Shown here in pieces: positions 1 through 64,000 of a DNA stretch of 64,000 bases. The stretch is from Piscicoccus intestinalis NBRC 104926 (GTDB lineage Bacteria; Actinomycetota; Actinomycetes; Actinomycetales; Dermatophilaceae). Below the pieces are notes generated by a model that was not told the origin of the DNA, ran no database searches, and saw only the letters and a program-made list of their open reading frames with translations. Positions within the stretch are counted from its first letter, which is position 1. Every line of letters starts with the position of its first letter. The DNA lies in contig NZ_BCNQ01000010.1 in NCBI RefSeq assembly GCF_001515525.1, forward strand, positions 1-64,000, read 5' to 3'. The translations under genes were made by a program, and so were the position numbers.

Positions 1-1285
1 CGGAGCGCCCGGAACGCGGGATGCGGCGCACGCGCACGGCGCTGGCGCACCACGCGAGCAGGGCTCCGGCGAGGAGTTCACCGGTGAGGGCGGCCCCGGC
101 GACGAGCGGCGAGACCCCGAGGCGGCCGAGGCGCTCGTAGCCGAGCCCGCCGGAGCACAGGGCGAAGACCGCCGTCATGAGCAGTCCGGTGCTCACGCAG
201 GCGGCGGCGATCGTCACGGCGCGGTAGCGCCACGACGACAGCCGCGCGGTGGTGCGCACGGCCGACCAGCCGACGATCGCGCCGACGGCCACCGGCACGA
301 GCATGACGAGCGCGAACCAGTCGGGCAGCGGGCCCGGGTCGGGCAGGGCACCGAACACCGGGATGAGCGGGAGCGCTCCGCCGTCGGCGGCGCGCACGCT
401 GACGCCGGGGCCGGTGCCGATCGCGAATCCTGGCCCGGCCGCCACCGACACCGCCCAGGCGGCCGCCGTCGGCAGGTAGAGGAGCTGGCCGAGGGTGAGC
501 ACGGCCCCGCCGACCCAGCCGGGATCGAGGTCGGCGTACAGGCTCCACACCCGGGTGGCGTTGCCGCCGATCAGCGCCATCACGGCCACGGCGCCCATGA
601 CCAGGAGCGCGGCGGCGCCGCGCGCCGCGGGCAGCAGGCCCCGGCGCAGCCAGCCGGGCACGACATCGCGCCACGCCTCGACGAGCCGCGGGCAGAGCCG
701 GTCGAGGCGGTCCTCGAAGAGGTCGGCGCACGCCCAGACCAGCGCGAGCACCGCGAACACGAACGCGCAGAGGGCGGCGAGCAGCGGCTGCGCCGACGCC
801 CCGGGGAGCCGGGCCAGCACGGCGGTGAGAAACGCGATGAGCGTGTAGACGCCGGCGAACCCCAGGCCGAGCCCGACGACGTCGCTGCGCACCCAGCCTT
901 CGGGGCGGACCTTCGTGCGGCGCTCGGCGGCCGGAGTGAGCAGGCGGTGGGCCGACCATCGCAGGGTGAGCAGGGGCAGCAGCGACAGCAGCCACGGGAT
1001 GAGCCCGACGCTGCCCCGGCCGAGATTCAGCGGCACGCCGTGGCTGAACAGCCAGCCGAGCAGTCCGAGCGAGATGGCCTGCCCGGCGGGCACCGACGAA
1101 CTGGCGCTCGCGAGCCACCCCGCGAAGACGATCGTGACGATGATGCTCGCCGAGAAGAACGCGGCGCCGAGCGCGTAGGCGACCACGCGCACCCATTCCG
1201 GGGCGTCGTCGAGGAGCCCGTCGGGCTCGCGGTCGTCGACGGCTCGGGTCGGGGTGGTGGGCAGGTGTGGCAGTCGCAGTCGCAT
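1..1285 (-). CDS. DUF6350 (PerM-like) membrane protein, 3' end beyond window
   Basis: No stop is met before the left edge, so the C-terminus is missing. The chosen ATG at 1285 gives MRLRLPHLPTT, a short acidic N-tail, then repeated hydrophobic segments (for example AFFSASIIVTIVFAG and ALLVMGAVAVMALIGG), consistent with a polytopic membrane protein of about 430 residues. The pattern matches actinobacterial DUF6350 proteins, whose M. tuberculosis relative PerM is needed for cell division under stress. In that genome perM lies just downstream of sucCD and upstream of purN-purH; here sucD is about 8.4 kb away, so accessory DNA separates the pair. The family call rests on remembered sequence pattern and synteny. 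Confidence 0.7.
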   Translation of the reverse strand, partial: MRLRLPHLPTTPTRAVDDREPDGLLDDAPEWVRVVAYALGAAFFSASIIVTIVFAGWLASASSSVPAGQAISLGLLGWLFSHGVPLNLGRGSVGLIPWLLSLLPLLTLRWSAHRLLTPAAERRTKVRPEGWVRSDVVGLGLGFAGVYTLIAFLTAVLARLPGASAQPLLAALCAFVFAVLALVWACADLFEDRLDRLCPRLVEAWRDVVPGWLRRGLLPAARGAAALLVMGAVAVMALIGGNATRVWSLYADLDPGWVGGAVLTLGQLLYLPTAAAWAVSVAAGPGFAIGTGPGVSVRAADGGALPLIPVFGALPDPGPLPDWFALVMLVPVAVGAIVGWSAVRTTARLSSWRYRAVTIAAACVSTGLLMTAVFALCSGGLGYERLGRLGVSPLVAGAALTGELLAGALLAWCASAVRVRRIPRSGRS

Positions 1286-1431
1286 GAGGAGACCATCGTC
1301 CCCGCTGCCGTGGCTCAACCCCAAACGGGCACGCCGGATCGATCCACAGGCCCGATCAGGGTGTGCGGTTGTCCACAGGGCGGGTGCGGAGCCGGTGCGG
1401 CGGCCGGCTCCGTGGGGGCACCCTGGCCCGC

Positions 1432-2091
1432 ATGGTCACATCACTGGTCCTCGCCGGGTGCGGGTGTGTCGCGGGGTGGGTGGTGCGCGCTCTCGTGCGG
1501 AGGGGGCGCCACCGGCTCCCCGAGGAGACTGGCGCGCCGACGGCGCGCGCGCTCTGGGTTGCGCCGCTGCTGGGGGCGGCCTGGGCGAGTCTCGGCTCCG
1601 GCGGTCTCGGCCCGGCTCTGCCGGCGTATCTGCTGGCGTCGACGGTGCTCGCGTGGTTGGTGGCCGTCGACCTCGACGTGCGGCGCCTGCCGAACGTCGT
1701 CACGCTGCCCGTGATCCCGGTCAGCGTGGCGGTCTTCGCCCTCCTGGCGCTGTCGGGGCGCGATCCTCCGGCGTTCGCGCGGGCGATGGGCGGGATCGTG
1801 GCCCTGTCGGGGCTGTACGCGGTGCTGTTCGCGGCGGGCGTCGCCGTGGGGTGCCGGCGCGGGAGCGGCTCGGCGTTCGGCCTGGGCGACGTCAAGCTGG
1901 CCGCCGCGCTCGGCGCCTGGCTGGCCTGGCCCGGCTGGAGCACGCTGCTGCTCGGCGGCTACCTCGGCCTGCTGATCGGCGGGCTGGCCGCGCTCGCGCT
2001 GCTCGCGACCGGCGCGGCGGCCCGCGGCTCGCACCTGCCGCACGCCCCCGCGATGGCCCTCGGCGCCTGGCTGGCCCTCTGCCTCACCTAG
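1432..2091 (+). CDS. Type IV prepilin peptidase (A24 family, small form)
   Basis: A 219-residue polytopic protein with the two conserved aspartate motifs of the A24 aspartic peptidases: AVDLDVRRLPN near residue 80 and the GxGDVKL motif (GLGDVKLAAALG) near residue 150. Such enzymes cleave the leader of type IV pilin-like or Flp pilin precursors in the membrane. It lacks the N-terminal cysteine methylase domain of large PilD proteins, as is usual for small actinobacterial versions. The ATG at 1432 was chosen because a hydrophobic segment begins directly after it; an in-frame start at 1363 would add a basic, low-complexity stretch. No pilin or tad genes are visible nearby, so its substrate is unknown. 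Confidence 0.82.
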   Translation: MVTSLVLAGCGCVAGWVVRALVRRGRHRLPEETGAPTARALWVAPLLGAAWASLGSGGLGPALPAYLLASTVLAWLVAVDLDVRRLPNVVTLPVIPVSVAVFALLALSGRDPPAFARAMGGIVALSGLYAVLFAAGVAVGCRRGSGSAFGLGDVKLAAALGAWLAWPGWSTLLLGGYLGLLIGGLAALALLATGAAARGSHLPHAPAMALGAWLALCLT

Positions 2092-2162
2092 CTACGCCTC
2101 GCGCCGACGTCGCGCGTCGTCGAAGCCATGCCTCACGATGACCCGCGACGCCCCACGACGAC

Positions 2163-2228
2163 GAGAACTGCGTGTCACGGTGAGAACTGCAGCTCGAACA
2201 GCAGTTCCGACCATGACACGCAGTTCTC
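2163..2228. repeat. Nested inverted repeat, family A copy 1 (likely bidirectional terminator)
   Basis: Perfect 15-bp arms (GAGAACTGCGTGTCA at 2163-2177 and its complement at 2214-2228) enclose a second inverted repeat, GAACTGC (2184-2190) / GCAGTTC (2201-2207). The element lies between the converging 3' ends of the prepilin peptidase and the dctA remnant. A second copy with the same outer and inner motifs lies at 13705-13779, also between converging genes, so this is a dispersed repeat rather than a chance hairpin. A terminator role is inferred from position. Confidence 0.7.
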
Positions 2229-2242
2229 GGGGTCGTGCGGGC

Positions 2243-3045
2243 TCAGCGTCCGTCGCCGTCGCGTCGGGCGTAGTTGTCGAGATCGACCTGCGGCGTGGGC
2301 TGGAGTCGGTCGGCCGGGTTGATCGGGGCCGGCGGGTGCGCGGAAACGTGCACCTCGGACTCCTCGGCGTGGGCGGGGGCGCCGTGCTCGTCGGTCATCG
2401 ACGCGTAGTCGAACGGGTCGTTGCCGTCGAGCACGTAGTGCACTCGCTGCAGGTCCACGGTCTTCGTCCACTTGCCGACGAGCAGCGTGGCCACGGCGTT
2501 ACCGGAGAAGTTCGTCAACGCGCGGGCCTCGGACATGAACCGATCGATGCCGACGATGACGCCGACGCCGTCGAGCAGCTGCGGGGCGTGGGCCTGCAGG
2601 CCCCCGGCAAGGGTGGCCAGATCGGCTCCGGAGACACCGGCGGCGCCCTTGCTGGCGATGATCATGAAGACGAGGAGGCCGACCTGCTCGCCGAGCGACA
2701 TCGGCATGTTCATCGCGTCGGCGATGAAGATCGCGGCCATCGTCAGGTAGATCGCGGTGCCGTCCAGGTTGAACGAGTAGCCGGTCGGCACGACGACGCC
2801 GACGGTGGGCTTGGCGACGCCGACGTGCTCCATCTTGGCCATGAGGTTCGGCAGGGCCGACTCCGAGCTCGAGGTCGCGACGATGAGGAGATACTCCCGG
2901 GCCAGGTACTTCAGCAGCTTGAGGATGTTCGTGCGGGTGACGATCCACAGCACACCGCCGAGCACGAAGACGATGAACAGCACGCACGTCAGGTAGAAGG
3001 CACCCATCAGCTTGAGCATCTCGCCGAGCTCGAGCAGTACGCCGA
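2243..3045 (-). pseudogene. dctA: C4-dicarboxylate:cation symporter (DctA family), 5' half missing
   Basis: The translation carries the DctA C-terminal half: TSSSESALPNLMAKME, PTGYSFNLDGTAIYLTMA, SSKGAAGV-like (ASKGAAGVSGAD) and GIDRFMSEARALTNFSGNAVAT, all hallmarks of the substrate/cation site of this family. Homology begins at about residue 200 of the usual ~430, at GVLLELGEMLKLMGAFYLTC, so the N-terminal transmembrane half is absent. The upstream side is joined at about 3040 to the 3' end of a response regulator gene reading the other way. A residual open frame could make a 240-290 residue protein, but it should not transport. This is most simply the scar of one deletion removing both 5' halves and whatever lay between. 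Confidence 0.85.
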
Positions 3046-3360
3046 CTACCGGGTCCGCCTGAGCGACACCGAAGGCGATATCGCCCAGGACGAGGTCGAC
3101 GACCTCCTCGGCCACCGCCGCCCGTCGCGCCCGGCGGTCGCCAGCACCCCCAAGGGCCTGAGCCCGGAGACCCTGCGGCAGGTCGAAGAGGCGGTGACCA
3201 GAGCCGACAACCCGCTGTCGGCCGGGGAGATCGGCGCCAGGTCGGCGCCTCCCGGGTCACGGCCCGCCGCTACCTGGAGTACCTCGCCGACCACGGCATC
3301 GTCACCCGCAGCGTGCGCTACGGCGGCCGCGGCCGCCCCGAGGTGCAGTACGGCCGTTAG
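3040..3360 (+). pseudogene. CitB/DctR-type response regulator, C-terminal fragment with frameshift
   Basis: The frame from about 3040 reads LEQYADYRVRL...PKGLSPETLRQVEEAV...LSAGEIGAR, and after adding one base at about 3240 continues as VGASRVTARRYLEYLADHG...GRGRPEVQYGR and a TAG at 3358-3360. This is the C-terminal HTH region of the CitB/DcuR/DctR family of response regulators, which usually control dicarboxylate or citrate uptake. The receiver domain is absent. The missing base lies in a G run (GG where GGG is expected). It abuts the dctA fragment head to head, matching the usual partnership of these genes. Confidence 0.75.
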
Positions 3361-4065
3361 CGGCCGTCGGCGGCGCCGATGAGCGCGCCCCGGCGAGGGA
3401 CGCGACGCTCGCACTCCACGCGTCGACGTCGCAGACCTGCCTGTCGACACTCCCTCTCGCGCAGGTGACTGCGCTGTGACAGGCGCCCGCTCATCTCCCG
3501 CGCTGCGCCGAGCGCAGGCGCCCGCTCATCTCCCGCGCTGCGCCGAGCGCAGGCGCCCGCTCATCTCCCGCGCTGCGCCGGGCGCAGCCGCCCCGACGGG
3601 GCTCACCCCTCGCCAGACCGCACCCCCAAAGATGGTGGTAAATCCCGCCGGACAGACGCGGCAGATCTACCACGCTCTTGGGCACCCCTCGAACGGCCCA
3701 CCCAACACCCCGGGCGCCGCCGCTCGACAGGGGCGGATCCGCGCGGTCCTCGACCGTATCGAAATGCCACATCTTCGGACACATACAGAAGCCAGCAAGC
3801 CACCATGTCCAAATAATGGACTCGAACATGGTTGCAAGTATGGCCCGGACATCCCAGCGCGAGCAGACGTATTCACTTGCTTCAGCGGGAGTTTAGGTCG
3901 GATTTTCGTGAATCTACCCCTCCGGGCCTACTGTTGAACGCGGGTCTTGAACGACTGCCCAATTTTTGAACGGGTCCGCAGCCGGGTCGTCGACGACCTG
4001 CCGCCAAGGGGGGCGAACAGGCGGATCCACCCTCACCGTGTGTCATCCCTTGGGGGGATTCTGTC
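3361..4065. other. Long non-coding leader upstream of the Pel-like operon
   Basis: No convincing gene lies in these 705 bases. It contains a 35-bp tandem repeat (3481-3585), a 10-bp imperfect inverted repeat (3635-3644 with 3664-3673, one mismatch), a stretch of lower G+C from about 3780 to 3960, and three direct TTGAACG repeats (3934-3940, 3947-3953, 3966-3972). The last group sits about 95 bases upstream of pelG and could be regulator sites. I looked for the conserved core of c-di-GMP riboswitches and did not see it. The promoter of the operon is presumably here but I could not assign it. Confidence 0.5.
3481..3585. repeat. Three tandem copies of a 35-bp unit
   Basis: Copies at 3481-3515, 3516-3550 and 3551-3585; the first two are identical and the third differs by one base (G for A near its end). 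The unit starts AGGCGCCCGCTCATC. Copies are directly adjacent without spacers, so this is not a CRISPR array. It lies between the response regulator fragment and the Pel-like operon; function unknown. Confidence 0.9.
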
Positions 4066-5508
4066 GTGCTGCTCACCCGCCCCGGCGTGCTCTTCGCCGG
4101 GCTCATCAGTCTGTGTGCTCTGGCCGCCACCGCGGCCCTGCCCGCGGTGCCCGACACCGCCATCCTCATCCCGTTCGCGGTGCTCGCCATCGCGTGGGCG
4201 GTCGGCCTCATGCTGACCGACCCCGACAACCGGCCCGCCGAACGCCTCGGCCGGCACCGCCGCCAGGGTCGGCTCGGCGCCGCCCGCGAACTGCTGTTGC
4301 ATCTGGCTCCGGTCGGGCTGCTCATGGTCATCTACCCGATCGCGGCCCAGCGGATCGACACCACCGTCGGCGGCACCCCGCTGCTGACGATCCTGCTCGC
4401 CTCCTCGGTGACCGTGCCCTGGCTGAGCCAGTCCGCGTGCCTGCCGCTGTACCGCGCGGTCGGCGACCTGCTGCCGCTGACGGACACCTCGGACACCGCG
4501 CAGATCGAGCGGCGCATGGTCGCCGCCTGGCCGAGCACCGTGCTGCTGACGGCCCCCAGCGTGCTGCTGTTCGCGGTGCCGCTGCAGCTGGTGTTCGGCT
4601 GGTCGATGCAAGCCCTGGGCGTCTACATCGTGCTGGCGTTGCTGCACCTGCTGTTCGCCCAGTCGGTCGTGCTGACCAACGTCGCCCGCCGCCGCGGCCT
4701 GTGGGCCCTGTCGTGGCTGGCCTACGCCGTCGCGATCTTCGTCGTGCCCAGCTGGTGGGCGCTGCCCGCGACGCTGGCGACCCTGATCCAGATGTGGTCG
4801 TTGCGCCACGGCATCGCCGCGCTGTTCACGCGGGGCGCCCAGCACCTGAGCCCGATGGCCCTGGACCCCAAGACCACCTGGTTCGACATCATCCGCGGCT
4901 TCCTGCTCGGCTCGGTGCTGTGGGCCGACAAGCTGCTGCTGTTCGCCGCCACCGCCGGAGCGTTCGCCGTCGACGTCGTCTACCTGGCGATGCTGCCCGT
5001 GGTGCTCGCCTACAACTACTACTTCGTGCGGCTGGCCCCCGGCTTCGACCGCGACGTGCTGGCCGTGCGCCACGCCCTGGAGCACGAGCGCTTCTCCGCC
5101 CTGACCCGAGCCTCCAACCACCTGGTCGGCGGCACGAAGGAGGCGCTCATGCGCACCGGCGCCGTCGCGGCCCTGCTCAACGCCGGCATCGGCGCGCTCA
5201 TCGTCGTCGCCTTCCCGACCAGCGCCGCGCTCGTCGTCGGCGTCGCGCTCGCCTCCTGGCTGTTCATGGCGGCCACGCTGCTGGGCTACAAGCTCGACTA
5301 CGTCGGCCGCACCCAGACCGCGATGGCCTACGGCGCCGCGCACCTGGCGCTGGCCGTGCTCGCGTTCGCCTTCCTGCCGGTCATCGCGGCCTACGTGGTG
5401 CTCATCGTCGGCGGCGTCGTGCTGGTCGCCGCGGCCGCCCGCAGCACCTACGACTCCTGGTCCTCACCGGCCTACACGCTCTTCTGGCGCCACGCCACCT
5501 CCTGGTGA
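4066..5508 (+). CDS. pelG: PelG-like polysaccharide membrane protein
   Basis: A 480-residue protein with roughly twelve hydrophobic segments. A characteristic stretch, FDIIRGFLLGSVLWADKLLLF, near residue 285 resembles the PelG family, the MOP-like inner-membrane protein that works with PelF in Pel polysaccharide synthesis and export. The GTG start at 4066 follows a GGGGGGA ribosome-binding stretch by about eight bases. pelF follows 56 bases downstream, which supports the assignment because PelF and PelG are functional partners. pelD (c-di-GMP receptor) and pelE are not present in the window. A generic MOP flippase is the main alternative. Confidence 0.7.
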   Translation: MLLTRPGVLFAGLISLCALAATAALPAVPDTAILIPFAVLAIAWAVGLMLTDPDNRPAERLGRHRRQGRLGAARELLLHLAPVGLLMVIYPIAAQRIDTTVGGTPLLTILLASSVTVPWLSQSACLPLYRAVGDLLPLTDTSDTAQIERRMVAAWPSTVLLTAPSVLLFAVPLQLVFGWSMQALGVYIVLALLHLLFAQSVVLTNVARRRGLWALSWLAYAVAIFVVPSWWALPATLATLIQMWSLRHGIAALFTRGAQHLSPMALDPKTTWFDIIRGFLLGSVLWADKLLLFAATAGAFAVDVVYLAMLPVVLAYNYYFVRLAPGFDRDVLAVRHALEHERFSALTRASNHLVGGTKEALMRTGAVAALLNAGIGALIVVAFPTSAALVVGVALASWLFMAATLLGYKLDYVGRTQTAMAYGAAHLALAVLAFAFLPVIAAYVVLIVGGVVLVAAAARSTYDSWSSPAYTLFWRHATSW

Positions 5509-5564
5509 CGCTGTCCACCACTTATCTGCCGACGAACCCTTCACATCCAAGGACTGCACTTCCC

Positions 5565-7351
5565 ATGTCTCTGCTCGTCAACGACACCCCGGACAGCAAC
5601 CTTCGCCACGACGTCGGCCAGGCCGTCAGCCCCACCCCCGCACGCACCCCGCGCGGGGTCAGGGACCCGAACTACCCCGACGTCGACGTCGCCATCGTCA
5701 TGGAGTCGACCTACCCGTACCTCAAGGGCGGCGTCTCCGCCGTCGTGCACGACATCATCCTGGGCAACCCCGACCTGACGTTCGGCATCATCCACTTCGC
5801 GTGGGACTCCAACTCCCCGCATGAAGACTGTACGGGATGCCCTCGAACGTCAAGTGGGTCAAGCCCCGCTACCTGGCGATGAGCGAGTACAAGGAGGGCT
5901 TCCTCGACGCGAAGGTCTCCGACCTGCGCCTGGACGCCCGTGGCCGTCGCGAGATGGCCCACCGCCTCTTCGACGTGCTCGAGTCGATCCCGGCCGGCGA
6001 GATCGACCCGTTCTGGAGCTTCTACGACGAGCACATCAGCCCCACCGCCACCGGCGCACCGCTGTGGCCCCTGCTCGGGTCGCGCGAGTTCATGGAGGCC
6101 GTTCAGCAGCGCGCCGAGTACCTGGGCGTGCCGCTGGCCAAGGCGTTCTGGCTGCTGAGGGAGTTCTTCTCGCTGGCCTACGGGGTGCTCGCCGAGCCGA
6201 TGCCGCGGGCCCGCGTCTACCACGCGCACACCACCGGCTACGCCTCGCTGCTGGCGGCCGCGGCGGCCCGCGAACACGGCACCTCGTTCTTCCTCACCGA
6301 GCACAACCTCTACGTGCGTGACACCGTCAACACCCTGCTCGACCGCGACATGAGCCTGCAGGTCGTCGAATCCGACTACCGCACGTTCGACGTCGAGCCG
6401 GAGCAGCGCGCGTGGATGGCGTGGTGGATCGAGATGGGCCGCCTGTGCTACCCCAGCGCCGACCTCATCTCCTACCTGTACCCGCTGGCGATCGAGGATG
6501 CGGCCGAGCTGGGCTCGCCGACCGAGCGCGCCGTGGTCGTGCCCAACGGGATGACGATGAGCCAGTTCGACGACGCCTACGAGGCCCGCACCCGCGAGGT
6601 GGAGAACGTCACGGGCTCCGGGCGCACGCGCCGGCTCGCCTACATCGCTCGCGTCGTGCCCATCAAGGGCCTGCTCGACCTCATCGACACCGTCGACATC
6701 CTGCGCAACCGCGGCGTGAGCGACTTCGTCATCGACGTCTGCGGGCCCACCGAGCACACCCCCTGGTACTACGAGCAGTGCCTGGCCAAGGTGGCGGCGC
6801 TCGGCCTGGAAGACCGCATCATCTTCCACGGCACCGTCAACGTGCGCGCGATGCTCGACCAGTTCGACCTGCTCGTGCTGCCCAGCTACAACGAGGGCCA
6901 GCCGATCGTCGTGCTCGAGGCGATGACCGCCGGTATCCCGACCGTGGGCACGCAGGTGGGCGGCATGAAGCAGCTCATCCACGACGAGCTGACCACCGCC
7001 GGAGGCGAGACCTGGGGCCCGTGCGGCCTGCTCACCGACGCCGGCGACGCCACCCAGATGGCCGACCGCATCCAGGACGTGCTCGGCGACAGCCAGCTGT
7101 ACCGCACGCTGGCCCGCAACGCCCGCGAGCGCGTGCGCACGACCTTCCAGCTGCACGACGTCACCTCCACGTACAACACGATCTACCGGGTGCTCGGCCG
7201 GCTGCCGGAGCGCTCGGAGGAGCTGGCGGCCGCGCTGCTGGACACCGCCTCGGTCGTCTCGGCGCAGACGGGGCCGAGCGCCTGGATCACCGACGTGCAG
7301 CGCTTCGTCACCGACTCCCGCAGTCCCGTCGCGGCGGTCTCGCACCGATGA
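5565..7351 (+). pseudogene. pelF: PelF-like GT4 glycosyltransferase with one-base frameshift
   Basis: The N-terminal frame (MSLLVNDTPDSN...DVDVAIVMESTYPYLKGGVSAVVHD...IIHFAWDSNSPHED) ends in a shift at about 5828; adding one base gives EDLYGMPSNVKWVKP and continues in the second frame to 7351. The whole span is 1787 bases, so one added base restores exactly 596 codons (595 residues). Motifs include the GGVSxVV loop, the EHNLYVRD region, a PNGM motif and the GT4 E-x7-E motif in NEGQPIVVLEAM. PelF is the cytosolic glycosyltransferase of the Pel system. As written the gene cannot make a full protein unless the shift is a sequence error. It overlaps the next gene by ATGA. Confidence 0.8.
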
Positions 7352-8478
7352 GCGCGCCACGCGCCGGAGCGTGGATCCGCTACGGCGAACCGATCCGCGA
7401 GGGCGAGGTGGAGCAGGCCGCGCAGCGGTACTCCGTGGCGATCCTGCAGCCCTGGGAGACGGAGGCGGCGCGGCAGCTGAAGTCGCTGAACCCGGCGATG
7501 ACCGTGCTGGCCTACCAGTGCCTGTCGTCGGTGCGCGACTACGAGCCGGGCCCGGTCTACACCAGCGGCGTCAGCGCGGCGCAGGCCGAGGACCACGACG
7601 CGGCCCTGCCCGCGGACAGCCCGCACGCCTGGTTCGCGACCCGCCCCAACGGCGAGCGCATCCAGTGGCCCGGCTACGGCGGCCACTGGCAGATGCGTCA
7701 CTGGGAGCCCTCGTACCGGGCGCGGTGGATCGCCAACGTCGTGCAGCGGTTCGCGGAATCGCCGTTCGACGGGGTCATGGCCGACAACGACGTCTACGAC
7801 GACTACTACGCCCTGGACCTCCCGCTGAGCGACGGCACGACGATCGAGGACATCCGCGCCACCCTGGACGAGTTCGTGCCGCAGGTCGGCGCGGCGCTCA
7901 ACGCGATCGGCAAGATCCTCGTGCCCAACGTCGCCGAGTCGCGGCGCGACCCGGGCCGCTGGGCCCGGCACGGCGCCTTCGGCGGCGCCTTCGAGGAGTG
8001 CTGGCTGTCGTGGGCCGACGGGCACTTCCTCGATCCGCACCACCAGCTCATGCAGTTCGACCAGGTGTCGCCGTCATCCTCGGGCGCGCCGCAGGTCGTG
8101 GTGGCCCGCATCGCCACCGACGGCTCGCAGTCGCACACCTCGTTCCGGTACGGCCTGGCGTCGTGGTGGATCGCCGGCGCCGGCCGACCCGGCGGGTTCG
8201 CCGCCACCGCCCACGACGGCTACACCGACTCCCCGTGGATCGAGGAACTCGGCTGGGACCTGGGGAGCCCGAAGGGCCCGGTCCGCGGCCGCGCGGGCCG
8301 GCGCTACCGCCGGTTCGAGAACGGCTGGGCCGCCATCCATCTCGGTCCCGCGGGCAGCGAACCGCTTCGCTTCCGCCCGCCCGCCGGGCACGTCGATGCG
8401 GCGGGACGCCCGGTGCGTTCCGTCGAGCTCGCACCCCATGAAGGTTTGGTTCTCCGCGCGCAAGGAGCGACGCAATGA
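7348..8478 (+). CDS. GHL15-like predicted glycoside hydrolase
   Basis: A 376-residue protein that resembles the hypothetical glycosyl hydrolase family 15 (GHL15) TIM-barrel group, with blocks AILQPWETEAARQLKSLNP, VLAYQCLSSVRD, FDGVMADNDVYDDYY and GAFEECWLSW. Carboxylates in MADNDVYDD and FEECW are plausible catalytic or substrate-binding residues. No signal peptide is visible, so it is predicted cytosolic unless exported otherwise. Its start overlaps the pelF stop and its stop overlaps galE, so the genes are translationally coupled. Pel loci usually encode PelA, whose hydrolase domain belongs to a GH114-related fold; this protein may fill a comparable trimming role. Family assignment is moderate, activity is inferred. 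Confidence 0.6.
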   Translation: MSAPRAGAWIRYGEPIREGEVEQAAQRYSVAILQPWETEAARQLKSLNPAMTVLAYQCLSSVRDYEPGPVYTSGVSAAQAEDHDAALPADSPHAWFATRPNGERIQWPGYGGHWQMRHWEPSYRARWIANVVQRFAESPFDGVMADNDVYDDYYALDLPLSDGTTIEDIRATLDEFVPQVGAALNAIGKILVPNVAESRRDPGRWARHGAFGGAFEECWLSWADGHFLDPHHQLMQFDQVSPSSSGAPQVVVARIATDGSQSHTSFRYGLASWWIAGAGRPGGFAATAHDGYTDSPWIEELGWDLGSPKGPVRGRAGRRYRRFENGWAAIHLGPAGSEPLRFRPPAGHVDAAGRPVRSVELAPHEGLVLRAQGATQ

Positions 8479-9584
8479 CAATCCTCGTCACCGGCGGAGC
8501 CGGGTACATCGGCTCGCACACCGTAATCCAGCTCCTCGACGACGGCGCCGATGTGGTGATCGCCGACACGCTGGAGAACTCCTCGGCGGTGGTGCTGGAC
8601 CGCATCGCCGAACTGACCGGGCGTCGGGTGCCGTTCGAGCAAGTGGACGTCAGCGACCCGCAGGCGCTCGACCGGTTGCTGACGCGCTACGACGTCACCG
8701 AGGTCATCCACTTCGCGGGACTCAAGGCCGTCGGGGAGAGCGTCGAGCAGCCGCTGCGGTACTACTCCCACAACCTGGGGTCGACACTGACGCTGTTGCA
8801 GGCGCTCGACCGGCACGGCATCCGACGATTCGTGTTCTCCTCCTCGGCGACCGTCTACGGACCCGACGCCGCGGCACCCGCGCAGGAGGACGACCCGACG
8901 TCGGCCACCAACCCCTACGGCTGGACGAAGGTGATGATCGAGCAGATGCTGCGCGACCTCGCCGCCGCCGACGACCGCTGGCGTATCGCGATCCTGCGCT
9001 ACTTCAACCCGGTCGGCGCGCATCCGTCCGGCCTCATCGGGGAGGACCCGCGCGGGCGGCCGAACAACCTGCTGCCGTTCGTCACCCAGGTCGCCGTGGG
9101 GCGCCAGAACGAACTGACCGTGTTCGGCGACGACTATCCCACCGCCGACGGCACCGGAGTGCGCGACTTCATCCACGTCGAGGACCTTGCGTCCGGGCAC
9201 GTCCACGCCCTGGCTCACCTGCGGCGCACGGACGAGCCCGTGAGCACGTTCAATCTCGGCACCGGGGAAGGCACCAGCGTGCGCGGACTCGTCACCGCCT
9301 TCGAGCGGGCCAGCGGGCACCGGATCCCCGTGCGGGTGGCGCCGCGCCGCGCCGGCGACGTCGCCGTCTCCTACGCCGACTCCAGCAAGGCCAACGACGT
9401 GCTCGGTTGGCGCGCCCGCCACGGCATCGACGACATCTGCACCGACGCCTGGCGCTGGCAGCGGCAGAACCCGCTGGGGTACGAGTCGCTGCCCGCGCGC
9501 CGCCGCTCCGCGCGCACCCAGGCGCCGCGGCGACAGCGCTACCCGCTCCTGCCGGCCCTGCGCCTCGCCGGCCGCGCCGGTTGA
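8475..9584 (+). CDS. galE: GalE-type UDP-sugar 4-epimerase, probably acting on UDP-GlcNAc/GalNAc
   Basis: A 369-residue extended SDR epimerase: NAD-binding GGAGYIG at the N-terminus, catalytic Tyr148-xxx-Lys152 (YGWTK), FSSSATVYG and RYFNPVGAH blocks. In RRAGDVAVSYADSSKA, aligned with RREGDLPAYWADASKA of E. coli GalE, the gate residue Tyr299 is replaced by Ser299; human GALE has Cys there and accepts N-acetylated sugars. The expected reaction is UDP-GlcNAc to UDP-GalNAc, the role of PelX-type epimerases in some Pel operons. A basic C-terminal tail of about 30 residues is extra. It is the last gene of the operon; a plain UDP-glucose epimerase remains possible. Confidence 0.85.
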   Translation: MTILVTGGAGYIGSHTVIQLLDDGADVVIADTLENSSAVVLDRIAELTGRRVPFEQVDVSDPQALDRLLTRYDVTEVIHFAGLKAVGESVEQPLRYYSHNLGSTLTLLQALDRHGIRRFVFSSSATVYGPDAAAPAQEDDPTSATNPYGWTKVMIEQMLRDLAAADDRWRIAILRYFNPVGAHPSGLIGEDPRGRPNNLLPFVTQVAVGRQNELTVFGDDYPTADGTGVRDFIHVEDLASGHVHALAHLRRTDEPVSTFNLGTGEGTSVRGLVTAFERASGHRIPVRVAPRRAGDVAVSYADSSKANDVLGWRARHGIDDICTDAWRWQRQNPLGYESLPARRRSARTQAPRRQRYPLLPALRLAGRAG

Positions 9585-9648
9585 CCGCCGGCCGCGCACC
9601 CCGACCGGCGCGGCATGCCAGCACAGAGCAGACACGCACGGTCAGACA

Positions 9649-9687
9649 CGACGACGCCGGCCATCGCGCTGATGGCCGGCGTCGTCG
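9649..9687. terminator. Strong bidirectional hairpin between galE and sucD
   Basis: Perfect 17-bp arms (9649-9665 and 9671-9687) with a five-base loop, CGACGACGCCGGCCATC and its complement. It lies between the converging ends of galE and sucD and probably terminates both transcripts. Confidence 0.85.
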
Positions 9688-9703
9688 GTGCGTTCGCCCA
9701 GGC

Positions 9704-10594
9704 TCAGCCCAGCGACTTGACGATCTCGCGCATGAGGTTGGCGGTCTCGGACGGGGTCTTGCCGACCTTGACGCCGGCGGCCTCGAGGGCCTCCTTCTTG
9801 GCGGACGCGGTGCCCGAGGAGCCGGTGACGATCGCGCCGGCGTGGCCCATCGTCTTGCCCTCGGGGGCGGTGAAGCCCGCGACGTAGCCGACGACCGGCT
9901 TGGTGATGTTCTCCTGGATGTAGGCCGCGGCCCGCTCCTCGGCGTCGCCGCCGATCTCGCCGATCATGACGATGCCGATGGTGTCGGGGTCCTTCTCGAA
10001 CGCCTCGAGCGCGTCGATGTGGGTGGTGCCGATGACCGGGTCGCCGCCGATGCCGAGGCCGGTGGTGAAGCCGATGTCACGCAGCTCGTACATCATCTGG
10101 TAGGTCAGCGTGCCCGACTTGCTGACGAGGCCGAGCTTGCCGGGGCCGGAGACGTTGGCGGGCGTGATGCCGGCGTTGGACTGCCCGGGGCTGATGATGC
10201 CGGGGCAGTTCGGGCCGATGATGCGCGTCGTGCCCTTGTCCTTGGCGTAGTTGAAGAACTCGGCGGTGTCGCGCACCGCGATGCCCTCGGTGATGACGAC
10301 GAGCAGCGGCATGCCGGCGTCGACGGCCTCGATGACCGCGTCCTTGGCGAACTTCGGCGGCACGAAGACGACGGAGACGTTCGCTCCCGTCTTCTCCATC
10401 GCCTCGGCGACCGTGCCGAACACCGGCACCGTGACGCCGCCGTCGAACTCGACCTCCTGACCGGCCTTCTTGGGGTTGACGCCGCCGACGATCGCGGAGC
10501 CGGAGTCGAGCATGCGCTGCGTGTGCTTCATGCCCTCCGAGCCGGTCATGCCCTGGACGACGATCTTGCTGTCGGAGTTGAGGAAGATAGCCAT
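9704..10594 (-). CDS. sucD: Succinate-CoA ligase, alpha subunit
   Basis: A 296-residue protein with the CoA-binding Rossmann start [33 protein letters not shown], and the phospho-histidine region [11 protein letters not shown]. With SucC it interconverts succinyl-CoA and succinate in the TCA cycle, coupled to nucleotide phosphorylation. Full length for the family. It starts 14 bases after the sucC stop and is the distal gene of a two-gene operon. Confidence 0.97.
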
Positions 10595-10608
10595 GAGTTG
10601 TTCAGTCC

Positions 10609-11796
10609 TTACTTCGCAGCCGCGGCGAGCTCGGCAGCCTTGCGGGCGCCGCCGTCCATGGTCTTCTCGATGGTGACGAGGGGGTGGTTGCGCTCGGCGA
10701 GGATCCGGCGGCCCTCCTCGACGTTGTTGCCGTCGATGCGCACGACGAGCGGCTTGGACGCCTCGTCACCGAGCTTGTCGAGGGCCCCGACGATGCCGTT
10801 GGCCACCGCGTCGCAGGCCGTGATGCCGCCGAACACGTTGACGAACACCGACTTGACCTGCTCGTCGTTGAGGATGACGTCGAGACCGTTGGCCATCACC
10901 TCGGCCGAGGCACCGCCTCCGATGTCGAGGAAGTTCGCGGGCTTGGCCTCGCCGCCGGTGTACTCCTCACCGGCGTAGGCGACGACGTCGAGGGTGCTCA
11001 TGACCAGGCCCGCGCCGTTGCCGATGATGCCGACGTTGCCGTCGAGCTTGACGTAGTTGAGGTGCATCGCCTTGGCCTTGGCCTCCAGCGGGTCCTGCGA
11101 CTTCTCGTCGACGAGGCCGGCGTGGTCGGGCTGGCGGAACTTGGCGTTGTCGTCGAGGGTGACCTTGCCGTCGAGGGCGACGATGCTGCCGTCCTCGAGC
11201 TTGACCAGCGGGTTGACCTCGACGAGCGAGGCGTCCTCGCCGTTGTAGACCTCCCACAGCTTCTGCAGCACGGGCGCGACCTTGGCGCCCGTCTCCTCGT
11301 CGAACTTCGCGGCCTGCACGATCTCCTTCGCCTTCGCCTCGTCGATGCCGACGTTGGGGTCGACCGCGACGCGCGCGAGGGCCTCGGGCCGCTCCTTGGC
11401 GAGGGTCTCGATGTCCATGCCGCCCTCGGTGCTGCACATCGCGAGGTAGTTGCGGTTGGCGCGGTCGAGCAGCAGGGAGAAGTAGTACTCCTGCGCGATC
11501 TGGGCGCCCTGGGCGATCATCACGCGGTGCACCGTGTGGCCCTTGATGTCCATTCCGAGGATCTGGTCGGCGTACTGCTCGGCCTCGTCGAGCGACTTCG
11601 CGACCTTGACACCGCCGGCCTTACCGCGGCCTCCGGTCTTCACCTGCGCCTTGACGACGGTCACTCCGCCGCTCTTGGCACCGATCTCCTCCGCCGCCGC
11701 GCGAGCCTCTTGCGGCGTGGTCGCGATCTTGCCGGCCAGCACGGGTACGCCGTGCTTCTCGAACAGGTCTCGGGCTTGATACTCGAAAAGATCCAC
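10609..11796 (-). CDS. sucC: Succinate-CoA ligase, ADP/GDP-forming beta subunit
   Basis: A 395-residue ATP-grasp protein: [20 protein letters not shown] start, [36 protein letters not shown] and [14 protein letters not shown]. The GTG at 11796 was chosen because it begins the family's conserved N-terminus and follows a GAGGAA ribosome-binding site by six bases; the frame is open further upstream but that part is not conserved. Forms the heterodimer with SucD. Confidence 0.97.
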
Positions 11797-11999
11797 GGCT
11801 GATTCCTCGTCGTCGAATCGGAATGTCCGCGGCGATCCTACCCGCCGGTCTGTCGCGCTAAGCGGCAGATCAGCGAACCCGCCTCGGCGAACGGGGGCTC
11901 TCCGACGGCCGGTGGCCGAACATGCCACTGACCGCACGGACAGGCCGTCGAGCAGCCTGACGTGCGGTCAGTATGGCTATCGAAGGAGGAGCCGGTGTC

Positions 12000-12413
12000 T
12001 CAGGCCGGCTGGGCGGCCTCGCCGACGTGGCTCTTGACCCAGGCGACGATGTCGGTGGTGGTGGCGCCAGGGGTGAAGACCTTGGCGACACCCATCTGCT
12101 CGAGCTGGGGAATGTCGCCCTCGGGGATGATGCCGCCGCCGAAGACGACGATGTCGGAGGCGTCGCGCTCCTTGAGCAGCTCGATGGTCTTGGCGAACAG
12201 GGTCATGTGGGCACCGGAGAGGACGGACAGGCCGACCGCGTCGGCGTCCTCCTGGATCGAGGCTTCGACGATCTGCTCGGGGGTCTGGTGCAGGCCGGTG
12301 TACACGACCTCCATCCCGGCGTCACGCAGCGCTCGGGCAATCACCTTCGCGCCTCGGTCGTGACCGTCCAGGCCGGGCTTGGCAACGACGATACGCAGCG
12401 GGGATTCACTCAT
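12000..12413 (-). CDS. Stand-alone cobalamin-binding subunit of an acyl-CoA mutase
   Basis: A 137-residue B12-binding domain with the DxHxxG motif (DGHDRG, His18 as lower cobalt ligand), followed by [10 protein letters not shown] and the [10 protein letters not shown] loop. It matches the C-terminal domain of methylmalonyl-CoA mutase or the small subunit of isobutyryl/2-hydroxyisobutyryl-CoA mutases. A large catalytic subunit must be supplied from elsewhere, since none is in the window. It is a separate transcription unit upstream of sucC. Confidence 0.88.
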
Positions 12414-12774
12414 GGGGTCACCCTAGCCGTCGGCGGCGCGCAGACGGCGGGAGTTTGGTCCCCTGCTTGCTGCCGACTCAGCGGGCTCTGGTCGCTCACC
12501 GCGCTCCCCGTCGGGCTTCTTGGACCTCTATGTGCCTGGCCGGGCCGTCAAACCGGAGGCGGGTGCTCGCGTAGCGCCGAAAGCAGTTCCCGACGCGCGC
12601 ACATCCCACACGATTTTGGCGATAACAACTCGGTCACATAAACTCGCGTCCGCCCCTTCGTCGTGCGGGGCTTGACGCTCCGGCGCCGATCAGAGCGCGT
12701 CCCGACGATGTCGTCGAGGGCCGCCCTCGCACCGGGCTCGGGCTGCGCGCGGCCATTCCCGAGGCAACGAGGTT
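12414..12774. promoter_or_regulatory. Divergent intergenic region with candidate promoter for the M23 peptidase
   Basis: This 361-base gap separates the divergent B12-binding protein and M23 peptidase genes. A candidate sigma-A-like promoter for the plus strand is TTGGCG (12616-12621), 17-bp spacer, TAAACT (12639-12644), in an A/T-richer patch. This would give a leader of about 125 bases. I looked for a c-di-AMP (ydaO) riboswitch, common before actinobacterial cell-wall hydrolases, and did not recognise its conserved core. Confidence 0.4.
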
Positions 12775-13671
12775 GTGCCTGTGCCCGCTCACCACGGACG
12801 CCATCGCGCCCGCCGGCGCCGCTCTGCCCGCACGCCCGCCGCCGCTCTCACCGTCTCCGTGGCCGTGCTCGCGCTGTTCACCGGCAGCTCCGGGGGCGCC
12901 CAGGCTGCGCACGGCGATTCCGCGGCGCACAGCGGGTCCGCGGCGCACGTCGGGTCCGTTGCCGACGTTTCGGCGGCGTTGGAGGCGACGTCGGTGGCGT
13001 TGACCGCCGCGCCGCCGATGGCCCCGGTCGCCGCGTCCCGTCCGGCGCCTTCGTCGGCCGCTCCGAAGCCGGCGCCGAAGCCGAAGCCGCGGGGCGAGAC
13101 GGCCGCGGTGTCGCGAGGGCTCAAGGGCTCCCAGGCCGCCGCCTCCCGCAGCGCTACCCGGGCGAAGGCGCTCGGGCCGCGCCAGACCCTGGCCCGCACC
13201 CCCGCGGCGCGCAGCGCCCGGACGACCCGAGCGGCGGCCCAGGCCTTCCCGAGCCTGACGAAGTTCACCTGGACCGGGCCGGTGCACGGCACCCGACAGA
13301 CGAGTGGTTTCGGCCAGCGCTGGGGCCGGATGCACGCCGGCCTCGACTTCGGCGGACCCGTCGGCACCCGGCTCAAGGCGATGTCCGGTGGAATCGTCAC
13401 CTACGCCGGTCGCCAGGGCGGCTACGGCAACAAGGTGGAGATCCAGCACTGGGACGGCTCGCTCGTCTACTACGGCCACATGGCCTCGACCTCGGTGAAG
13501 AAGGGCCAGGTCGTCATGCCCGGCCAGCTCATCGGGCGCCTGGGAAACTCCGGCCGCTCCACCGGACCGCACCTGCACCTCGAGGTGCGCCCCGGCGGCG
13601 GCGACCCCGTCGACCCGTGGCCCTGGCTCGTCGAGCGCGGCATCCTCCCCGCCGACACCCCGCGCTCCTGA
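12775..13671 (+). CDS. Secreted M23 (LytM-type) peptidoglycan endopeptidase
   Basis: A 298-residue protein: basic N-terminus and hydrophobic signal segment (AALTVSVAVLALFTG), a long Ala/Pro/Lys-rich linker, then an M23 domain from about residue 160. Zinc-site residues are intact: His187 and Asp191 in HAGLDFG, and His266-x-His268 in GPHLHLEV. It should cleave peptide cross-links of the cell wall outside the membrane. The gene lies in the sucC-pcrA interval, as its M. tuberculosis relative Rv0950c does. Start is GTG at 12775. Confidence 0.9.
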   Translation: MPVPAHHGRHRARRRRSARTPAAALTVSVAVLALFTGSSGGAQAAHGDSAAHSGSAAHVGSVADVSAALEATSVALTAAPPMAPVAASRPAPSSAAPKPAPKPKPRGETAAVSRGLKGSQAAASRSATRAKALGPRQTLARTPAARSARTTRAAAQAFPSLTKFTWTGPVHGTRQTSGFGQRWGRMHAGLDFGGPVGTRLKAMSGGIVTYAGRQGGYGNKVEIQHWDGSLVYYGHMASTSVKKGQVVMPGQLIGRLGNSGRSTGPHLHLEVRPGGGDPVDPWPWLVERGILPADTPRS

Positions 13672-13704
13672 CTCCCCCGAGCTTCTCCGAACTTCCCCGA
13701 ACTT

Positions 13705-13779
13705 CGCTGAGAACTGCGTGTCAGTGGTGAGAACTGCGGTTCGTGTCGCAGTCCTCACCACAACACGCAGTTCTCAGCG
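13705..13779. repeat. Nested inverted repeat, family A copy 2
   Basis: Perfect 17-bp outer arms (CGCTGAGAACTGCGTGT at 13705-13721, complement at 13763-13779) and 14-bp inner arms with one mismatch (13725-13738 and 13747-13760). It shares GAGAACTGCGTGT and the inner GAGAACTGC with the copy at 2163-2228. It lies between the converging M23 peptidase and pcrA ends and probably acts as a bidirectional terminator. Confidence 0.75.
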
Positions 13780-13818
13780 TCGATTGCGGTCGTTCGCGGT
13801 CGGTCTCGGCGTTGACGT

Positions 13819-16341
<2,523 letters not shown>

Positions 16342-16385
16342 CCTAGAACGCCTGTTCGCACCCCCGCGCCACCGCCGCCCCATCT

Positions 16386-16459
16386 GGCCGAAGGCTGCCT
16401 TTTCGGTCGAGGGCTCCTGCTGTAACACGAGCCCTCGACCGAAAAGGCAGCCTTCGGCC
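16386..16459. repeat. Long palindrome, family B copy 1
   Basis: Perfect 31-bp inverted repeat: arms 16386-16416 and 16429-16459, loop 12 bases. The arm begins GGCCGAAGGCTGCC. It lies between the divergent pcrA and acyl-CoA synthetase starts, so it cannot be a simple 3' terminator. A second copy stands just after the acyl-CoA synthetase gene (18213-18286). Confidence 0.9.
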
Positions 16460-16520
16460 GGTTTGAGGGGGTCGGGCGTGATGGGGTGGGAGCCACTGCT
16501 CACCGATGAGAGGACCGGCC

Positions 16521-18167
16521 ATGGAGCGCGTCAACCACACCCCGCTGTCACCGCTGTCGTTCCTGGAGCGGTCGGCCTCGGTCTGGCCCGACAAGGAGGC
16601 GGTCGTCTGCGGCCAGAGCTCGTGGAGCTACCGCGAGTTCGCCGACGAAGTGGCGACGATCGCGGGCGCGCTCTCGGCCAGCGGAGTCGGGCCGGGCGAC
16701 CGGGTGGCCTACCTCATGCCGAACGTGCCGCAGCTGCTCGCCGCGCACTACGCGGTGCCGCTGCTCGACGCGATCCTCGTGGCCGTCAACACGCGGCTGT
16801 CGGCCGACGAGATCGCTTACATCCTCGAGCATTCCGGCGCCAAGGTCGTCGTCGTCGACGGCGCGCTGCTCGACGTGGTCGCCGACGCCCTCAGCCGCGG
16901 CGAGGGCGCCCCAGGCGTCACCGACGTCGTGCTCGTCGACGACGAGGGAGCCGGTGTGCTCGGCTCCCCACAGGCCCGGGAGCGGGTCGGCGACCGCCTC
17001 GTCGATCTGGCCGAGTTCCGCGAGCGCGCAGCCGATTCCGACGTCGAACCGACATGGGGCGTGCACGACGAGGAGCAGCACCTCGCCCTGAACTACACGT
17101 CGGGCACGACCGGCAAGCCCAAGGGCGTGCTGTACACCCACCGCGGCGCCTACCTCAACAGCTTCGGCGAGATCATCCACTCCGGGTTCACCCGCGACAC
17201 GCGCTACCTGTGGACGCTGCCGATGTTCCACTGCAACGGCTGGTGCACGACCTGGGCGATCACGGCCGTCGGCGGCACCCACGTGTGCCTGCGCGAGGTG
17301 CGCGGCGACGCCGTCTGGCAGCTGCTGCACGACGAGCGGATCACCCACCTCAACGGCGCCCCGACGGTGCTGACGACGATCGCGAACGCGCCCGAGCGCA
17401 CCGAGCTCGACCGCGAGGTGACGATCACGACGGCCGGCGCGCCACCGGCTCCGGCGACGATCCTCGGCATGGAGGCGCTGGGCTTCACGATCGTGCACGT
17501 CTACGGCCTCACCGAGGTGTACGGCCCGTATTCGGTGTGCGCCCCGCAGGATTCGTGGGCGGACCTCGACGACGAGGAACGCGCGCGCAGCCAGGCCCGG
17601 CAGGGCGTCGGCATGGTGCAGGCCGACCGCATGCGCGTGGTCGACAACGACATGTCGGACGTGCCCGCCGACGGGTCGACGATGGGCGAGATCGTCATGC
17701 GCGGCAACAACCTCATGGCGGGCTACTTCCGCGACGAGGCGGGTACGCGGGCGGCGTTCGAGGGCGGCTGGTTCCACAGCGGCGACCTGGGCGTCATGCA
17801 CCCCGACGGGTACGTCGAGCTGCGCGACCGCGCCAAGGACGTCGTCATCTCCGGCGGGGAGAACATCTCGACGGTGGAGGTCGAGCAGGCGCTGATGAGC
17901 CATCCCGACGTGCTCGAGGTCGCGGTCATCGGCGTGCCCGACGAGAAGTGGGGCGAGCGGCCCAAGGGTTTCGTCAAGCTCAAGGACGGCGCGCACGTGA
18001 CGTCCGAGCAGCTCATCGAGCACGTCAAGGGCAAGATCGCGCGTTACAAGGCGCCCAAGGCGGTGGACTTCGTCGTCGAGCTGCCGAAGACGAGCACCGG
18101 CAAGATCCAGAAGTTCGCCCTCCGCGAGGCCGAATGGGGCTCCGGCACCCCGCGCATCCGCGGCTGA
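16521..18167 (+). CDS. Medium/long-chain fatty-acid-CoA ligase (acyl-CoA synthetase)
   Basis: A 548-residue ANL-superfamily enzyme with the AMP-binding P-loop YTSGTTGKPKGV, the aromatic gate region around WTLPMFHCNGW, YGLTEVYGP, the GDLGVMHPDGY hinge region and the catalytic lysine motif near the end (PKTSTGKIQKF). It activates a carboxylic acid as acyl-AMP, then acyl-CoA. The ATG at 16521 follows GAGAGGA by six bases; another ATG at 16506 is less well placed. The gene is bracketed by two copies of palindrome B. The exact chain length preferred cannot be read from sequence. Confidence 0.88.
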   Translation: MERVNHTPLSPLSFLERSASVWPDKEAVVCGQSSWSYREFADEVATIAGALSASGVGPGDRVAYLMPNVPQLLAAHYAVPLLDAILVAVNTRLSADEIAYILEHSGAKVVVVDGALLDVVADALSRGEGAPGVTDVVLVDDEGAGVLGSPQARERVGDRLVDLAEFRERAADSDVEPTWGVHDEEQHLALNYTSGTTGKPKGVLYTHRGAYLNSFGEIIHSGFTRDTRYLWTLPMFHCNGWCTTWAITAVGGTHVCLREVRGDAVWQLLHDERITHLNGAPTVLTTIANAPERTELDREVTITTAGAPPAPATILGMEALGFTIVHVYGLTEVYGPYSVCAPQDSWADLDDEERARSQARQGVGMVQADRMRVVDNDMSDVPADGSTMGEIVMRGNNLMAGYFRDEAGTRAAFEGGWFHSGDLGVMHPDGYVELRDRAKDVVISGGENISTVEVEQALMSHPDVLEVAVIGVPDEKWGERPKGFVKLKDGAHVTSEQLIEHVKGKIARYKAPKAVDFVVELPKTSTGKIQKFALREAEWGSGTPRIRG

Positions 18168-18212
18168 CGCGCCCACCCACCCCGCCCACCCCGACCATCC
18201 CGCTCCCATCTC

Positions 18213-18286
18213 GGCCGAAGGCTGCCCTATGGGTCGAGGGCTCCGGCCACAGCCCTAGCCCTCGACCGAAAGGGCAGCCTTCGGCC
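18213..18286. repeat. Long palindrome, family B copy 2
   Basis: 30-bp arms (18213-18242 and 18257-18286) with two mismatches and a 14-base loop. Arms share GGCCGAAGGCTGCC and GGTCGAGGGCT with copy 1 at 16386-16459. It follows the acyl-CoA synthetase stop by 45 bases and could terminate it. Confidence 0.88.
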
Positions 18287-18354
18287 GGTGAAACCCCGCG
18301 CACCGGGTGGCGGTGCCGGTGGTTCAGATCGGGGCGGGGTGTCAGGGTGGAGTC

Positions 18355-19974
18355 ATGAGCGCCGGAGACAGCCCGCACGCCGACCGCTACGAGCCCTCCC
18401 TCGACGAGGCGCTGCGCCGGCTCGCCGACCAACTCATGGCCGAACACGGCGGTGACGCGCAGGCCGCGCTGCGGGCGCTGCAGGACGACGAACTCCTGCA
18501 GTCGCTGGCGACGAGCGCCGGGGCGGAGGGCATCGCGTTCGGGCCCGCCGCCGCGCGCGGCCGCCGGGAGGACGAACCGCGCTTCGAACTGCGCGAATCC
18601 CCGCCGGAGCCGGTGGTGTTCGGCGTCCGGGTCGACCTCGACGGGGCGCAACCGCCGATCTGGCGGCGGCTGGAGGTGGCCGGCGACCTGCCGCTGTCCC
18701 AGGTGCACACGCTGCTGCAGGCGTCGTTCGGCTGGTTCGACGCGCACCTGCACTCGTTCGCCCCGGTCATCCCGGGGTCGGGCCCGCACATGCGGCCGTT
18801 CCCGAACCCCGGCACGGCCGAGTTCTGCGCCGACAACCTGCCGCCGGAACACGAGGTCCGCCTCGATCAGGTCGTCACCGACGTCGGCGACCAACTGCTC
18901 TACGAGTACGACTTCGGCGACTCCTGGGACCACAGGATCACCGTGGAGACGGTGCGGCCGCGCACCGACGGCGACCCGCGGGCCCGGCTCCTCGGCGGCG
19001 ATCGCGCCGCGCCGCCGGAGGACTGCGGCGGCATCTGGGCGTACAACGACCTCGTCGCCGTGCTCGACGGGCGGGCGGCGACGGGCCCGGCGGACTGGCT
19101 GGGCGAGTTGCTCGCGCAGATGCCGCCGGACTTCGATCCCGCCGACGCCGGCCTCGGCGACCTCGACCTCGACGAGCTGCTCGACACGATCGATCGGGCC
19201 CAGCAGCTCGCCGGAGACCTCGTCGGCAACCCCCGATTCGCCCCGATCGCAGCCGAACTCATCGACCAGATCGCGCAGGTCGACCAGCTCCAGCCGTTCG
19301 CGGTGCTCGTCGACGACGCCGAGTTGCCGCTGACCGCCGAGCCCCCGGAGACGGCCCGCGCGGCGGTCGTCGAGGGCCTGACGCCGCAGGAGGCCGAGGC
19401 CGTCGTCGCCCCCTGGGCACTGCTGCTGCAGCTGCTCGGCCGCGAGGGCGTGCGGCTCACCGGCGCCGGCTACCTGCCTCCGGCGGTGGTGCACGCCCTG
19501 TTCACGGGGTTGCACCTCGACGAGCACTGGATCGGCAAGGGCAACCGCGAGGAACTGACGCTGCCGGTGGCGCAGCTGCGCGAGAGCGCGACCGCGCTCG
19601 GGGTGGTTCGCAAGGCCAAGGGGCGGCTGGTGCCGACGAAGGCCGCGCTGGCGGCCGCGGACGACCCGATCCGGCTGTGGCACCTGCTGGCCGACGGCCT
19701 GCCCCGAGCGCGCGGCGACCGCGAGCGCTCGACCACCGCGCTCGCGTTGTTCTGCTTCGCCGGGCGGCAGCCGGTGGACGTGTCCTTCGACGGCATGGCG
19801 GCTGGGCTGCTCGGGGCACTCGGCTGGCACGTCGACGCGGTCAGTCGCTACGAGATCCGCGACGGCGCCCTGCCGGTGTGGACCGTCATGGAGCGCGGCG
19901 GCGGGCTGGACGACGCGGGCGTGCCGACCCCGGCCGCGCGTCGGCTCGCCCGGGCGGCCCTGCTGCGCCACTGA
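18355..19974 (+). CDS. pRiA4b Orf3-like domain protein
   Basis: A 539-residue protein whose middle (residues about 80-250) matches the plasmid pRiA4b Orf-3-like family: PPIWRRLEVAGDLPLSQVHTLLQASFGWFDAHLHSF-like blocks and YEYDFGDSWDHRITVE. The biochemical role of the family is unknown; it is widespread in bacterial chromosomes despite the name. The C-terminal 250 residues are helical and acidic without a recognised domain. The ATG at 18355 was chosen because it begins a clear N-terminus after a purine-rich GGGTGG stretch. Confidence 0.8.
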   Translation: MSAGDSPHADRYEPSLDEALRRLADQLMAEHGGDAQAALRALQDDELLQSLATSAGAEGIAFGPAAARGRREDEPRFELRESPPEPVVFGVRVDLDGAQPPIWRRLEVAGDLPLSQVHTLLQASFGWFDAHLHSFAPVIPGSGPHMRPFPNPGTAEFCADNLPPEHEVRLDQVVTDVGDQLLYEYDFGDSWDHRITVETVRPRTDGDPRARLLGGDRAAPPEDCGGIWAYNDLVAVLDGRAATGPADWLGELLAQMPPDFDPADAGLGDLDLDELLDTIDRAQQLAGDLVGNPRFAPIAAELIDQIAQVDQLQPFAVLVDDAELPLTAEPPETARAAVVEGLTPQEAEAVVAPWALLLQLLGREGVRLTGAGYLPPAVVHALFTGLHLDEHWIGKGNREELTLPVAQLRESATALGVVRKAKGRLVPTKAALAAADDPIRLWHLLADGLPRARGDRERSTTALALFCFAGRQPVDVSFDGMAAGLLGALGWHVDAVSRYEIRDGALPVWTVMERGGGLDDAGVPTPAARRLARAALLRH

Positions 19975-20034
19975 CCCGGCCTCGGGTGCGATGTCGCTTG
20001 TACCACGCACCTGACACTCAATCGCTTGACACAT

Positions 20035-21723
20035 TCACGGCAGCTCGTCGGCCGGCACGCCGGCCGCGTAACCGTCGCGTTGCGGGTCGGCGCCCCCGCG
20101 CAGCCGACCATCGAAGGCCGTGATCGCGTGCACGCCCGCGAAGGCGTAGCTCAGCGGGGAGCGCCGCACCTCGTAGCCGTCCGCGGTGAGCGCGTCCTCC
20201 ACGCAGGTCGGAATGCGGTTGGAGATGTCGATCGCGTCGCCGGTGGCGGCGATGCGCGGGGCGGCGACCGCCTCCTGGGTGCCCATGCCCCAGTCGAGGA
20301 GGTTGGAGACGACCTGCAGGATGCCCGGTCCGATCCACGAGGCGCCGGGAGCGCCGAGGGTGCCCACGGGCCGAGTGGGGTCGTCCGCGTCGAACAGGAG
20401 AGTGGGGCTCATCGTCGACAGCCGTCGCTTGCCGGGGGCGAGCGAATTCGCGCGTCCCGGCCGCGGATCGAAGGTGCTCATGCCGCCGTTGAGCATGAAG
20501 CCGGTGCCGGGCGGGAGGTAGCCCGACGGGTTGCCGAGTGTGTGCGTCAGCGCGACCGTCATGCCGTCGGCGTCGACCGTCGAGACGTGGGTGGTGTGCC
20601 GGGAGTCACCCGCGGGCAGCCGTTCGATGCGCACCCGCTGACCGGAGCGGATGGCATCGGCGAGGGCGTCGAGGCGGGCCGGATCGAGCAGGTCGGGCGG
20701 CGCCTCGCCGGTCCCCGCCGCATGGGCGGGGTCACCGGGAAAGTCGGGGTCGCCCGCGTACCGGTCCCGATCCCGCAGCGCGGTCTTCATGACCTCCGCA
20801 AGCAGCCGCAGGTGCTCGGCGTCGTTGTGGCGCACGTCGGGCGGGGCGGGCATGAGCCGTTCGAGCAGCGCGAGCGCCTGCAGCAGGTAGGTGCCGCCGC
20901 CGGGCGGGGCGGGCACCCCGACTCCCCAGCCGCGGTAGCCGGCACGCATCGCCGCACACTGTTGTGTGTGGAATGACCGCAGGTCGGAGACGGTGAGCAG
21001 CCCGCCGTCGCGCGTCACGGCGTCGGCGACGACCCCGGCGAGCTCGCCCTCGTAGAGGCTGTTGGGGTCGCGGGCGACGAGGTCGAGGACCTCGGCGAGC
21101 TCGGGGTTGACGACGCGTTCGCCGAGGCGTTTGGGCGTGCCGTCGTCGCGCAGGTAGAGGCGGCGACCGTCGGGCGTGAGGGCGAGCTTCTCGGCGAAGT
21201 CCATGCGGCCGTAGCGGCGTTCGTCCTGGGTGAAGACGGTGGCGACGTGCGGGCGCACGAGCCAGCCCGCGCGGGCGAGCGCGATCGCGGGCCGCACGAG
21301 GTCGTCCCACGGCAGGCGCCCGTGGGTGGCGTGGGCGTCGGCGAGCGTGCGCAGGGTGCCGGGCACGAGCACCGACGTGGGGCCGGACTCGTTGACGAAA
21401 TCGCGCACAATGAAACCGAATCCGTCGCTGGTCTCGCCGAGCACGCGGTCGGCCCACAGGTCCGGGGTCGCGGAGCCGGGCACGCGCCCGAGCCCGTCGT
21501 ACACGACCGGCTCGGTGTCGGGCGCGGCGAGATGCAGGAGGGCGAAGCCGCCGAGCCCGCACATGAGCGGGTCGACGACGCCCTGCACGAGGGCCGCGGC
21601 GATCGTCGCGTCGAGGGCGTTGCCGCCGGCCCGCAGCACGGTGGCGCCGACGTCGACCGGCTCCGGCTGGGGCGCGACGATCATCGCGGCCGGTTCGGGC
21701 AGGGTGCGCTGCGGTCGAGCCAT
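20035..21723 (-). CDS. Gamma-glutamyltransferase family protein
   Basis: A 562-residue N-terminal-nucleophile hydrolase precursor. The processing site is TTHVSTVD, with Thr377 the predicted nucleophile and new N-terminus of the small subunit, giving about 376- and 186-residue chains. Other family blocks: GGNALDATIAAALVQGVVDP, GLGGFALLHL, PGTLRTLADAHATHG and LNGGMSTFDP. No signal peptide is evident, so the protein may be cytoplasmic. It could act on gamma-glutamyl compounds such as glutathione or cephalosporin-like acyl chains; the substrate cannot be assigned. Confidence 0.88.
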   Translation of the reverse strand: MARPQRTLPEPAAMIVAPQPEPVDVGATVLRAGGNALDATIAAALVQGVVDPLMCGLGGFALLHLAAPDTEPVVYDGLGRVPGSATPDLWADRVLGETSDGFGFIVRDFVNESGPTSVLVPGTLRTLADAHATHGRLPWDDLVRPAIALARAGWLVRPHVATVFTQDERRYGRMDFAEKLALTPDGRRLYLRDDGTPKRLGERVVNPELAEVLDLVARDPNSLYEGELAGVVADAVTRDGGLLTVSDLRSFHTQQCAAMRAGYRGWGVGVPAPPGGGTYLLQALALLERLMPAPPDVRHNDAEHLRLLAEVMKTALRDRDRYAGDPDFPGDPAHAAGTGEAPPDLLDPARLDALADAIRSGQRVRIERLPAGDSRHTTHVSTVDADGMTVALTHTLGNPSGYLPPGTGFMLNGGMSTFDPRPGRANSLAPGKRRLSTMSPTLLFDADDPTRPVGTLGAPGASWIGPGILQVVSNLLDWGMGTQEAVAAPRIAATGDAIDISNRIPTCVEDALTADGYEVRRSPLSYAFAGVHAITAFDGRLRGGADPQRDGYAAGVPADELP

Positions 21724-21876
21724 GCCGGCCAGGCTACGGAGACGACCGGGCGACGGCGACCCGCGCCTGTTTCCCGGCGCCAGGGGTATGGCTAAAACCG
21801 CTGTTCACGGCGCGTTCTCCCGTCTTGTCGGCGGTCGCGGGTACGGTGCCGGAAACCCACCGATCAAGGAGATCTC

Positions 21877-22287
21877 ATGGCCCTGCAGCTCAACCCGTAC
21901 CTGACGTTTTCCGGGCAGGCGAAGGAGGCAATGGAGTTCTACGCCGACGTGCTCGGCGGCACGCTCAACGTCATGACGTTCCGAGACGCCGACACCGACA
22001 TCGACGGCATCATGCACGCCGCCCTGGAGACGCCCACTGGCTTCCATCTGTACGCCAGCGACCAGTTCGAGCGCATGGGCCCGGATCTCGTGCACGGCAA
22101 CAACATCCAGATCAGCCTCTCCGGCGACGAGGCCGACGCGCTGCGCGGCTTCTGGAGCAGGCTGGCCGAGGGCGGCCAGGTCGTCATGCCGCTGGAGCGC
22201 CAGATGTGGGGCGACGACTACGGCCTGGTCACCGACAAGTTCGGGATCTCCTGGCACGTCAACATCGCCGGGGGCGCCGCTGAGTAG
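21877..22287 (+). CDS. VOC-superfamily (PhnB/glyoxalase-like) protein
   Basis: A 136-residue protein with the paired beta-alpha-beta VOC fold: NPYLTFSGQAKEAMEFYADVLGG start, and a second half ending MWGDDYGLVTDKFGISWHVN, as in PhnB-type proteins. A strong AAGGAG ribosome-binding site lies just before the ATG. The substrate is unknown; family members include metal-dependent isomerases and resistance proteins. Confidence 0.85.
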   Translation: MALQLNPYLTFSGQAKEAMEFYADVLGGTLNVMTFRDADTDIDGIMHAALETPTGFHLYASDQFERMGPDLVHGNNIQISLSGDEADALRGFWSRLAEGGQVVMPLERQMWGDDYGLVTDKFGISWHVNIAGGAAE

Positions 22288-22335
22288 CCGAGCGGTTCAG
22301 CAGCGACGTCGGTGAGTGGCCGGCGGCTGCACCCC

Positions 22336-22902
22336 TCAGGTCGCCGGGGCCCAGGGCGTGACGAAGTCGTTCGCCGGGCGGCCTTCCACGGCGGCGTTGA
22401 GCTCGGCGGCCTTGGCGCCGTCGATCGCTTCGCGCAGCAGGTCGGCGTGCCCGGCGTGCCGGGCGAATTCCTCGACGTGGTGCACGACGAGGTAACGCAG
22501 CGCGCCCTCGCGGGGCTGCGTCACCCCGTACCAGGGAAACGGCCCCATCGGCATCGTCGCGTCGAGGTCGGCGGATCCGACCATGTCGAGGTAGCGCCCG
22601 CACAGGCGGGCGTAGATCTCACGCATGCGCTCGAGGGACTCGTCCGCGGCGAGGGCGAACGTGCCGTAGAAGTCGCCCAGGTCGAGGTCCGGATCGGGTT
22701 CGTGGCCGGCGCCGGCGAGCGCGCCGGACATGCACCAGGCCACGTGCTTGAGCAAGCCGGCCAGGCTCAGCTCCGAGGGCAGCGGCCGAGACCGCGCCTG
22801 CTCCTCGGTCAGTCCGTGGGAGGCGTCGCGGACGGCGTTCAGCTGCTGCTCCAGGTAGTTGACGAGCGTCGTGCGTTCGTCGTGGACTGCGGGAAAGTAC
22901 AT
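22336..22902 (-). CDS. DinB-family (mycothiol-dependent type) protein
   Basis: A 188-residue four-helix DinB/DUF664-type protein. Metal-ligand histidines typical of the fold are seen in LAGLLKHVAWC and LVVHHVEEFARHAGHADLLRE. Actinobacterial relatives include mycothiol-dependent isomerases and S-transferases. Converges on the VOC gene with a 48-base gap. Substrate unknown. Confidence 0.85.
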   Translation of the reverse strand: MYFPAVHDERTTLVNYLEQQLNAVRDASHGLTEEQARSRPLPSELSLAGLLKHVAWCMSGALAGAGHEPDPDLDLGDFYGTFALAADESLERMREIYARLCGRYLDMVGSADLDATMPMGPFPWYGVTQPREGALRYLVVHHVEEFARHAGHADLLREAIDGAKAAELNAAVEGRPANDFVTPWAPAT

Positions 22903-23047
22903 GGTCGGCTCCTGTCCTCAGGTGGCTTGGTCCCCTCACCGTCGACGATGAACAGGTCCGATCCCGTCCGCTATGGTCGGCCGACCGCGCTCACCGCACG
23001 AGTATCGCGGCGGGGCCGGCGCGCCCGCCTCACCCGCGAGCGAGTGC

Positions 23048-23842
23048 TCAACCCGCCTGAGCCGGGCTGTGGGCGAGCACGACACTGGCTCCGACGGCGA
23101 GCGCAACGCCAAGGAGTGCCGCGAGGTCCCAGCCGGGCCGAACGGTGTCGCCGAGCACGGCCACCCCGAGCAGTCCCGGCACGACGACCTCGACGACCCA
23201 CAGCGCGGCGGTCGCCGGACCGATGGGTCCGCGCTCGAGCGAGCGGGCGTACATCACCGCGCCGATGACGCCGTAGGCGACGACCAGCCAGGTCATCGGG
23301 TCGGAGAGCGTGGCGGCGAGGCTCCCTTCGCCGAGTCGGGCGACTCGGGCTCCGATCGCGGCCCCGGAGAAGCCGAGCGCGGCGAGCACGGCCAGCGGCA
23401 CCGAGCGCCCGCGGCGGTACGCCAGCGCGCTGACGAGCCCGAGCACCACGAGACCGACCGCCAGCGCCGGATCGAACCACCCCGGAGCCGGGCGGGTCGA
23501 TTCGGCTGCGGCGGAGGCCGACACGAGCACCAGACCCACGGTGACGACGGCCACCGCCGCCACGTCGCGCCGGACCATGCGCACCTTGAGCACGGGCACC
23601 GCGACGAGCACCGTGACGGCGAGCGACCCGGCGAGCAGCGACTGCACGGCGAACAGCGGCAGCCGCGTCAGGGCGAGCAGCGAGCACAGCCAGGCCAACC
23701 CGTCTCCGGCGAGACCGGCGAGGTAGCCGGGGTGACGCAGCACGGCCGGCCCGCTGGCGCGCGCGGCGGCGTATCCCTGCGACACCGACGCGAGCCCGTA
23801 CAGCACCATGCCGCCGAGGGCGGCGAGGAAGGCGAGAGTCAC
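23048..23842 (-). CDS. DMT/EamA-like integral membrane protein
   Basis: A 264-residue protein with eight to ten hydrophobic helices, beginning MTLAFLAALGGMVLYGLASVSQGYAAAR and ending in an ALLGVALAVGASVVL helix. The length and helix pattern suit an EamA/DMT-type transporter-like protein common in actinobacteria. No substrate motif is visible. It stands alone. Confidence 0.7.
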   Translation of the reverse strand: MTLAFLAALGGMVLYGLASVSQGYAAARASGPAVLRHPGYLAGLAGDGLAWLCSLLALTRLPLFAVQSLLAGSLAVTVLVAVPVLKVRMVRRDVAAVAVVTVGLVLVSASAAAESTRPAPGWFDPALAVGLVVLGLVSALAYRRGRSVPLAVLAALGFSGAAIGARVARLGEGSLAATLSDPMTWLVVAYGVIGAVMYARSLERGPIGPATAALWVVEVVVPGLLGVAVLGDTVRPGWDLAALLGVALAVGASVVLAHSPAQAG

Positions 23843-24057
23843 GCGGCCATCCTCGCGCCCTACCGAATCCCCTCAGCAGCGGCCTGACGCACGAGACGCT
23901 CGATGCCGCGCGGAGCGGTGCGGGTTCGGGTGCCCACTCGGTCGCAGACTCGGTGTCCGCTCCAGGTTCGCCTGCCCCCGAGGCCGTTCGCCCGTACAGT
24001 GACCGCGACGTGCCCTACCTGAGCACCACGAGCACCCCAGAGCACCGGGAGGCGAAG

Positions 24058-25812
24058 ATGCCCCGATCGTTGCTGCGAGTCACCACCGCCGCGGCCTGTG
24101 CGGCCCTGGTGGCGACCGGCCTGGCCACACCCTCCGCCGCGTCGGCCGACCGGTCCAACCCGTCCGCGTCGGCCGGCCCGACCGCCGCCTCCGGCCCGGC
24201 CAACCGGTCCGACGACACGCAGGCCAGTTGCGCAGCCCTGGAGGGACTGCGGGTCCCCGCCAAAGACATCGGTCTACGTACGCGAGGGGCCACGATCACG
24301 GCGACGAACCCGCAGGACTCTCCCGCCTCCTTCTGCCAGGTACTCGGCGAGATCCACCCGGTCGACCGGTCCGCGCCGCCGATCCGCTTCCAGGTCAACC
24401 TCCCTCGCGACTGGAACCGGCGCACGATGCTGTTCGGCGGAGGCGGGTACAACGGCACGATCGCCGCCGGTGTCGGGCAGGTGCCCGCGGGCCCGGTGAC
24501 CGGACCGACTCCGCTGCAGCAGGGGTACGTCACCTACGGCAGCGACTCGGGCCATCAGGCGGGCCCGGCCACGAGCCGCGACGGACGGTTCCTCGCCAAT
24601 GACGGGGCGCTGGCCAACTTCGCCGGTGACGCGCTGAAGAAGACCCACGACGTGGCGATGCGCCTCGTCCGTGAGCGCTACGGCGCGGCACCGACATTCC
24701 GTTACGTCGCGGGTGGCTCGACCGGCGGCCGGGAGGCGCTCATCGCCGTGAGCCGGTGGCCGCGCGACTTCGACGGGGCGATCGCGCTGTACCCGGCCTG
24801 GAACGCGGTCGCGCTCAACCTGCAGTTCGGCGCGATGGCGCGGCAACTCGCTCGGCCGGGCGCCTACCCCAGCCAGGCCAAACGCACCGCGCTGCTCACC
24901 GCGGCGACCCAGGCCTGCGACACACTCGACGGCCTCGCCGACGGCGTGATCTCGAACCAGAAGGCCTGCGATCAACGGTTCGACCCGGCGACCGCGAGGC
25001 TGGACGGCGTGCCCTTGCGCTGCCCCGCCGGCAAGGACACCGGCCCGAACTGCCTGTCGGACGAGCAGATCCGCTCGTTCCGGGTGCTCGACGACCCGAT
25101 GCGGCTCGGCTACCGGCTGGCCAACGGGGCCCGCGGCTACCCGGGCTTCACGACCTGGGGCACGGACTTCGGGCGGCTGTCCGACCACCCGCTGCAGGCG
25201 ACGGTCGTCAACCTCACGCTCGGCCTCGTCGCGCCCGCGTCGCCGATGCCGCCGGTGACCGCGACCGCCAGCCCGCCGTACGGGGCGACGTTCTGGGACG
25301 AATGGGTGCGCTACGGCGTCACCCGCGACGCCGGATTCGACTCGCTGTCCCTGGACCCGACCCACCCCGGCACGTGGCGCCAGCGGATCGTCGAGCTGAG
25401 CCGGCTCCAGGAGGCCGACACCCGCGGCCTGCGCGCGTTCGCCCGCCGAGGCGGCAAGATCCTCGTGGCGCACGGCGTGCACGACGGTCTGGTGAGCAAT
25501 CGCGCCTCGCAGGACTACCTGCAGCGTGTCCGAGACGAGGTGGGCACCAAGCGATCTCACGACCTGATCCGCTACTACGAGATCCCCGGCTACGGGCACG
25601 CGGCCAGCACGGTGTTCAACGCCGAGTGGGACTCGTTGCGCGCGCTGACCGACTGGGTCGAGCGCGATCGGGCGCCGCGGGCGCAGGTCGTCACCGACCG
25701 GGCTGGCGAGCCGGACGGCCGCACGCGTCCGCTGTGCGAGTTCCCCACGTGGCCGCGTTACGACTCCGGCGACGTGAACCGCGCCGAGAGCTTCCGCTGC
25801 TCCCGAGGATAA
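24058..25812 (+). CDS. Secreted tannase/feruloyl esterase family alpha/beta hydrolase
   Basis: A 584-residue protein with a signal peptide (RVTTAAACAALVATGLATPSAASA). Family hallmarks: NLPRDWNRRTMLFGGGGYNG-type oxyanion region, nucleophile Ser221 in GGSTGGREAL, then Asp476 in HDGLVSN and His514 in GYGHAAS completing the triad, and paired cysteines near the lid. It should hydrolyse esters of gallic, ferulic or other aromatic acids outside the cell. The ATG at 24058 follows GGGAGG by five bases. Confidence 0.88.
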   Translation: MPRSLLRVTTAAACAALVATGLATPSAASADRSNPSASAGPTAASGPANRSDDTQASCAALEGLRVPAKDIGLRTRGATITATNPQDSPASFCQVLGEIHPVDRSAPPIRFQVNLPRDWNRRTMLFGGGGYNGTIAAGVGQVPAGPVTGPTPLQQGYVTYGSDSGHQAGPATSRDGRFLANDGALANFAGDALKKTHDVAMRLVRERYGAAPTFRYVAGGSTGGREALIAVSRWPRDFDGAIALYPAWNAVALNLQFGAMARQLARPGAYPSQAKRTALLTAATQACDTLDGLADGVISNQKACDQRFDPATARLDGVPLRCPAGKDTGPNCLSDEQIRSFRVLDDPMRLGYRLANGARGYPGFTTWGTDFGRLSDHPLQATVVNLTLGLVAPASPMPPVTATASPPYGATFWDEWVRYGVTRDAGFDSLSLDPTHPGTWRQRIVELSRLQEADTRGLRAFARRGGKILVAHGVHDGLVSNRASQDYLQRVRDEVGTKRSHDLIRYYEIPGYGHAASTVFNAEWDSLRALTDWVERDRAPRAQVVTDRAGEPDGRTRPLCEFPTWPRYDSGDVNRAESFRCSRG

Positions 25813-25881
25813 GTGCGCAAAAGCGACCAAAGGATCTGACCTGTAAAAATGCCCACATAGGACCAATGGGCCGATGCCTGT

Positions 25882-25895
25882 CGGACGATCGTCCG
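25882..25895. promoter_or_regulatory. 14-bp perfect palindrome, candidate operator
   Basis: CGGACGATCGTCCG, 13 bases before the ATG of the small three-helix protein at 25909. Position suggests a regulator site, but no regulator can be named. Confidence 0.35.
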
Positions 25896-25908
25896 CCATC
25901 ATGAGTCC

Positions 25909-26160
25909 ATGTCCGGTTCACGATCCGAGCAGGAGGGGCTCAGGGAGGTGCTCCGACGCCTGCAGGAGGCGTTCGATGCCGTTCCCAGCGAGATCATCGA
26001 GGAGTGGGTGCGCCGCGAGCATGCGGCGCTGACCGGCCCGATCCGCGACTTCGTTCCCGTGCTCGTGGAGAAGGCGGTCAGAGACCAGCTTCGCGCCCTT
26101 CAGCGGCGCGCCGAGGTGATCATGACGCCCCTCAACGAGGCCGCCGGCCTCGGGGTCTGA
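25909..26160 (+). CDS. Small three-helix-bundle dimerization domain protein
   Basis: An 83-residue helical protein (LREVLRRLQEAFDAVPSEIIEEWVRREHA...IRDFVPVLVEKAVRDQLRAL). This matches the actinobacterial three-helix bundle dimerization domain family, small proteins of unknown function often in many copies per genome. The FVPVLVEKA motif is the recognisable core. Confidence 0.75.
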   Translation: MSGSRSEQEGLREVLRRLQEAFDAVPSEIIEEWVRREHAALTGPIRDFVPVLVEKAVRDQLRALQRRAEVIMTPLNEAAGLGV

Positions 26161-26393
26161 CCGTCGAGTTCACTGGTCGAAACGGCGATCTCGGCCGGTG
26201 ATACGGGACCGGGCGGGTCGCACGGAACCACGTCCGCGGAGCCGGTTTCGCGGAGCCCGACCGGCCCGGTCCGACGGCTCAGGCTCACGTGCGAAAAGGT
26301 GGGCGCGGCGAGCGGCCCCAAGTAACGCCACCCGCCGCCACCCGACGCGCCAGCCGACGCCGTCCGACGCGACCCGACGAGTACCCCGACGCG

Positions 26394-26756
26394 TCACCCC
26401 AGCGGCTTCGCGAAGCTGAGCTCATGCCCGTCGGGGTCGCGCAGGTGGAAGTACCGCTCGCCCCACGGCGCGTCGGCCGGCTCCGTCTCCGGAGAATGCC
26501 CGGCGGCGACGGCCCGGCGGTGCACGGCATCGACGTCGGCGACCCAGATGATCGCCCTCCCCCACACCGGCTCCGCCGGGCGCCACGCGGGGTCGAGCTG
26601 CACGTTGAGGAAGCTGCGCCCGCACCGGAACGTCGTGAATTCGTCGCTGCGGTAGGCGGTCTCGAAGCCCAGCGACTCGTAGAACGCCGCCGATCGGGCC
26701 ATGTCGGCGGTCACGAGGGTGACGGCGTTGATCTCACGAAACGGCGACGCGGACAT
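26394..26756 (-). CDS. VOC-family (glyoxalase/bleomycin-resistance type) protein
   Basis: A 120-residue protein with a single VOC module: REINAVTLVTADMARSAAFYESLGFE, ends YFHLRDPDGHELSFAKPLG. The DPDGHELS end carries the usual second-half metal/structural motif. ATG at 26756 was chosen as the family N-terminus. Substrate unknown. Confidence 0.85.
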   Translation of the reverse strand: MSASPFREINAVTLVTADMARSAAFYESLGFETAYRSDEFTTFRCGRSFLNVQLDPAWRPAEPVWGRAIIWVADVDAVHRRAVAAGHSPETEPADAPWGERYFHLRDPDGHELSFAKPLG

Positions 26757-26840
26757 GAGCCAACCGTGGCAGAACCCCGCTGTGCCGGCGCGCCCGGGCG
26801 ACGGATTGCCTCGAGCCGAGCCGCCCTGAAAGATGTGCGG

Positions 26841-27596
26841 GTGCCACCGGAACTGTCCCTGCTCGTCACGTGCGCCGCGCTCGCCGCGGCCACGGTGGCG
26901 CAGCGCGTCGTGGGCATGGGCTTCGGCATCATCATGGCGCCGCTCGTGGCGATCATCGACGGGCCGCTCGCCGCGGTGCTCGTCGTCAACGTGTACGCGG
27001 CGCTCGCGTGCGCGCTCATGGTGCCGGGCCTGTGGCGCCACATCGACTGGAGCCGGTGGCGCTGGCTCGTCGTCCCCGCGACCGTCGGCAGCGTCGCCGG
27101 TCTGTTGATCGCGCGCGCCACCGACGCCGACGTGCTGCGGGTCGGAGTCGGGGTGGCCGCCCTCGCGTCGGTCGTCGTCTCGGTGCGCTTCGCCCGCACG
27201 GACCATCGCGTCGACGGCCCGGGCACGCGCACGGCGGCGGGCGCGACGATCGGCCTGCTGAACTCCTCGGTGGCGCTCGGCGCCCCGCCGATCGCGGTGT
27301 ACGCCATGGTCAGCCGCTGGAACAACCCGTCGTTCACCGCGACGATGCAGCCGTTCTGGGTGGTGTTGTGCCTGGTCACACTCGCGCAACGGCAGCTCGT
27401 CGCGCCGGGCGGGGCGCCGGCCTGGCCGTGGTGGGGCTGGGTCGTCGCCGCCGTCGCGACGACCGCGGGGAGCCTGACCGCGGAGCCCGTCGCTCGCCGC
27501 GTGCCGCCGCGGGTGGCCCGGCTCGGGGTCATCGCGCTGTCGCTGGCCAGCGGCGTCGCGGTCACGGCGGTCGGCCTCGCGGGGCTGCTCGGCTGA
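26841..27596 (+). CDS. TauE/SafE family permease
   Basis: A 251-residue membrane protein with about eight helices: QRVVGMGFGIIMAPLVAIIDG near the start is the typical TauE/SafE block (normally with a conserved G-x-G-F-G), with an internal repeat after residue 120 (GLLNSSVALGAPPIAVY). The family exports or imports small organosulfur or carboxylate anions. GTG at 26841 was chosen with GAAAGA seven bases upstream; GTG at 26835 is equally possible. Confidence 0.85.
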   Translation: MPPELSLLVTCAALAAATVAQRVVGMGFGIIMAPLVAIIDGPLAAVLVVNVYAALACALMVPGLWRHIDWSRWRWLVVPATVGSVAGLLIARATDADVLRVGVGVAALASVVVSVRFARTDHRVDGPGTRTAAGATIGLLNSSVALGAPPIAVYAMVSRWNNPSFTATMQPFWVVLCLVTLAQRQLVAPGGAPAWPWWGWVVAAVATTAGSLTAEPVARRVPPRVARLGVIALSLASGVAVTAVGLAGLLG

Positions 27597-27633
27597 GCGA
27601 CCCCGCGAGGGGCGGGTCGGCCGCGAACGACGC

Positions 27634-27870
27634 TCACTCGGCCGGAAGCTCGGCGAACGCCTTCTTCACACCGAAGTACCAGTCCAGCGACTTCTTCGGC
27701 CGCTTCCACCGGCCCTTCATGTCCTCGCGGGCGGGCTGGTGCGCGGTGTCGCCGGCGTCCTCGCGCTCTTTGAGGTGCCGGTCCTGGGCCTGGATGACGT
27801 CGTCGGCGCTCTCGCCCCGGTGGGCCAGGTCGCAGGGTCCGCCGAGCTGTCGGCAGGTCATGGTCTTCAT
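27634..27870 (-). CDS. DUF1059 family small protein
   Basis: A 78-residue protein starting MKTMTCRQLGGPCDLAHRGESADDVIQAQDRHLKE, the full DUF1059 signature with its two conserved cysteines. The C-terminal 35 residues (PAREDMKGRWKRPKKSLDWYFGVKKAF) exceed the core domain. It follows the sigma factor gene on the same strand by 74 bases and may be its regulated partner. Function unknown. Confidence 0.85.
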   Translation of the reverse strand: MKTMTCRQLGGPCDLAHRGESADDVIQAQDRHLKEREDAGDTAHQPAREDMKGRWKRPKKSLDWYFGVKKAFAELPAE

Positions 27871-27944
27871 GTCGGGTCCTTCCGTGGCGGTGGATGAGGT
27901 GCCTACACCGAGTTGACGGGCGGCGGGCGGCCGATGTGACCGGC

Positions 27945-28808
27945 TCAGCGGGTCGGCTTCACGGCGCCGTCGGCGCGCTTGACGAGCTGAGCCAGCAGAC
28001 CCGGCTCCGCGCGGAAGTCGATGCGGCGCACGAGACCGTCGGTCACGGTGAAATCGAAGGCGACCCGGGCCACGCCGCGGTCGAACCAGGCGGCGCCGGG
28101 CCGGCCGGCGACGAACACGGGGAAGGCGGTCGCGGCGGCGCCGTCGAAGAAGTCGGCCACCTGCGCGCGCCCGGCGATCCGCGTCGGCGTGCCGATCGCG
28201 ACCGCGGCCTCGTCGCCGGCGATCACGGCGTCGGGAGCCAGTAGCTCCAGGAGCCGGGCCAGCTCGCCGCCCTTGGCGGCGGCGAGGAAGGCGTCGACCA
28301 CCTGCCAATCGGCGGGCCGACCCCCGTCGTCGTCAGGGCCCGCGGCGAGCGAGACCTTTCCCCTCGCCCGGGAGGCGAGCTTGCGCGCCGCCGCGGGGCT
28401 GGCGTCGAGCACGCGCGCGGTGAGGTCGAAGTCGAGGCCGAAGCTGTCGTGCAGCACGAACGCCACCCGCTCGCGGGGCGTGAGCCGGTCGAGCACGACC
28501 TGCAGCGCCAAGCCGACGGACTCGGCGAGCACGACATCGTCCGTCGGGTCGCCGGCGTCGACGGCCGGGTCGATGTCGTCGACGGGCTCGGGGATGCGGG
28601 CGCGCAACCGGTCCAGGCACAGGCGCGAGGTGACCGTCGTCAACCACGCGGGCAGGCTCTCGATGTCGGCGGTCGTGGCGTGCAGCCGCAGCCAGGCCTG
28701 CTGAACCACGTCCTGCGCCTCGGCGGCGTCGCCGAGCATGCGGGTGGCCAGGCCGACGAGACGCGGTCGTTGCGCTTCGAAGGCGGCCGTCGTGTCCGTT
28801 TCGCTCAT
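27945..28808 (-). CDS. sigJ: ECF41-type RNA polymerase sigma factor with SnoaL-like C-terminus
   Basis: A 287-residue protein: sigma-2 region (RPRLVGLATRMLGDAAEAQDVVQQAWLRLH), sigma-4 region (LDRLTPRERVAFVLHDSFGLDFDLTARVLDASPAAARKLASRARGK in outline), then a SnoaL-like domain from about residue 180 (WQVVDAFLAAAKGGELARLLELLAPDAV). This arrangement defines ECF41/SigJ factors, where the C-terminal domain replaces an anti-sigma factor. The ATG at 28808 gives MSETDTT. Its own target promoter was not recognised here. Confidence 0.88.
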   Translation of the reverse strand: MSETDTTAAFEAQRPRLVGLATRMLGDAAEAQDVVQQAWLRLHATTADIESLPAWLTTVTSRLCLDRLRARIPEPVDDIDPAVDAGDPTDDVVLAESVGLALQVVLDRLTPRERVAFVLHDSFGLDFDLTARVLDASPAAARKLASRARGKVSLAAGPDDDGGRPADWQVVDAFLAAAKGGELARLLELLAPDAVIAGDEAAVAIGTPTRIAGRAQVADFFDGAAATAFPVFVAGRPGAAWFDRGVARVAFDFTVTDGLVRRIDFRAEPGLLAQLVKRADGAVKPTR

Positions 28809-28860
28809 GGATCTTTGACGCTGCTCGCGCGCGGAGTGTGACGGCAGCCGGAGCGGGTGG

Positions 28861-29139
28861 TCACCCGGTGATCGAGAAGCGGGTGTGACCCTTCGGGCTG
28901 GCCGGATGCACCGACACCGAGGTGACACGCGACCCACGCGGGCCCTGGCGACACCAGTCGACGAGCGCGCCGACGGCGTCGGCGTCGCCCTCGAAGTGCG
29001 CCGAGACGGTGCCCTCGTCGTCGTTGTTGCGCACCCAACCGTTGACGCCCAGTCGGCGGGCCTGGTCCTGGCAGGAGTAGCGGAAGCCTACGCCCTGCAC
29101 GTAGCCGTCCACCTCGACCTCGACGCTCTTGTCAGCCAT
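28861..29139 (-). CDS. acyP: Acylphosphatase
   Basis: A 92-residue protein with both catalytic elements: the phosphate cradle GYVQGVGFRYSC, containing the catalytic Arg, and GWVRNNDDEGTV, containing the catalytic Asn. It hydrolyses acyl phosphates. The C-terminus KGHTRFSITG is typical. ATG at 29139. Confidence 0.95.
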   Translation of the reverse strand: MADKSVEVEVDGYVQGVGFRYSCQDQARRLGVNGWVRNNDDEGTVSAHFEGDADAVGALVDWCRQGPRGSRVTSVSVHPASPKGHTRFSITG

Positions 29140-29232
29140 GTGCGTGAGTATGACGGCGCGGCCTCGCCGGGGCAGCCCGGAGACGCGATCTGCGCCGATC
29201 GGGTCAGTGGCACTCGAGGGCACCCCAGTGCG

Positions 29233-29541
29233 CTAGAGAACGTCCTCGAGGTCGTAGGCCGAGTGCAGCGCCTCGGTCAGCACCGGTTCCTGGTCGGAGA
29301 AGAACCAGCCGATCTGTCGCTCCAGGTCGCGCTGGGGCACGGTGACGACATTGTCGAGATTGACGACACACGCTCCGTCGAGGCCGTTCCTCACCCCGAC
29401 CGGCACCTCGACCGACAGGCCCCGGACGCGGCTCGTGATGGGCGCGACGCTCACGCGGGTCATCCGTGGGCGGGAGGTCTCCCGCGTCAACATCAGGACC
29501 GGCCGCACCTTGTCGAGTCGCGCCAGCAGGATCGGGCGCAT
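29233..29541 (-). CDS. mazF: MazF/PemK-type endoribonuclease toxin
   Basis: A 102-residue MazF-fold protein: KVRPVLMLTRE near the start, TRVSVAPITSRVRGLSVEVPVG and GACVVNLDNVVTVP. It should cleave mRNA when free of antitoxin. Its ATG overlaps the antitoxin stop (ATGA), so the pair is translationally coupled with antitoxin first, the usual order. Confidence 0.9.
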   Translation of the reverse strand: MRPILLARLDKVRPVLMLTRETSRPRMTRVSVAPITSRVRGLSVEVPVGVRNGLDGACVVNLDNVVTVPQRDLERQIGWFFSDQEPVLTEALHSAYDLEDVL

Positions 29542-29780
29542 CAGTCGAGGTCGGAGAGGTCGCTGCGTCGCCCCAGCTCGGCGATTCCCGCCAGCTCGTC
29601 GTCGTCCGGCGACATCGCAGCGTAAATCGCCGCATCCCGTTCGGCGCAGGCCCGCCGGCGCTCTCGGCGAAGCGCGCGCTCGACGAGCGAGGCCCTGCTG
29701 CGCGCACGCCCGGCTCCGACCTCCGCATCGGCGAACGCGACGAGGTCATCGGCGATCCGCACGGTGATCTGAGTCGTCAT
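29541..29780 (-). CDS. Ribbon-helix-helix antitoxin partner of MazF
   Basis: A 79-residue protein starting TTQITVRIADDLVAFADAEVGAGRARSRASLVERAL, a ribbon-helix-helix DNA-binding domain, followed by an acidic tail (SPDDDELAGIAELGRRSDLSDLD) suited to wrapping the toxin. It probably represses its own promoter at the inverted repeat just upstream (29789-29817). Confidence 0.88.
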   Translation of the reverse strand: MTTQITVRIADDLVAFADAEVGAGRARSRASLVERALRRERRRACAERDAAIYAAMSPDDDELAGIAELGRRSDLSDLD

Positions 29781-29788
29781 CTCGTCAC

Positions 29789-29817
29789 GATACCGACATG
29801 GGAGTCACTTCGGTATC
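29789..29817. promoter_or_regulatory. Inverted repeat operator before the RHH-MazF operon
   Basis: Perfect 8-bp arms GATACCGA (29789-29796) and TCGGTATC (29810-29817) separated by 13 bases, starting nine bases upstream of the antitoxin ATG. This is where an autoregulating RHH antitoxin would bind. Confidence 0.6.
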
Positions 29818-29899
29818 AGGGCGATTGCGGCTGCTGTTCACTGCGCCCACCGGGTCCGGCCGAGTTTCGTCACGATGGCCCGCTCGAGACGGACGGGAA

Positions 29900-30074
29900 C
29901 AGCATGTATCGATGTATTGAGACAATGAACGGAAGTGTCGGCACGCAGTGGCGAGAGCCCGGGCCGGCGGTCGAGACGCATCTGTCGCTGCGGTTGCGCG
30001 GCGTCATGACGTGCCTGAGCCACGGGATGTGGCGTGCGGCCCTGCACCGAGACCGTTCGGTGGCTAGCGTCGGT
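29900..30074 (+). pseudogene. Remnant of a PucR-type regulator 3' end
   Basis: Reads YRCIETMNGSVGTQWREPG PAVETH, then LRLRGVM, matching YQRIDTIDRLISAQWRQPGP AVETH, then LRLRGVM, at the C-terminus of the intact GAF-PucR regulator at 48242-50011. DNA similarity to 49877-50060 is about three quarters by eye and runs through the stop into the following spacer. Everything upstream is missing. The upstream edge touches the MazF antitoxin promoter region. It marks one end of a duplicated segment also containing the HepT remnant at 30858-31006. Confidence 0.75.
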
Positions 30075-30076
30075 GA

Positions 30077-30817
30077 ATGGGCATCTACTTCCCCGACCCG
30101 TTCCCCGTCTCGCCGGCGGCCACGTGGTTCCCGGGCGGCCATGACGTGGAGTTGACGACGCAGGACGGGCTGCGGCTGGGCGCCTGGCTCGTCGAGCCCG
30201 TCGGCGAAAAACGTGACGTGGCCGTGCTGTTCGCGCCAGGCAACGGCGGTAGCCGGGAGGGGCGGGTGCCGCTCTTCGCGGCGCTGGCCGACCTGGGCCT
30301 GACCGTGCTCGCGCTCGACTACCGCGGCTACGGCGGCAACCCCGGCGACCCGTCCGAAGACGGGCTCGCCGCCGACGCCCGGGCGGGCGCGGAGTACCTG
30401 CGCGAGGTCGGCTTCGCTCCCGAGCGCACGATCTATCTCGGGGAGTCCCTGGGTACGGGCGTGGTGACCCGTCTCGCGACCACCGATCGCCCGGCCGGGC
30501 TGGCCCTGCGGTCGCCATACACGAGCATCGTCGAGGTCGGCGAGGTTCACCCGGGATTCCTGCCGCCGGAGCGTCGAGACGTCGACGCCTTCCCGCTCCT
30601 GGACTACCTCGCCGATCTCGATGTGACCGTCACGGTCATCCACGGCACGGCCGACGACGTCGTGCCCTCCGTGATGAGCGCGCAGGTCGCGCGGGCCGCC
30701 CGGGACCTGCGCGAGGAACTACGCCTCGACGGAGTCGGTCACAACGACGCGGTGATGTTCGGCCCGGTCGTCGCGCAGGCCGTGGCCCGGCTCGTCGACG
30801 AGGTGGTTCCGGCGTGA
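30077..30817 (+). CDS. Alpha/beta hydrolase (serine hydrolase)
   Basis: A 246-residue protein with a standard triad: nucleophile in YLGESLGTG, Asp in HGTADDVVP, His in VGHNDAV. The core resembles ABHD13/YfhR-type hydrolases (LFAPGNGG, LDYRGYGGNPG). The ATG at 30077 lies in sequence still alignable with the PucR downstream spacer near 50.05 kb, so a hybrid origin of the first codons is possible. Substrate unknown. Confidence 0.85.
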   Translation: MGIYFPDPFPVSPAATWFPGGHDVELTTQDGLRLGAWLVEPVGEKRDVAVLFAPGNGGSREGRVPLFAALADLGLTVLALDYRGYGGNPGDPSEDGLAADARAGAEYLREVGFAPERTIYLGESLGTGVVTRLATTDRPAGLALRSPYTSIVEVGEVHPGFLPPERRDVDAFPLLDYLADLDVTVTVIHGTADDVVPSVMSAQVARAARDLREELRLDGVGHNDAVMFGPVVAQAVARLVDEVVPA

Positions 30818-30857
30818 GGCCCGCCTCCGACGAAGCACCCGCGACCGCTCAGGACCG

Positions 30858-31006
30858 CGTCGAACGACCGCGATACCCGGTCACCGCCGCGCTGCCGAGC
30901 CTGGTCGCGACGTGGATGTTGATGTCCGACGGCGAGATCGATGAGCTGGGTCAGCACACGCTCGAGCGCACGCCGCGTGAGTCGCTCGCGCGGGAGCCGA
31001 CGGTCG
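30858..31006 (-). pseudogene. HepT toxin remnant
   Basis: About 149 bases align with 51408-51556 inside the intact hepT (roughly 80% identity by eye). Translated, ERLTRRALERVLTQLIDLAV matches DRLTRRAVERVLTQLIDLAV, then a frameshift follows. The N-terminus and the catalytic RX4HXY region are gone. It lies in the same order and orientation relative to a PucR end as the intact hepT near 51 kb. Confidence 0.75.
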
Positions 31007-31224
31007 CACCCCCGAGGCGGCCGGCGCGTCGTTCTCGGCACCGACATCGGTTATACGCTCGTTTGAGGATCGGCCGCGACCTCGGGGCAGCCGGGGACGG
31101 GCCGATTGGTCACGGACGAGAAGGCCGTTCGCCGAGTCGAACCAGGACGATGCCGCTGAGGCCCACACCAGCTGCTCGCCGGGGGCGGCCTGCACGCGAG
31201 CGCACCCGGCGCGACGGGAGAGCG

Positions 31225-33741
31225 ATGAACAACCAGATCGACACCGACCGCGACGAGGCCGTCGATCGAGGTCTGCCGACGATCCTCGACCTACGTGATG
31301 TCCGACCGGCCTGGCTCTCGGACGTCGGCGGCAAAGCGGCGGGCCTGGCCGGCCTCATGAGCGCGGGCTTCCCAGTTCCGGAAGGCTTCTGCGTCACCAC
31401 GGCCGCCCACCGCGACGGCGTCCTCGACCTGGACGCATTGGCGTCGGCCCTGACCGCGCTGGGCGATGGCCCCGTGGCGGTCCGCTCCAGCGCGACCACC
31501 GAAGACCTGCCGGACGCGAGCTTCGCCGGCCAGCAGGACACCGTGCTCAACGTGCGCGGCCTGCAGGCCGTGGCCACCGCCATCCGCCGGATCTGGGCGT
31601 CGCTGCACACGCCGCGAGCGGTCTCCTACCGCCAGGCCCGGGGCATCACCGCGGATCCGGCCATGGCCGTCGTGGTCCAGCGCATGGTCCAGCCGCGCGC
31701 CGCGGGCGTGCTGTTCACCGTCGACCCGCTCACCCAGACGCGCGGACGGGCGGCGATCGACGCCGCCGAGGGTCTGGGCACCCAGGTCGTCGACGGCGTC
31801 GTCGGCTCCGATCACTACACGATCGACGCGAACGGGACGATCACCGGCCCGAGCGGCGGATGCCTGCGCATCGCCGAGGTTCGCGAGCTGGCCAGGATCG
31901 GTCGGCACGTCGAGGAGACCTTCGGTCGCCCTCAGGACATCGAGTGGGCCATCGACCATGACGGCACCCTGTGGCTGCTGCAGTCGCGGGCCATCACGAG
32001 CCTCTTCCCCCTCGTCGAGAACCCCGGGGGCGAGCCTCGCGCCTTCATGGAGGTCGGCCACATGCAGGGGATGCACGGACCGGCCACGCCGATGGGCCAG
32101 GCCGTGCTGGATCAGGCCCTGCAGGACTGGCTCGAGCCGTTCGGGTTCACCGACGTCCGACCGGGGGCGTGGTTGACCTACGTCGCCCACCGGATGTACG
32201 TGGACCTGACCGCCTATCTGTGCAGTTCCACCACGCGCTCGCACCTGGACGCGTCCCTGGACGTGTACGGTCCGCGGGTCAAACGGGCGGTGCTCAGCCT
32301 GCTCGACGACCCGCGGTTCAACCCGACGCAGTCCCTGCCGCTCCGGCCGCGGACGCTCGCCCGCCTCCTCGTGCGGGTGCTCGCACCCATGCTGGCCCGC
32401 TGCGTCGTCGCGCTCGCCGACCCCCGCGCCGCGCGGGAGCGGGCCTTCGCCGCCGCCCAGACCCTGCGGCAGTGCTCCGTCGTGCCCGACGACCTCGACG
32501 CCTCGACCCGGCTGCGTCTGGCGTCCCGCCTCCAGCGGCCCCTCATGTACGCGGTCTCCGAGCAGCTCGGCGCCCTCTACGGCGCACTCCTGGCGCGCGA
32601 GGTCGCGACGGGATTGCTGGCCGGCATCGCCACCCGCGACGAGGTCGATCAGACCCAGCGGGGCATGCCCTACAACGTCACCGTCGACATGGACCTCGCG
32701 CTCTGGGAGGTGGCCCAGCGCGCCCGGGGGCACGGACACGCGGCGCTGCTCACCGACACCCCGCCGGAGGAGCTCGCCCGCCGGTACCGCGCCGGTGCAC
32801 TGCCCGACATCGGCCTGGCGGAGTTCCTGCGGCGGTACGGTCACCGGGGCGCCGCCGAGATCGACGTGGGCGTGCCGCGCTGGCACGAGGACCCCACGGC
32901 CGTCTTCGCCGCCCTCGCCGGATACGTGCAGGTCACCGACCCCGAGGCCGCACCCGACCAGCGGTACGCGCGCGCCATGGCGCAGGCCGAGCGGTCCCTG
33001 AGCAGGCTCGGCGAGCGAGCGATCAGGCAGCGCCCGCTGCGAGGCCGGGTCGCCATGTTCCTGCTCCACCGCAATCGCGAGCTGGGCGGCCTGCGCGAAC
33101 TGCCGAAATTCAGCTGGCTCTACCCGCTCGACCAGGTGCGCACGCAGCTGCTGCGCACCGGCGAACAGCTCGTCGAACGCGGGCTCCTCGACCGGCCCGA
33201 CGACATCATGATGCTGTTCTGGCCGGAGGCCGAACAGGCCGCGGCCGGCGCCGACCTGCGTGCCCTGGTCGCCGAGCGCCGCCGCGCACACGACCGCGAA
33301 CGGCGTCGGGTCCACGTGCCCGCGCTGCTGCTCTCGGACGGCACCGACGTGGAAGCCACGCTGCCCGCGCTCGTCGACGAGGGCGTCCTGGCGGGACTGG
33401 CCGCCGCACCCGGCGTGGCCAGGGGCCGGGTTCGGGTCGTCCACGATCCCCGCACGGCCACCGTGCTACCCGGCGAGATCCTCGTGGCCCGCACCACCGA
33501 CCCAGGCTGGACCCCGCTGTTCCTGACCGCCGCCGCCCTGGTCACCGAGACCGGCTCACCGATGGCCCACGGCCCCACCGTCGCCCGCGAATACGGCATC
33601 CCCGCCGTCATCTGCCTCGCCGACGCGACGACGAGGCTGACCACCGGCGCGTACATCGAGGTCGACGGGTCCGCCGGGACCGTTCGGCCACTCGATGTGA
33701 GCGACGGCGACGGCTCAGAGGCCCAGCTGCGAACCAGCTGA
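31225..33741 (+). CDS. Rifampicin phosphotransferase-like PEP-utilising enzyme
   Basis: An 838-residue protein with three parts: an N-terminal PEP/pyruvate-binding ATP-grasp domain (VGGKAAGLAGLMSAGFPVPEG, VRSSATTEDLPDASFAGQQDT), a large helical middle domain (about 310-720), and a C-terminal swivelling His domain with catalytic His782 in TETGSPMAHG, followed by REYGIPAVICL. Rph enzymes have this exact order and about 865 residues, and inactivate rifamycins by phosphorylation at the C21 hydroxyl. A PEP synthase paralogue of unknown substrate is the alternative. ATG at 31225 follows GGGAGAG. I saw no rifamycin-associated element upstream. Confidence 0.75.
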   Translation: MNNQIDTDRDEAVDRGLPTILDLRDVRPAWLSDVGGKAAGLAGLMSAGFPVPEGFCVTTAAHRDGVLDLDALASALTALGDGPVAVRSSATTEDLPDASFAGQQDTVLNVRGLQAVATAIRRIWASLHTPRAVSYRQARGITADPAMAVVVQRMVQPRAAGVLFTVDPLTQTRGRAAIDAAEGLGTQVVDGVVGSDHYTIDANGTITGPSGGCLRIAEVRELARIGRHVEETFGRPQDIEWAIDHDGTLWLLQSRAITSLFPLVENPGGEPRAFMEVGHMQGMHGPATPMGQAVLDQALQDWLEPFGFTDVRPGAWLTYVAHRMYVDLTAYLCSSTTRSHLDASLDVYGPRVKRAVLSLLDDPRFNPTQSLPLRPRTLARLLVRVLAPMLARCVVALADPRAARERAFAAAQTLRQCSVVPDDLDASTRLRLASRLQRPLMYAVSEQLGALYGALLAREVATGLLAGIATRDEVDQTQRGMPYNVTVDMDLALWEVAQRARGHGHAALLTDTPPEELARRYRAGALPDIGLAEFLRRYGHRGAAEIDVGVPRWHEDPTAVFAALAGYVQVTDPEAAPDQRYARAMAQAERSLSRLGERAIRQRPLRGRVAMFLLHRNRELGGLRELPKFSWLYPLDQVRTQLLRTGEQLVERGLLDRPDDIMMLFWPEAEQAAAGADLRALVAERRRAHDRERRRVHVPALLLSDGTDVEATLPALVDEGVLAGLAAAPGVARGRVRVVHDPRTATVLPGEILVARTTDPGWTPLFLTAAALVTETGSPMAHGPTVAREYGIPAVICLADATTRLTTGAYIEVDGSAGTVRPLDVSDGDGSEAQLRTS

Positions 33742-33797
33742 CGACGACCGAGCGCGGCCGCAGACCCGCACCCCACCGCCGAGCGCCCCCGGCTGGC

Positions 33798-34520
33798 TCA
33801 GAAGAAGTGCAGCAGCTCGAGCCGCTGCGCCGCGTCGGCGACGAGGAGGAATCCGACGATGCCGAGGACCCAACCGAGCAGCTCGTCTGCGTTGCGGGAA
33901 AACCAGTCCCCGAGTCGCACGAGCACGGGCTCGATCGCCCGATGTGCCACGAGCCGGAGAACGAGCAGCACCAACGCGGGACCGGTCATCACGAGGACGT
34001 AGCCCGCGAGGGTCCCGCCGACGGCGAGCGGGCCGAGCTTCGCCTGGGTGATGATCCCGATGGCGCCGAGGTAGGGCAGCATCGAGGCGACCTCGACCAG
34101 GCCGGCCGCGAGCGCCACCGCCATCACGACTCCTGCCCGCGGCTTGTCGCCGACCAGCGCCTGCGTCCAGCGCTCACGCCGCGACGTCCCGGCCACCGCC
34201 CGTCGCCGTGCCGCGCGCTTCTTGTCGAAGCGGAAGCTCCACGCGAACAGGCCGACACCCACAGCCAACTGCCCGTAGGTGAGCAGTCCCCCGTCGTCGA
34301 GGCCGGCGAAGGCCCGCTGCAGGCCCGCCGCTCCGAGGACGAGGACGACCCCGAGGAGCCAGTAGAACCCGGCGATGGTCGCGAGGTAACCCAAGAGAGC
34401 GGCGACCCGCACCCGCGGCTGGACCAGCATGTACACGGGGATTCCGAGCGTGCCGAAGCTCGTGCTGTCGACGAGGGCCAGTGCCGCGAGGGCTGCAGCG
34501 GTGGCGACGACGGTGTCCAT
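33798..34520 (-). CDS. GAP/Sap (SfLAP) family membrane protein
   Basis: A 240-residue protein with six hydrophobic helices, starting MDTVVATAAALAALALVDSTSFGTLGIPVYMLVQPR, the signature of GAP/SfLAP proteins (named from mycobacterial glycopeptidolipid and sulfolipid addressing proteins). A cytosolic basic loop (FDKKRAARRRAVAG) lies near residue 100. Divergent from the TetR gene that probably controls it. Cargo unknown. Confidence 0.82.
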   Translation of the reverse strand: MDTVVATAAALAALALVDSTSFGTLGIPVYMLVQPRVRVAALLGYLATIAGFYWLLGVVLVLGAAGLQRAFAGLDDGGLLTYGQLAVGVGLFAWSFRFDKKRAARRRAVAGTSRRERWTQALVGDKPRAGVVMAVALAAGLVEVASMLPYLGAIGIITQAKLGPLAVGGTLAGYVLVMTGPALVLLVLRLVAHRAIEPVLVRLGDWFSRNADELLGWVLGIVGFLLVADAAQRLELLHFF

Positions 34521-34541
34521 GCGGGTCTCCGATCATGATGG

Positions 34542-34592
34542 CTTTTTAGAACAGTCGCATGAAAACCGATTCAGAGCAAGTGTGCTAAAAAG
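34542..34592. promoter_or_regulatory. Divergent promoter/operator region of TetR and GAP genes
   Basis: An 8-bp inverted repeat CTTTTTAG (34542-34549) / CTAAAAAG (34585-34592) with 35 bases between lies in the 77-base gap, an unusually A/T-rich stretch for this genome. It may hold overlapping divergent promoters and the TetR site. The right arm overlaps the AAGGAGG ribosome-binding site of the TetR gene. Confidence 0.45.
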
Positions 34593-34597
34593 GAGGG

Positions 34598-35239
34598 GTG
34601 CCCAAGATCGTCGATCACGCCGCTCGCCGTGAGGAACTCGCGGGGGCTGTCTGGCGCCTGGTGGGGCGCGAGGGTATCGCCGGTGCCTCCGTGCGCGGAG
34701 TCGCCGCCGAGTCCGGCTGGTCGATGGGGGCGATCAGGCACTACTTCTCAACCCACGACGAACTCCTCCGGTTCGCGCTGGAGGTCATGACGAGGCGGAT
34801 CAGCGAGCGGGTGCTGGCGCTGTACTCCGACCACCGATCGGGGGACGCCGATCGTGCGCGGCTGGCCCTGGAACAACTTCTCCCGATCGATTCGGACCGG
34901 ACGGTCGAGGTGCTGGTGTGGCTGGGTTTCATGACCCGCGCGCGCATCGACCCCGATCTCGACGAGATCCGGCTCGAGGGTTGGCGGGGAGAGCGGTTCA
35001 TCTGCCGTCTGGCCGTCGCGGATACCACCGGGGTGCCCCTGCCCGCCTCGCTGGAGGCGCAGCTCGCCCCGCAGCTCGAGGAGGCGGCCGCGCGCGTGCA
35101 CCTGGGAATCGACGGCCTCAGCATCCAGGCCGCCATCTACCCGGAGTTCTGGCCGGCCGACCAGCAACGCACCGCCGTCGCGACCCTGTTGGCCGAAGCC
35201 ACGGATCCCCACGCCATGTCGCCTCGCAGCGACGCCTGA
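34598..35239 (+). CDS. TetR/AcrR family transcriptional regulator
   Basis: A 213-residue protein with an N-terminal TetR HTH (REELAGAVWRLVGREGIAGASVRGVAAESGWSMGAIRHYF) and a C-terminal ligand-binding domain. GTG start at 34598 follows AAGGAGG very closely. It is divergent from the GAP-family membrane protein, the usual arrangement for repressor and regulated transporter. Confidence 0.88.
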   Translation: MPKIVDHAARREELAGAVWRLVGREGIAGASVRGVAAESGWSMGAIRHYFSTHDELLRFALEVMTRRISERVLALYSDHRSGDADRARLALEQLLPIDSDRTVEVLVWLGFMTRARIDPDLDEIRLEGWRGERFICRLAVADTTGVPLPASLEAQLAPQLEEAAARVHLGIDGLSIQAAIYPEFWPADQQRTAVATLLAEATDPHAMSPRSDA

Positions 35240-35324
35240 CGTTCGCGCCGAAGGGGCGCCCGGGTCGACTGCCACTCGCACGAGCGTCGACGACGACGGG
35301 CTCTCCTGACCCGGCCCTATCGCC

Positions 35325-38300
35325 TCAGATCGCGACGGCCGAGTCGGCGTACAGGTCGGCGGGCATGGCCTGCTCGAGGCGCCAGGTGATGGCGATCGGA
35401 CGGTCTCCGGTGTGGCTCTCGTAGCGGGCGGGGCCGAGGAACGTGTACGGCTCGGTGCCGAACTCTCCGGACCGCTCGCGCCGCACGAACAGCAGGACCG
35501 TGCTGGTGCCGTCGCGGTAGCGCCGGCCGGTCGGGGAGTCGAGCGACGTCGTCGACTGGCTCTCCCAGTGAAAGCGCGTCGGGCTCAACGGATAGTCGCG
35601 GTACAGCGTGGTCGGAGAGTAGTCGGCCTCCGACTTGCGCAGGGTGACGAAGAAGGCGTCGATCGGCTGCCCGTCGACGGTCGTGAACAACACGCCCTCC
35701 CGGAAGTGCGCGGGTTTGCGCTCGAGGGTGCCGCGGTCGAGGGCGGCCAACACCTCCTCGCGCGTGTAGCGCGCGTGCACCTGCAGGGGCACGCGGGCGA
35801 GCGGCCCCGCCAGCGGGGTGGTCGCGTGGCGGGTGTTGTCGAAGCCCAGTTCAACGACCGCGCTCAGGCTCTCGCGCGTGACCGTCTCCGCGCGGAGTCG
35901 GTCGAACCCCTCTGCATACGAGCCGAACCCGCCGCCATCGGGCCACAGCGTGAAGAACAGCATCCGCGCCAGGCGCTGCTCGAGCTGACTGAGCGCGTCG
36001 TAGTCAGCGCCGGTGTCGAGCAGCCGGCGATACGCCAGGCCGCGACCCGAATCGTCGACGTGGGCGACCGCACGGGCTCGCCGGGCCAGCGCCGTCTCCA
36101 GCGGAGACGGTTCGCCGACGAGGAGCCCGGCGTCGCGGCGCAGGGTGGTCCAGGACTTGTCCGCCCGCAGCACGGTGGGCAGCTCGATGCCGGTGTCGGT
36201 GAGGAACGTGCGCAGATCGTCGGTCGGATGTGCGCGCAGCTCGTTCGTCAGCGCGCGCCAGTTCATCGACAGATGGCGGCGGACGTTGTCGAGAACCTGT
36301 GCCTGCACGACGCGGTCGAGCACGATCTGGCAGCCGGAGGGCAGGAACGGAAAGCCCTTTTCGATGTCGCGCACGAGCCCGCTGCGCGTGGCACCGGTGA
36401 GCGCCCGGAACCGCAGGTCGCTGCGGAACTCGGCGCGGTGGTGGCCGACGAAGTCGAGCGCGGTGAGCACGGCTTTGCTCTCGGCGAGCCGCAATCCGCG
36501 CCCCAACTGCTGCAGGAACAGGGTCGGGCTCTCGGTGGGGCGCAGGAAGAGGACGGTGTCGACCTCGGGGATGTCGACGCCCTCGTTGAACAGGTCGGCG
36601 GTGAACAGGGTCGTGAGCTCGCCGGCTCGCAGCGCCGCGAGCGACTCGGCCCGTTCGGCGGCCGGAGTCTGACCGGTCACCGCGCGCGCCGGCAACCCGG
36701 CCGCCTCGAACACCCGCGCCATGTACTGAGCGTGTGACACACCGGCGCAGAACCCGAGGGCCTTCATCGACGCGGGGTCGCTGATCTTGTCGTCGACCTG
36801 AGCCAGCACGAGCCGGGCGCGGGCGTCGTTGCCGGTGAACAGGTTCGCGAGCTGGGTGTCGTCGTAGCGTCCGGCGCGCCAGGTGATGGTGGACAGGTCG
36901 GTGCCGTCGGCGATCCCGAAGTAGTGAAACGGGCTCAGGAGGTCGGCGTTGATGGCGTCCCAGACGCGCAGCTCGGCGGCGGTGCGCCCGTCGAAGAAGC
37001 CGCGGACGTCGACGCCGTCGCCGCGTTCGGGGGTGGCGGTGAGGCCGAGCAGTTCGGCGGGCCGGAGCCGGTCGAGCACGCGCCGGTAGGTGGCGGCCTG
37101 CGCGTGGTGGAACTCGTCGATGACGACGACGTCGTAGGCGTCGGGCGGCAGTTCGTCGACGCGGTTGCTCAGCGACTGCACGCTGGCGAACACGTGCCGC
37201 CACCGTTCGGGCACCTGCCCGCCGACGTACAGCTCGCCGAACGCGCCGTCGGCGAGCACCTCGCGGTAGGTGCGCAGCGACTGCTCGAGGATCTCCCGGC
37301 GGTGGGCGACGAACAGCAGGCGAGGCCGGTCTCCGGCCGCGCGGGCCAGCCGACGGTAGTCGAGCGCAGCGACGACGGTCTTGCCGGTTCCGGTGGCGGC
37401 GACGACGAGGTTGCGATGCCTGTCGTGGAGTTCGCGCTCGGCGGTGAGGGATTCGAGGATCTGCTGCTGATGCGGGTAGGGCCGCACGTCGAGCCCGGAG
37501 ACGAGCAGGCTGGTCGGGGTCCGGCCCGTGGCACCGCGAATGGCCCGTTCGAGGCGGTCACGATCGGCGTCGTCGTCGGGGTCGTAGGGCGCGTATTCGT
37601 CGGAGTGCCAGTAGGTTTCGAAGGTCGCGGCGAACTTCTGCAGGAGGCTGGGTGTGGCCTTCGCCGAGAGCCGGACGTTCCATTCGGCGCCGTCGAGCAG
37701 CGCGCTGACGGTGAGATTCGAGGACCCGACGTAGGCGGTGTCGAAGCCGGTTCGACGGCGAAACAGCCAGCCCTTGGCGTGAAGTCGCGTCCGACGGGGG
37801 TCGTATTGCACCCGGATGGAGGCGCCGAAGTCGCGGGCGAGCCGGTCGAGCGCCTTGACCTCGGTGCTGCCGAGATACGTGGTCGTGATGATCCGAAACG
37901 GCACGTCGCGCTCGCGGAGCCGGCTCAGCTGCTCCTCGAGGGTGCGCATGCCGTGCCACTTGACGAACGCGCAGATGAGGTCGACGCCGTCGCTGGTGTC
38001 GAGTTCGGCCTTGAGCTCGGACCCCAGGCTCGGGTCGCCGTGCGCGTTGGTGAGCAGCGCGACGTCGGCCAGCGGCGTGCTGGGGCGCACGCCCTCGGGA
38101 TACGTGGCCGCCCGCCCGAGACCGGTGGGCCGAGTGAGGCTCAGCAGCCGCCGAACCCCGTCGTCGGGCTCCTCCCCCAGGGCCCCGATCGCCTCCAGCA
38201 CGCTCTGCACGATCTGGAGCCGACGGGTCTCGTCGGCTCCGGACGGTTCCCGCAGCGCCCGCAGAACGGCGCGGCCGAGGTGTCGCGCCAGCACGACCGG

Positions 38301-38426
38301 TTGGTCGGCGTGGTCGACGTCGGCGATCTGCGCGACGAGGCCGTCGCGCTGCGCCAGTCGCCGGAGCAGCTCGGAGGTGACGACGGATTCGTGCAGCCCC
38401 TCGGCCAATCCGTCTGCGCTGGTCAC
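35325..38426 (-). CDS. PLD nuclease-like + DEAD/DEAH helicase + DUF3427 protein
   Basis: A 1033-residue protein. Residues about 130-270: phospholipase D-like domain with a HxK motif (RLHAKGWLF, near 213) and SSNLT. Residues about 310-700: superfamily 2 helicase with Walker A TGTGKT near 342, DEFHH near 435, LTATPERGDG and QQLGRGLRL. Residues about 750-1033: DUF3427. These large proteins are found in accessory regions and are suspected in defence or repair. GTG at 38426 was chosen as the first start after which the sequence looks coding. Divergent from the unknown gene at 38511 across 84 bases. Confidence 0.85.
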   Translation of the reverse strand: MTSADGLAEGLHESVVTSELLRRLAQRDGLVAQIADVDHADQPVVLARHLGRAVLRALREPSGADETRRLQIVQSVLEAIGALGEEPDDGVRRLLSLTRPTGLGRAATYPEGVRPSTPLADVALLTNAHGDPSLGSELKAELDTSDGVDLICAFVKWHGMRTLEEQLSRLRERDVPFRIITTTYLGSTEVKALDRLARDFGASIRVQYDPRRTRLHAKGWLFRRRTGFDTAYVGSSNLTVSALLDGAEWNVRLSAKATPSLLQKFAATFETYWHSDEYAPYDPDDDADRDRLERAIRGATGRTPTSLLVSGLDVRPYPHQQQILESLTAERELHDRHRNLVVAATGTGKTVVAALDYRRLARAAGDRPRLLFVAHRREILEQSLRTYREVLADGAFGELYVGGQVPERWRHVFASVQSLSNRVDELPPDAYDVVVIDEFHHAQAATYRRVLDRLRPAELLGLTATPERGDGVDVRGFFDGRTAAELRVWDAINADLLSPFHYFGIADGTDLSTITWRAGRYDDTQLANLFTGNDARARLVLAQVDDKISDPASMKALGFCAGVSHAQYMARVFEAAGLPARAVTGQTPAAERAESLAALRAGELTTLFTADLFNEGVDIPEVDTVLFLRPTESPTLFLQQLGRGLRLAESKAVLTALDFVGHHRAEFRSDLRFRALTGATRSGLVRDIEKGFPFLPSGCQIVLDRVVQAQVLDNVRRHLSMNWRALTNELRAHPTDDLRTFLTDTGIELPTVLRADKSWTTLRRDAGLLVGEPSPLETALARRARAVAHVDDSGRGLAYRRLLDTGADYDALSQLEQRLARMLFFTLWPDGGGFGSYAEGFDRLRAETVTRESLSAVVELGFDNTRHATTPLAGPLARVPLQVHARYTREEVLAALDRGTLERKPAHFREGVLFTTVDGQPIDAFFVTLRKSEADYSPTTLYRDYPLSPTRFHWESQSTTSLDSPTGRRYRDGTSTVLLFVRRERSGEFGTEPYTFLGPARYESHTGDRPIAITWRLEQAMPADLYADSAVAI

Positions 38427-38510
38427 GAGTTCAGGCTCACGTATCGGATGGGGCCCGTCAACCAGGCGGGGCCGCGCCGATCGCGGGTGGGCTCGGTAGC
38501 CTGACGGGCC

Positions 38511-40343
38511 ATGGCCCGATCGCCTCGCAAACGTCGCACGCCCAACCGTGGCGCGACCCGTCGGCCCGCGCACCAGGGCTCGCCACCGGCTCCAGTCGTG
38601 CCGGTCGAAGACCAACCGCTGATCCAGGCGCTGCGTCAAGCGCTGCGGGCACCCTCGGGGATCGACTTCCTCGGGGTGATCGGGGCGATCCTTGAGTCGC
38701 TCGAGTCGGTGGAGTCGGTGGACGAGCGGCCGCTGAGCCTCCCAGAGTTCGCCGAGACGTTCATCGACGTCAACGTCGCGGAGACGACGGCCGCGCTGCA
38801 TGTGCTGGCGGAGTTCACGACCGACGAGCTGCTCGTGGCGCGCATCCGCCGCGAGCTGGCCGGGCGGCGCCAGCCGGTGCCGCCGCTGCTGACGTCGCTG
38901 CCGCAGCTGCACGTCACGCAGGCCTGGCTGTTGACCGACGACCTGGGGGACGCGGACAACTACCTGTTCGGCATCGGGGGGCTGCCCGAGACGGCGTCGC
39001 TGGCGGTCCTGGTCCACCGGCACGCGGCCGCGGTGACCGACGCGTCGGTGGTGCCGGCCGACGTCGATGAGTTGCGCGCCGACTTCGTGGCCACCGTCTC
39101 AGGCGGCGCTGCGCCGGTCGAGTTGAACCCGGCGGACGCGCGGGCGCTGCTGGAGAGCGCGATGGCCGACCCGCCTCCCACGGTCCGGCCGTGCGGGTGC
39201 ACCGAGCCGACCGATACCTGGCCGGTCTTCCGCCCCCTGGCTCGGAGAGTGTGCCGCACGCTGCCGACGGGCGGCACCGGCTATCCGACGCAGCCCTTCA
39301 CGGCCGAGCAGCGGGCTGCGGTGTGCGCGCAGATCACCGCGCACCGGTTCTACGAGCAGGGCGGATTCGCGACCGAGCCGGGATCGACGGACCAGACCCT
39401 GCTGGCGCGCGTCGTCGACTTCGCGGGGACGGCGGGATTCACGGAGCCGTGGCGGTGGTCGCCGCGGCGGCTCGAGGAGCTGCTGGGCGACAGCCTCGAG
39501 TGGGGGCTCGACGACACCGAGGTGGACGCCCTGCCCGGGCTGCTGGACGTGGTCGTGCGGGTGGCCGGCGACCACGAAGGCTTGTCGGCGGAGACGATCG
39601 GCGCGACCCGCGAGGCCCTGGAGGACCTGACCGAGGACTTCGACCTCGACCTGTCGGGCGGCTTCGGGTCGCCCCTCGCGGAGATCCTCGACCCGCCGAC
39701 CGGCGAGCGCGCCGAATCGATGCTGCGGACGCTGCGGGCCGGCATGGGCGGACCAGTGGCGTTGGACGCGCTCGACACCGCCCGCATCACCCCGCTGGTC
39801 GACGTGCCCGTGGAGGCCGCGCTTTCGCTAGTGCCGAAGGGGGCCGAGCAGCGTCTGCGCGAGGCCGACACGCTGGCGTGCGACGCCATCGACCACCTCA
39901 TCGACGCGTCGGTGCGCGAGGAGGTGCGCGCGGCGTTCCACGCGCTGCTGGCCCGCCTGGCCGACCGCGACCCCGCGAAGGCGGCCCGCGGCAAGCCGGC
40001 CGTCACGGCGGCGGCCCTGATCTGGGCCGTGGCCCGCGCCAACGACCTCATCGGAGACGGCGACGAGCCGCCCTTGATGCAGCACTTCCGGTACGGCCCG
40101 AACTCGCCCCCGGAGGCCGACCTGCCCCCGGGGCTGGTCGTCAAGAACCTCGTCGCCCACCTGGGAGTCGGCCCGTCCATCCAGCCGCGCGCCCGCGCCC
40201 TGCTGGAGGCCTGCGGCTACTCCCCCGAGACGCACGGGATGTTCTTCACCATCGGCGACCCGGCGCTGCTGATCGCCAACAAGCGTTTGCGCATCGCCTT
40301 GGAGCGCGACTGGGTGCGCAAGGGAGTCGGTGATCGGACCTAG
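38511..40343 (+). CDS. Unrecognised 610-residue protein
   Basis: I do not recognise a family with confidence. The first 30 residues are Arg/Pro-rich (MARSPRKRRTPNRGATRR), then mostly helical acidic sequence. A segment around residues 260-300 (PFTAEQRAAVCAQITAHRFYEQGGF) and the end (RLRIALERDWVRKGV) look well structured. A possible metal-binding patch is CGCTEP near residue 227. No signal peptide or membrane helix. Codon use is typical of the genome. It is divergent from the DUF3427 helicase, so the two may be co-regulated. Confidence 0.8.
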   Translation: MARSPRKRRTPNRGATRRPAHQGSPPAPVVPVEDQPLIQALRQALRAPSGIDFLGVIGAILESLESVESVDERPLSLPEFAETFIDVNVAETTAALHVLAEFTTDELLVARIRRELAGRRQPVPPLLTSLPQLHVTQAWLLTDDLGDADNYLFGIGGLPETASLAVLVHRHAAAVTDASVVPADVDELRADFVATVSGGAAPVELNPADARALLESAMADPPPTVRPCGCTEPTDTWPVFRPLARRVCRTLPTGGTGYPTQPFTAEQRAAVCAQITAHRFYEQGGFATEPGSTDQTLLARVVDFAGTAGFTEPWRWSPRRLEELLGDSLEWGLDDTEVDALPGLLDVVVRVAGDHEGLSAETIGATREALEDLTEDFDLDLSGGFGSPLAEILDPPTGERAESMLRTLRAGMGGPVALDALDTARITPLVDVPVEAALSLVPKGAEQRLREADTLACDAIDHLIDASVREEVRAAFHALLARLADRDPAKAARGKPAVTAAALIWAVARANDLIGDGDEPPLMQHFRYGPNSPPEADLPPGLVVKNLVAHLGVGPSIQPRARALLEACGYSPETHGMFFTIGDPALLIANKRLRIALERDWVRKGVGDRT

Positions 40344-40446
40344 CGCGTTCCGCCGCTTGCACGCGTGACCACCAGGCGCAAGGATGACCGCCATTCGAAT
40401 TCGTCTCGTCGACTGGGGATTCGGCTCTCCAATGAAGGAGTACGCG

Positions 40447-41844
40447 ATGCGTCACGTCACGACGAGGGCGCTTGCCGGTGGGCTTCTGGTCGTGCCGGTG
40501 CTCTGCACCACGGCGATCCCCGCGCCGGCCGTCGAGCAAGCGGCCCCGGCTCCGACCCACACCTCAACCCAGACACCGCGCGACACGTGGGTAGCCGCGT
40601 GGGCGACCGCTCCCCAGGGCGTGTACCCCGTCGGTTGGGCGGTCGGTCAACCCGGCAGCACGGACGCGAAGGGCTTGACCCGCATCCCCGAGCTGCCGAA
40701 CGACGAGGCCCGCGACCAGACCCTGCGCATGATCGTGCGCCCGACGCTGGACGGCGACGTGTGGCGGCTGCGCCTGAGCAACGCCTTCGGGACCACACCC
40801 GTCACCTTCGGCGCCGTCTCACTCGCCGAGCAGGACAGCGGGTCGAGCATCAAGCCGGATACCCGCACTCGGGTGACGTTCGGGGGCGATCGACAGGTCA
40901 CCCTTGCCCCCGGGGAGGTCAGGGCCAGCGATCCGATCTCGTTCCGGGTGCGCGGAGGCGGTGACGACCACGTTGCGGTGAGCCTGAGTGTCGAGGGCCG
41001 ATCGGGACCGATGACGTGGCACGCGGCGTCGTTCGCGACCTCGTATGTCGCGGCACGTGACTCGGGCGATCACACGCGTGAGACGTCGGGTGCGTCCTTC
41101 ACCGGGTCGACGACGTCCTGGTTCTACGTGGCCGGCCTCGACGTCCGATCTCGGGACGTGGGGACGGTCGTCGCCCTGGGCGACTCCATCACCGACGGGT
41201 GGTTCTCGACGCTCAACGGCGACGACCGCTGGCCGGACCAGCTCGAACGGCGGCTGCGCGCTCGCGGCGGACCGACGTTGTCGGTGGTCAACCAGGGCAT
41301 CGGCGGCAACATGGTCACGGGGATCGGTCGCCCGGCCGGCGGGTGCACGCCATGCGATGGCCCTCCCCTGGGCGACCGGCTGCAACGCGACGTCATCTCC
41401 CAGCCGGGCGTCCGCGCCGTGATCCTGCTCGAAGGCATCAACGACTTGGGGGGCGGCGATGCGAGCGCAGAATCGGTCATCGCCGGCATGAAGCGCGCCG
41501 TCAATCGGCTCCACGCACACGGAATCCCGATGATCGGCGCGACGATCACACCTTCGGGCGGCGCCGATGACGGCTACGGAACCGCCGCCACCGACGCCAA
41601 GCGACGACAGGTGAACCACTTCATCCGAACCAGCGGCACGTTCGACGACGTCGCCGACTTCGCGGCCGCCGTCGAGGACCCGAGGGACCCGTCCCGCCTC
41701 AAGCCCGAGTACGCGACGAACTCGACGACTGGCGGACCCGGCGACAAGCTGCACCCCGGCCGGGCAGGCTTCACGGCCATGGCGAACGCCGTCGACCTCG
41801 ACGAGCTCACGCACCTGGCCACCAAGGGCAGGCCCGCCAAGTAG
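40447..41844 (+). CDS. Secreted SGNH/GDSL hydrolase
   Basis: A 465-residue protein with a signal peptide (MRHVTTRALAGGLLVVPVLCTTAIPAPA). The SGNH catalytic residues are Ser247 in GDSITDG, block III GINDLG, and Asp433-x-x-His436 in DKLHPG. An N-terminal beta domain (residues about 35-220) precedes it, as in secreted actinobacterial esterases acting on polysaccharides or lipids. ATG at 40447 is preceded by AAGGAG seven bases away; the frame opens earlier at 40384. Confidence 0.9.
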   Translation: MRHVTTRALAGGLLVVPVLCTTAIPAPAVEQAAPAPTHTSTQTPRDTWVAAWATAPQGVYPVGWAVGQPGSTDAKGLTRIPELPNDEARDQTLRMIVRPTLDGDVWRLRLSNAFGTTPVTFGAVSLAEQDSGSSIKPDTRTRVTFGGDRQVTLAPGEVRASDPISFRVRGGGDDHVAVSLSVEGRSGPMTWHAASFATSYVAARDSGDHTRETSGASFTGSTTSWFYVAGLDVRSRDVGTVVALGDSITDGWFSTLNGDDRWPDQLERRLRARGGPTLSVVNQGIGGNMVTGIGRPAGGCTPCDGPPLGDRLQRDVISQPGVRAVILLEGINDLGGGDASAESVIAGMKRAVNRLHAHGIPMIGATITPSGGADDGYGTAATDAKRRQVNHFIRTSGTFDDVADFAAAVEDPRDPSRLKPEYATNSTTGGPGDKLHPGRAGFTAMANAVDLDELTHLATKGRPAK

Positions 41845-41902
41845 CCCCGCGGTCGAGCGGCGAGTTACTAGGTCGCTCACCGGCGGCCGGCGTCTCGCTC
41901 GG

Positions 41903-42136
41903 TCAGGATCGACTCAGCGTCGAGCGTGGAGACGGCCAGTCCGACCCGAACAGCGCGTCCCGTGTCTGGTCGTCCACTTGAGAGAGGGCCTCGATGGCGG
42001 CCGAGAGCCGCATGCAGATCGCGTCGATTACGAGTTGATCGCTCAAGTCGCCCGCGGCGTACCGCTGAGCGAGTTCGAGATGGGCGACAGCCTCGTCGAG
42101 GTGTGCAGAGGCTCCGCGGCGCCGGGCGGCGGTCAC
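41903..42136 (-). CDS. HEPN-type toxin remnant, C-terminus lost
   Basis: A 77-residue protein resembling the first two thirds of DUF86/HEPN toxins (LDEAVAHLELAQRYAAGDLSDQLVIDAICMRLSAAIEALSQV). The RX4HXY catalytic motif that should follow LFGSDWP is absent in all frames, and the normal length is about 110-140 residues. The GTG start overlaps the antitoxin stop by four bases (GTGA), so coupling is preserved. Likely an inactive toxin kept next to an intact antitoxin. Confidence 0.65.
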   Translation of the reverse strand: MTAARRRGASAHLDEAVAHLELAQRYAAGDLSDQLVIDAICMRLSAAIEALSQVDDQTRDALFGSDWPSPRSTLSRS

Positions 42137-42603
42137 AGGGGCACCGCCTCCGCGAGCACCCGGTCACGAAGGTCGGGACGCAGGGCAGTGTCGGGCACGA
42201 GGTCGACGTCGGCGCCGAGGATGTCGCTGAGCCGGCGCTGCATTCGCTCGAGTTCCATGAGGCTCAACGGGGCGCCCATCGTGAACACCAGGTCGATGTC
42301 CGAGTGCGGGCCCTCTTGCTCAGTGGCGACCGAACCGAAAACGCGCACCTGGAATCCACCCGCGTCGGCGATGGCGCGCAACACCGGTGTCCGCGCCGCG
42401 CGCAGGCGCCGCCCCAGCGGCGTCGCGCCGTGGAAGCGCAGCAGGCGCGACACCTCGGGTTGGCTCCGGCCGATCTGCGCCGCGATCTGCTGTTGAGTCA
42501 TGCCGCCGGCCGACGCCTGTCGGACAGCCGCGATCAGGCGGGCACGCGCAGCGCGCACGTCTCGGTCGCTCTGCGCCGCGATCTCCGCCAGATCTAGCTC
42601 CAT
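42133..42603 (-). CDS. XRE-HTH + MNT nucleotidyltransferase antitoxin
   Basis: A 156-residue protein: an HTH (TQQQIAAQIGRSQPEVSRLLRF, residues about 37-58) joined to a minimal nucleotidyltransferase with the GSX10DXD motif (FGSVATEQEGPHSDIDLV). MntA-type antitoxins silence HEPN toxins by adding AMP to a tyrosine in the toxin motif. ATG at 42603 was chosen; a TTG at 42612 is in frame but overlaps the operator. A near copy with an internal stop lies at 52147-52625. Confidence 0.85.
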   Translation of the reverse strand: MELDLAEIAAQSDRDVRAARARLIAAVRQASAGGMTQQQIAAQIGRSQPEVSRLLRFHGATPLGRRLRAARTPVLRAIADAGGFQVRVFGSVATEQEGPHSDIDLVFTMGAPLSLMELERMQRRLSDILGADVDLVPDTALRPDLRDRVLAEAVPL

Positions 42604-42611
42604 ACCATTCA

Positions 42612-42629
42612 ATATAGCAACTGCTATAT
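42612..42629. promoter_or_regulatory. Palindromic operator of the XRE-MNT/HEPN operon
   Basis: ATATAGCA-AC-TGCTATAT: perfect 8-bp arms with a two-base spacer, nine bases before the antitoxin ATG. Position and symmetry suggest the HTH part of the antitoxin binds here. The matching site before the 52-kb copy (AATACTGCAAATGCTATTT, near 52630-52650) is degenerate. Confidence 0.6.
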
Positions 42630-42753
42630 CACCAGCCCATGTCCGCCGGCGTCGCGCTTACCGACCTTCGCGTTGTCGGCGCGTTGACACCGGGATCCGC
42701 GGCGATCCAGTCGTCCGACGTCGGGGGCCAGATTCGCTCCACAGGCTGCGTCC

Positions 42754-42815
42754 ATGTCTCTTAGTAAGTGACATAAGGACAACTCCCTGTCACTCTGTCA
42801 CTTGGTAAGAGACAT
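42754..42815. promoter_or_regulatory. Two palindromic operators before the Fic gene
   Basis: Two 20-bp arms (42754-42773 and 42796-42815) form an inverted repeat with few mismatches. Each arm is itself a palindrome of form TGTCnCTTAnTAAGnGACA, so they are best read as two adjacent binding sites 22 bases apart. They end 24 bases before the Fic ATG. Autoregulation by the Fic protein's C-terminal winged-helix-like region is plausible. Confidence 0.65.
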
Positions 42816-42839
42816 TGAGCCACGCCAGACCCCCGACTC

Positions 42840-44003
42840 ATGACGATCTACGACACCCCGGAGCCTGACCTCGAGGACCGCCGCACCCTCGACGAGATCC
42901 ACGCGTTGCGCGAGGAGCTCTCGTCGCACCTTCGCGTGCCCCGACGCTGGACGGGAGCACTGCGGCGGACGACGCAGGCCCGCGCCATCCGCGGCTCCAA
43001 CAGCATCGAGGGATACGAGGTCTCGGAGCAGGACGCCATCGCGGCCGTAGACAACGAAGAGCCGCTGGGTGCCGACGAACGAACCTGGGCGGAGATCACC
43101 GGCTACCGGCGTGCCCTGACGTATGTGCTCACCGCGGCCCCGGACCCGCACTTCCGCATCGACACCCAGCTGGTGCGGTCGCTGCACTTCATGCTCCTCG
43201 AACACGACCTGGCCAAGGGGCCGGGCCGCTACCGGCCGGGAAGCATCTACGTGACCGACGATAGCGACGGCTCCCAGGTCTACGAGGGGCCGGACGCCGA
43301 TGCGGTCTCGGGGTTGCTGGGGACGATGGCGGGGCGGCTCGAGGCGGAGCGAGACGTCGAGCCCATGATCCGTGGCGCCATGGCTCACCTGAATCTCGTC
43401 ATGATCCACCCGTTCCGCGATGGGAACGGCCGCATGGCGCGTGTGCTGCAGACGGCAGCGCTGGCGCAAGACACCGTGCTCGAGCCGACGTTCTCCAGCA
43501 TCGAGGAGTGGCTGGGGCACAACACGACGGACTACTACCGTGTGCTCGCCGCGACGGGACAGGGATCGTGGAACCCGCAGAACGACGCGCATCCGTGGGT
43601 GAAGTTCGCGCTGCGGGCACACCACATGCAGGCCCAGACGCTGCGGCGGCGGTTCGCCGAGGCCGACGTGCTGTGGCGACGTATCGACGATCTCATCGCC
43701 GAGCACCGCCTGCCGGAGCGCGTCGGGGACGCCCTGTTCGACGCACTCCAGGGAGGCCGGGTACAGCGCCCGTCCTACGTCCGGCGGGCCGAGATCGAGG
43801 ACCGGACCGGCACGCGAGACCTCGTCCGCCTCACCGAACTCGGCCTGCTGACGGCCGTGGGCAAGACCCGCGCCCGGCACTACCTCACCGGGCCGGTGCT
43901 GGCAGAGGTGTCTGCACAGGTGCGGTCTGGGCGGCAACCACTCGTTGATCCCTACCCCTGGCTGCGCAACTGGCTCCGAGCCGAGACCGACCGGCCGCGG
44001 TGA
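42840..44003 (+). CDS. Class II Fic protein (AMP-transferase)
   Basis: A 387-residue Fic protein. The active-site loop is HPFRDGNGRMAR with catalytic His190. An N-terminal inhibitory helix motif S-x3-E-G (Ser53, Glu57 in SNSIEGYE) marks class II, in which the glutamate blocks ATP binding until relieved. The C-terminal 110 residues (VQRPSYVRRAEIEDRTGTRDLVRLTELGLLTAVGKTRARHY in outline) resemble a winged helix. It should AMPylate a protein target; target unknown. Two operator-like palindromes precede it. No separate antitoxin is needed in this class. Confidence 0.92.
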   Translation: MTIYDTPEPDLEDRRTLDEIHALREELSSHLRVPRRWTGALRRTTQARAIRGSNSIEGYEVSEQDAIAAVDNEEPLGADERTWAEITGYRRALTYVLTAAPDPHFRIDTQLVRSLHFMLLEHDLAKGPGRYRPGSIYVTDDSDGSQVYEGPDADAVSGLLGTMAGRLEAERDVEPMIRGAMAHLNLVMIHPFRDGNGRMARVLQTAALAQDTVLEPTFSSIEEWLGHNTTDYYRVLAATGQGSWNPQNDAHPWVKFALRAHHMQAQTLRRRFAEADVLWRRIDDLIAEHRLPERVGDALFDALQGGRVQRPSYVRRAEIEDRTGTRDLVRLTELGLLTAVGKTRARHYLTGPVLAEVSAQVRSGRQPLVDPYPWLRNWLRAETDRPR

Positions 44004-44111
44004 CCTCGGGGACCCTCGGGCTGCTCATACGCCAGCCCGGGTAGCAGCGCCAGCCAGCTCAGGTCTCGTCGACAACATGCCGGACCACCCGCTCGCGAGT
44101 AAATTCGCTTC

Positions 44112-45086
44112 GTGGCCAACGCTCTTCGCTTGACGCACTACCCGGTGCAGCCCGGGCTGTCACTGGCCGCATACCTGCCTCCGACGTTGGACCGCTGCGG
44201 CGTGTACGTCCTGCACTTCGACGACGGCCTCTACTACGTCGGCCAGGCCACGGATGTCGTCCGCCGCTTCACCTGGCACCGGCGGCACCAACCCCGGCCG
44301 ATCGTCGGCATCAGCTACGGGCCGGTGCCCAAGCAGGCGCTGAACGACATCGAGCGACGCACCGTCCGGTCCTACGAGGAAGCTGGTCACCGATTGCGCA
44401 ACATCGACCTCGTCGGGCTGCCGCAGGGCGACAGCAAACTCGACGTCATCATCAGTCCCGCGGAGCAGAAGGCCTGGCTCGACGGAGAACCCGAACTCGG
44501 CATCGGCGCACGCGGCACCCTGGCCCGCCAACGCGTTCGCACGCGCCCCCGCTTCGAGAAGCTGGCCGCCCACCCCGCCTACGAGGACATCCGCGAGGCG
44601 CTGGCGCACTACGTCTACTTCGTCATCCCCGCCGCTCACGAGACCGAGCAGATCTACTGGTCGATGACGAGCATGCCGTCCACGAATAGGTCGAAGCAGC
44701 ATCAGCGGCTCGCAGCCATCAGCATCAACAACGTGGAGGTCTTGGTCTTCTTCGACGACGAGACCAACGATGGCCAACGCCACTCTGGCGGCTTTCTCAA
44801 TCTCGCGACGACTGGCGATGTCGATGTGCCGGAGGATTTCGGAGTCGATGTGGAGATCGAACGCGGTTACAAAGCCACCGGCCCCGTGCGTCGCCTCTAC
44901 TTCGACGACCCACACGTGGTGCCCGACCTCCTCGCAGAGCCCGCCGTGCTCGCGGCCGCTCGCCGCTTCGCGATGGGCCTCATGCGCAAGGGCAGCGGCA
45001 TGTTCGCGCGCTTCCACGACTTCCACCTGACGGACCACGTCTTCGCCTGCATCGAAGAACAGGAGGAAGAAACCCAAGCCGATTAG
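44112..45086 (+). CDS. GIY-YIG domain protein with unknown C-terminal region
   Basis: A 324-residue protein. Residues 30-100 carry a GIY-YIG-like fold (CGVYVLHFDDGLYYVGQATDVVRRFTWHRR), a nuclease superfamily where GVY and YVG form the hallmark. The remaining 220 residues match nothing I know; they include an aromatic strand (YFVIPAAHETEQIYWSMTSMP) and an end rich in Glu. GTG start at 44112. It follows the Fic gene by 108 bases and may be co-transcribed. A nuclease role in mobile-element or defence biology is possible. Confidence 0.75.
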   Translation: MANALRLTHYPVQPGLSLAAYLPPTLDRCGVYVLHFDDGLYYVGQATDVVRRFTWHRRHQPRPIVGISYGPVPKQALNDIERRTVRSYEEAGHRLRNIDLVGLPQGDSKLDVIISPAEQKAWLDGEPELGIGARGTLARQRVRTRPRFEKLAAHPAYEDIREALAHYVYFVIPAAHETEQIYWSMTSMPSTNRSKQHQRLAAISINNVEVLVFFDDETNDGQRHSGGFLNLATTGDVDVPEDFGVDVEIERGYKATGPVRRLYFDDPHVVPDLLAEPAVLAAARRFAMGLMRKGSGMFARFHDFHLTDHVFACIEEQEEETQAD

Positions 45087-45249
45087 GGTCACTCCCCACT
45101 CCGTGGCTCCACGAGGTGAAGGGCTGTCGTTCGAGAGCCCCTGACGCCCGCGGAGGTCGCCGCCATCGACGCTCGCTTGGCCGACCTGCCGCGCCCAGGT
45201 CGCAACGAACCCCGATCGGGCGGCGGGACGGGCGTGGCACCCCGCCCCC

Positions 45250-46749
45250 TCACAACTCGGCGAACATCTTCCCGGGGTTGAGGATGCCCAGCGGATCAAG
45301 GGCGTGTTTGACGACGCGGTGAATGTGCTTGCTCCCTTCGTCGAGTTCCCGCGCGAGCCAGGCGCGCTTGAGAAACCCGACGCCGTGCTCGCCGGTGATG
45401 GTGCCGCCGAGTTCCAGGCCGAGCTGCATGATCTCCTCGAACGCCCGCTCCGCCCGGGCCACGTCCGCAGGGTCGCCGGCGTCGAAGAACACCGAGGGGT
45501 GGATGTTCCCGTCTCCCGCGTGCGCCACCACGGCGATGGTCAGCCCCGAGGTCGCGCGCACCTGCGCGAGCCGCTCGTAGAACTCGGCCATCCGCGTGCG
45601 GGGCAGGCAGATGTCGTCGAGCAGCTGACCGCCTCCGTGCCGTTGGGCGTAGCGCTCGTAGGCGGGCTGGGCCATGCGCCGGGTCGCGACCAGGGCCTCG
45701 CTGTCGGCGGCGTCGTCGCTCAGACCCACGTCGAGAGCCCCGTTCGTCTGCGCGCACGCCGTGAACGCCTCCACCTCGGCGAGAGCCGCGTCGGCGTTGC
45801 CAGAGCCGTCGGACTGCACGAGCAGCATCGCCCCGGCGGCGTCGTCGAGGCCGAAGTCGCCGAACTCGTTGAGCAGGCGCAGCGACACCGCGTCGAGTGA
45901 CTCAAGCATCGAGGGCTGCGCCCCTGCGGCCATGAAGTCGGAGACGGTCGCGGCCGCCGCTCGCTCGTCCGGAAAGGTCGCCACGGCCGTCAGCGGAGGC
46001 GGGAGCGCCGGCACGAGCCGCAACGTCACCTCGACGATGACGCCCAGGGTTCCCTCGGAACCGACGAACAGGCCCCGCAGGTCGAGCCCGGCCACACCCT
46101 TGGCGGTGCCCGTGCCCAGCGTGGCGCGGGTGCCGTCGGCGAGGACGACTTCGAGGCGCCGCACGTAGTCCTTGGTCACGCCGTACTTGACGCAGCACAG
46201 CCCCCCGGCGTTGGTCGCGACGTTGCCGCCGATCGAGGAGATCGCCACCGAACCCGGGTCGGGTGGGTACGCCAAGCCGTGCTCACGCAGGGCGTCCTTG
46301 AGGTCCTGGTTGAGGATGCCGGGCTCGACGGTGACGGTCCGCTCCCCCGGATCGATCGACAGGATTCGCGCCATCCGCTCCACCGACAGCAGGAGACAGC
46401 CGGGAATCGCGTTGGCGCCACCCGAGATTCCCGACCGGGCGCCCTGCGGGACGACCGGCACGCGGTGGGTGGTGGCGAACCGCATCGTGGCCTGCACGTC
46501 CTCGACGCACGCGGCCCGCACGAGCGCGACCGCACCCGCGGCCGGGCAGAAGAGGGCCTGGTCACTGGAGTACGTCGCCACGATGTCGGGGTCCAGCGTC
46601 ACTGCACCGGCGGTGAGGGTCGGGGCCAGGTCGGTCTCCACGAGGTGGCGGAGCCGGTCCAGATCGACGGGCACCTGCGCGAGCTCCGGCGGCGCGTGAT
46701 CGAGCGGCCGCGACTCGTCAGCGGCGTCGAAGGCGGGGTCGTGGGTCAT
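45250..46749 (-). CDS. FAD-linked 2-hydroxyacid oxidase/dehydrogenase (GlcD/D-lactate type)
   Basis: A 499-residue protein of the VAO/PCMH flavoprotein family: PQGARSGISGGANA, PPDPGSVAISSIGGNVATNAGG, VGSEGTLGVI, and C-terminal HAGDGNIHPSVF and GEHGVGFLKR as in GlcD. It oxidises glycolate or D-lactate-like 2-hydroxyacids at the membrane or in the cytosol. The ATG at 46749 overlaps the MFS stop (ATGA), so it is the second gene of a two-gene operon. No GlcE/GlcF subunits are adjacent. Confidence 0.9.
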   Translation of the reverse strand: MTHDPAFDAADESRPLDHAPPELAQVPVDLDRLRHLVETDLAPTLTAGAVTLDPDIVATYSSDQALFCPAAGAVALVRAACVEDVQATMRFATTHRVPVVPQGARSGISGGANAIPGCLLLSVERMARILSIDPGERTVTVEPGILNQDLKDALREHGLAYPPDPGSVAISSIGGNVATNAGGLCCVKYGVTKDYVRRLEVVLADGTRATLGTGTAKGVAGLDLRGLFVGSEGTLGVIVEVTLRLVPALPPPLTAVATFPDERAAAATVSDFMAAGAQPSMLESLDAVSLRLLNEFGDFGLDDAAGAMLLVQSDGSGNADAALAEVEAFTACAQTNGALDVGLSDDAADSEALVATRRMAQPAYERYAQRHGGGQLLDDICLPRTRMAEFYERLAQVRATSGLTIAVVAHAGDGNIHPSVFFDAGDPADVARAERAFEEIMQLGLELGGTITGEHGVGFLKRAWLARELDEGSKHIHRVVKHALDPLGILNPGKMFAEL

Positions 46750-48125
46750 CGGCGCACGTGGTCGGTCTCGACGGCCTCGGCGTCGTCCGGCACCGGCGCC
46801 GCCTTGAGCGCGAGCACCGTGAACCCGGCGAGCACCATGATCACGCCGATCACCCACATGCCGGCGTTCTGGCTGCCGGTGAGGTCCTTGAGCCAGCCGG
46901 TGATGTACGGCGCGGCGAAGCCCGCGGAGTTGCCGATCGTGTTGACGAGCGCGATCCCGCCGGCCGCCGCGGCGCCGGAGAGGAACATCGTCGGCAGCGG
47001 CCAGAAGGTCGGCAACGTCGAGCAGATGCACATGCAGCACACCGTGACCGCGGCCATCGTCAGGAACGGCGAGCCGAGATACAGGGCGATCGGGATGGTC
47101 ACTCCGCCGACGAACAGCGGCAGCGCCACGTGCCAGACCCGCTCGCGAGTGCGGTCGCTGTGCCGCGACCACAGCACCATCGCGGCGGCACCGAACGCGA
47201 ACGGGATCGCGGTGATGAGCCCGACCTGCATGACGGAGTAGGTGGTCTCGAAGGTCGTCGCGAAGCCGCGGATGATCGTCGGCAGGAAGAAGCTCAGCGC
47301 GTACAGGCCGTAGACGGTGCCGAAGTAGACGAACGACAGGGCGAGCACGCGGGGGTTGGTCAGCGCGCGCTTGAGCGGGTAGTGGTAGCGCTGGGCGGTC
47401 TGTCCGTGCTCGTGATCCATTTCGTCGACGAGCCAGGCGCGTTCCTCGTCGCTGAGCCACGACGCCTGCTGCGGGCGGTCGGTGAGGTAGAACCAGCAGA
47501 TGACGCCGAGCGCGATCGCCGGCAGACCCTGGGCCAGGAACATGAACCGCCAGCCGGACATCGCGCCGATGTGACCGTCTCCAATGCCGATGAGCCAGGC
47601 CGAGAACGGGGCGCCGATGACGGTCGACAGGGGGATGGCCAGCAGGAACAGCGCGGTGGCCTTGGCACGCTCGCGCTTGGGGAACCAGTAGGTCAGGTAC
47701 AGGATGATGCCGGGAAAGAAACCTGCCTCCGCGACGCCGAGGAAGAACCGGGCGATGTAGAGCCAGGTGGCGTTGGGCACGAACGCCATGAGTGAGGCGA
47801 CGATGCCCCACGAGAAGATGATCCGGGCCAGCCAGCGGCGGCCGCCGAACTTGTGCAGCGCGAGGTTGCTCGGCACCTCCAGCAGCAGGTAGCCGATGAA
47901 GAAGACGCCGGAGGCGAGCCCGAACATCGTTGCCGTCAGGCCGAGTTCGTCGTTGAGGCCGTAGGGCCCGGCGAAGCCGATGTTCGTGCGGTCGAGGTAG
48001 TTGACGAAGTAGAGCGCGATGAGAAACGGCATGAGCCGCCACGTCACCTTGCGCATGGTGCGCCGCTCGAGGTCCGGCGTCGCGCTGTGGTCCGGGCGCG
48101 ACGTCGCGTCGGAGAGGTGGGCCAT
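46746..48125 (-). CDS. MFS transporter, anion:cation symporter family
   Basis: A 459-residue, twelve-helix MFS protein: LMPFLIALYFVNYLDRTNIGFA, LLEVPSNLALHKFGGRRWLARI and RFFLGVAEAGFFPGIILYLTYWFPKRERAKA are typical of the ACS family (transport of hexuronates, phthalate, glucarate and related organic anions). Good AAAGGAG site before the ATG. Its operon with a hydroxyacid oxidase suggests uptake of glycolate, lactate or a similar acid. Confidence 0.9.
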   Translation of the reverse strand: MAHLSDATSRPDHSATPDLERRTMRKVTWRLMPFLIALYFVNYLDRTNIGFAGPYGLNDELGLTATMFGLASGVFFIGYLLLEVPSNLALHKFGGRRWLARIIFSWGIVASLMAFVPNATWLYIARFFLGVAEAGFFPGIILYLTYWFPKRERAKATALFLLAIPLSTVIGAPFSAWLIGIGDGHIGAMSGWRFMFLAQGLPAIALGVICWFYLTDRPQQASWLSDEERAWLVDEMDHEHGQTAQRYHYPLKRALTNPRVLALSFVYFGTVYGLYALSFFLPTIIRGFATTFETTYSVMQVGLITAIPFAFGAAAMVLWSRHSDRTRERVWHVALPLFVGGVTIPIALYLGSPFLTMAAVTVCCMCICSTLPTFWPLPTMFLSGAAAAGGIALVNTIGNSAGFAAPYITGWLKDLTGSQNAGMWVIGVIMVLAGFTVLALKAAPVPDDAEAVETDHVRR

Positions 48126-48142
48126 GACACTCCTTTGGGTCC

Positions 48143-48154
48143 GCCCGATCGGGC
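48143..48154. promoter_or_regulatory. 12-bp palindrome in the divergent MFS/PucR region
   Basis: GCCCGATCGGGC, perfect palindrome 17 bases upstream of the MFS ATG and between it and the divergent PucR gene. Candidate regulator site; no direct evidence. Confidence 0.35.
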
Positions 48155-48241
48155 TCGATTGCGGAAATGTACGGTTCCGGCCGTCGCGATCACAACGGTC
48201 GGACCACCCACATCTGGCCGCGGCTTATGGATGATCCAGCC

Positions 48242-50011
48242 ATGAGTCTGACGCGACCGGAGGCCGAGGAGGCCCGTGTGGGATGGCTGGAGCTACTCCT
48301 GCGCGACGCCTCGATCGAGGAGCTCACGGCGTTCGGAGCGAGCCGTTCCGAGCAGGATCCGGAGGAGCTGGTGCAGGCGCTGCGCATCAAGGCGATGCTC
48401 GCGCAGCGCGCGCAACGTGCCCGGGCACTCACGTCGCTCAACGGAATTGCGGGCCGGCTGCTGTCGCTTCGCTCGCCCGGCGACCTGCTGCCCGAGATCG
48501 TCGATCAGGTGCGGCATCTGCTGCGCGTAGACCTGGCCTATCTGGGTCTGGTGTACGACGACCCGCAGGTGGGGCAGGTGTTACGGCTGGAGGTGACCAG
48601 CGGTGCGCTGACACCGGACCTGGTCGGGCTGCGGGTGCCGATGGACCGCGGCCTGGCCGGCGTGGTGCTCACGCAGGCCAAGCCGTTGTGGTGCACCGAC
48701 TACCTCACCGATTCGACGTTCCGGCACGACGGGGTCGCGGACGCGGCGGCGACCGCCGAGAACATGCACGGGCTGCTGGCGGCGCCGTTGACGGTGCGCG
48801 GGCGGATGTTGGGCGCGCTGTTCGCCTCGGAACGGTCTCCGCGGGAGTTCGAAGAGGATGAAGTCACACTGTTGTGTGCCTTCGCGGCACACGCGGGGAT
48901 CGCCCTCGACAACGCCGACCGGCTCGCGTCCCTGGAGTCGGCGAAAGACGAGCTGGCCCACCGGACAGCGGAGTTGGAACAGATCCTCGAGTGGGACCGG
49001 CGGCTGACCGACGTCGTGCTGGCCGGAGGCAGCGTCGACGACATCCTCGCCGAGGCCTCCTCGGCGGTCGGAGGCGACGTGCGGTTCGCCGCCGGGGATG
49101 CGCCCGCGCATGACGGACCCGCAGCGCCGGTGGCCGCCGGGAGCCGGCGGCTGGGGACGCTGACGATGAGCGCAGACCACCGCCCAGGACCGGCGGACCT
49201 GCTCGTGCTCGACCGGGCGGCCCCGGTGGTCGCGCTCGCGGTGCTGGCCGAGCGTGCGGAGGCCGAGGCGAGCGCCCGGGCCCGCCACCTCGGCCTGCTC
49301 GAACTGCTCACGACGACGGCGACGGATGACGCGCAGCGGCGTCGCCAGGCGCGGCTGGCCGGCCTCGACCCGAGCAGGGTCTACTGCCTGGCGGTGGTCG
49401 CCTCGGCGGGCGAGGACGTGGCGGCGACGCGGGCCCGGGTCGCCGCGCTGCCGTGGCCGCGGAGCGCCGGGGTCGTCGTGCACGAGGGTCGGGTCGTCGT
49501 GCTGGCTCCGCACGACAGCCCCGATGAGGCCGCGGGCCTGCTGCGTCGGGAGTCCGATCTCGCCGGCGGTGTCGCAGGGCCGGTGGCGATCACGGGCTCC
49601 CTGCGGGCGTGCCTGCGAGAGGCCGTCGACACGCTCGGCGTGGCGACCTCCTGGGACGCCTCCGACCGGGTGCTCACCTCCGATCGTCTCGGGGTGTACC
49701 GCGTGCTGCTCAGCCACGCGGGCCGCACCGACGTCGAGGCGGCGTTCACGCGCACGCTCGGGCCGGTCACCGACGCGCAGCGGCGCAGCGGCGTACCGCT
49801 GCTGGAGACGATGCGGGTCTTCCTCGACCACGGCCGCAGCCCCCGCGCCGCGGCCGGGGCGCTCGGGGTGCACGTCAACACCGTGTACCAACGCATTGAC
49901 ACAATTGACCGGTTGATCAGCGCGCAGTGGCGGCAGCCCGGACCGGCCGTCGAGACACACATGCTGCTGCGGTTGCGCGGCGTGATGGCGGGCCTGACAG
50001 ATGCGATGTGA
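48242..50011 (+). CDS. GAF-domain PucR-family transcriptional regulator
   Basis: A 589-residue protein: a GAF domain at about residues 60-220 (LTSLNGIAGRLLSLRSPGDLLPEIVDQV...PLTVRGRMLGALFASER) and a C-terminal PucR HTH (LLETMRVFLDHGRSPRAAAGALGVHVNTVYQRIDTID). This CdaR/PucR class often activates catabolic genes; being divergent from the hydroxyacid oxidase/transporter operon it is the likely regulator. ATG 48242 is preferred; 48227 is possible. Its 3' end and spacer are duplicated in decayed form at 29900-30074. Confidence 0.88.
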   Translation: MSLTRPEAEEARVGWLELLLRDASIEELTAFGASRSEQDPEELVQALRIKAMLAQRAQRARALTSLNGIAGRLLSLRSPGDLLPEIVDQVRHLLRVDLAYLGLVYDDPQVGQVLRLEVTSGALTPDLVGLRVPMDRGLAGVVLTQAKPLWCTDYLTDSTFRHDGVADAAATAENMHGLLAAPLTVRGRMLGALFASERSPREFEEDEVTLLCAFAAHAGIALDNADRLASLESAKDELAHRTAELEQILEWDRRLTDVVLAGGSVDDILAEASSAVGGDVRFAAGDAPAHDGPAAPVAAGSRRLGTLTMSADHRPGPADLLVLDRAAPVVALAVLAERAEAEASARARHLGLLELLTTTATDDAQRRRQARLAGLDPSRVYCLAVVASAGEDVAATRARVAALPWPRSAGVVVHEGRVVVLAPHDSPDEAAGLLRRESDLAGGVAGPVAITGSLRACLREAVDTLGVATSWDASDRVLTSDRLGVYRVLLSHAGRTDVEAAFTRTLGPVTDAQRRSGVPLLETMRVFLDHGRSPRAAAGALGVHVNTVYQRIDTIDRLISAQWRQPGPAVETHMLLRLRGVMAGLTDAM

Positions 50012-50086
50012 CGGGCTGCCCTGCGCCGAGACGGCCAGCGTCGTTGATGGACATCTACTCCCGTTCACCTTTCGGCATGAACTGGG

Positions 50087-50262
50087 TCAGCCAGATACTC
50101 GTGCACGCAACAGTTGTTGTTTCGCGATCTCGTGCAGCCAGCGGCGGTACTGTTCCGCACTCCACCCCAGAACACGTCGCAACACATGGAACGTGTGTGG
50201 CGAGACGAGCACGTGCAGTGCATCGGCGGCGATCGCGGCGGACAGGCCGGGGCGTTGACGAC
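50087..50262 (-). pseudogene. C-terminal fragment of a TetR-family regulator
   Basis: Reads GLSAAIAADALHVLVSPHTF HVLRRVLGWSAEQYRRWLHE then IAKQQLLRARVSG stop, the typical end of the TetR ligand-binding domain. No HTH precedes it; upstream the sequence becomes a histidine-kinase fragment in another frame. A broken gene in a mosaic region. Confidence 0.65.
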
Positions 50263-50460
50263 CGACTCGGCGGCGAGCAGGTAGGCGGTCGTGCGCGCGG
50301 CGTCGTCGAGGTCCGCGTCGTCCAGCCCGTCGACGTCGACGCTGACCTGCGGCCAGGTGTCCGGTAGCGCGGCGAGCGCCCCGGCGAGCCCGTCGTGACC
50401 GAGGGCGAGCGGATGGACCCCGCGCGCAACGCGTCGCAGCTCGGCCAGGGTGCGGTGCGA
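50248..50460 (-). pseudogene. Internal fragment of a NarL-type sensor histidine kinase
   Basis: Reads HRTLAELRRVARGVHPLALG HDGLAGALAALPDTWPQVSV and then TTAYLLAAESVVNA, matching the region between the dimerisation helix and the HATPase N-box of HisKA_3 kinases (usual pattern ARGVHP...LxxALxxL...AYxVxAEAxxNA). It is cut at both ends: into a TetR fragment on one side and a beta-lactamase-like fragment on the other. Confidence 0.65.
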
Positions 50461-51194
50461 TGATCGTGTCCACCGCCGACGACCTCACCCGGGTGCTGCA
50501 GGCTCACCTGTCGGCGCAGGGGACGCCGCTGGCCGCGACGCTGACGGCCTTCCGTGAGCCGCTGGCCCGGCAGAGCGAGTCCGCGGACTCGGCCAGCGGC
50601 TGGTTCATCCGGCGCTTGTGGGAGCTTCACGACCGCAACGAGGACCCCGACAATTCGGGCCTGCCGAGGTGCCTGGAGCACGACGGCTCCACAGACCGCT
50701 CCCGCAGCTACCTGCTGTTCTGCCCCGCCACGGGCTTCGGTGTGGTCGCCCTGGCCAACAGCGGCGAGGGCCCGGACCCGGTGTTGTGGTGGCACTTTCG
50801 CAGCGGCCTGGTGCACGCCGCCCTCGGGACGCAGCCCCTCGACGCCACCCGTCCCCTGCTGACCCGGGTCGCGCCCACGCTGCTCGTCGGCCTGCCGCTG
50901 CTGCAACTGGCGGCACTGGTCGCGCAACTCTTCGCCATCCGGGCGTCGCGACGTCGCGCCGGGATCGGCGCCGCCGCAGCGCTGCTGCTCGGCGCGGCGG
51001 CAGCGTGCTTCGGCTACGTCCTCGCACCCGCCCAGGCCGCCGGGCTGCCGCTGCACCAACTGTGGTCGGCCGCGCCCGACCTCGGGGTGTCCACCGTGCT
51101 CAGCACGCTGCTGCTGGTGTGCTCGGGCGCGGTTGCGCTACACGGTTTCCATGTTGCGCGTCCTGCGTCTCGTCGCCAACGGCCTTCGGGCTGA
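50460..51194 (+). pseudogene. C-terminal part of a beta-lactamase-related serine hydrolase with membrane tail
   Basis: The 244-residue open frame starts at MIVSTADDLTRVLQAHLSAQG, which in class C beta-lactamase/PBP-like proteins follows the active-site half, so the Ser-x-x-Lys domain is missing. It continues SYLLFCPATGFGVVALANSG, then three or four hydrophobic helices as in membrane-tailed family members. Junction with the kinase fragment is at about 50460. Could be translated but should lack activity. Confidence 0.6.
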
Positions 51195-51212
51195 GGGGAC
51201 AGCGCTTCAGCG

Positions 51213-51650
51213 TCAGGCCCGATCGCGCAGCCACCGCGCAACGTCGCGGACGTACTCGCCGTATTCGACGCGCGCCAACGGCACCGCCGTCGCGACGAGC
51301 GCCAGATCGGTCTTCACGTACTCGTGGATCAGCACGTCACGAAGACCCACGGACGCCTTGAGCCCGTCCGCCAACGTCGTGCTCACCAACCCGGCCCTCG
51401 CCGCCTCGTCGAACGACTCCCGATACTCCGTCACCATCGCGCCGCCGAGGCTGGTGGCGACGTGGATGTTGATGTCGACGGCCAGGTCGATGAGTTGAGT
51501 CAGTACGCGTTCGACCGCGCGCCGCGTCAGCCGGTCCCGCAGGAGCCGGTCGGCATCCACCGGACCGACGGCATCGAGGTCTTCGAGCAACTCCCGCATG
51601 AGCGTGAGACGGGTGGACACGACCTGGGCGGAGAACGCGCGCGGGCTCAT
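51213..51650 (-). CDS. hepT: HepT-type HEPN toxin
   Basis: A 145-residue HEPN ribonuclease with an intact RX4HXY motif: Arg104, His109, Tyr111 (RDVLIHEY). In characterised pairs, MntA AMPylates the tyrosine to neutralise the toxin. The ATG overlaps the MntA stop (ATGA). The antitoxin as written has a frameshift, so either the toxin is tolerated, another antitoxin acts, or the shift is a sequence error. A partial decayed copy lies at 30858-31006. Confidence 0.88.
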   Translation of the reverse strand: MSPRAFSAQVVSTRLTLMRELLEDLDAVGPVDADRLLRDRLTRRAVERVLTQLIDLAVDINIHVATSLGGAMVTEYRESFDEAARAGLVSTTLADGLKASVGLRDVLIHEYVKTDLALVATAVPLARVEYGEYVRDVARWLRDRA

Positions 51651-52055
51651 TGGGCCAGCACCTCCAGGACGCGGTCGCGGAATCGTTGGGTGTCGCAGAA
51701 GGCGCCGAACGCCGCGATCTGCGCGTTCGCATAGCGCCCCGGCGCACCCTCGACGAGCAACTCCACCCCGTGCAAACCCGCGTACCGGGCCACGGAACCG
51801 GCGGCGTCGAGGTCCATGACATCGAGAGCGTCGCCGAAACGCTCCCCCAGAGCGTTGACGACGCCTAGGTGGGAGACGGGCTCCCGCGATCGGTCGCGAG
51901 TACGCGACGTCGAGGTCTCGGGCCGTCGCCGGATCCCGCACGGCGCTGCCGAAGATCGTCAGGAGGTCGACGCCCAGCTCGTCGCAGAGACGCCGCAGCG
52001 ACCCGTCGGCCTCGGCCGACCGGAGGCGCGCCAACGCGGTCTGCACGGCAGACAT
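51647..52055 (-). pseudogene. mntA: MntA nucleotidyltransferase antitoxin with +1 frameshift
   Basis: N-terminal frame: MSAVQTALARLRSAEADGSL, then LLTIFGSAVRDPATARDLDV with the GSX9DXD active site (Gly36, Ser37, Asp47, Asp49). At about 51890 the frame changes; removing one base gives HLGVVNALGERFGDALDVMD and the end FGAFCDTQRFRDRVLEVLAQ. The span of 409 bases minus one gives 136 codons exactly, ending in ATGA overlap with hepT. Confidence 0.75.
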
Positions 52056-52146
52056 GGCGACCATGCTACGGAGGCGGCGCGGCTCGGCTCGCGAAGAATC
52101 GTTCGTCGTGGCTGGTGAGCAAGTCCGCAGCGGGGTTCCGCGGCGC

Positions 52147-52625
52147 CGGGCGTCCGTCACAAGGGCATCGCCTCCGCGCACCCGGTCACGAAGGTCGGGA
52201 CGCACGGCGGTGTCGGGCACGAGGTCGACGTCGGCGCCGAGGATGTCGCTGAGCCGGCGCTGCAGGCGTTCGAGTTCCATGAGGCTCCAGGGGGTGCCCA
52301 TCGTGAACACCAGGTCGATGTCCGAGTGCGGGCCCTCTTGCTCAGTGGCGACCGAACCGAACACGCGAACCTGGGATCCTCCTGCGTCGGCGATGGCGCG
52401 CAACATGGGCGTCCGCGCTGCGCGCAGGCGCCGCCCCAGCAGAGTCGCGGCGTGGAAGCGCAGCAGACGCGACACCTCGGGTTAGCTCCGGCCGATCTGC
52501 GCCGCGATCTGTTGTTGGGTCACGCCGCCGGCCGCCACCTGTCGAACAGCCGCGACCAGGCGGGCACGCGCAGCGTGCACGTCTCGGTCGCTCTTCGCCG
52601 CGATCTCTGCCAGTTCTTGCTCCAC
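52147..52625 (-). pseudogene. Decayed copy of the XRE-MNT antitoxin
   Basis: Close paralogue of 42133-42603. A C-to-T change (Gln to TAA, forward TTA at 52482-52484) stops translation right after the HTH (AAQIGRS stop, where the intact copy reads AAQIGRSQPEVSRLL). Near the 3' end two bases are lost, shifting the last codons. The start has become GTG and the upstream operator is degenerate. A short leftover of the HEPN partner (TDARRRGTPLRT, compare TAARRRGASAHL) follows before the mntA gene. Confidence 0.8.
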
Positions 52626-52696
52626 GCCATCAATACTGCAAATGCTATTTCCAGAGAAGCGCATGTCGGTCGGCGTCGCGCTTACCGACCTTCGCG

Positions 52697-53500
52697 TTAT
52701 CGGCGCTCTGGCTCTTGGGCCCTCTCGATGCGCGCTCCGCAGGCGGGGCGATACTGCTCGGCCCTCGGGTGCGCACACGTCGTGCGCTGCAGGTGGGCTC
52801 GAACGGTGTCGACGATGAAGTTCAGGTGCTCGACGGGGCGCTCTCCCAGAGCGGTCTCGCTCCCCTCGGCGATGGTGACACCGGAGGTCAGTTCGACCGG
52901 TTCGGTGATCATCTCGCCGTCGTCGGAGCGGCCGACGTAGCGTTCGGCGAACGTCCCGTCGGGCACGAGGTCGATCTCGATGTGCCACGTGTCATGCCGC
53001 TCGCGGAAGTAGAACGAACGGCCGTCGATCGTGCCCTCCCACACCTCAGGGGCCGCCATGACGGTCCGCTTCGCCTCGACGCCGGGATGCGCGGCGATCC
53101 AGTCGTCCACGGCGTCCATCTCCCGCTCCTGCCCGTCGTGCAGCGCCTGCGCCGCCGGACTGGACAGCCACTCGTCCCAGACCCTCCGCCGCCGGATCCG
53201 CTCCTGCTCGCGCCGCTGCGCGTCCCAGGTGCACGGGCAGTCGAAGCCCGCGTCGTGGCTGTGCTCGCCGTCGTCGGGCAGCGTGGGGTGATTGCCAAGC
53301 CGGCACGGCTCACCGTCCTCGTCGACATGGTCGAAGAGGACGGCCATCACGAGGTCGGCCGTCGCGTCATCAAGGCCGGCGTGGTCCGCCAGGTGCGCCG
53401 CGTAGCGCGCCCGGACGCGGGCGCGACCGGCCTCGCGCTCCGCGAGACGGCGAGCGCGCTCGTCGTCCCCGCCGGGGCGAATCACGTAGAGGTCGGCCAC
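52697..53500 (-). CDS. Hypothetical protein of unknown family
   Basis: A 267-residue protein, no family recognised. It is hydrophilic with an Arg/Glu-rich start (ERARRLAEREAGRARVRARY), a CPCTWDAQRREQERIRRRR stretch after possible metal ligands (HSHDAGFDCPC), and a C-terminal half rich in strands ending with two cysteines (CAHPRAEQYRPACGARIE). A short match to its middle (GVEAKRTV-side DNA, 53075-53110) survives at about 42685-42715, so the ancestral neighbour of the 42-kb toxin-antitoxin locus was a copy of this gene. GTG start at 53500. Confidence 0.65.
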   Translation of the reverse strand: MADLYVIRPGGDDERARRLAEREAGRARVRARYAAHLADHAGLDDATADLVMAVLFDHVDEDGEPCRLGNHPTLPDDGEHSHDAGFDCPCTWDAQRREQERIRRRRVWDEWLSSPAAQALHDGQEREMDAVDDWIAAHPGVEAKRTVMAAPEVWEGTIDGRSFYFRERHDTWHIEIDLVPDGTFAERYVGRSDDGEMITEPVELTSGVTIAEGSETALGERPVEHLNFIVDTVRAHLQRTTCAHPRAEQYRPACGARIERAQEPERR

Positions 53501-53754
53501 AGCCAGGAACGATAGCCTCGCCGCGAACTAAGAACGACCGAATTACCCGGTGACCGTGACGACGGAGGCGGCGCGCCTCCTCTTCGGCGAACGACCCTGT
53601 CTCTGAAGCGGTCTGGGCGTTCCGCATCAAACAAGCGGCAGTTCTTTCGGCCGGGGAAAGGCGGGGACGGCGGGCTCGACCAGGCCGCTCTGGGGACCTC
53701 GGTCCGGGCGACAGTGCTTCACTAGGGCGAGCGGAAGTCTTGTCGACCGTTAGG

Positions 53755-55213
53755 GGCTCATCCGAATCCAGGGTGTAGTCGGGGTCTGAACCCGCCGGTC
53801 TCGAGCAGGGATCTGGCGATGTAGTTGGTCAGGTTGCGGAACCCCAGCGCCGAGCCGCGCAGGTGCTCGAGCCTGCCGTTGATCGCCTCGGTGGGCCCGT
53901 TGGAGGTGCTGGGCCGGTCGAAGTAGGCCAGGACGTCGGCGGCGCGCTTCTTCAGCGTCCTGCCGAGCTTGGTGATCTCGACCAGGGCCTTGGGGACGCC
54001 GGTGCTGATCGAGTCGATGAGCCGGGCCATCAGCTCGCGGCCGTGGCGCCGGTTCTCGTGGCGGTAGGCGGCGATCATGCGCTGGTAGACGCTCCAGGTG
54101 ACCTCGACCTCGACGTGGGCGTCGTCGGCGAACAGGGTGTCCAGTCGGTCCTTCTGCTTGTCGTTGAGCAGGTCGGCGCCGGTGGACAGGGTCCGGCGGG
54201 CGGCATAGAGCGGGTCGCCCTTGCGGCCGCGGTGCCCACAGATGGCCTGCTGAACTCGCCGTCGGCACTCATCGAGCGCCTCGCCAGCGAGGCGCGTGAC
54301 GTGGAAGGGATCTAGCACGGTCACCACGTCGGGCAGTTCCTCGACGGCGGCGGTCTTGAACCCGGTGAAGCCGTCCATCGCGACCACCTCCACGCCGTCG
54401 CGCCACTCCTGCGGGCGGTCGGCCAGCCAGGTCTTGAACGCCTGCTTGGAGCGTCCTTCGACCATGTCCAGCAGCCGTGCCGGGCCGGTGCCATCTCGCA
54501 CTGGGGTGAGGTCGATGATCACGGTGACGTACCTGTCGCCGCGACGGGTGTGCCTCCACACGTGCTCATCGACCCCGACGACCTTCACCCCCTCGAAGCG
54601 GTGCTCCTCGTCGATCAGCACCCGCTTGCCCTCGGCCAGAACGGCGTCGTTGGCGGTGTCCCAGGCCACCCCGAGCCCCTCGGCGACCCGAGCCACGGTC
54701 AGAGGTGCTGGACCACGATCCCTTCCAGCGCCCACCGCAGAGCGCGCCGAGACAACTTGGCCCGGGGCTCGGCCGCGGCGGTGGTGTCCTGGCGCCACAC
54801 ATACCCGCAGCCGCTGCAGCGGTAACGGCGCACGACGACCTCCAGCGTCGTGGGCCGCCAGCCCAGTGGTTCGTGGGCAAGCCGTCGGACCACGGTGTCA
54901 CGTGGTCTCCCTTCGCAGCCGCAGCGCCGGCACCACTGGTCGGGCTCGACCACCTGGCAGGCCAATACGGCACGATCCGGCTCGAGTCGCTGCCCGGTGA
55001 CAACGAGGCCGAGTTCGTCGAGGCGGCAGAAGGCAGTCAGGTCGGGGCTGGCGAACGCATCAGCGCGCCCGCCGACGGTAGCGTCGTGCACGTCGAGGTC
55101 TTTCGGGCTGAGTGTGTAGGAGCTCTCATCCTCGGGAGACCTCGACCTCTATCCGGCCACCGACGCGCCGGCCCGCCGCGCGACGTGCGCTACACCCTCA
55201 TCTGGGAAGAGCC
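53755..55213 (-). mobile_element. ISL3-family insertion sequence
   Basis: The 1459-bp element is bounded by 24-bp imperfect inverted repeats (53755-53778 and 55190-55213; 18 of 24 match, outer end GGCTC, inner end AGGGTGTAG). A perfect 8-bp direct repeat CCGTTAGG flanks it (53747-53754 and 55214-55221), the target duplication length expected for ISL3. Intact ends and target repeats suggest recent insertion. Its single gene encodes the transposase and carries a frameshift. Confidence 0.9.
53758..55091 (-). pseudogene. ISL3 transposase, frameshifted
   Basis: The N-terminal part (about 130 residues) has the zinc-finger typical of ISL3 (CRRCGCEGRPRDT ... YRCSGCGYVW). The frame breaks at about 54700 where CTCT stands for an expected CT; the second frame continues LTVARVAEGLGVAWDTAND, VGVDEHVWRH, VVAMDGFTGFKTAAV, LDPFHVTRLA and ends SNGPTEAINGRLEHLRGSAL and HPGFG. 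These are the DDE-domain blocks of ISL3 transposases. Programmed frameshifting is not usual in this family, so the copy is probably inactive unless the shift is an error. Confidence 0.88.
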
Positions 55214-55383
55214 CCGTTAGGCCTCCGCCTCCTGGGGGGTGAGGATCTCATTACCGCAGCGGCCACGCGGGAGCACTGCCGCCGACGCCACAGCAAGGCC
55301 GCCTCGTATGCCTCACAACAAGCGAGTTCGAGACGATCAGAAACACAGGCGGCAGCCGTCGCCTGTGACCAGAGACGAGAATC

Positions 55384-56142
55384 ATGGCCCGACGCGGTGA
55401 TCCTGATAAAGTACTGTCAGCTTTTCAGCTACAGTTGAACGAATCTCTTGGGCAGTACTTGGAGGTCGAAACCGCCCTGACAACAGCTGGCGCCCACGCC
55501 CGGCTCCTCAAACAGACCGCGGAGGATTCGGCCTTCCATCTGGGCGCACTATGGGAAATGTTTCAGGGGCGTTGGTTCATCGCGGCCGTTTCGAAAGCGC
55601 CGAATCGCTTTATCCAGAACCGCGAGGACGAGGTCAGGTGCGCCATGACGGGTTTGCCGAGCAATATCAGGACCGCTATCGATCTGTTCATGGGCGGCGC
55701 ACCCGAAGTAAAGGGTAATCTGCGCATGGCTGATATCGAAACATTCCTCGACCCAAATGGATACAACATCACATTTAAAGATTTCGATGCATGGCGCGCT
55801 TCTGCCGTCGCCCACTTAAGCGACCCATATAAACAGGCTGCTATGCGACTTGCCGAGTCTACCGAGGCGACGTCGTTTCTGCGGCTTCTTACCGCACTGA
55901 GGAACGTTTTGGCCCACGGCTCGGACGGGAGTGGGACCAGGTTCAATGAGGCGTGCCGAGCCAAAGCTAGAGACCAGGGTTTCGGCCTCGCGGGCGAGGT
56001 CAATGACCCACTGAAACGCGATAAACATGACGTAAGAGACATCGGCAGGTATCTCCGCGCCCGTCCGGCGGGCGGCGGCGTTGAGCGCATTCAGCTCCTC
56101 CACGAACGCGTAAAGACCTGTTCGGAGATGTTGCGAACATAA
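55384..56142 (+). CDS. Lone HEPN-like protein (possible ribonuclease)
   Basis: A 252-residue helical protein of no named family I can confirm. TALRNVLAHGSDGSG contains an RX4H motif (Arg173, His178), the signature of HEPN ribonucleases, and the helix pattern before it suits MAE_28990- or RiboL-PSP-type HEPN proteins. Base composition is clearly lower in G+C (hand counts of 43% and 55% in two 60-base lines) than the genome, a sign of transfer. It lies between the IS element and the putative defence operon. Confidence 0.6.
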   Translation: MARRGDPDKVLSAFQLQLNESLGQYLEVETALTTAGAHARLLKQTAEDSAFHLGALWEMFQGRWFIAAVSKAPNRFIQNREDEVRCAMTGLPSNIRTAIDLFMGGAPEVKGNLRMADIETFLDPNGYNITFKDFDAWRASAVAHLSDPYKQAAMRLAESTEATSFLRLLTALRNVLAHGSDGSGTRFNEACRAKARDQGFGLAGEVNDPLKRDKHDVRDIGRYLRARPAGGGVERIQLLHERVKTCSEMLRT

Positions 56143-56750
56143 ATGCAATGCCTTCGTTGCATAGACTCCACTGACTTTCGTGGTGGCGGTGCCAGGTGCA
56201 GCATTAGTGGGGCATCCGAAGCTCGCGATCCTTAACCGTACCAAATTGACACCCGGAACCGGCCAGCCTTGCACGACCTCCCGTAGGAGACCTCTGATGT
56301 AAAGTGCACCGCACGGAGGCACGCAAAGGATCGTAAATTCCGGCAGCTCGCGTCGAGATGTAGCGGGCTTCGCATAAACAATCGCATAGATCATGTAGCT
56401 GATTTGAGACCATTCCGCGTGACCCGAAGCAAGCATCTGGCGCGTCGGCCTGTAGAGTCAGAACTTGTCTTCTCTCCCTGCTCTGGGTCTCGCTGCCGGC
56501 ATTCTCGACGGCCTTGATCTCGAGGAACCGATGATGCCACGCAGGCAGCGCGCCGCTTGGAGGAGCTGAAGGCGCGGCGGGGAGAGATTCTCTTGTACGC
56601 CACGGTGACTGCACAGGATCCGGGCCGATGCATCCCCGCCCATGACGCGTGGGATGCCGCTCCTCAACACCTGGCTATTCAGCACCCTCCCGCTCGGACC
56701 TCAGCCTGAGTCACTTGGCCGATTGACCGGGCACTAAGCCCGAGGATGAG
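56143..56750. other. Gene-free stretch with a possible decayed nuclease gene
   Basis: No intact gene is seen in this lower-GC interval. On the minus strand two frames look protein-like: HHRFLEIKAVENAGSE (about 56520), resembling a PD-(D/E)XK core with E-x-K, then after a shift MLASGHAEWSQISYMIYAIVYAKP and FTILCVPPCGALYIRGLLRE (56436 to about 56230). This may be the wreck of a nuclease-like gene ending near 56150. The interpretation is weak. Confidence 0.3.
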
Positions 56751-59530
56751 TCATGGTCTTGTGTCAGCCGTTGCGCAGAGGGCGACGAAGTCACAGCTCG
56801 CGCAAGCGTCGCACCAGGATTTATGCCTGGGCAAATGATTAGTGCGGAGCGCGTCGCCGGCTGCCAGGACGCTCTTCCGCGTGGCCGCCAATAGTTCAGC
56901 ATCGACGGTCTCGCGCGTGGTCTTTCCTTCTTCATCGAGATTGAGAACTTCGATGAGGTCAGCGTTCTCGCCGCTGAGTTCTTCGTAGCCGACGGCGTAG
57001 ATGTGCAGCTGGTCCCGGGTGACGTCCTCGACCTGGGCACGGCCGGTGGATTTGAAGTCGACGACGGAAACTTCGTCTGTATCGAGCCTCCGGATGAGGT
57101 CGATGCGGCCCTCAACGGTGATGCCCTCACCCAGATGCACCTGAATGGGCTTCTCCGAGTGAAGCGTCATGGGCAGCTCCGCGCCATGATCGCGAAGATA
57201 GCGGTGGACCGCGTCGACGGCTGCACGGCGAAGCTGGGCGCGCAGCTCGGGATAGGCATACGGCGTGTGCAGGTGCCGGTCGACGAGCGTCTCCGCCTCC
57301 TCGGCGTGGACCATGTCATCCCGCAGGGCCCGCTTGTGCATCTCGGCGAGTACGTCGTGCAGACCTTTCCCATACCCCAGCGCCTCGTGAAGCGGGGCGT
57401 TGAACCCGTAAAGGAAACGCATCTTGAACGCGTAGGGGCACTCGAAGTAATACTTCAGTTCCGAGAACGACAGTGTCACCTGCGGCACTTCCACCTTCGC
57501 CTGGGGCGGCAACCGGTCGGCGTCGACAGGAACTCCCGGGTCCTGTGTACTGACCCGAGCATGGCCCGTGCAGTGAACGAAAAAGTCGGAGTTCTTCGAG
57601 TACAGCTTCTTGTCGCTGGGCGAGAACGTCGCGAAGAGCCACTTCTGCGCGCGCGTCACGGCGACATAGAACAGCCGGGTCTCGTCCTCAAGGGTCCCAC
57701 GGTAGCGATCCGCGTCCGGCACCGCGGTGTCGGGGACGACGTGAAAGAGGCCGAGGCCCCCCTGCCGCTTGGACGGAAAGGCGTTGCGACGAAGGCACGA
57801 CAAGACGACAACAGGCCATTGCATGCCCTTCGCCTGGTGGACGGTGCTGATCGTCACGGCGTCGGGTTGCGCGTAGCCGACGTCACCGTCGACGTCGGCG
57901 TAGTAGCCGGGCGCCTGATGGCGCAGCCACTTCGCGAAGGCGTCGTACTTCTGGGCTGGTTCCGACTGGAAGTAGATCTCCTCGAAGTCGGAGATCACCT
58001 GGCTGAACTTGCCCAACTGGAAGAGCACAAGCTCGGCGCGCTGCGCTTGGCCGGGGATGGTGTCTTCGCGAACAACGAGCGCCTCGAGAAAATCCAGGTA
58101 GAGGCGCTGCAGGTTGTACGCCGACCAGCGGTTGCCGCTTCCGATGTCGCGCCGCTGGTCGAGGAGCCGGACCGCGCCGCCCCAGTCTGCGGCCGCCGGG
58201 ATAAGGTCGGCTCGGCGCCAAAGCCTATGCAGTTCGGTCTCATCCAGGGTGCCGGCCATGTAGTCGAAGACCGCGACGACGGCCTCGATCTCCGGTGATT
58301 CGAACAGCCGGTTAAGGCCCTCGACGACGTACGGGATATTCCGTCGACGAAGTTCCTCGACGACCGGTCCCGCGTCGCGGCTGACGGAGCGATACAAGAT
58401 AGCAACGTCCGACCAGGACAGCCCGCGCGGCTCGTTGCCTGGGGCGTCTAAGAAAGCGAGGCCTCGCATCGCCTCGATGCGATCGCAGATCCAGGCGGCC
58501 TCGGAGGGCGGGTCGGGGAAGTCCAAGGCCAAGAGGTCGCCTCGTTCCCATGTCTGGTGTCCGGCTGCGACCATGCGCTTCGGCAGCCGTTCCCCCGCTG
58601 GATGCGAGCGGCGAAGGAGTGACCGAGCTCCACGACGCCCTCGCTCGAGCGGAAGTTCTCGTCGAGGGTGACCTGTTCGACGTCGTCATGCCGGTCTGCG
58701 AACTCGATGATGTTGCGCACGGCGCTGCCGCGCCATTGGTAAATCGTCTGGTCGTCGTCGCCCACCACGCAAAGGTTGGCGCCGTGTCGGACGAGCGCGT
58801 TGATCAGCCGTTCCTGCAGTGGGTTGGTGTCCTGGTATTCGTCGACGACGACATACCGGACGTCGTCACGCACGTGGTCGAGCAACGCGCGCCCCATCTC
58901 ATCGTTGGGCTCGTCGGACTCGAGTAGCTCGGCAGCCAACTGCAACATCGACGTGTAGTCGAGATACGACTTCTCCCGCAGCAGCCGTAGGTAGTGCATC
59001 AGGGACGCCTCGACCTCCCCGGGCACCTCACCCCAGGCGATCTCCTCCTCGCGCAGGACGCTCAGCACCTGCAAATAGAGGCTCGAGTGGGTGAAGCGTT
59101 TGAGATGGGCCGTGCCCGCCGACATGGTCGGGCACGTGGTCAGCCCCGACTTCTTGGAGTTGCGGTCGATGAGGAGCCGCGAGGTCACCGCGGTCAACGT
59201 GCCGAATTTGAACGTCTCGGGCACGTAGTCCTTCAGCAGACCGAGGCAGAACGCGTGCATGGTGCCGATGTACATCTCGGCGAGGCCGATCTGTGTGCGG
59301 CCGTCTGCGGTGACCAGCGAGAGGACGCGGTCTTTCAGCTCGGCTGCGGCCTTCTCGGTGAACGTGAAGGCGACGATGTTGCGCGGCTCCGCGGCGCCGG
59401 ACCGCAGGAGGTTCGCGATCCGCTGCGAGATGACCTGGGTCTTTCCCGAACCGGCGCACGCGATGATCTGCAGCGGCTTATCGACGCAGGCGATCGCAGC
59501 CTCTTGGGCCGCCGTGTAGTTCGTGGGCAT
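56751..59530 (-). pseudogene. UvrD-type helicase fused to PD-(D/E)XK nuclease, one-base frameshift
   Basis: N-terminal frame (59530 to about 58597): Walker A ACAGSGKTQVISQRIA, AFTFTEKAAAELKDRV, VVDEYQDTNPLQERL, GDDDQTIYQWRGSAVRNI, LDENFRSSEG. Second frame: TISTVHQAKGMQWPVV, FYVAVTRAQKWLFATF, then a RecB-like nuclease from about residue 740 (GRIDLIRRL...VVDFKSTG...QLHIYAVGY) and a cysteine cluster CDACASCDFVALC that may hold an iron-sulfur centre. Adding one C in the forward C5 run at 58592-58596 restores 927 codons exactly. It starts four bases after the DUF262 gene ends. Confidence 0.85.
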
Positions 59531-59534
59531 GGGG

Positions 59535-61850
59535 TTACCCCTCGGTCGAATGGCCGCCGTCGGTCAGCCGCGCGTGGGCGGTCTCGCGTTCGGCGTCGGT
59601 GAAGAGCGTCGCGAACTCTGGCCGCAGGACCACGCTTTCGACGGTCAGATCCAGCCGGTCACTCTGCCGCAGTGCCGTGAAACCGTCGGACACGACAGGC
59701 GCGGCCAGAAGCCTCTGCGCCGTGCCGAGCGCGCCGTACCGCTGCAGCATGTCGATGTACTGGGACGCGCGGTACCCGGTCTCCTTCAACGCGCGAACGT
59801 AGATGTCCCGCATCGCGCGCCCGAACCGCTCGCGAGCAACCGCTGGGTCCTGCTCACTGCCCGGGGCTGCGACGACGCCCGCGTTCACGGGTGTCCGGGG
59901 CGAGCTCTCGTCGACCGTCCCTGTCTCCCCCGCAGCCTCGCGGGCGCGGTTGTGGAGATACGCGCGCAGGGCGTCGACCGACGTGAAAACGTCGTAGCCG
60001 AGTTCCTCCATGTGCGCCATGCCGACCGGATCGGGGTCGATGTCCAGGACCACGGGGCTGCCCTGCCCGGCCTGCAGACCGTCCTTCCAGAAAAGTTCGG
60101 CGACTGCGACGGCCCGCCCAGTGACGGGCTCGACGATCTCCACGTCCACAGTCGGCTCGGCGAGGCCCATGGCCAGGCCTTCGTCGCGGAGGTCACGCAC
60201 CCCCTCCATCTCGTCGTCCCCGCTCGTCGGGTCCAGTAAGGCGATCCGCGGCAGCGGCTCCTCCGTCGAGGGGAGGCCGGACTCGAGCAGGCCGTTGAGG
60301 AAGGCGTTCGCCGCGCGGGCAAGCAGGTCCCGGCGGGCCGTGAGGAACTGCGGGTAGCGCTCCAGGGTCCACAACGCGGGATCGGTCGGGATCCACTGGC
60401 TGGCGAGCGCGCCGGGGTGCCGGCGCTCGATGTCGGCCAGGTATTCCGCGGGGAGCCGCTTGCCGATGTCGAGGTTGGTCTGCTGCGTGAGGAAGCAGAA
60501 GTTGGCGACGGAGTTGACCTCGCCGCGACCGTAGCCTGCGTCGTAGAGCTGAGCCTTGGGGAAGATGTGGTGGACCTGCAGGCTCGAGAGGTGGCCGAGC
60601 ATCTGCCTCTTCAGTTCGATGCCGTTGCCAAGGTCGCGGGCTCCGAGCACGCGGGTCATGAGGTAGAGCAGCGGGTAGAAGCGCGAGCCACGCCCGAAGG
60701 CGTAGAAGTCGTGGGCGCCGACCTGAAGGTTGCCTCCGCGCCACTGACGCAGGTCGGCGATGAGACCGTCGACTCCCTCCGCCTGCGCGGTCTCGTAGTC
60801 GCGGGCCAGGTAGGTCTCGGTCGAGCCGGTGAAACGGCCCCACAACCCGGTGTTGATGTACCAGTAGAGGAGCCGATCCTGCGTCGTGCGGTCGCCGAGG
60901 CCACCGGCGAGGTGCTGGAGCCGGGAGACGACGGGGATGGCGTAGCGGCCCATGAGGACGCGGTCGTGATCGAGGCCGAGGCGACCGGCGACGAGGTCGA
61001 GGAACCCGCCGACATACTTGGTCGACTCCCCGAGGGCAGCCGCGAACTGTTCGGTGCTGACCGCCTCCAGGGCGTCGAACTGGGCCCGGCCGGTGGCGAC
61101 GGCCGTCACGTTGCGGAGTAGCCAGTCCAGGGAGAAGACGTATCCCGCGTCCTCCCAGGCCGCCAGATGCGCGCGCAGGGTCGTGCGCGCCTCGGGCCAT
61201 TCGGCGCAGACCTTGGCGAGCGCCAGGTCACCCTTGGAGAGTTTGGTGCCTCCGGAGTTGACTTTGTTGAAGATGTCCACGACGTGATCGATCGTCATAT
61301 CCGCGCCGGTGATCTTCTCCGCGTGGAAGTCGCGATCGAGGATGCCGCGCAGCCGGGTCAGCCGGGTGAGGTACGTCGCCAGGTGCGGGGCCGTGACCCG
61401 ATCGGCGCTGAGACGGCCGATGTGCGCTTCGAGCCCCTCGCGGAAGAGCTCGGTGACGTCGATCCACAGGGGGTCTTCGCGCATCTTGGAGGCCGAGTAG
61501 AACTCGAAGACCTCCGACTCGAGGTTGAAGCGCAGGCCGGCGAACGCGCCCGCGTCACCCTCGAAGAATGCCGGCGGCCGGCCGCGCGCGACGCCGTACA
61601 GCGTGGTGATGCGCTGCTGCCCGTCGAGGAGCAGTTGCTTGACGCCGCCCGAGGTGTCGGCGTCGCCGCGAACGGCGCTCGCCATCGGCTCGGTCTCCCA
61701 GATGAGGAGGGCTCCGACGGGGTACCCACGGTAGAGCGAGCGCATGAGGCCGCGCACCTGGTCGCGGTTCCAGACGTAGCCGCGCTGGAACTCCGGGAGG
61801 AGCATGACGCCCGAGTCGACCTGGTCGAGGAGCGAGGAGACCTTGGTCAT
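59535..61850 (-). CDS. DUF262/HNH (GmrSD-like) protein with extra C-terminal region
   Basis: A 771-residue protein. Residues 1-300: DUF262 domain with LLPEFQRGYVWNRDQVRGLM and the DGQQR motif (residues 76-80), a ParB-like NTP-binding core as in GmrS. Around residue 427: LQVHHIFPKAQLY, an HNH/DUF1524-like His-His site, followed by NSVANFCFLTQQTN. Residues about 570-771 are an additional unrecognised part (VVLDIDPDPVGMAHMEELGYDVFTSVDAL). GmrSD enzymes restrict modified phage DNA. The ATG overlaps the methyltransferase stop (ATGA). Confidence 0.85.
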   Translation of the reverse strand: MTKVSSLLDQVDSGVMLLPEFQRGYVWNRDQVRGLMRSLYRGYPVGALLIWETEPMASAVRGDADTSGGVKQLLLDGQQRITTLYGVARGRPPAFFEGDAGAFAGLRFNLESEVFEFYSASKMREDPLWIDVTELFREGLEAHIGRLSADRVTAPHLATYLTRLTRLRGILDRDFHAEKITGADMTIDHVVDIFNKVNSGGTKLSKGDLALAKVCAEWPEARTTLRAHLAAWEDAGYVFSLDWLLRNVTAVATGRAQFDALEAVSTEQFAAALGESTKYVGGFLDLVAGRLGLDHDRVLMGRYAIPVVSRLQHLAGGLGDRTTQDRLLYWYINTGLWGRFTGSTETYLARDYETAQAEGVDGLIADLRQWRGGNLQVGAHDFYAFGRGSRFYPLLYLMTRVLGARDLGNGIELKRQMLGHLSSLQVHHIFPKAQLYDAGYGRGEVNSVANFCFLTQQTNLDIGKRLPAEYLADIERRHPGALASQWIPTDPALWTLERYPQFLTARRDLLARAANAFLNGLLESGLPSTEEPLPRIALLDPTSGDDEMEGVRDLRDEGLAMGLAEPTVDVEIVEPVTGRAVAVAELFWKDGLQAGQGSPVVLDIDPDPVGMAHMEELGYDVFTSVDALRAYLHNRAREAAGETGTVDESSPRTPVNAGVVAAPGSEQDPAVARERFGRAMRDIYVRALKETGYRASQYIDMLQRYGALGTAQRLLAAPVVSDGFTALRQSDRLDLTVESVVLRPEFATLFTDAERETAHARLTDGGHSTEG

Positions 61851-64000
61851 CGCGCCACCTCGAAGACCTTCATCACTTCGTCGCCGTAGTCGTTGATGAC
61901 CTTGACCGCGATCTTGCCGCTGGGGGGTACGTCGAACGGGCGCGAGGTCGTCTCGTAGAGAGTCGCCCACGCGTCGGCATCGATGTCTGCCTTGAGTGCG
62001 GTCTTGAGCCGCTTGTAGGGGTCGCCGCCACCGGTGAAGTAGCAGTGCCGCACGAAGAAGGAGTCGCCGTTGTAGTCGGTGTCGATCATCCACAGGGCGA
62101 TCTGGCCGGTGTCGTTGGAGCGGATCTCGCCCGTCGTCGGGTCGTAGACGTCGACGCCGCGCAGCTCGACGACGACCTGCCCCCTGTCGGTGCGGGTGAG
62201 GTCGATGTCGGGCTCCCCGAAGACCGTGAAGAGGTTGCCCGTGCCGGTCTTCTTGAGGTCCTCCCCCATGAGCAGGTCGACGTTCATGCGGACGAGGAGC
62301 AGCTTGATTCGGCCGAAGGAACGCTCGTCCGCGACGTGGGCGAAGCCGTCGCTCGTGGTGTCGACGGTGATCCCGTCCGCCTCGGTCACCTCGTTGGTGG
62401 ACGCGTCGAAGGCGAATCCCAGCACGCACAGCAGGTCGATGTCGCCCGCGCGGATCGCCTCCCGTACGGCGTCGCGGCAGAAGCCCTGGCTGACTGTGCC
62501 GTACTGCGGGCCGATGGCGATGCCCACCCTCGTCTCGGTGGTGTCCGCATCCGCGCCGTCAGGCTCGCCTCGGCGGATGCCCACGGCCTGGATGTACGTG
62601 CCGGCGTAGGGCTCGACGGAGGTGAACTCGATGCGCTCCTGGCGCCGCCCGTTCTGCACCCCGGCGCGCTGGAGGTTCTCCAGGATCGACTGCTCGAAGT
62701 TGGGGGCGTCCGGCTGGGCTGCGCCCTGCTGCTCGCTGATCGACTCGCGGTGCTCTACGTCGGGGCCGCCCGCGAAGGCGAGCGAGCGGTGCGGGCTGAG
62801 GCTCTCCACCGTGAACGGTCCCGCGACCCGGACGACGCCCTTGTCCTCGTACGGCCGGTCGTAGAGCGTCTCGAAGTCCGCGTGCCGCTTGATGGCCGCG
62901 TCGATCTCCTCGCGGGTCATGCCCTCGACGATGTCGGGGTTGTTCGCGATGGACTTCAGGGTGATGTGCTGGACGCGCTCGTAGACGAAACCGTGCCGGA
63001 TGTCGTTCGTCGACGGGCCGGTGGGCGCGTCGCCCTGGATCTCTCGCACCTTCCGCTTGCCCTTGTCGCTGTCGGCGAGGAGGTACATCGAGTACTTCGC
63101 ACCCATCAGCCGCTGGCGTGCCAGTGCTAGCGCGACCCGCGACGTGTCGATGGTGATCCAGCGGCGACCCCACTGCTCGGCCACGTACGCCGTGGTGCCA
63201 CTTCCGCACGTCGGATCGACCACGAGATCGCCGGGATCAGTGCACATTAACATGCATCGCTCGATGACTTTCGTGTTGGTCTGAACGACGAAGATCTTGG
63301 GATCGCCGAAGCCTGCTGTCGTGGTATCGTCCCAAAAGTTCGTGTAGCTGATAACTGGGAAGTCATCGAAATAGCGGACGTAATACAACGTACGAGCAGC
63401 CCCCGTCAGACGATTCGCGTGCTTCAGGCGCTCCATCCCAGACCGGTTCGTCTTCCACCCCCCCTTCTGCGGGACAAACGTTCCCTCGGGAATCTGAACA
63501 GGAAAAACTGTTGTCTGACCAACGCGCGTGGTTTGCGAAGTGGTCTGATCCCTTCTGAAAACACGACCCGGAGGATCCTGGGCACCTGACTGCTCTAGTC
63601 GCGTCATGCGTCGCCGCTCACCTGAGGCGAGCTCGACATTGGTGTAGGCAGTCCCTTCCTCTGAATACGACTTGAATTGGTACAGGCTGCGATATTTCAC
63701 CGTGTCGATGGACCTGGCATACCAAATCACGAAATTGTTGGTGGCCGCCAAGACGTTGGTACCGCCAGCGAAGCTCCCTGCGCCGCTAGTAGTCTTGAAA
63801 GAAATGAGAGAGCAGAAGTTTTCGACGCCAAAGATTTCGTCCATCAGTGAGCGGACCAGATGGACGTTTTCGTCGCCGATCTGGACGAAGCAGCTCCCGC
63901 GCTCGGTGAGCAGCTCCCGGGCGACGAGGAGGCGATCGCGGAGGTACGAGAGGTAGGAGTGGATGCCCAGCTCCCACGTATCACGGAAGGCCTTGATCTG
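61847..64000 (-). CDS. Adenine-specific DNA methyltransferase (beta class, type III Mod-like), 5' end beyond window
   Basis: The frame is open to the right edge, so the N-terminus with the DPPY catalytic motif lies outside. Visible: LGIHSYLSYLRDRLLVARELLTERGSCFVQIGDENVHLVRSLMDEIFG, a long variable segment, then the SAM motif DPTCGSGTTAYVAEQWGRRWITIDTSRVALALARQRL, the beta-class order seen in Mod proteins. The C-terminal 400 residues are an additional region ending MKVFEVAR. The segment between the catalytic side and the SAM motif (about 63250-63860) has lower G+C than the rest. First gene of an operon with the DUF262 and helicase-nuclease genes. Confidence 0.85.
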   Translation of the reverse strand, partial: QIKAFRDTWELGIHSYLSYLRDRLLVARELLTERGSCFVQIGDENVHLVRSLMDEIFGVENFCSLISFKTTSGAGSFAGGTNVLAATNNFVIWYARSIDTVKYRSLYQFKSYSEEGTAYTNVELASGERRRMTRLEQSGAQDPPGRVFRRDQTTSQTTRVGQTTVFPVQIPEGTFVPQKGGWKTNRSGMERLKHANRLTGAARTLYYVRYFDDFPVISYTNFWDDTTTAGFGDPKIFVVQTNTKVIERCMLMCTDPGDLVVDPTCGSGTTAYVAEQWGRRWITIDTSRVALALARQRLMGAKYSMYLLADSDKGKRKVREIQGDAPTGPSTNDIRHGFVYERVQHITLKSIANNPDIVEGMTREEIDAAIKRHADFETLYDRPYEDKGVVRVAGPFTVESLSPHRSLAFAGGPDVEHRESISEQQGAAQPDAPNFEQSILENLQRAGVQNGRRQERIEFTSVEPYAGTYIQAVGIRRGEPDGADADTTETRVGIAIGPQYGTVSQGFCRDAVREAIRAGDIDLLCVLGFAFDASTNEVTEADGITVDTTSDGFAHVADERSFGRIKLLLVRMNVDLLMGEDLKKTGTGNLFTVFGEPDIDLTRTDRGQVVVELRGVDVYDPTTGEIRSNDTGQIALWMIDTDYNGDSFFVRHCYFTGGGDPYKRLKTALKADIDADAWATLYETTSRPFDVPPSGKIAVKVINDYGDEVMKVFEVAR

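Follow-up and report, generated by a model that had tools for sequence, protein, structure and literature searches.

A candidate layered restriction operon with a GmrSD-like gene between a type III-like methyltransferase and a UvrD-Cas4 helicase-nuclease

Introduction

The question raised by this locus is whether a methyltransferase gene, a DUF262/HNH gene and a helicase-nuclease gene, found side by side at the right end of the window (the whole stretch of 64,000 nucleotides that was analysed), constitute one restriction system and whether that system is already known. The first-pass annotation had described them as a three-gene operon, read them as a possible restriction-type defence system and recognised no named system in their architecture. 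The restriction-type reading is compatible with every gene identified here. The three-gene system was rejected because the methyltransferase gene (Mod) extends to C10:64609, a fourth gene (Res) starts 2 bases beyond, at C10:64612, and further genes are present past position 64000.

Results

Gene content and layout of the operon

The window comprises the first 64000 bases of contig C10 (67412 bases), which extends past 64000. In the direction of transcription the operon order is Res, Mod, DUF262/HNH and UvrD-Cas4, followed in the list below by the genes of a second contig, C11 (5899 bases).

C10:64612-67410, plus the first ~120 residues on C11:1-360: Res, restriction endonuclease of the BPTD_3080 family (NCBI NF046055, 986 bits against a cut-off of 800)
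61847..64000, on to C10:64609, minus strand: Mod, 920 aa, predicted N6/N4 DNA methyltransferase of the beta class, belonging to a type III-like restriction-modification pair (PADLOC MTase_III PDLC03632, 860 bits)
59535..61850, minus strand: putative GmrSD/BrxU-family DUF262+HNH protein of 771 aa that continues past about residue 525 with additional C-terminal parts (GmrSD_N, motifs, BrxU match)
58448..59530, minus strand: N-terminal part of a UvrD-type helicase, first frame of a broken gene, 360 aa (Pfam, alignment)
56751..58574, minus strand: C-terminal part of UvrD and Cas4-like PDDEXK_1 nuclease, second frame, 607 aa (Pfam, alignment)
C11:781-3207: divergent SMC_N-type ATPase (57% to its Kineosphaera counterpart)
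C11, after the ATPase: small ORF (61% to its Kineosphaera counterpart)
C11: Schlafen group 3 helicase (71% identity across 151 residues, the part contained in the fetched Kineosphaera locus)

The close packing first reported was confirmed, with an ATGA overlap of the Mod stop and the DUF262 start at 61847-61850, a 4-base gap (59531-59534) from the DUF262 stop to the helicase ATG and all of these genes on the minus strand. The domains claimed were scored by Pfam as N6_N4_Mtase, GmrSD_N and UvrD-helicase/UvrD_C/PDDEXK_1. HNH was the exception, not being scored by Pfam, and is retained on the HHIFPK motif and on the fold match described below. The single helicase-nuclease gene was upheld in its domains and not in its integrity, being represented by two overlapping ORFs in different frames.

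Three ORFs were identified to the left of the operon. A 252-aa ORF at 55384-56142 (plus strand) is convergent with the operon and has no Pfam or PADLOC match, although by eye it contains an R-N-x-x-x-H stretch like that of HEPN RNases; an ISL3-family transposase (DDE_Tnp_ISL3) is found at 53758-54798 (minus strand), ~2 kb from the operon's end; and an ORF with nucleotidyltransferase and HepT-like domains at 51213-52475 (minus strand) makes a toxin-antitoxin-like region near the operon. No tRNA was found in the window and Rfam gave no match in 48-64 kb.

Mod and Res

The motif order of Mod is DPPY at 170 followed by DPTCGSG at 465, that of the beta class, and 13 relatives keep both motifs with little or no variation. 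The piece of Res on C10 comprises 932 residues, ended by the contig end, and carries SF2 helicase motifs. Since the gene adjoining Mod upstream belongs to the BPTD_3080 family, Mod is assigned as the methyltransferase of a type III-like pair, and Mod and Res together are, as judged from their sequences, a type III-like restriction-modification pair. PADLOC REase_III matched Res with 21.7 bits only and no PDB relative of Res was found. In its nuclease region PD 834-835 and E854 are invariant in 13 sequences, with S at the position usually occupied by K (PD...E-x-S versus E-x-K). The nuclease motif of the BPTD_3080 family (Res entry L002:10613-13411) reads PD...E-x-S-G, and K871, 17 residues past the E, is invariant; the catalytic lysine has possibly moved to this position.

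The DUF262/HNH protein

The GmrSD_N domain of this protein scored 92.7 bits in Pfam. DGQQR (76-80) and HHIFPK are invariant in 27 DUF262 relatives, as are N446, N450 and N459 of the HNH region; three loci with stops within the translated stretches (L057, L079 and L084) were omitted from this alignment. The only sequence relative in the PDB is BrxU (profile E 1.4e-25), which is also the top fold match of the predicted model (pLDDT 81, pTM 0.58), with a Foldseek E of 2.8e-16, Z 19.1 and rmsd 18.9 over 459 aligned residues, covering residues 1-519 (about 1-524) of the window protein. The large rmsd indicates that the domains match and that their arrangement differs or is poorly predicted. Cas9 HNH domains align to the model over 390-498. 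On these motifs and this model the protein is assigned to the GmrSD/BrxU family. Among the PADLOC DUF262 families the best match was HEC-05 (113.8 bits), and no described system was reached in this way.

About 245 C-terminal residues are found beyond the extent of BrxU. Within them, residues ~600-660 to 767 (region 59538 to ~60280) match short separate ORFs in many genomes of the class, and residues ~541-640 have a weak likeness to nuclease-like folds (3hrl, Z 5.5, rmsd 3.7, 81 aligned), below the level of trust.

Further fold matches of the model are SspE (Z 10.9, rmsd 19.7, 436 residues aligned) and DndI (Z 10.0, rmsd 7.5, 394 residues aligned), and SspE is reported to depend on a host mark (PMC9646914). 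These matches would fit a protein that recognises the mark set by this operon itself and serves as an effector which Mod licenses, not as an enzyme directed against foreign modifications. We consider this very improbable, BrxU being the better match.

The helicase-nuclease

The two ORFs of the window align to consecutive parts of one intact protein of 934 aa in Kineosphaera, residues 1-316 (64%) and 322-920 (70%), so the frame breaks in the window near 58.6 kb, either by a true lesion or by an assembly error. The SF1 helicase and PDDEXK_1 are thus in a single protein in Kineosphaera and in different frames in the window, and with its frame broken the helicase-nuclease step may be lost in this assembly. 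Walker A, DEYQD, the nuclease D-D-K and four cysteines are conserved, and profile searches match PcrA/UvrD, AdnAB, AddA, RecB and GajB. The gene is also split by ~3.3 kb in one genome (G612) and present as a remnant in another (G316). Relatives adjoin type II restriction-modification genes on two plasmids, from Priestia and Vibrio.

Kineosphaera limosa and contig C11

Kineosphaera limosa contains Res, Mod, DUF262 and UvrD-Cas4 in the same order, with up to 72, 70, 70 and 70% identity (overall 64-72%). Among the best 80 of 107 DUF262 relatives this order was identified in the window and in Kineosphaera limosa only, and the idea of a conserved set, which a single occurrence was to refute, narrowly survives. 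The first 360 bases of C11 match residues 4-123 of a query taken from Kineosphaera Res, and the piece on C10 matches that protein from about residue 125 onward. The ATPase and the small gene are found right after UvrD-Cas4 in Kineosphaera and on the other side of Res in the window genome. With all of these matched, the two genomes share six genes (Res, Mod, DUF262, UvrD-Cas4, the ATPase and the small gene), which are arranged differently; a Schlafen-type helicase is nearby. The SMC-like ATPase, which PADLOC links weakly to Lamassu LmuB and mad3, might be a sensor of ends or structures. In the Kineosphaera island (L033) the regions 470-3115 (minus strand) and 17945-21513 (minus strand) encode mREase_IV (996 bits) and IetS/IetA (1050 and 480 bits).

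With the four-gene order in two loci, it is conceivable that the DUF262 gene was inserted here by chance, within a defence island. By this account an unrelated stand-alone GmrSD-like gene landed between the type III-like pair and its UvrD-Cas4 and is merely co-transcribed, each enzyme acting alone. One other locus with the order, in an island that also holds a type IV enzyme (mREase_IV) and IetAS, is what such stacking would leave, although the tight spacing (the ATGA overlap and the 4-base gap) and the order kept at 64-72% identity argue the other way. Taken with the occurrences described below, we judge it rather unlikely.

Occurrence of Mod, Res and UvrD-Cas4

Mod was identified in 15 genomes across two overlapping samples (10/394 and 7/396). 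UvrD-Cas4 directly follows Mod in 5 of the 15 (G199, G207, G260, G300 and G612), follows the DUF262 gene in one (the window) and is a remnant in another (G316). In seven more none was found near Mod within the fetched stretch, with the exception of a distant 24% relative 4.6 kb off in G244; the eighth genome without a visible UvrD-Cas4, G034, is not judgeable as its contig ends 0.9 kb past Mod. The five other genomes with Res-Mod-UvrD-Cas4 and no DUF262 are a point in favour of chance stacking.

In the sample of 394 genomes, Mod and a close UvrD-Cas4 (at least 54% identity) were both present in 6, Mod only in 4, UvrD-Cas4 only in 1 and neither in 383. This co-occurrence is far from chance (Fisher p of 3e-10 when counted by genome, 2e-5 when counted by genus and 3e-4 by genus without the window), also when four UvrD rows of 29-31% identity are added (2e-8 and 3e-4). 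The Kineosphaera UvrD query identified the window and three 35% relatives in a phylum sample of 396 genomes. In the Mod tree the rows with UvrD-Cas4 are found in three places, some forks being weakly supported; G260 was left out of this tree because of stops in the translated stretch, and G244, G300 and G316 are not included.

On plasmids, 9 of 422 matching records were opened and all 9 contained a Res relative in the gene cluster of Mod, adjoining it in 7 (in reversed order in one) and separated by one or two small genes in the other 2. Neither UvrD-Cas4 nor DUF262 was identified in any of these 9 loci, and another SF1-type helicase follows Mod in three: UvrD in two and a Schlafen-type in one. 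On the Picosynechococcus plasmid (L151) Res and Mod are separated by UPF0175 and DUF3368 genes, and Mod is followed by a gene for a deaminase-domain protein (8217-8961, 11822-13696); such inserts are a sign that this restriction-modification locus often takes up other genes.

A phage origin was rejected, as query P0001 had no viral-contig relative and gave 7 weak phage records, none above 80% of the query. Query P0005 identified 15 viral-contig loci, with Res in 9 and UvrD-Cas4 in none; a 23% DUF262 relative is on the opposite strand in 2 of these 15, which look like the same sequence.

Neighbourhoods of the DUF262 family

The sample comprises the best 80 of 107 relatives from a short-pattern search, with many close kin and some flanks that stop at contig ends. 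A UvrD-type helicase was found within 700 bp of the DUF262 gene in 33 of these 80 loci. In 27 of them the helicase gene is upstream of DUF262 and shares its strand; in the other 6 it is downstream, on the opposite strand in 2 and on the same strand in 4. Kineosphaera and Arthrobacter, whose helicases are of UvrD-Cas4 type, belong to these 4. No such helicase was found within this distance in the other 47 loci, and elsewhere in the fetched stretch one was present in just 3 of the 80. By profile search of 78 loci the helicase gene is at -1 in 27, at +1 in 6 and elsewhere in 5 (three at -2, one at +4 and one at -10). The helicase-paired rows are spread over several parts of the tree, where close kin are many and the deep forks weak. 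Because the helicase adjoins DUF262/HNH in 33/80 loci, this sample points to a helicase as a frequent partner of GmrSD-like enzymes. For chance stacking the 47 loci count in favour; the repeated pairing in several places of the tree counts against it.

Adenine methyltransferases were identified with three queries in the flanks of 34 of the best 80 of 107 loci, as a reader of the operon's own mark might have it, and the same three queries found none in 46, which argues against that reader. Seven mycobacterial-type loci (L051, L049, L056, L059, L060, L063 and L066), from mycobacteria and a relative, contain an Eco57I-type methyltransferase just past the helicase, a UvrD of roughly 700 aa. In L051 a DpdE/DrmD-like SF2 helicase precedes the Eco57I-type methyltransferase, the UvrD helicase and DUF262/HNH. 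These operons recall ARMADA without its YprA helicase, their upstream flanks being cut off.

A tentative reading, which we hold as possible at best, is that DUF262/HNH and an SF1 helicase together form an exchangeable restriction module of two genes, as yet without a name, that attaches to methyltransferase systems of unrelated kinds, giving them a second, modification-dependent cutter and its own end-processing motor. Its hosts would be a type III Res-Mod (window and Kineosphaera, with UvrD-Cas4) and an SF2-helicase/Eco57I-methyltransferase operon (mycobacteria, with another kind of UvrD).

Discussion

The reading that we prefer, and regard as somewhat probable, is a layered restriction operon composed of the type III-like Res-Mod, a GmrSD-like nuclease and UvrD-Cas4. 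From the observed gene content, order, motifs and recurrence we infer all of the biochemistry, including a specificity for modified DNA and the processing of ends, on the model of BrxU (PMC8565348), of type III enzymes and of the UvrD-Cas4 proposal in PMC5704561. Mod would mark host sites, and Res would travel along and cleave unmarked incoming DNA. DUF262/HNH would be a GmrSD/BrxU-like NTP-driven nuclease cleaving DNA that bears foreign base modifications, so phages evading Res through DNA modification would still be cleaved. UvrD-Cas4 would load on the ends made by either cutter, unwinding and degrading the fragments so that they are not rejoined.

The layered operon is favoured by the Res score of 986 bits, the MTase_III match of Mod, the adjacency of Res and Mod on plasmids, the co-occurrence of Mod and UvrD-Cas4, the BrxU match, the helicase neighbours of the DUF262 family and the UvrD-Cas4 relatives beside type II genes. 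Counted against it are the four-gene order known from two loci, the 47/80 DUF262 loci without a helicase within 700 bp, the helicase-nuclease that is broken, split or a remnant, its absence from the fetched stretch in 7/15 Mod genomes, the lack of both UvrD-Cas4 and DUF262 in the 9 plasmid loci, and the E-x-S of Res. On this reading a single transcript would encode two cutters of opposite preference (unmarked and modified DNA) and a finishing motor, and removing genes one at a time would directly test how the defence layers cooperate.

Comparison with known systems

BrxU is, according to PMC8565348, a type IV enzyme of the GmrSD family that is encoded within a BREX operon and complements BREX. 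It shares with the window protein the DUF262+HNH fold and the insertion in an operon with a methyltransferase; it differs in its host system, BREX versus a type III-like one in the window, and in lacking the ~245 C-terminal residues. Membership in BREX was rejected, as neither PglZ nor BrxC is present among the seven genes scanned. The predicted DUF262+HNH fold is also that of SspE and DndI, which act with host phosphorothioation according to the sources available in part; the seven genes scanned include none recognisable as a phosphorothioation gene.

ARMADA, as described in the accessible part of PMC12458937, also has an SF2 helicase, a methyltransferase and a UvrD-type helicase in one operon, and the ARMADA-like mycobacterial operon (L051) also contains a DUF262 gene of the window kind. 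The differences are the beta-class Mod and the UvrD fused to a Cas4-like nuclease in the window. Membership in ARMADA was rejected as well, with no YprA-like helicase or PglX-like methyltransferase among the seven genes scanned.

A close likeness is also seen to type III restriction-modification with UvrD-Cas4. PMC5704561 (2017) describes Res-Mod in one neighbourhood with a fusion of UvrD helicase and Cas4-like nuclease (pfam12705), the same combination of Mod, Res and UvrD-Cas4 as in the window operon, and proposes that UvrD-Cas4 assists in an ancillary way by unwinding and cutting; the second context given there, dcm with vsr, is like the Priestia plasmid locus. The claim of an unnamed architecture thus fails for Mod and Res, a type III-like pair whose Res is of a family named by NCBI, and for their UvrD-Cas4 neighbour. 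It holds for the DUF262/HNH gene between Mod and UvrD-Cas4, by which the window differs, DUF262 having no occurrence in the main text of PMC5704561. GmrSD genes near restriction-modification genes were already known (PMC4619093, as far as its available text goes). In the open PubMed Central literature, available in part, no description was found of DUF262/HNH between Mod and UvrD-Cas4 or of a DUF262/HNH-UvrD pairing. Res-Mod-UvrD-Cas4 itself is already published; the novelty of the locus lies in the DUF262/HNH gene that separates Mod from UvrD-Cas4.
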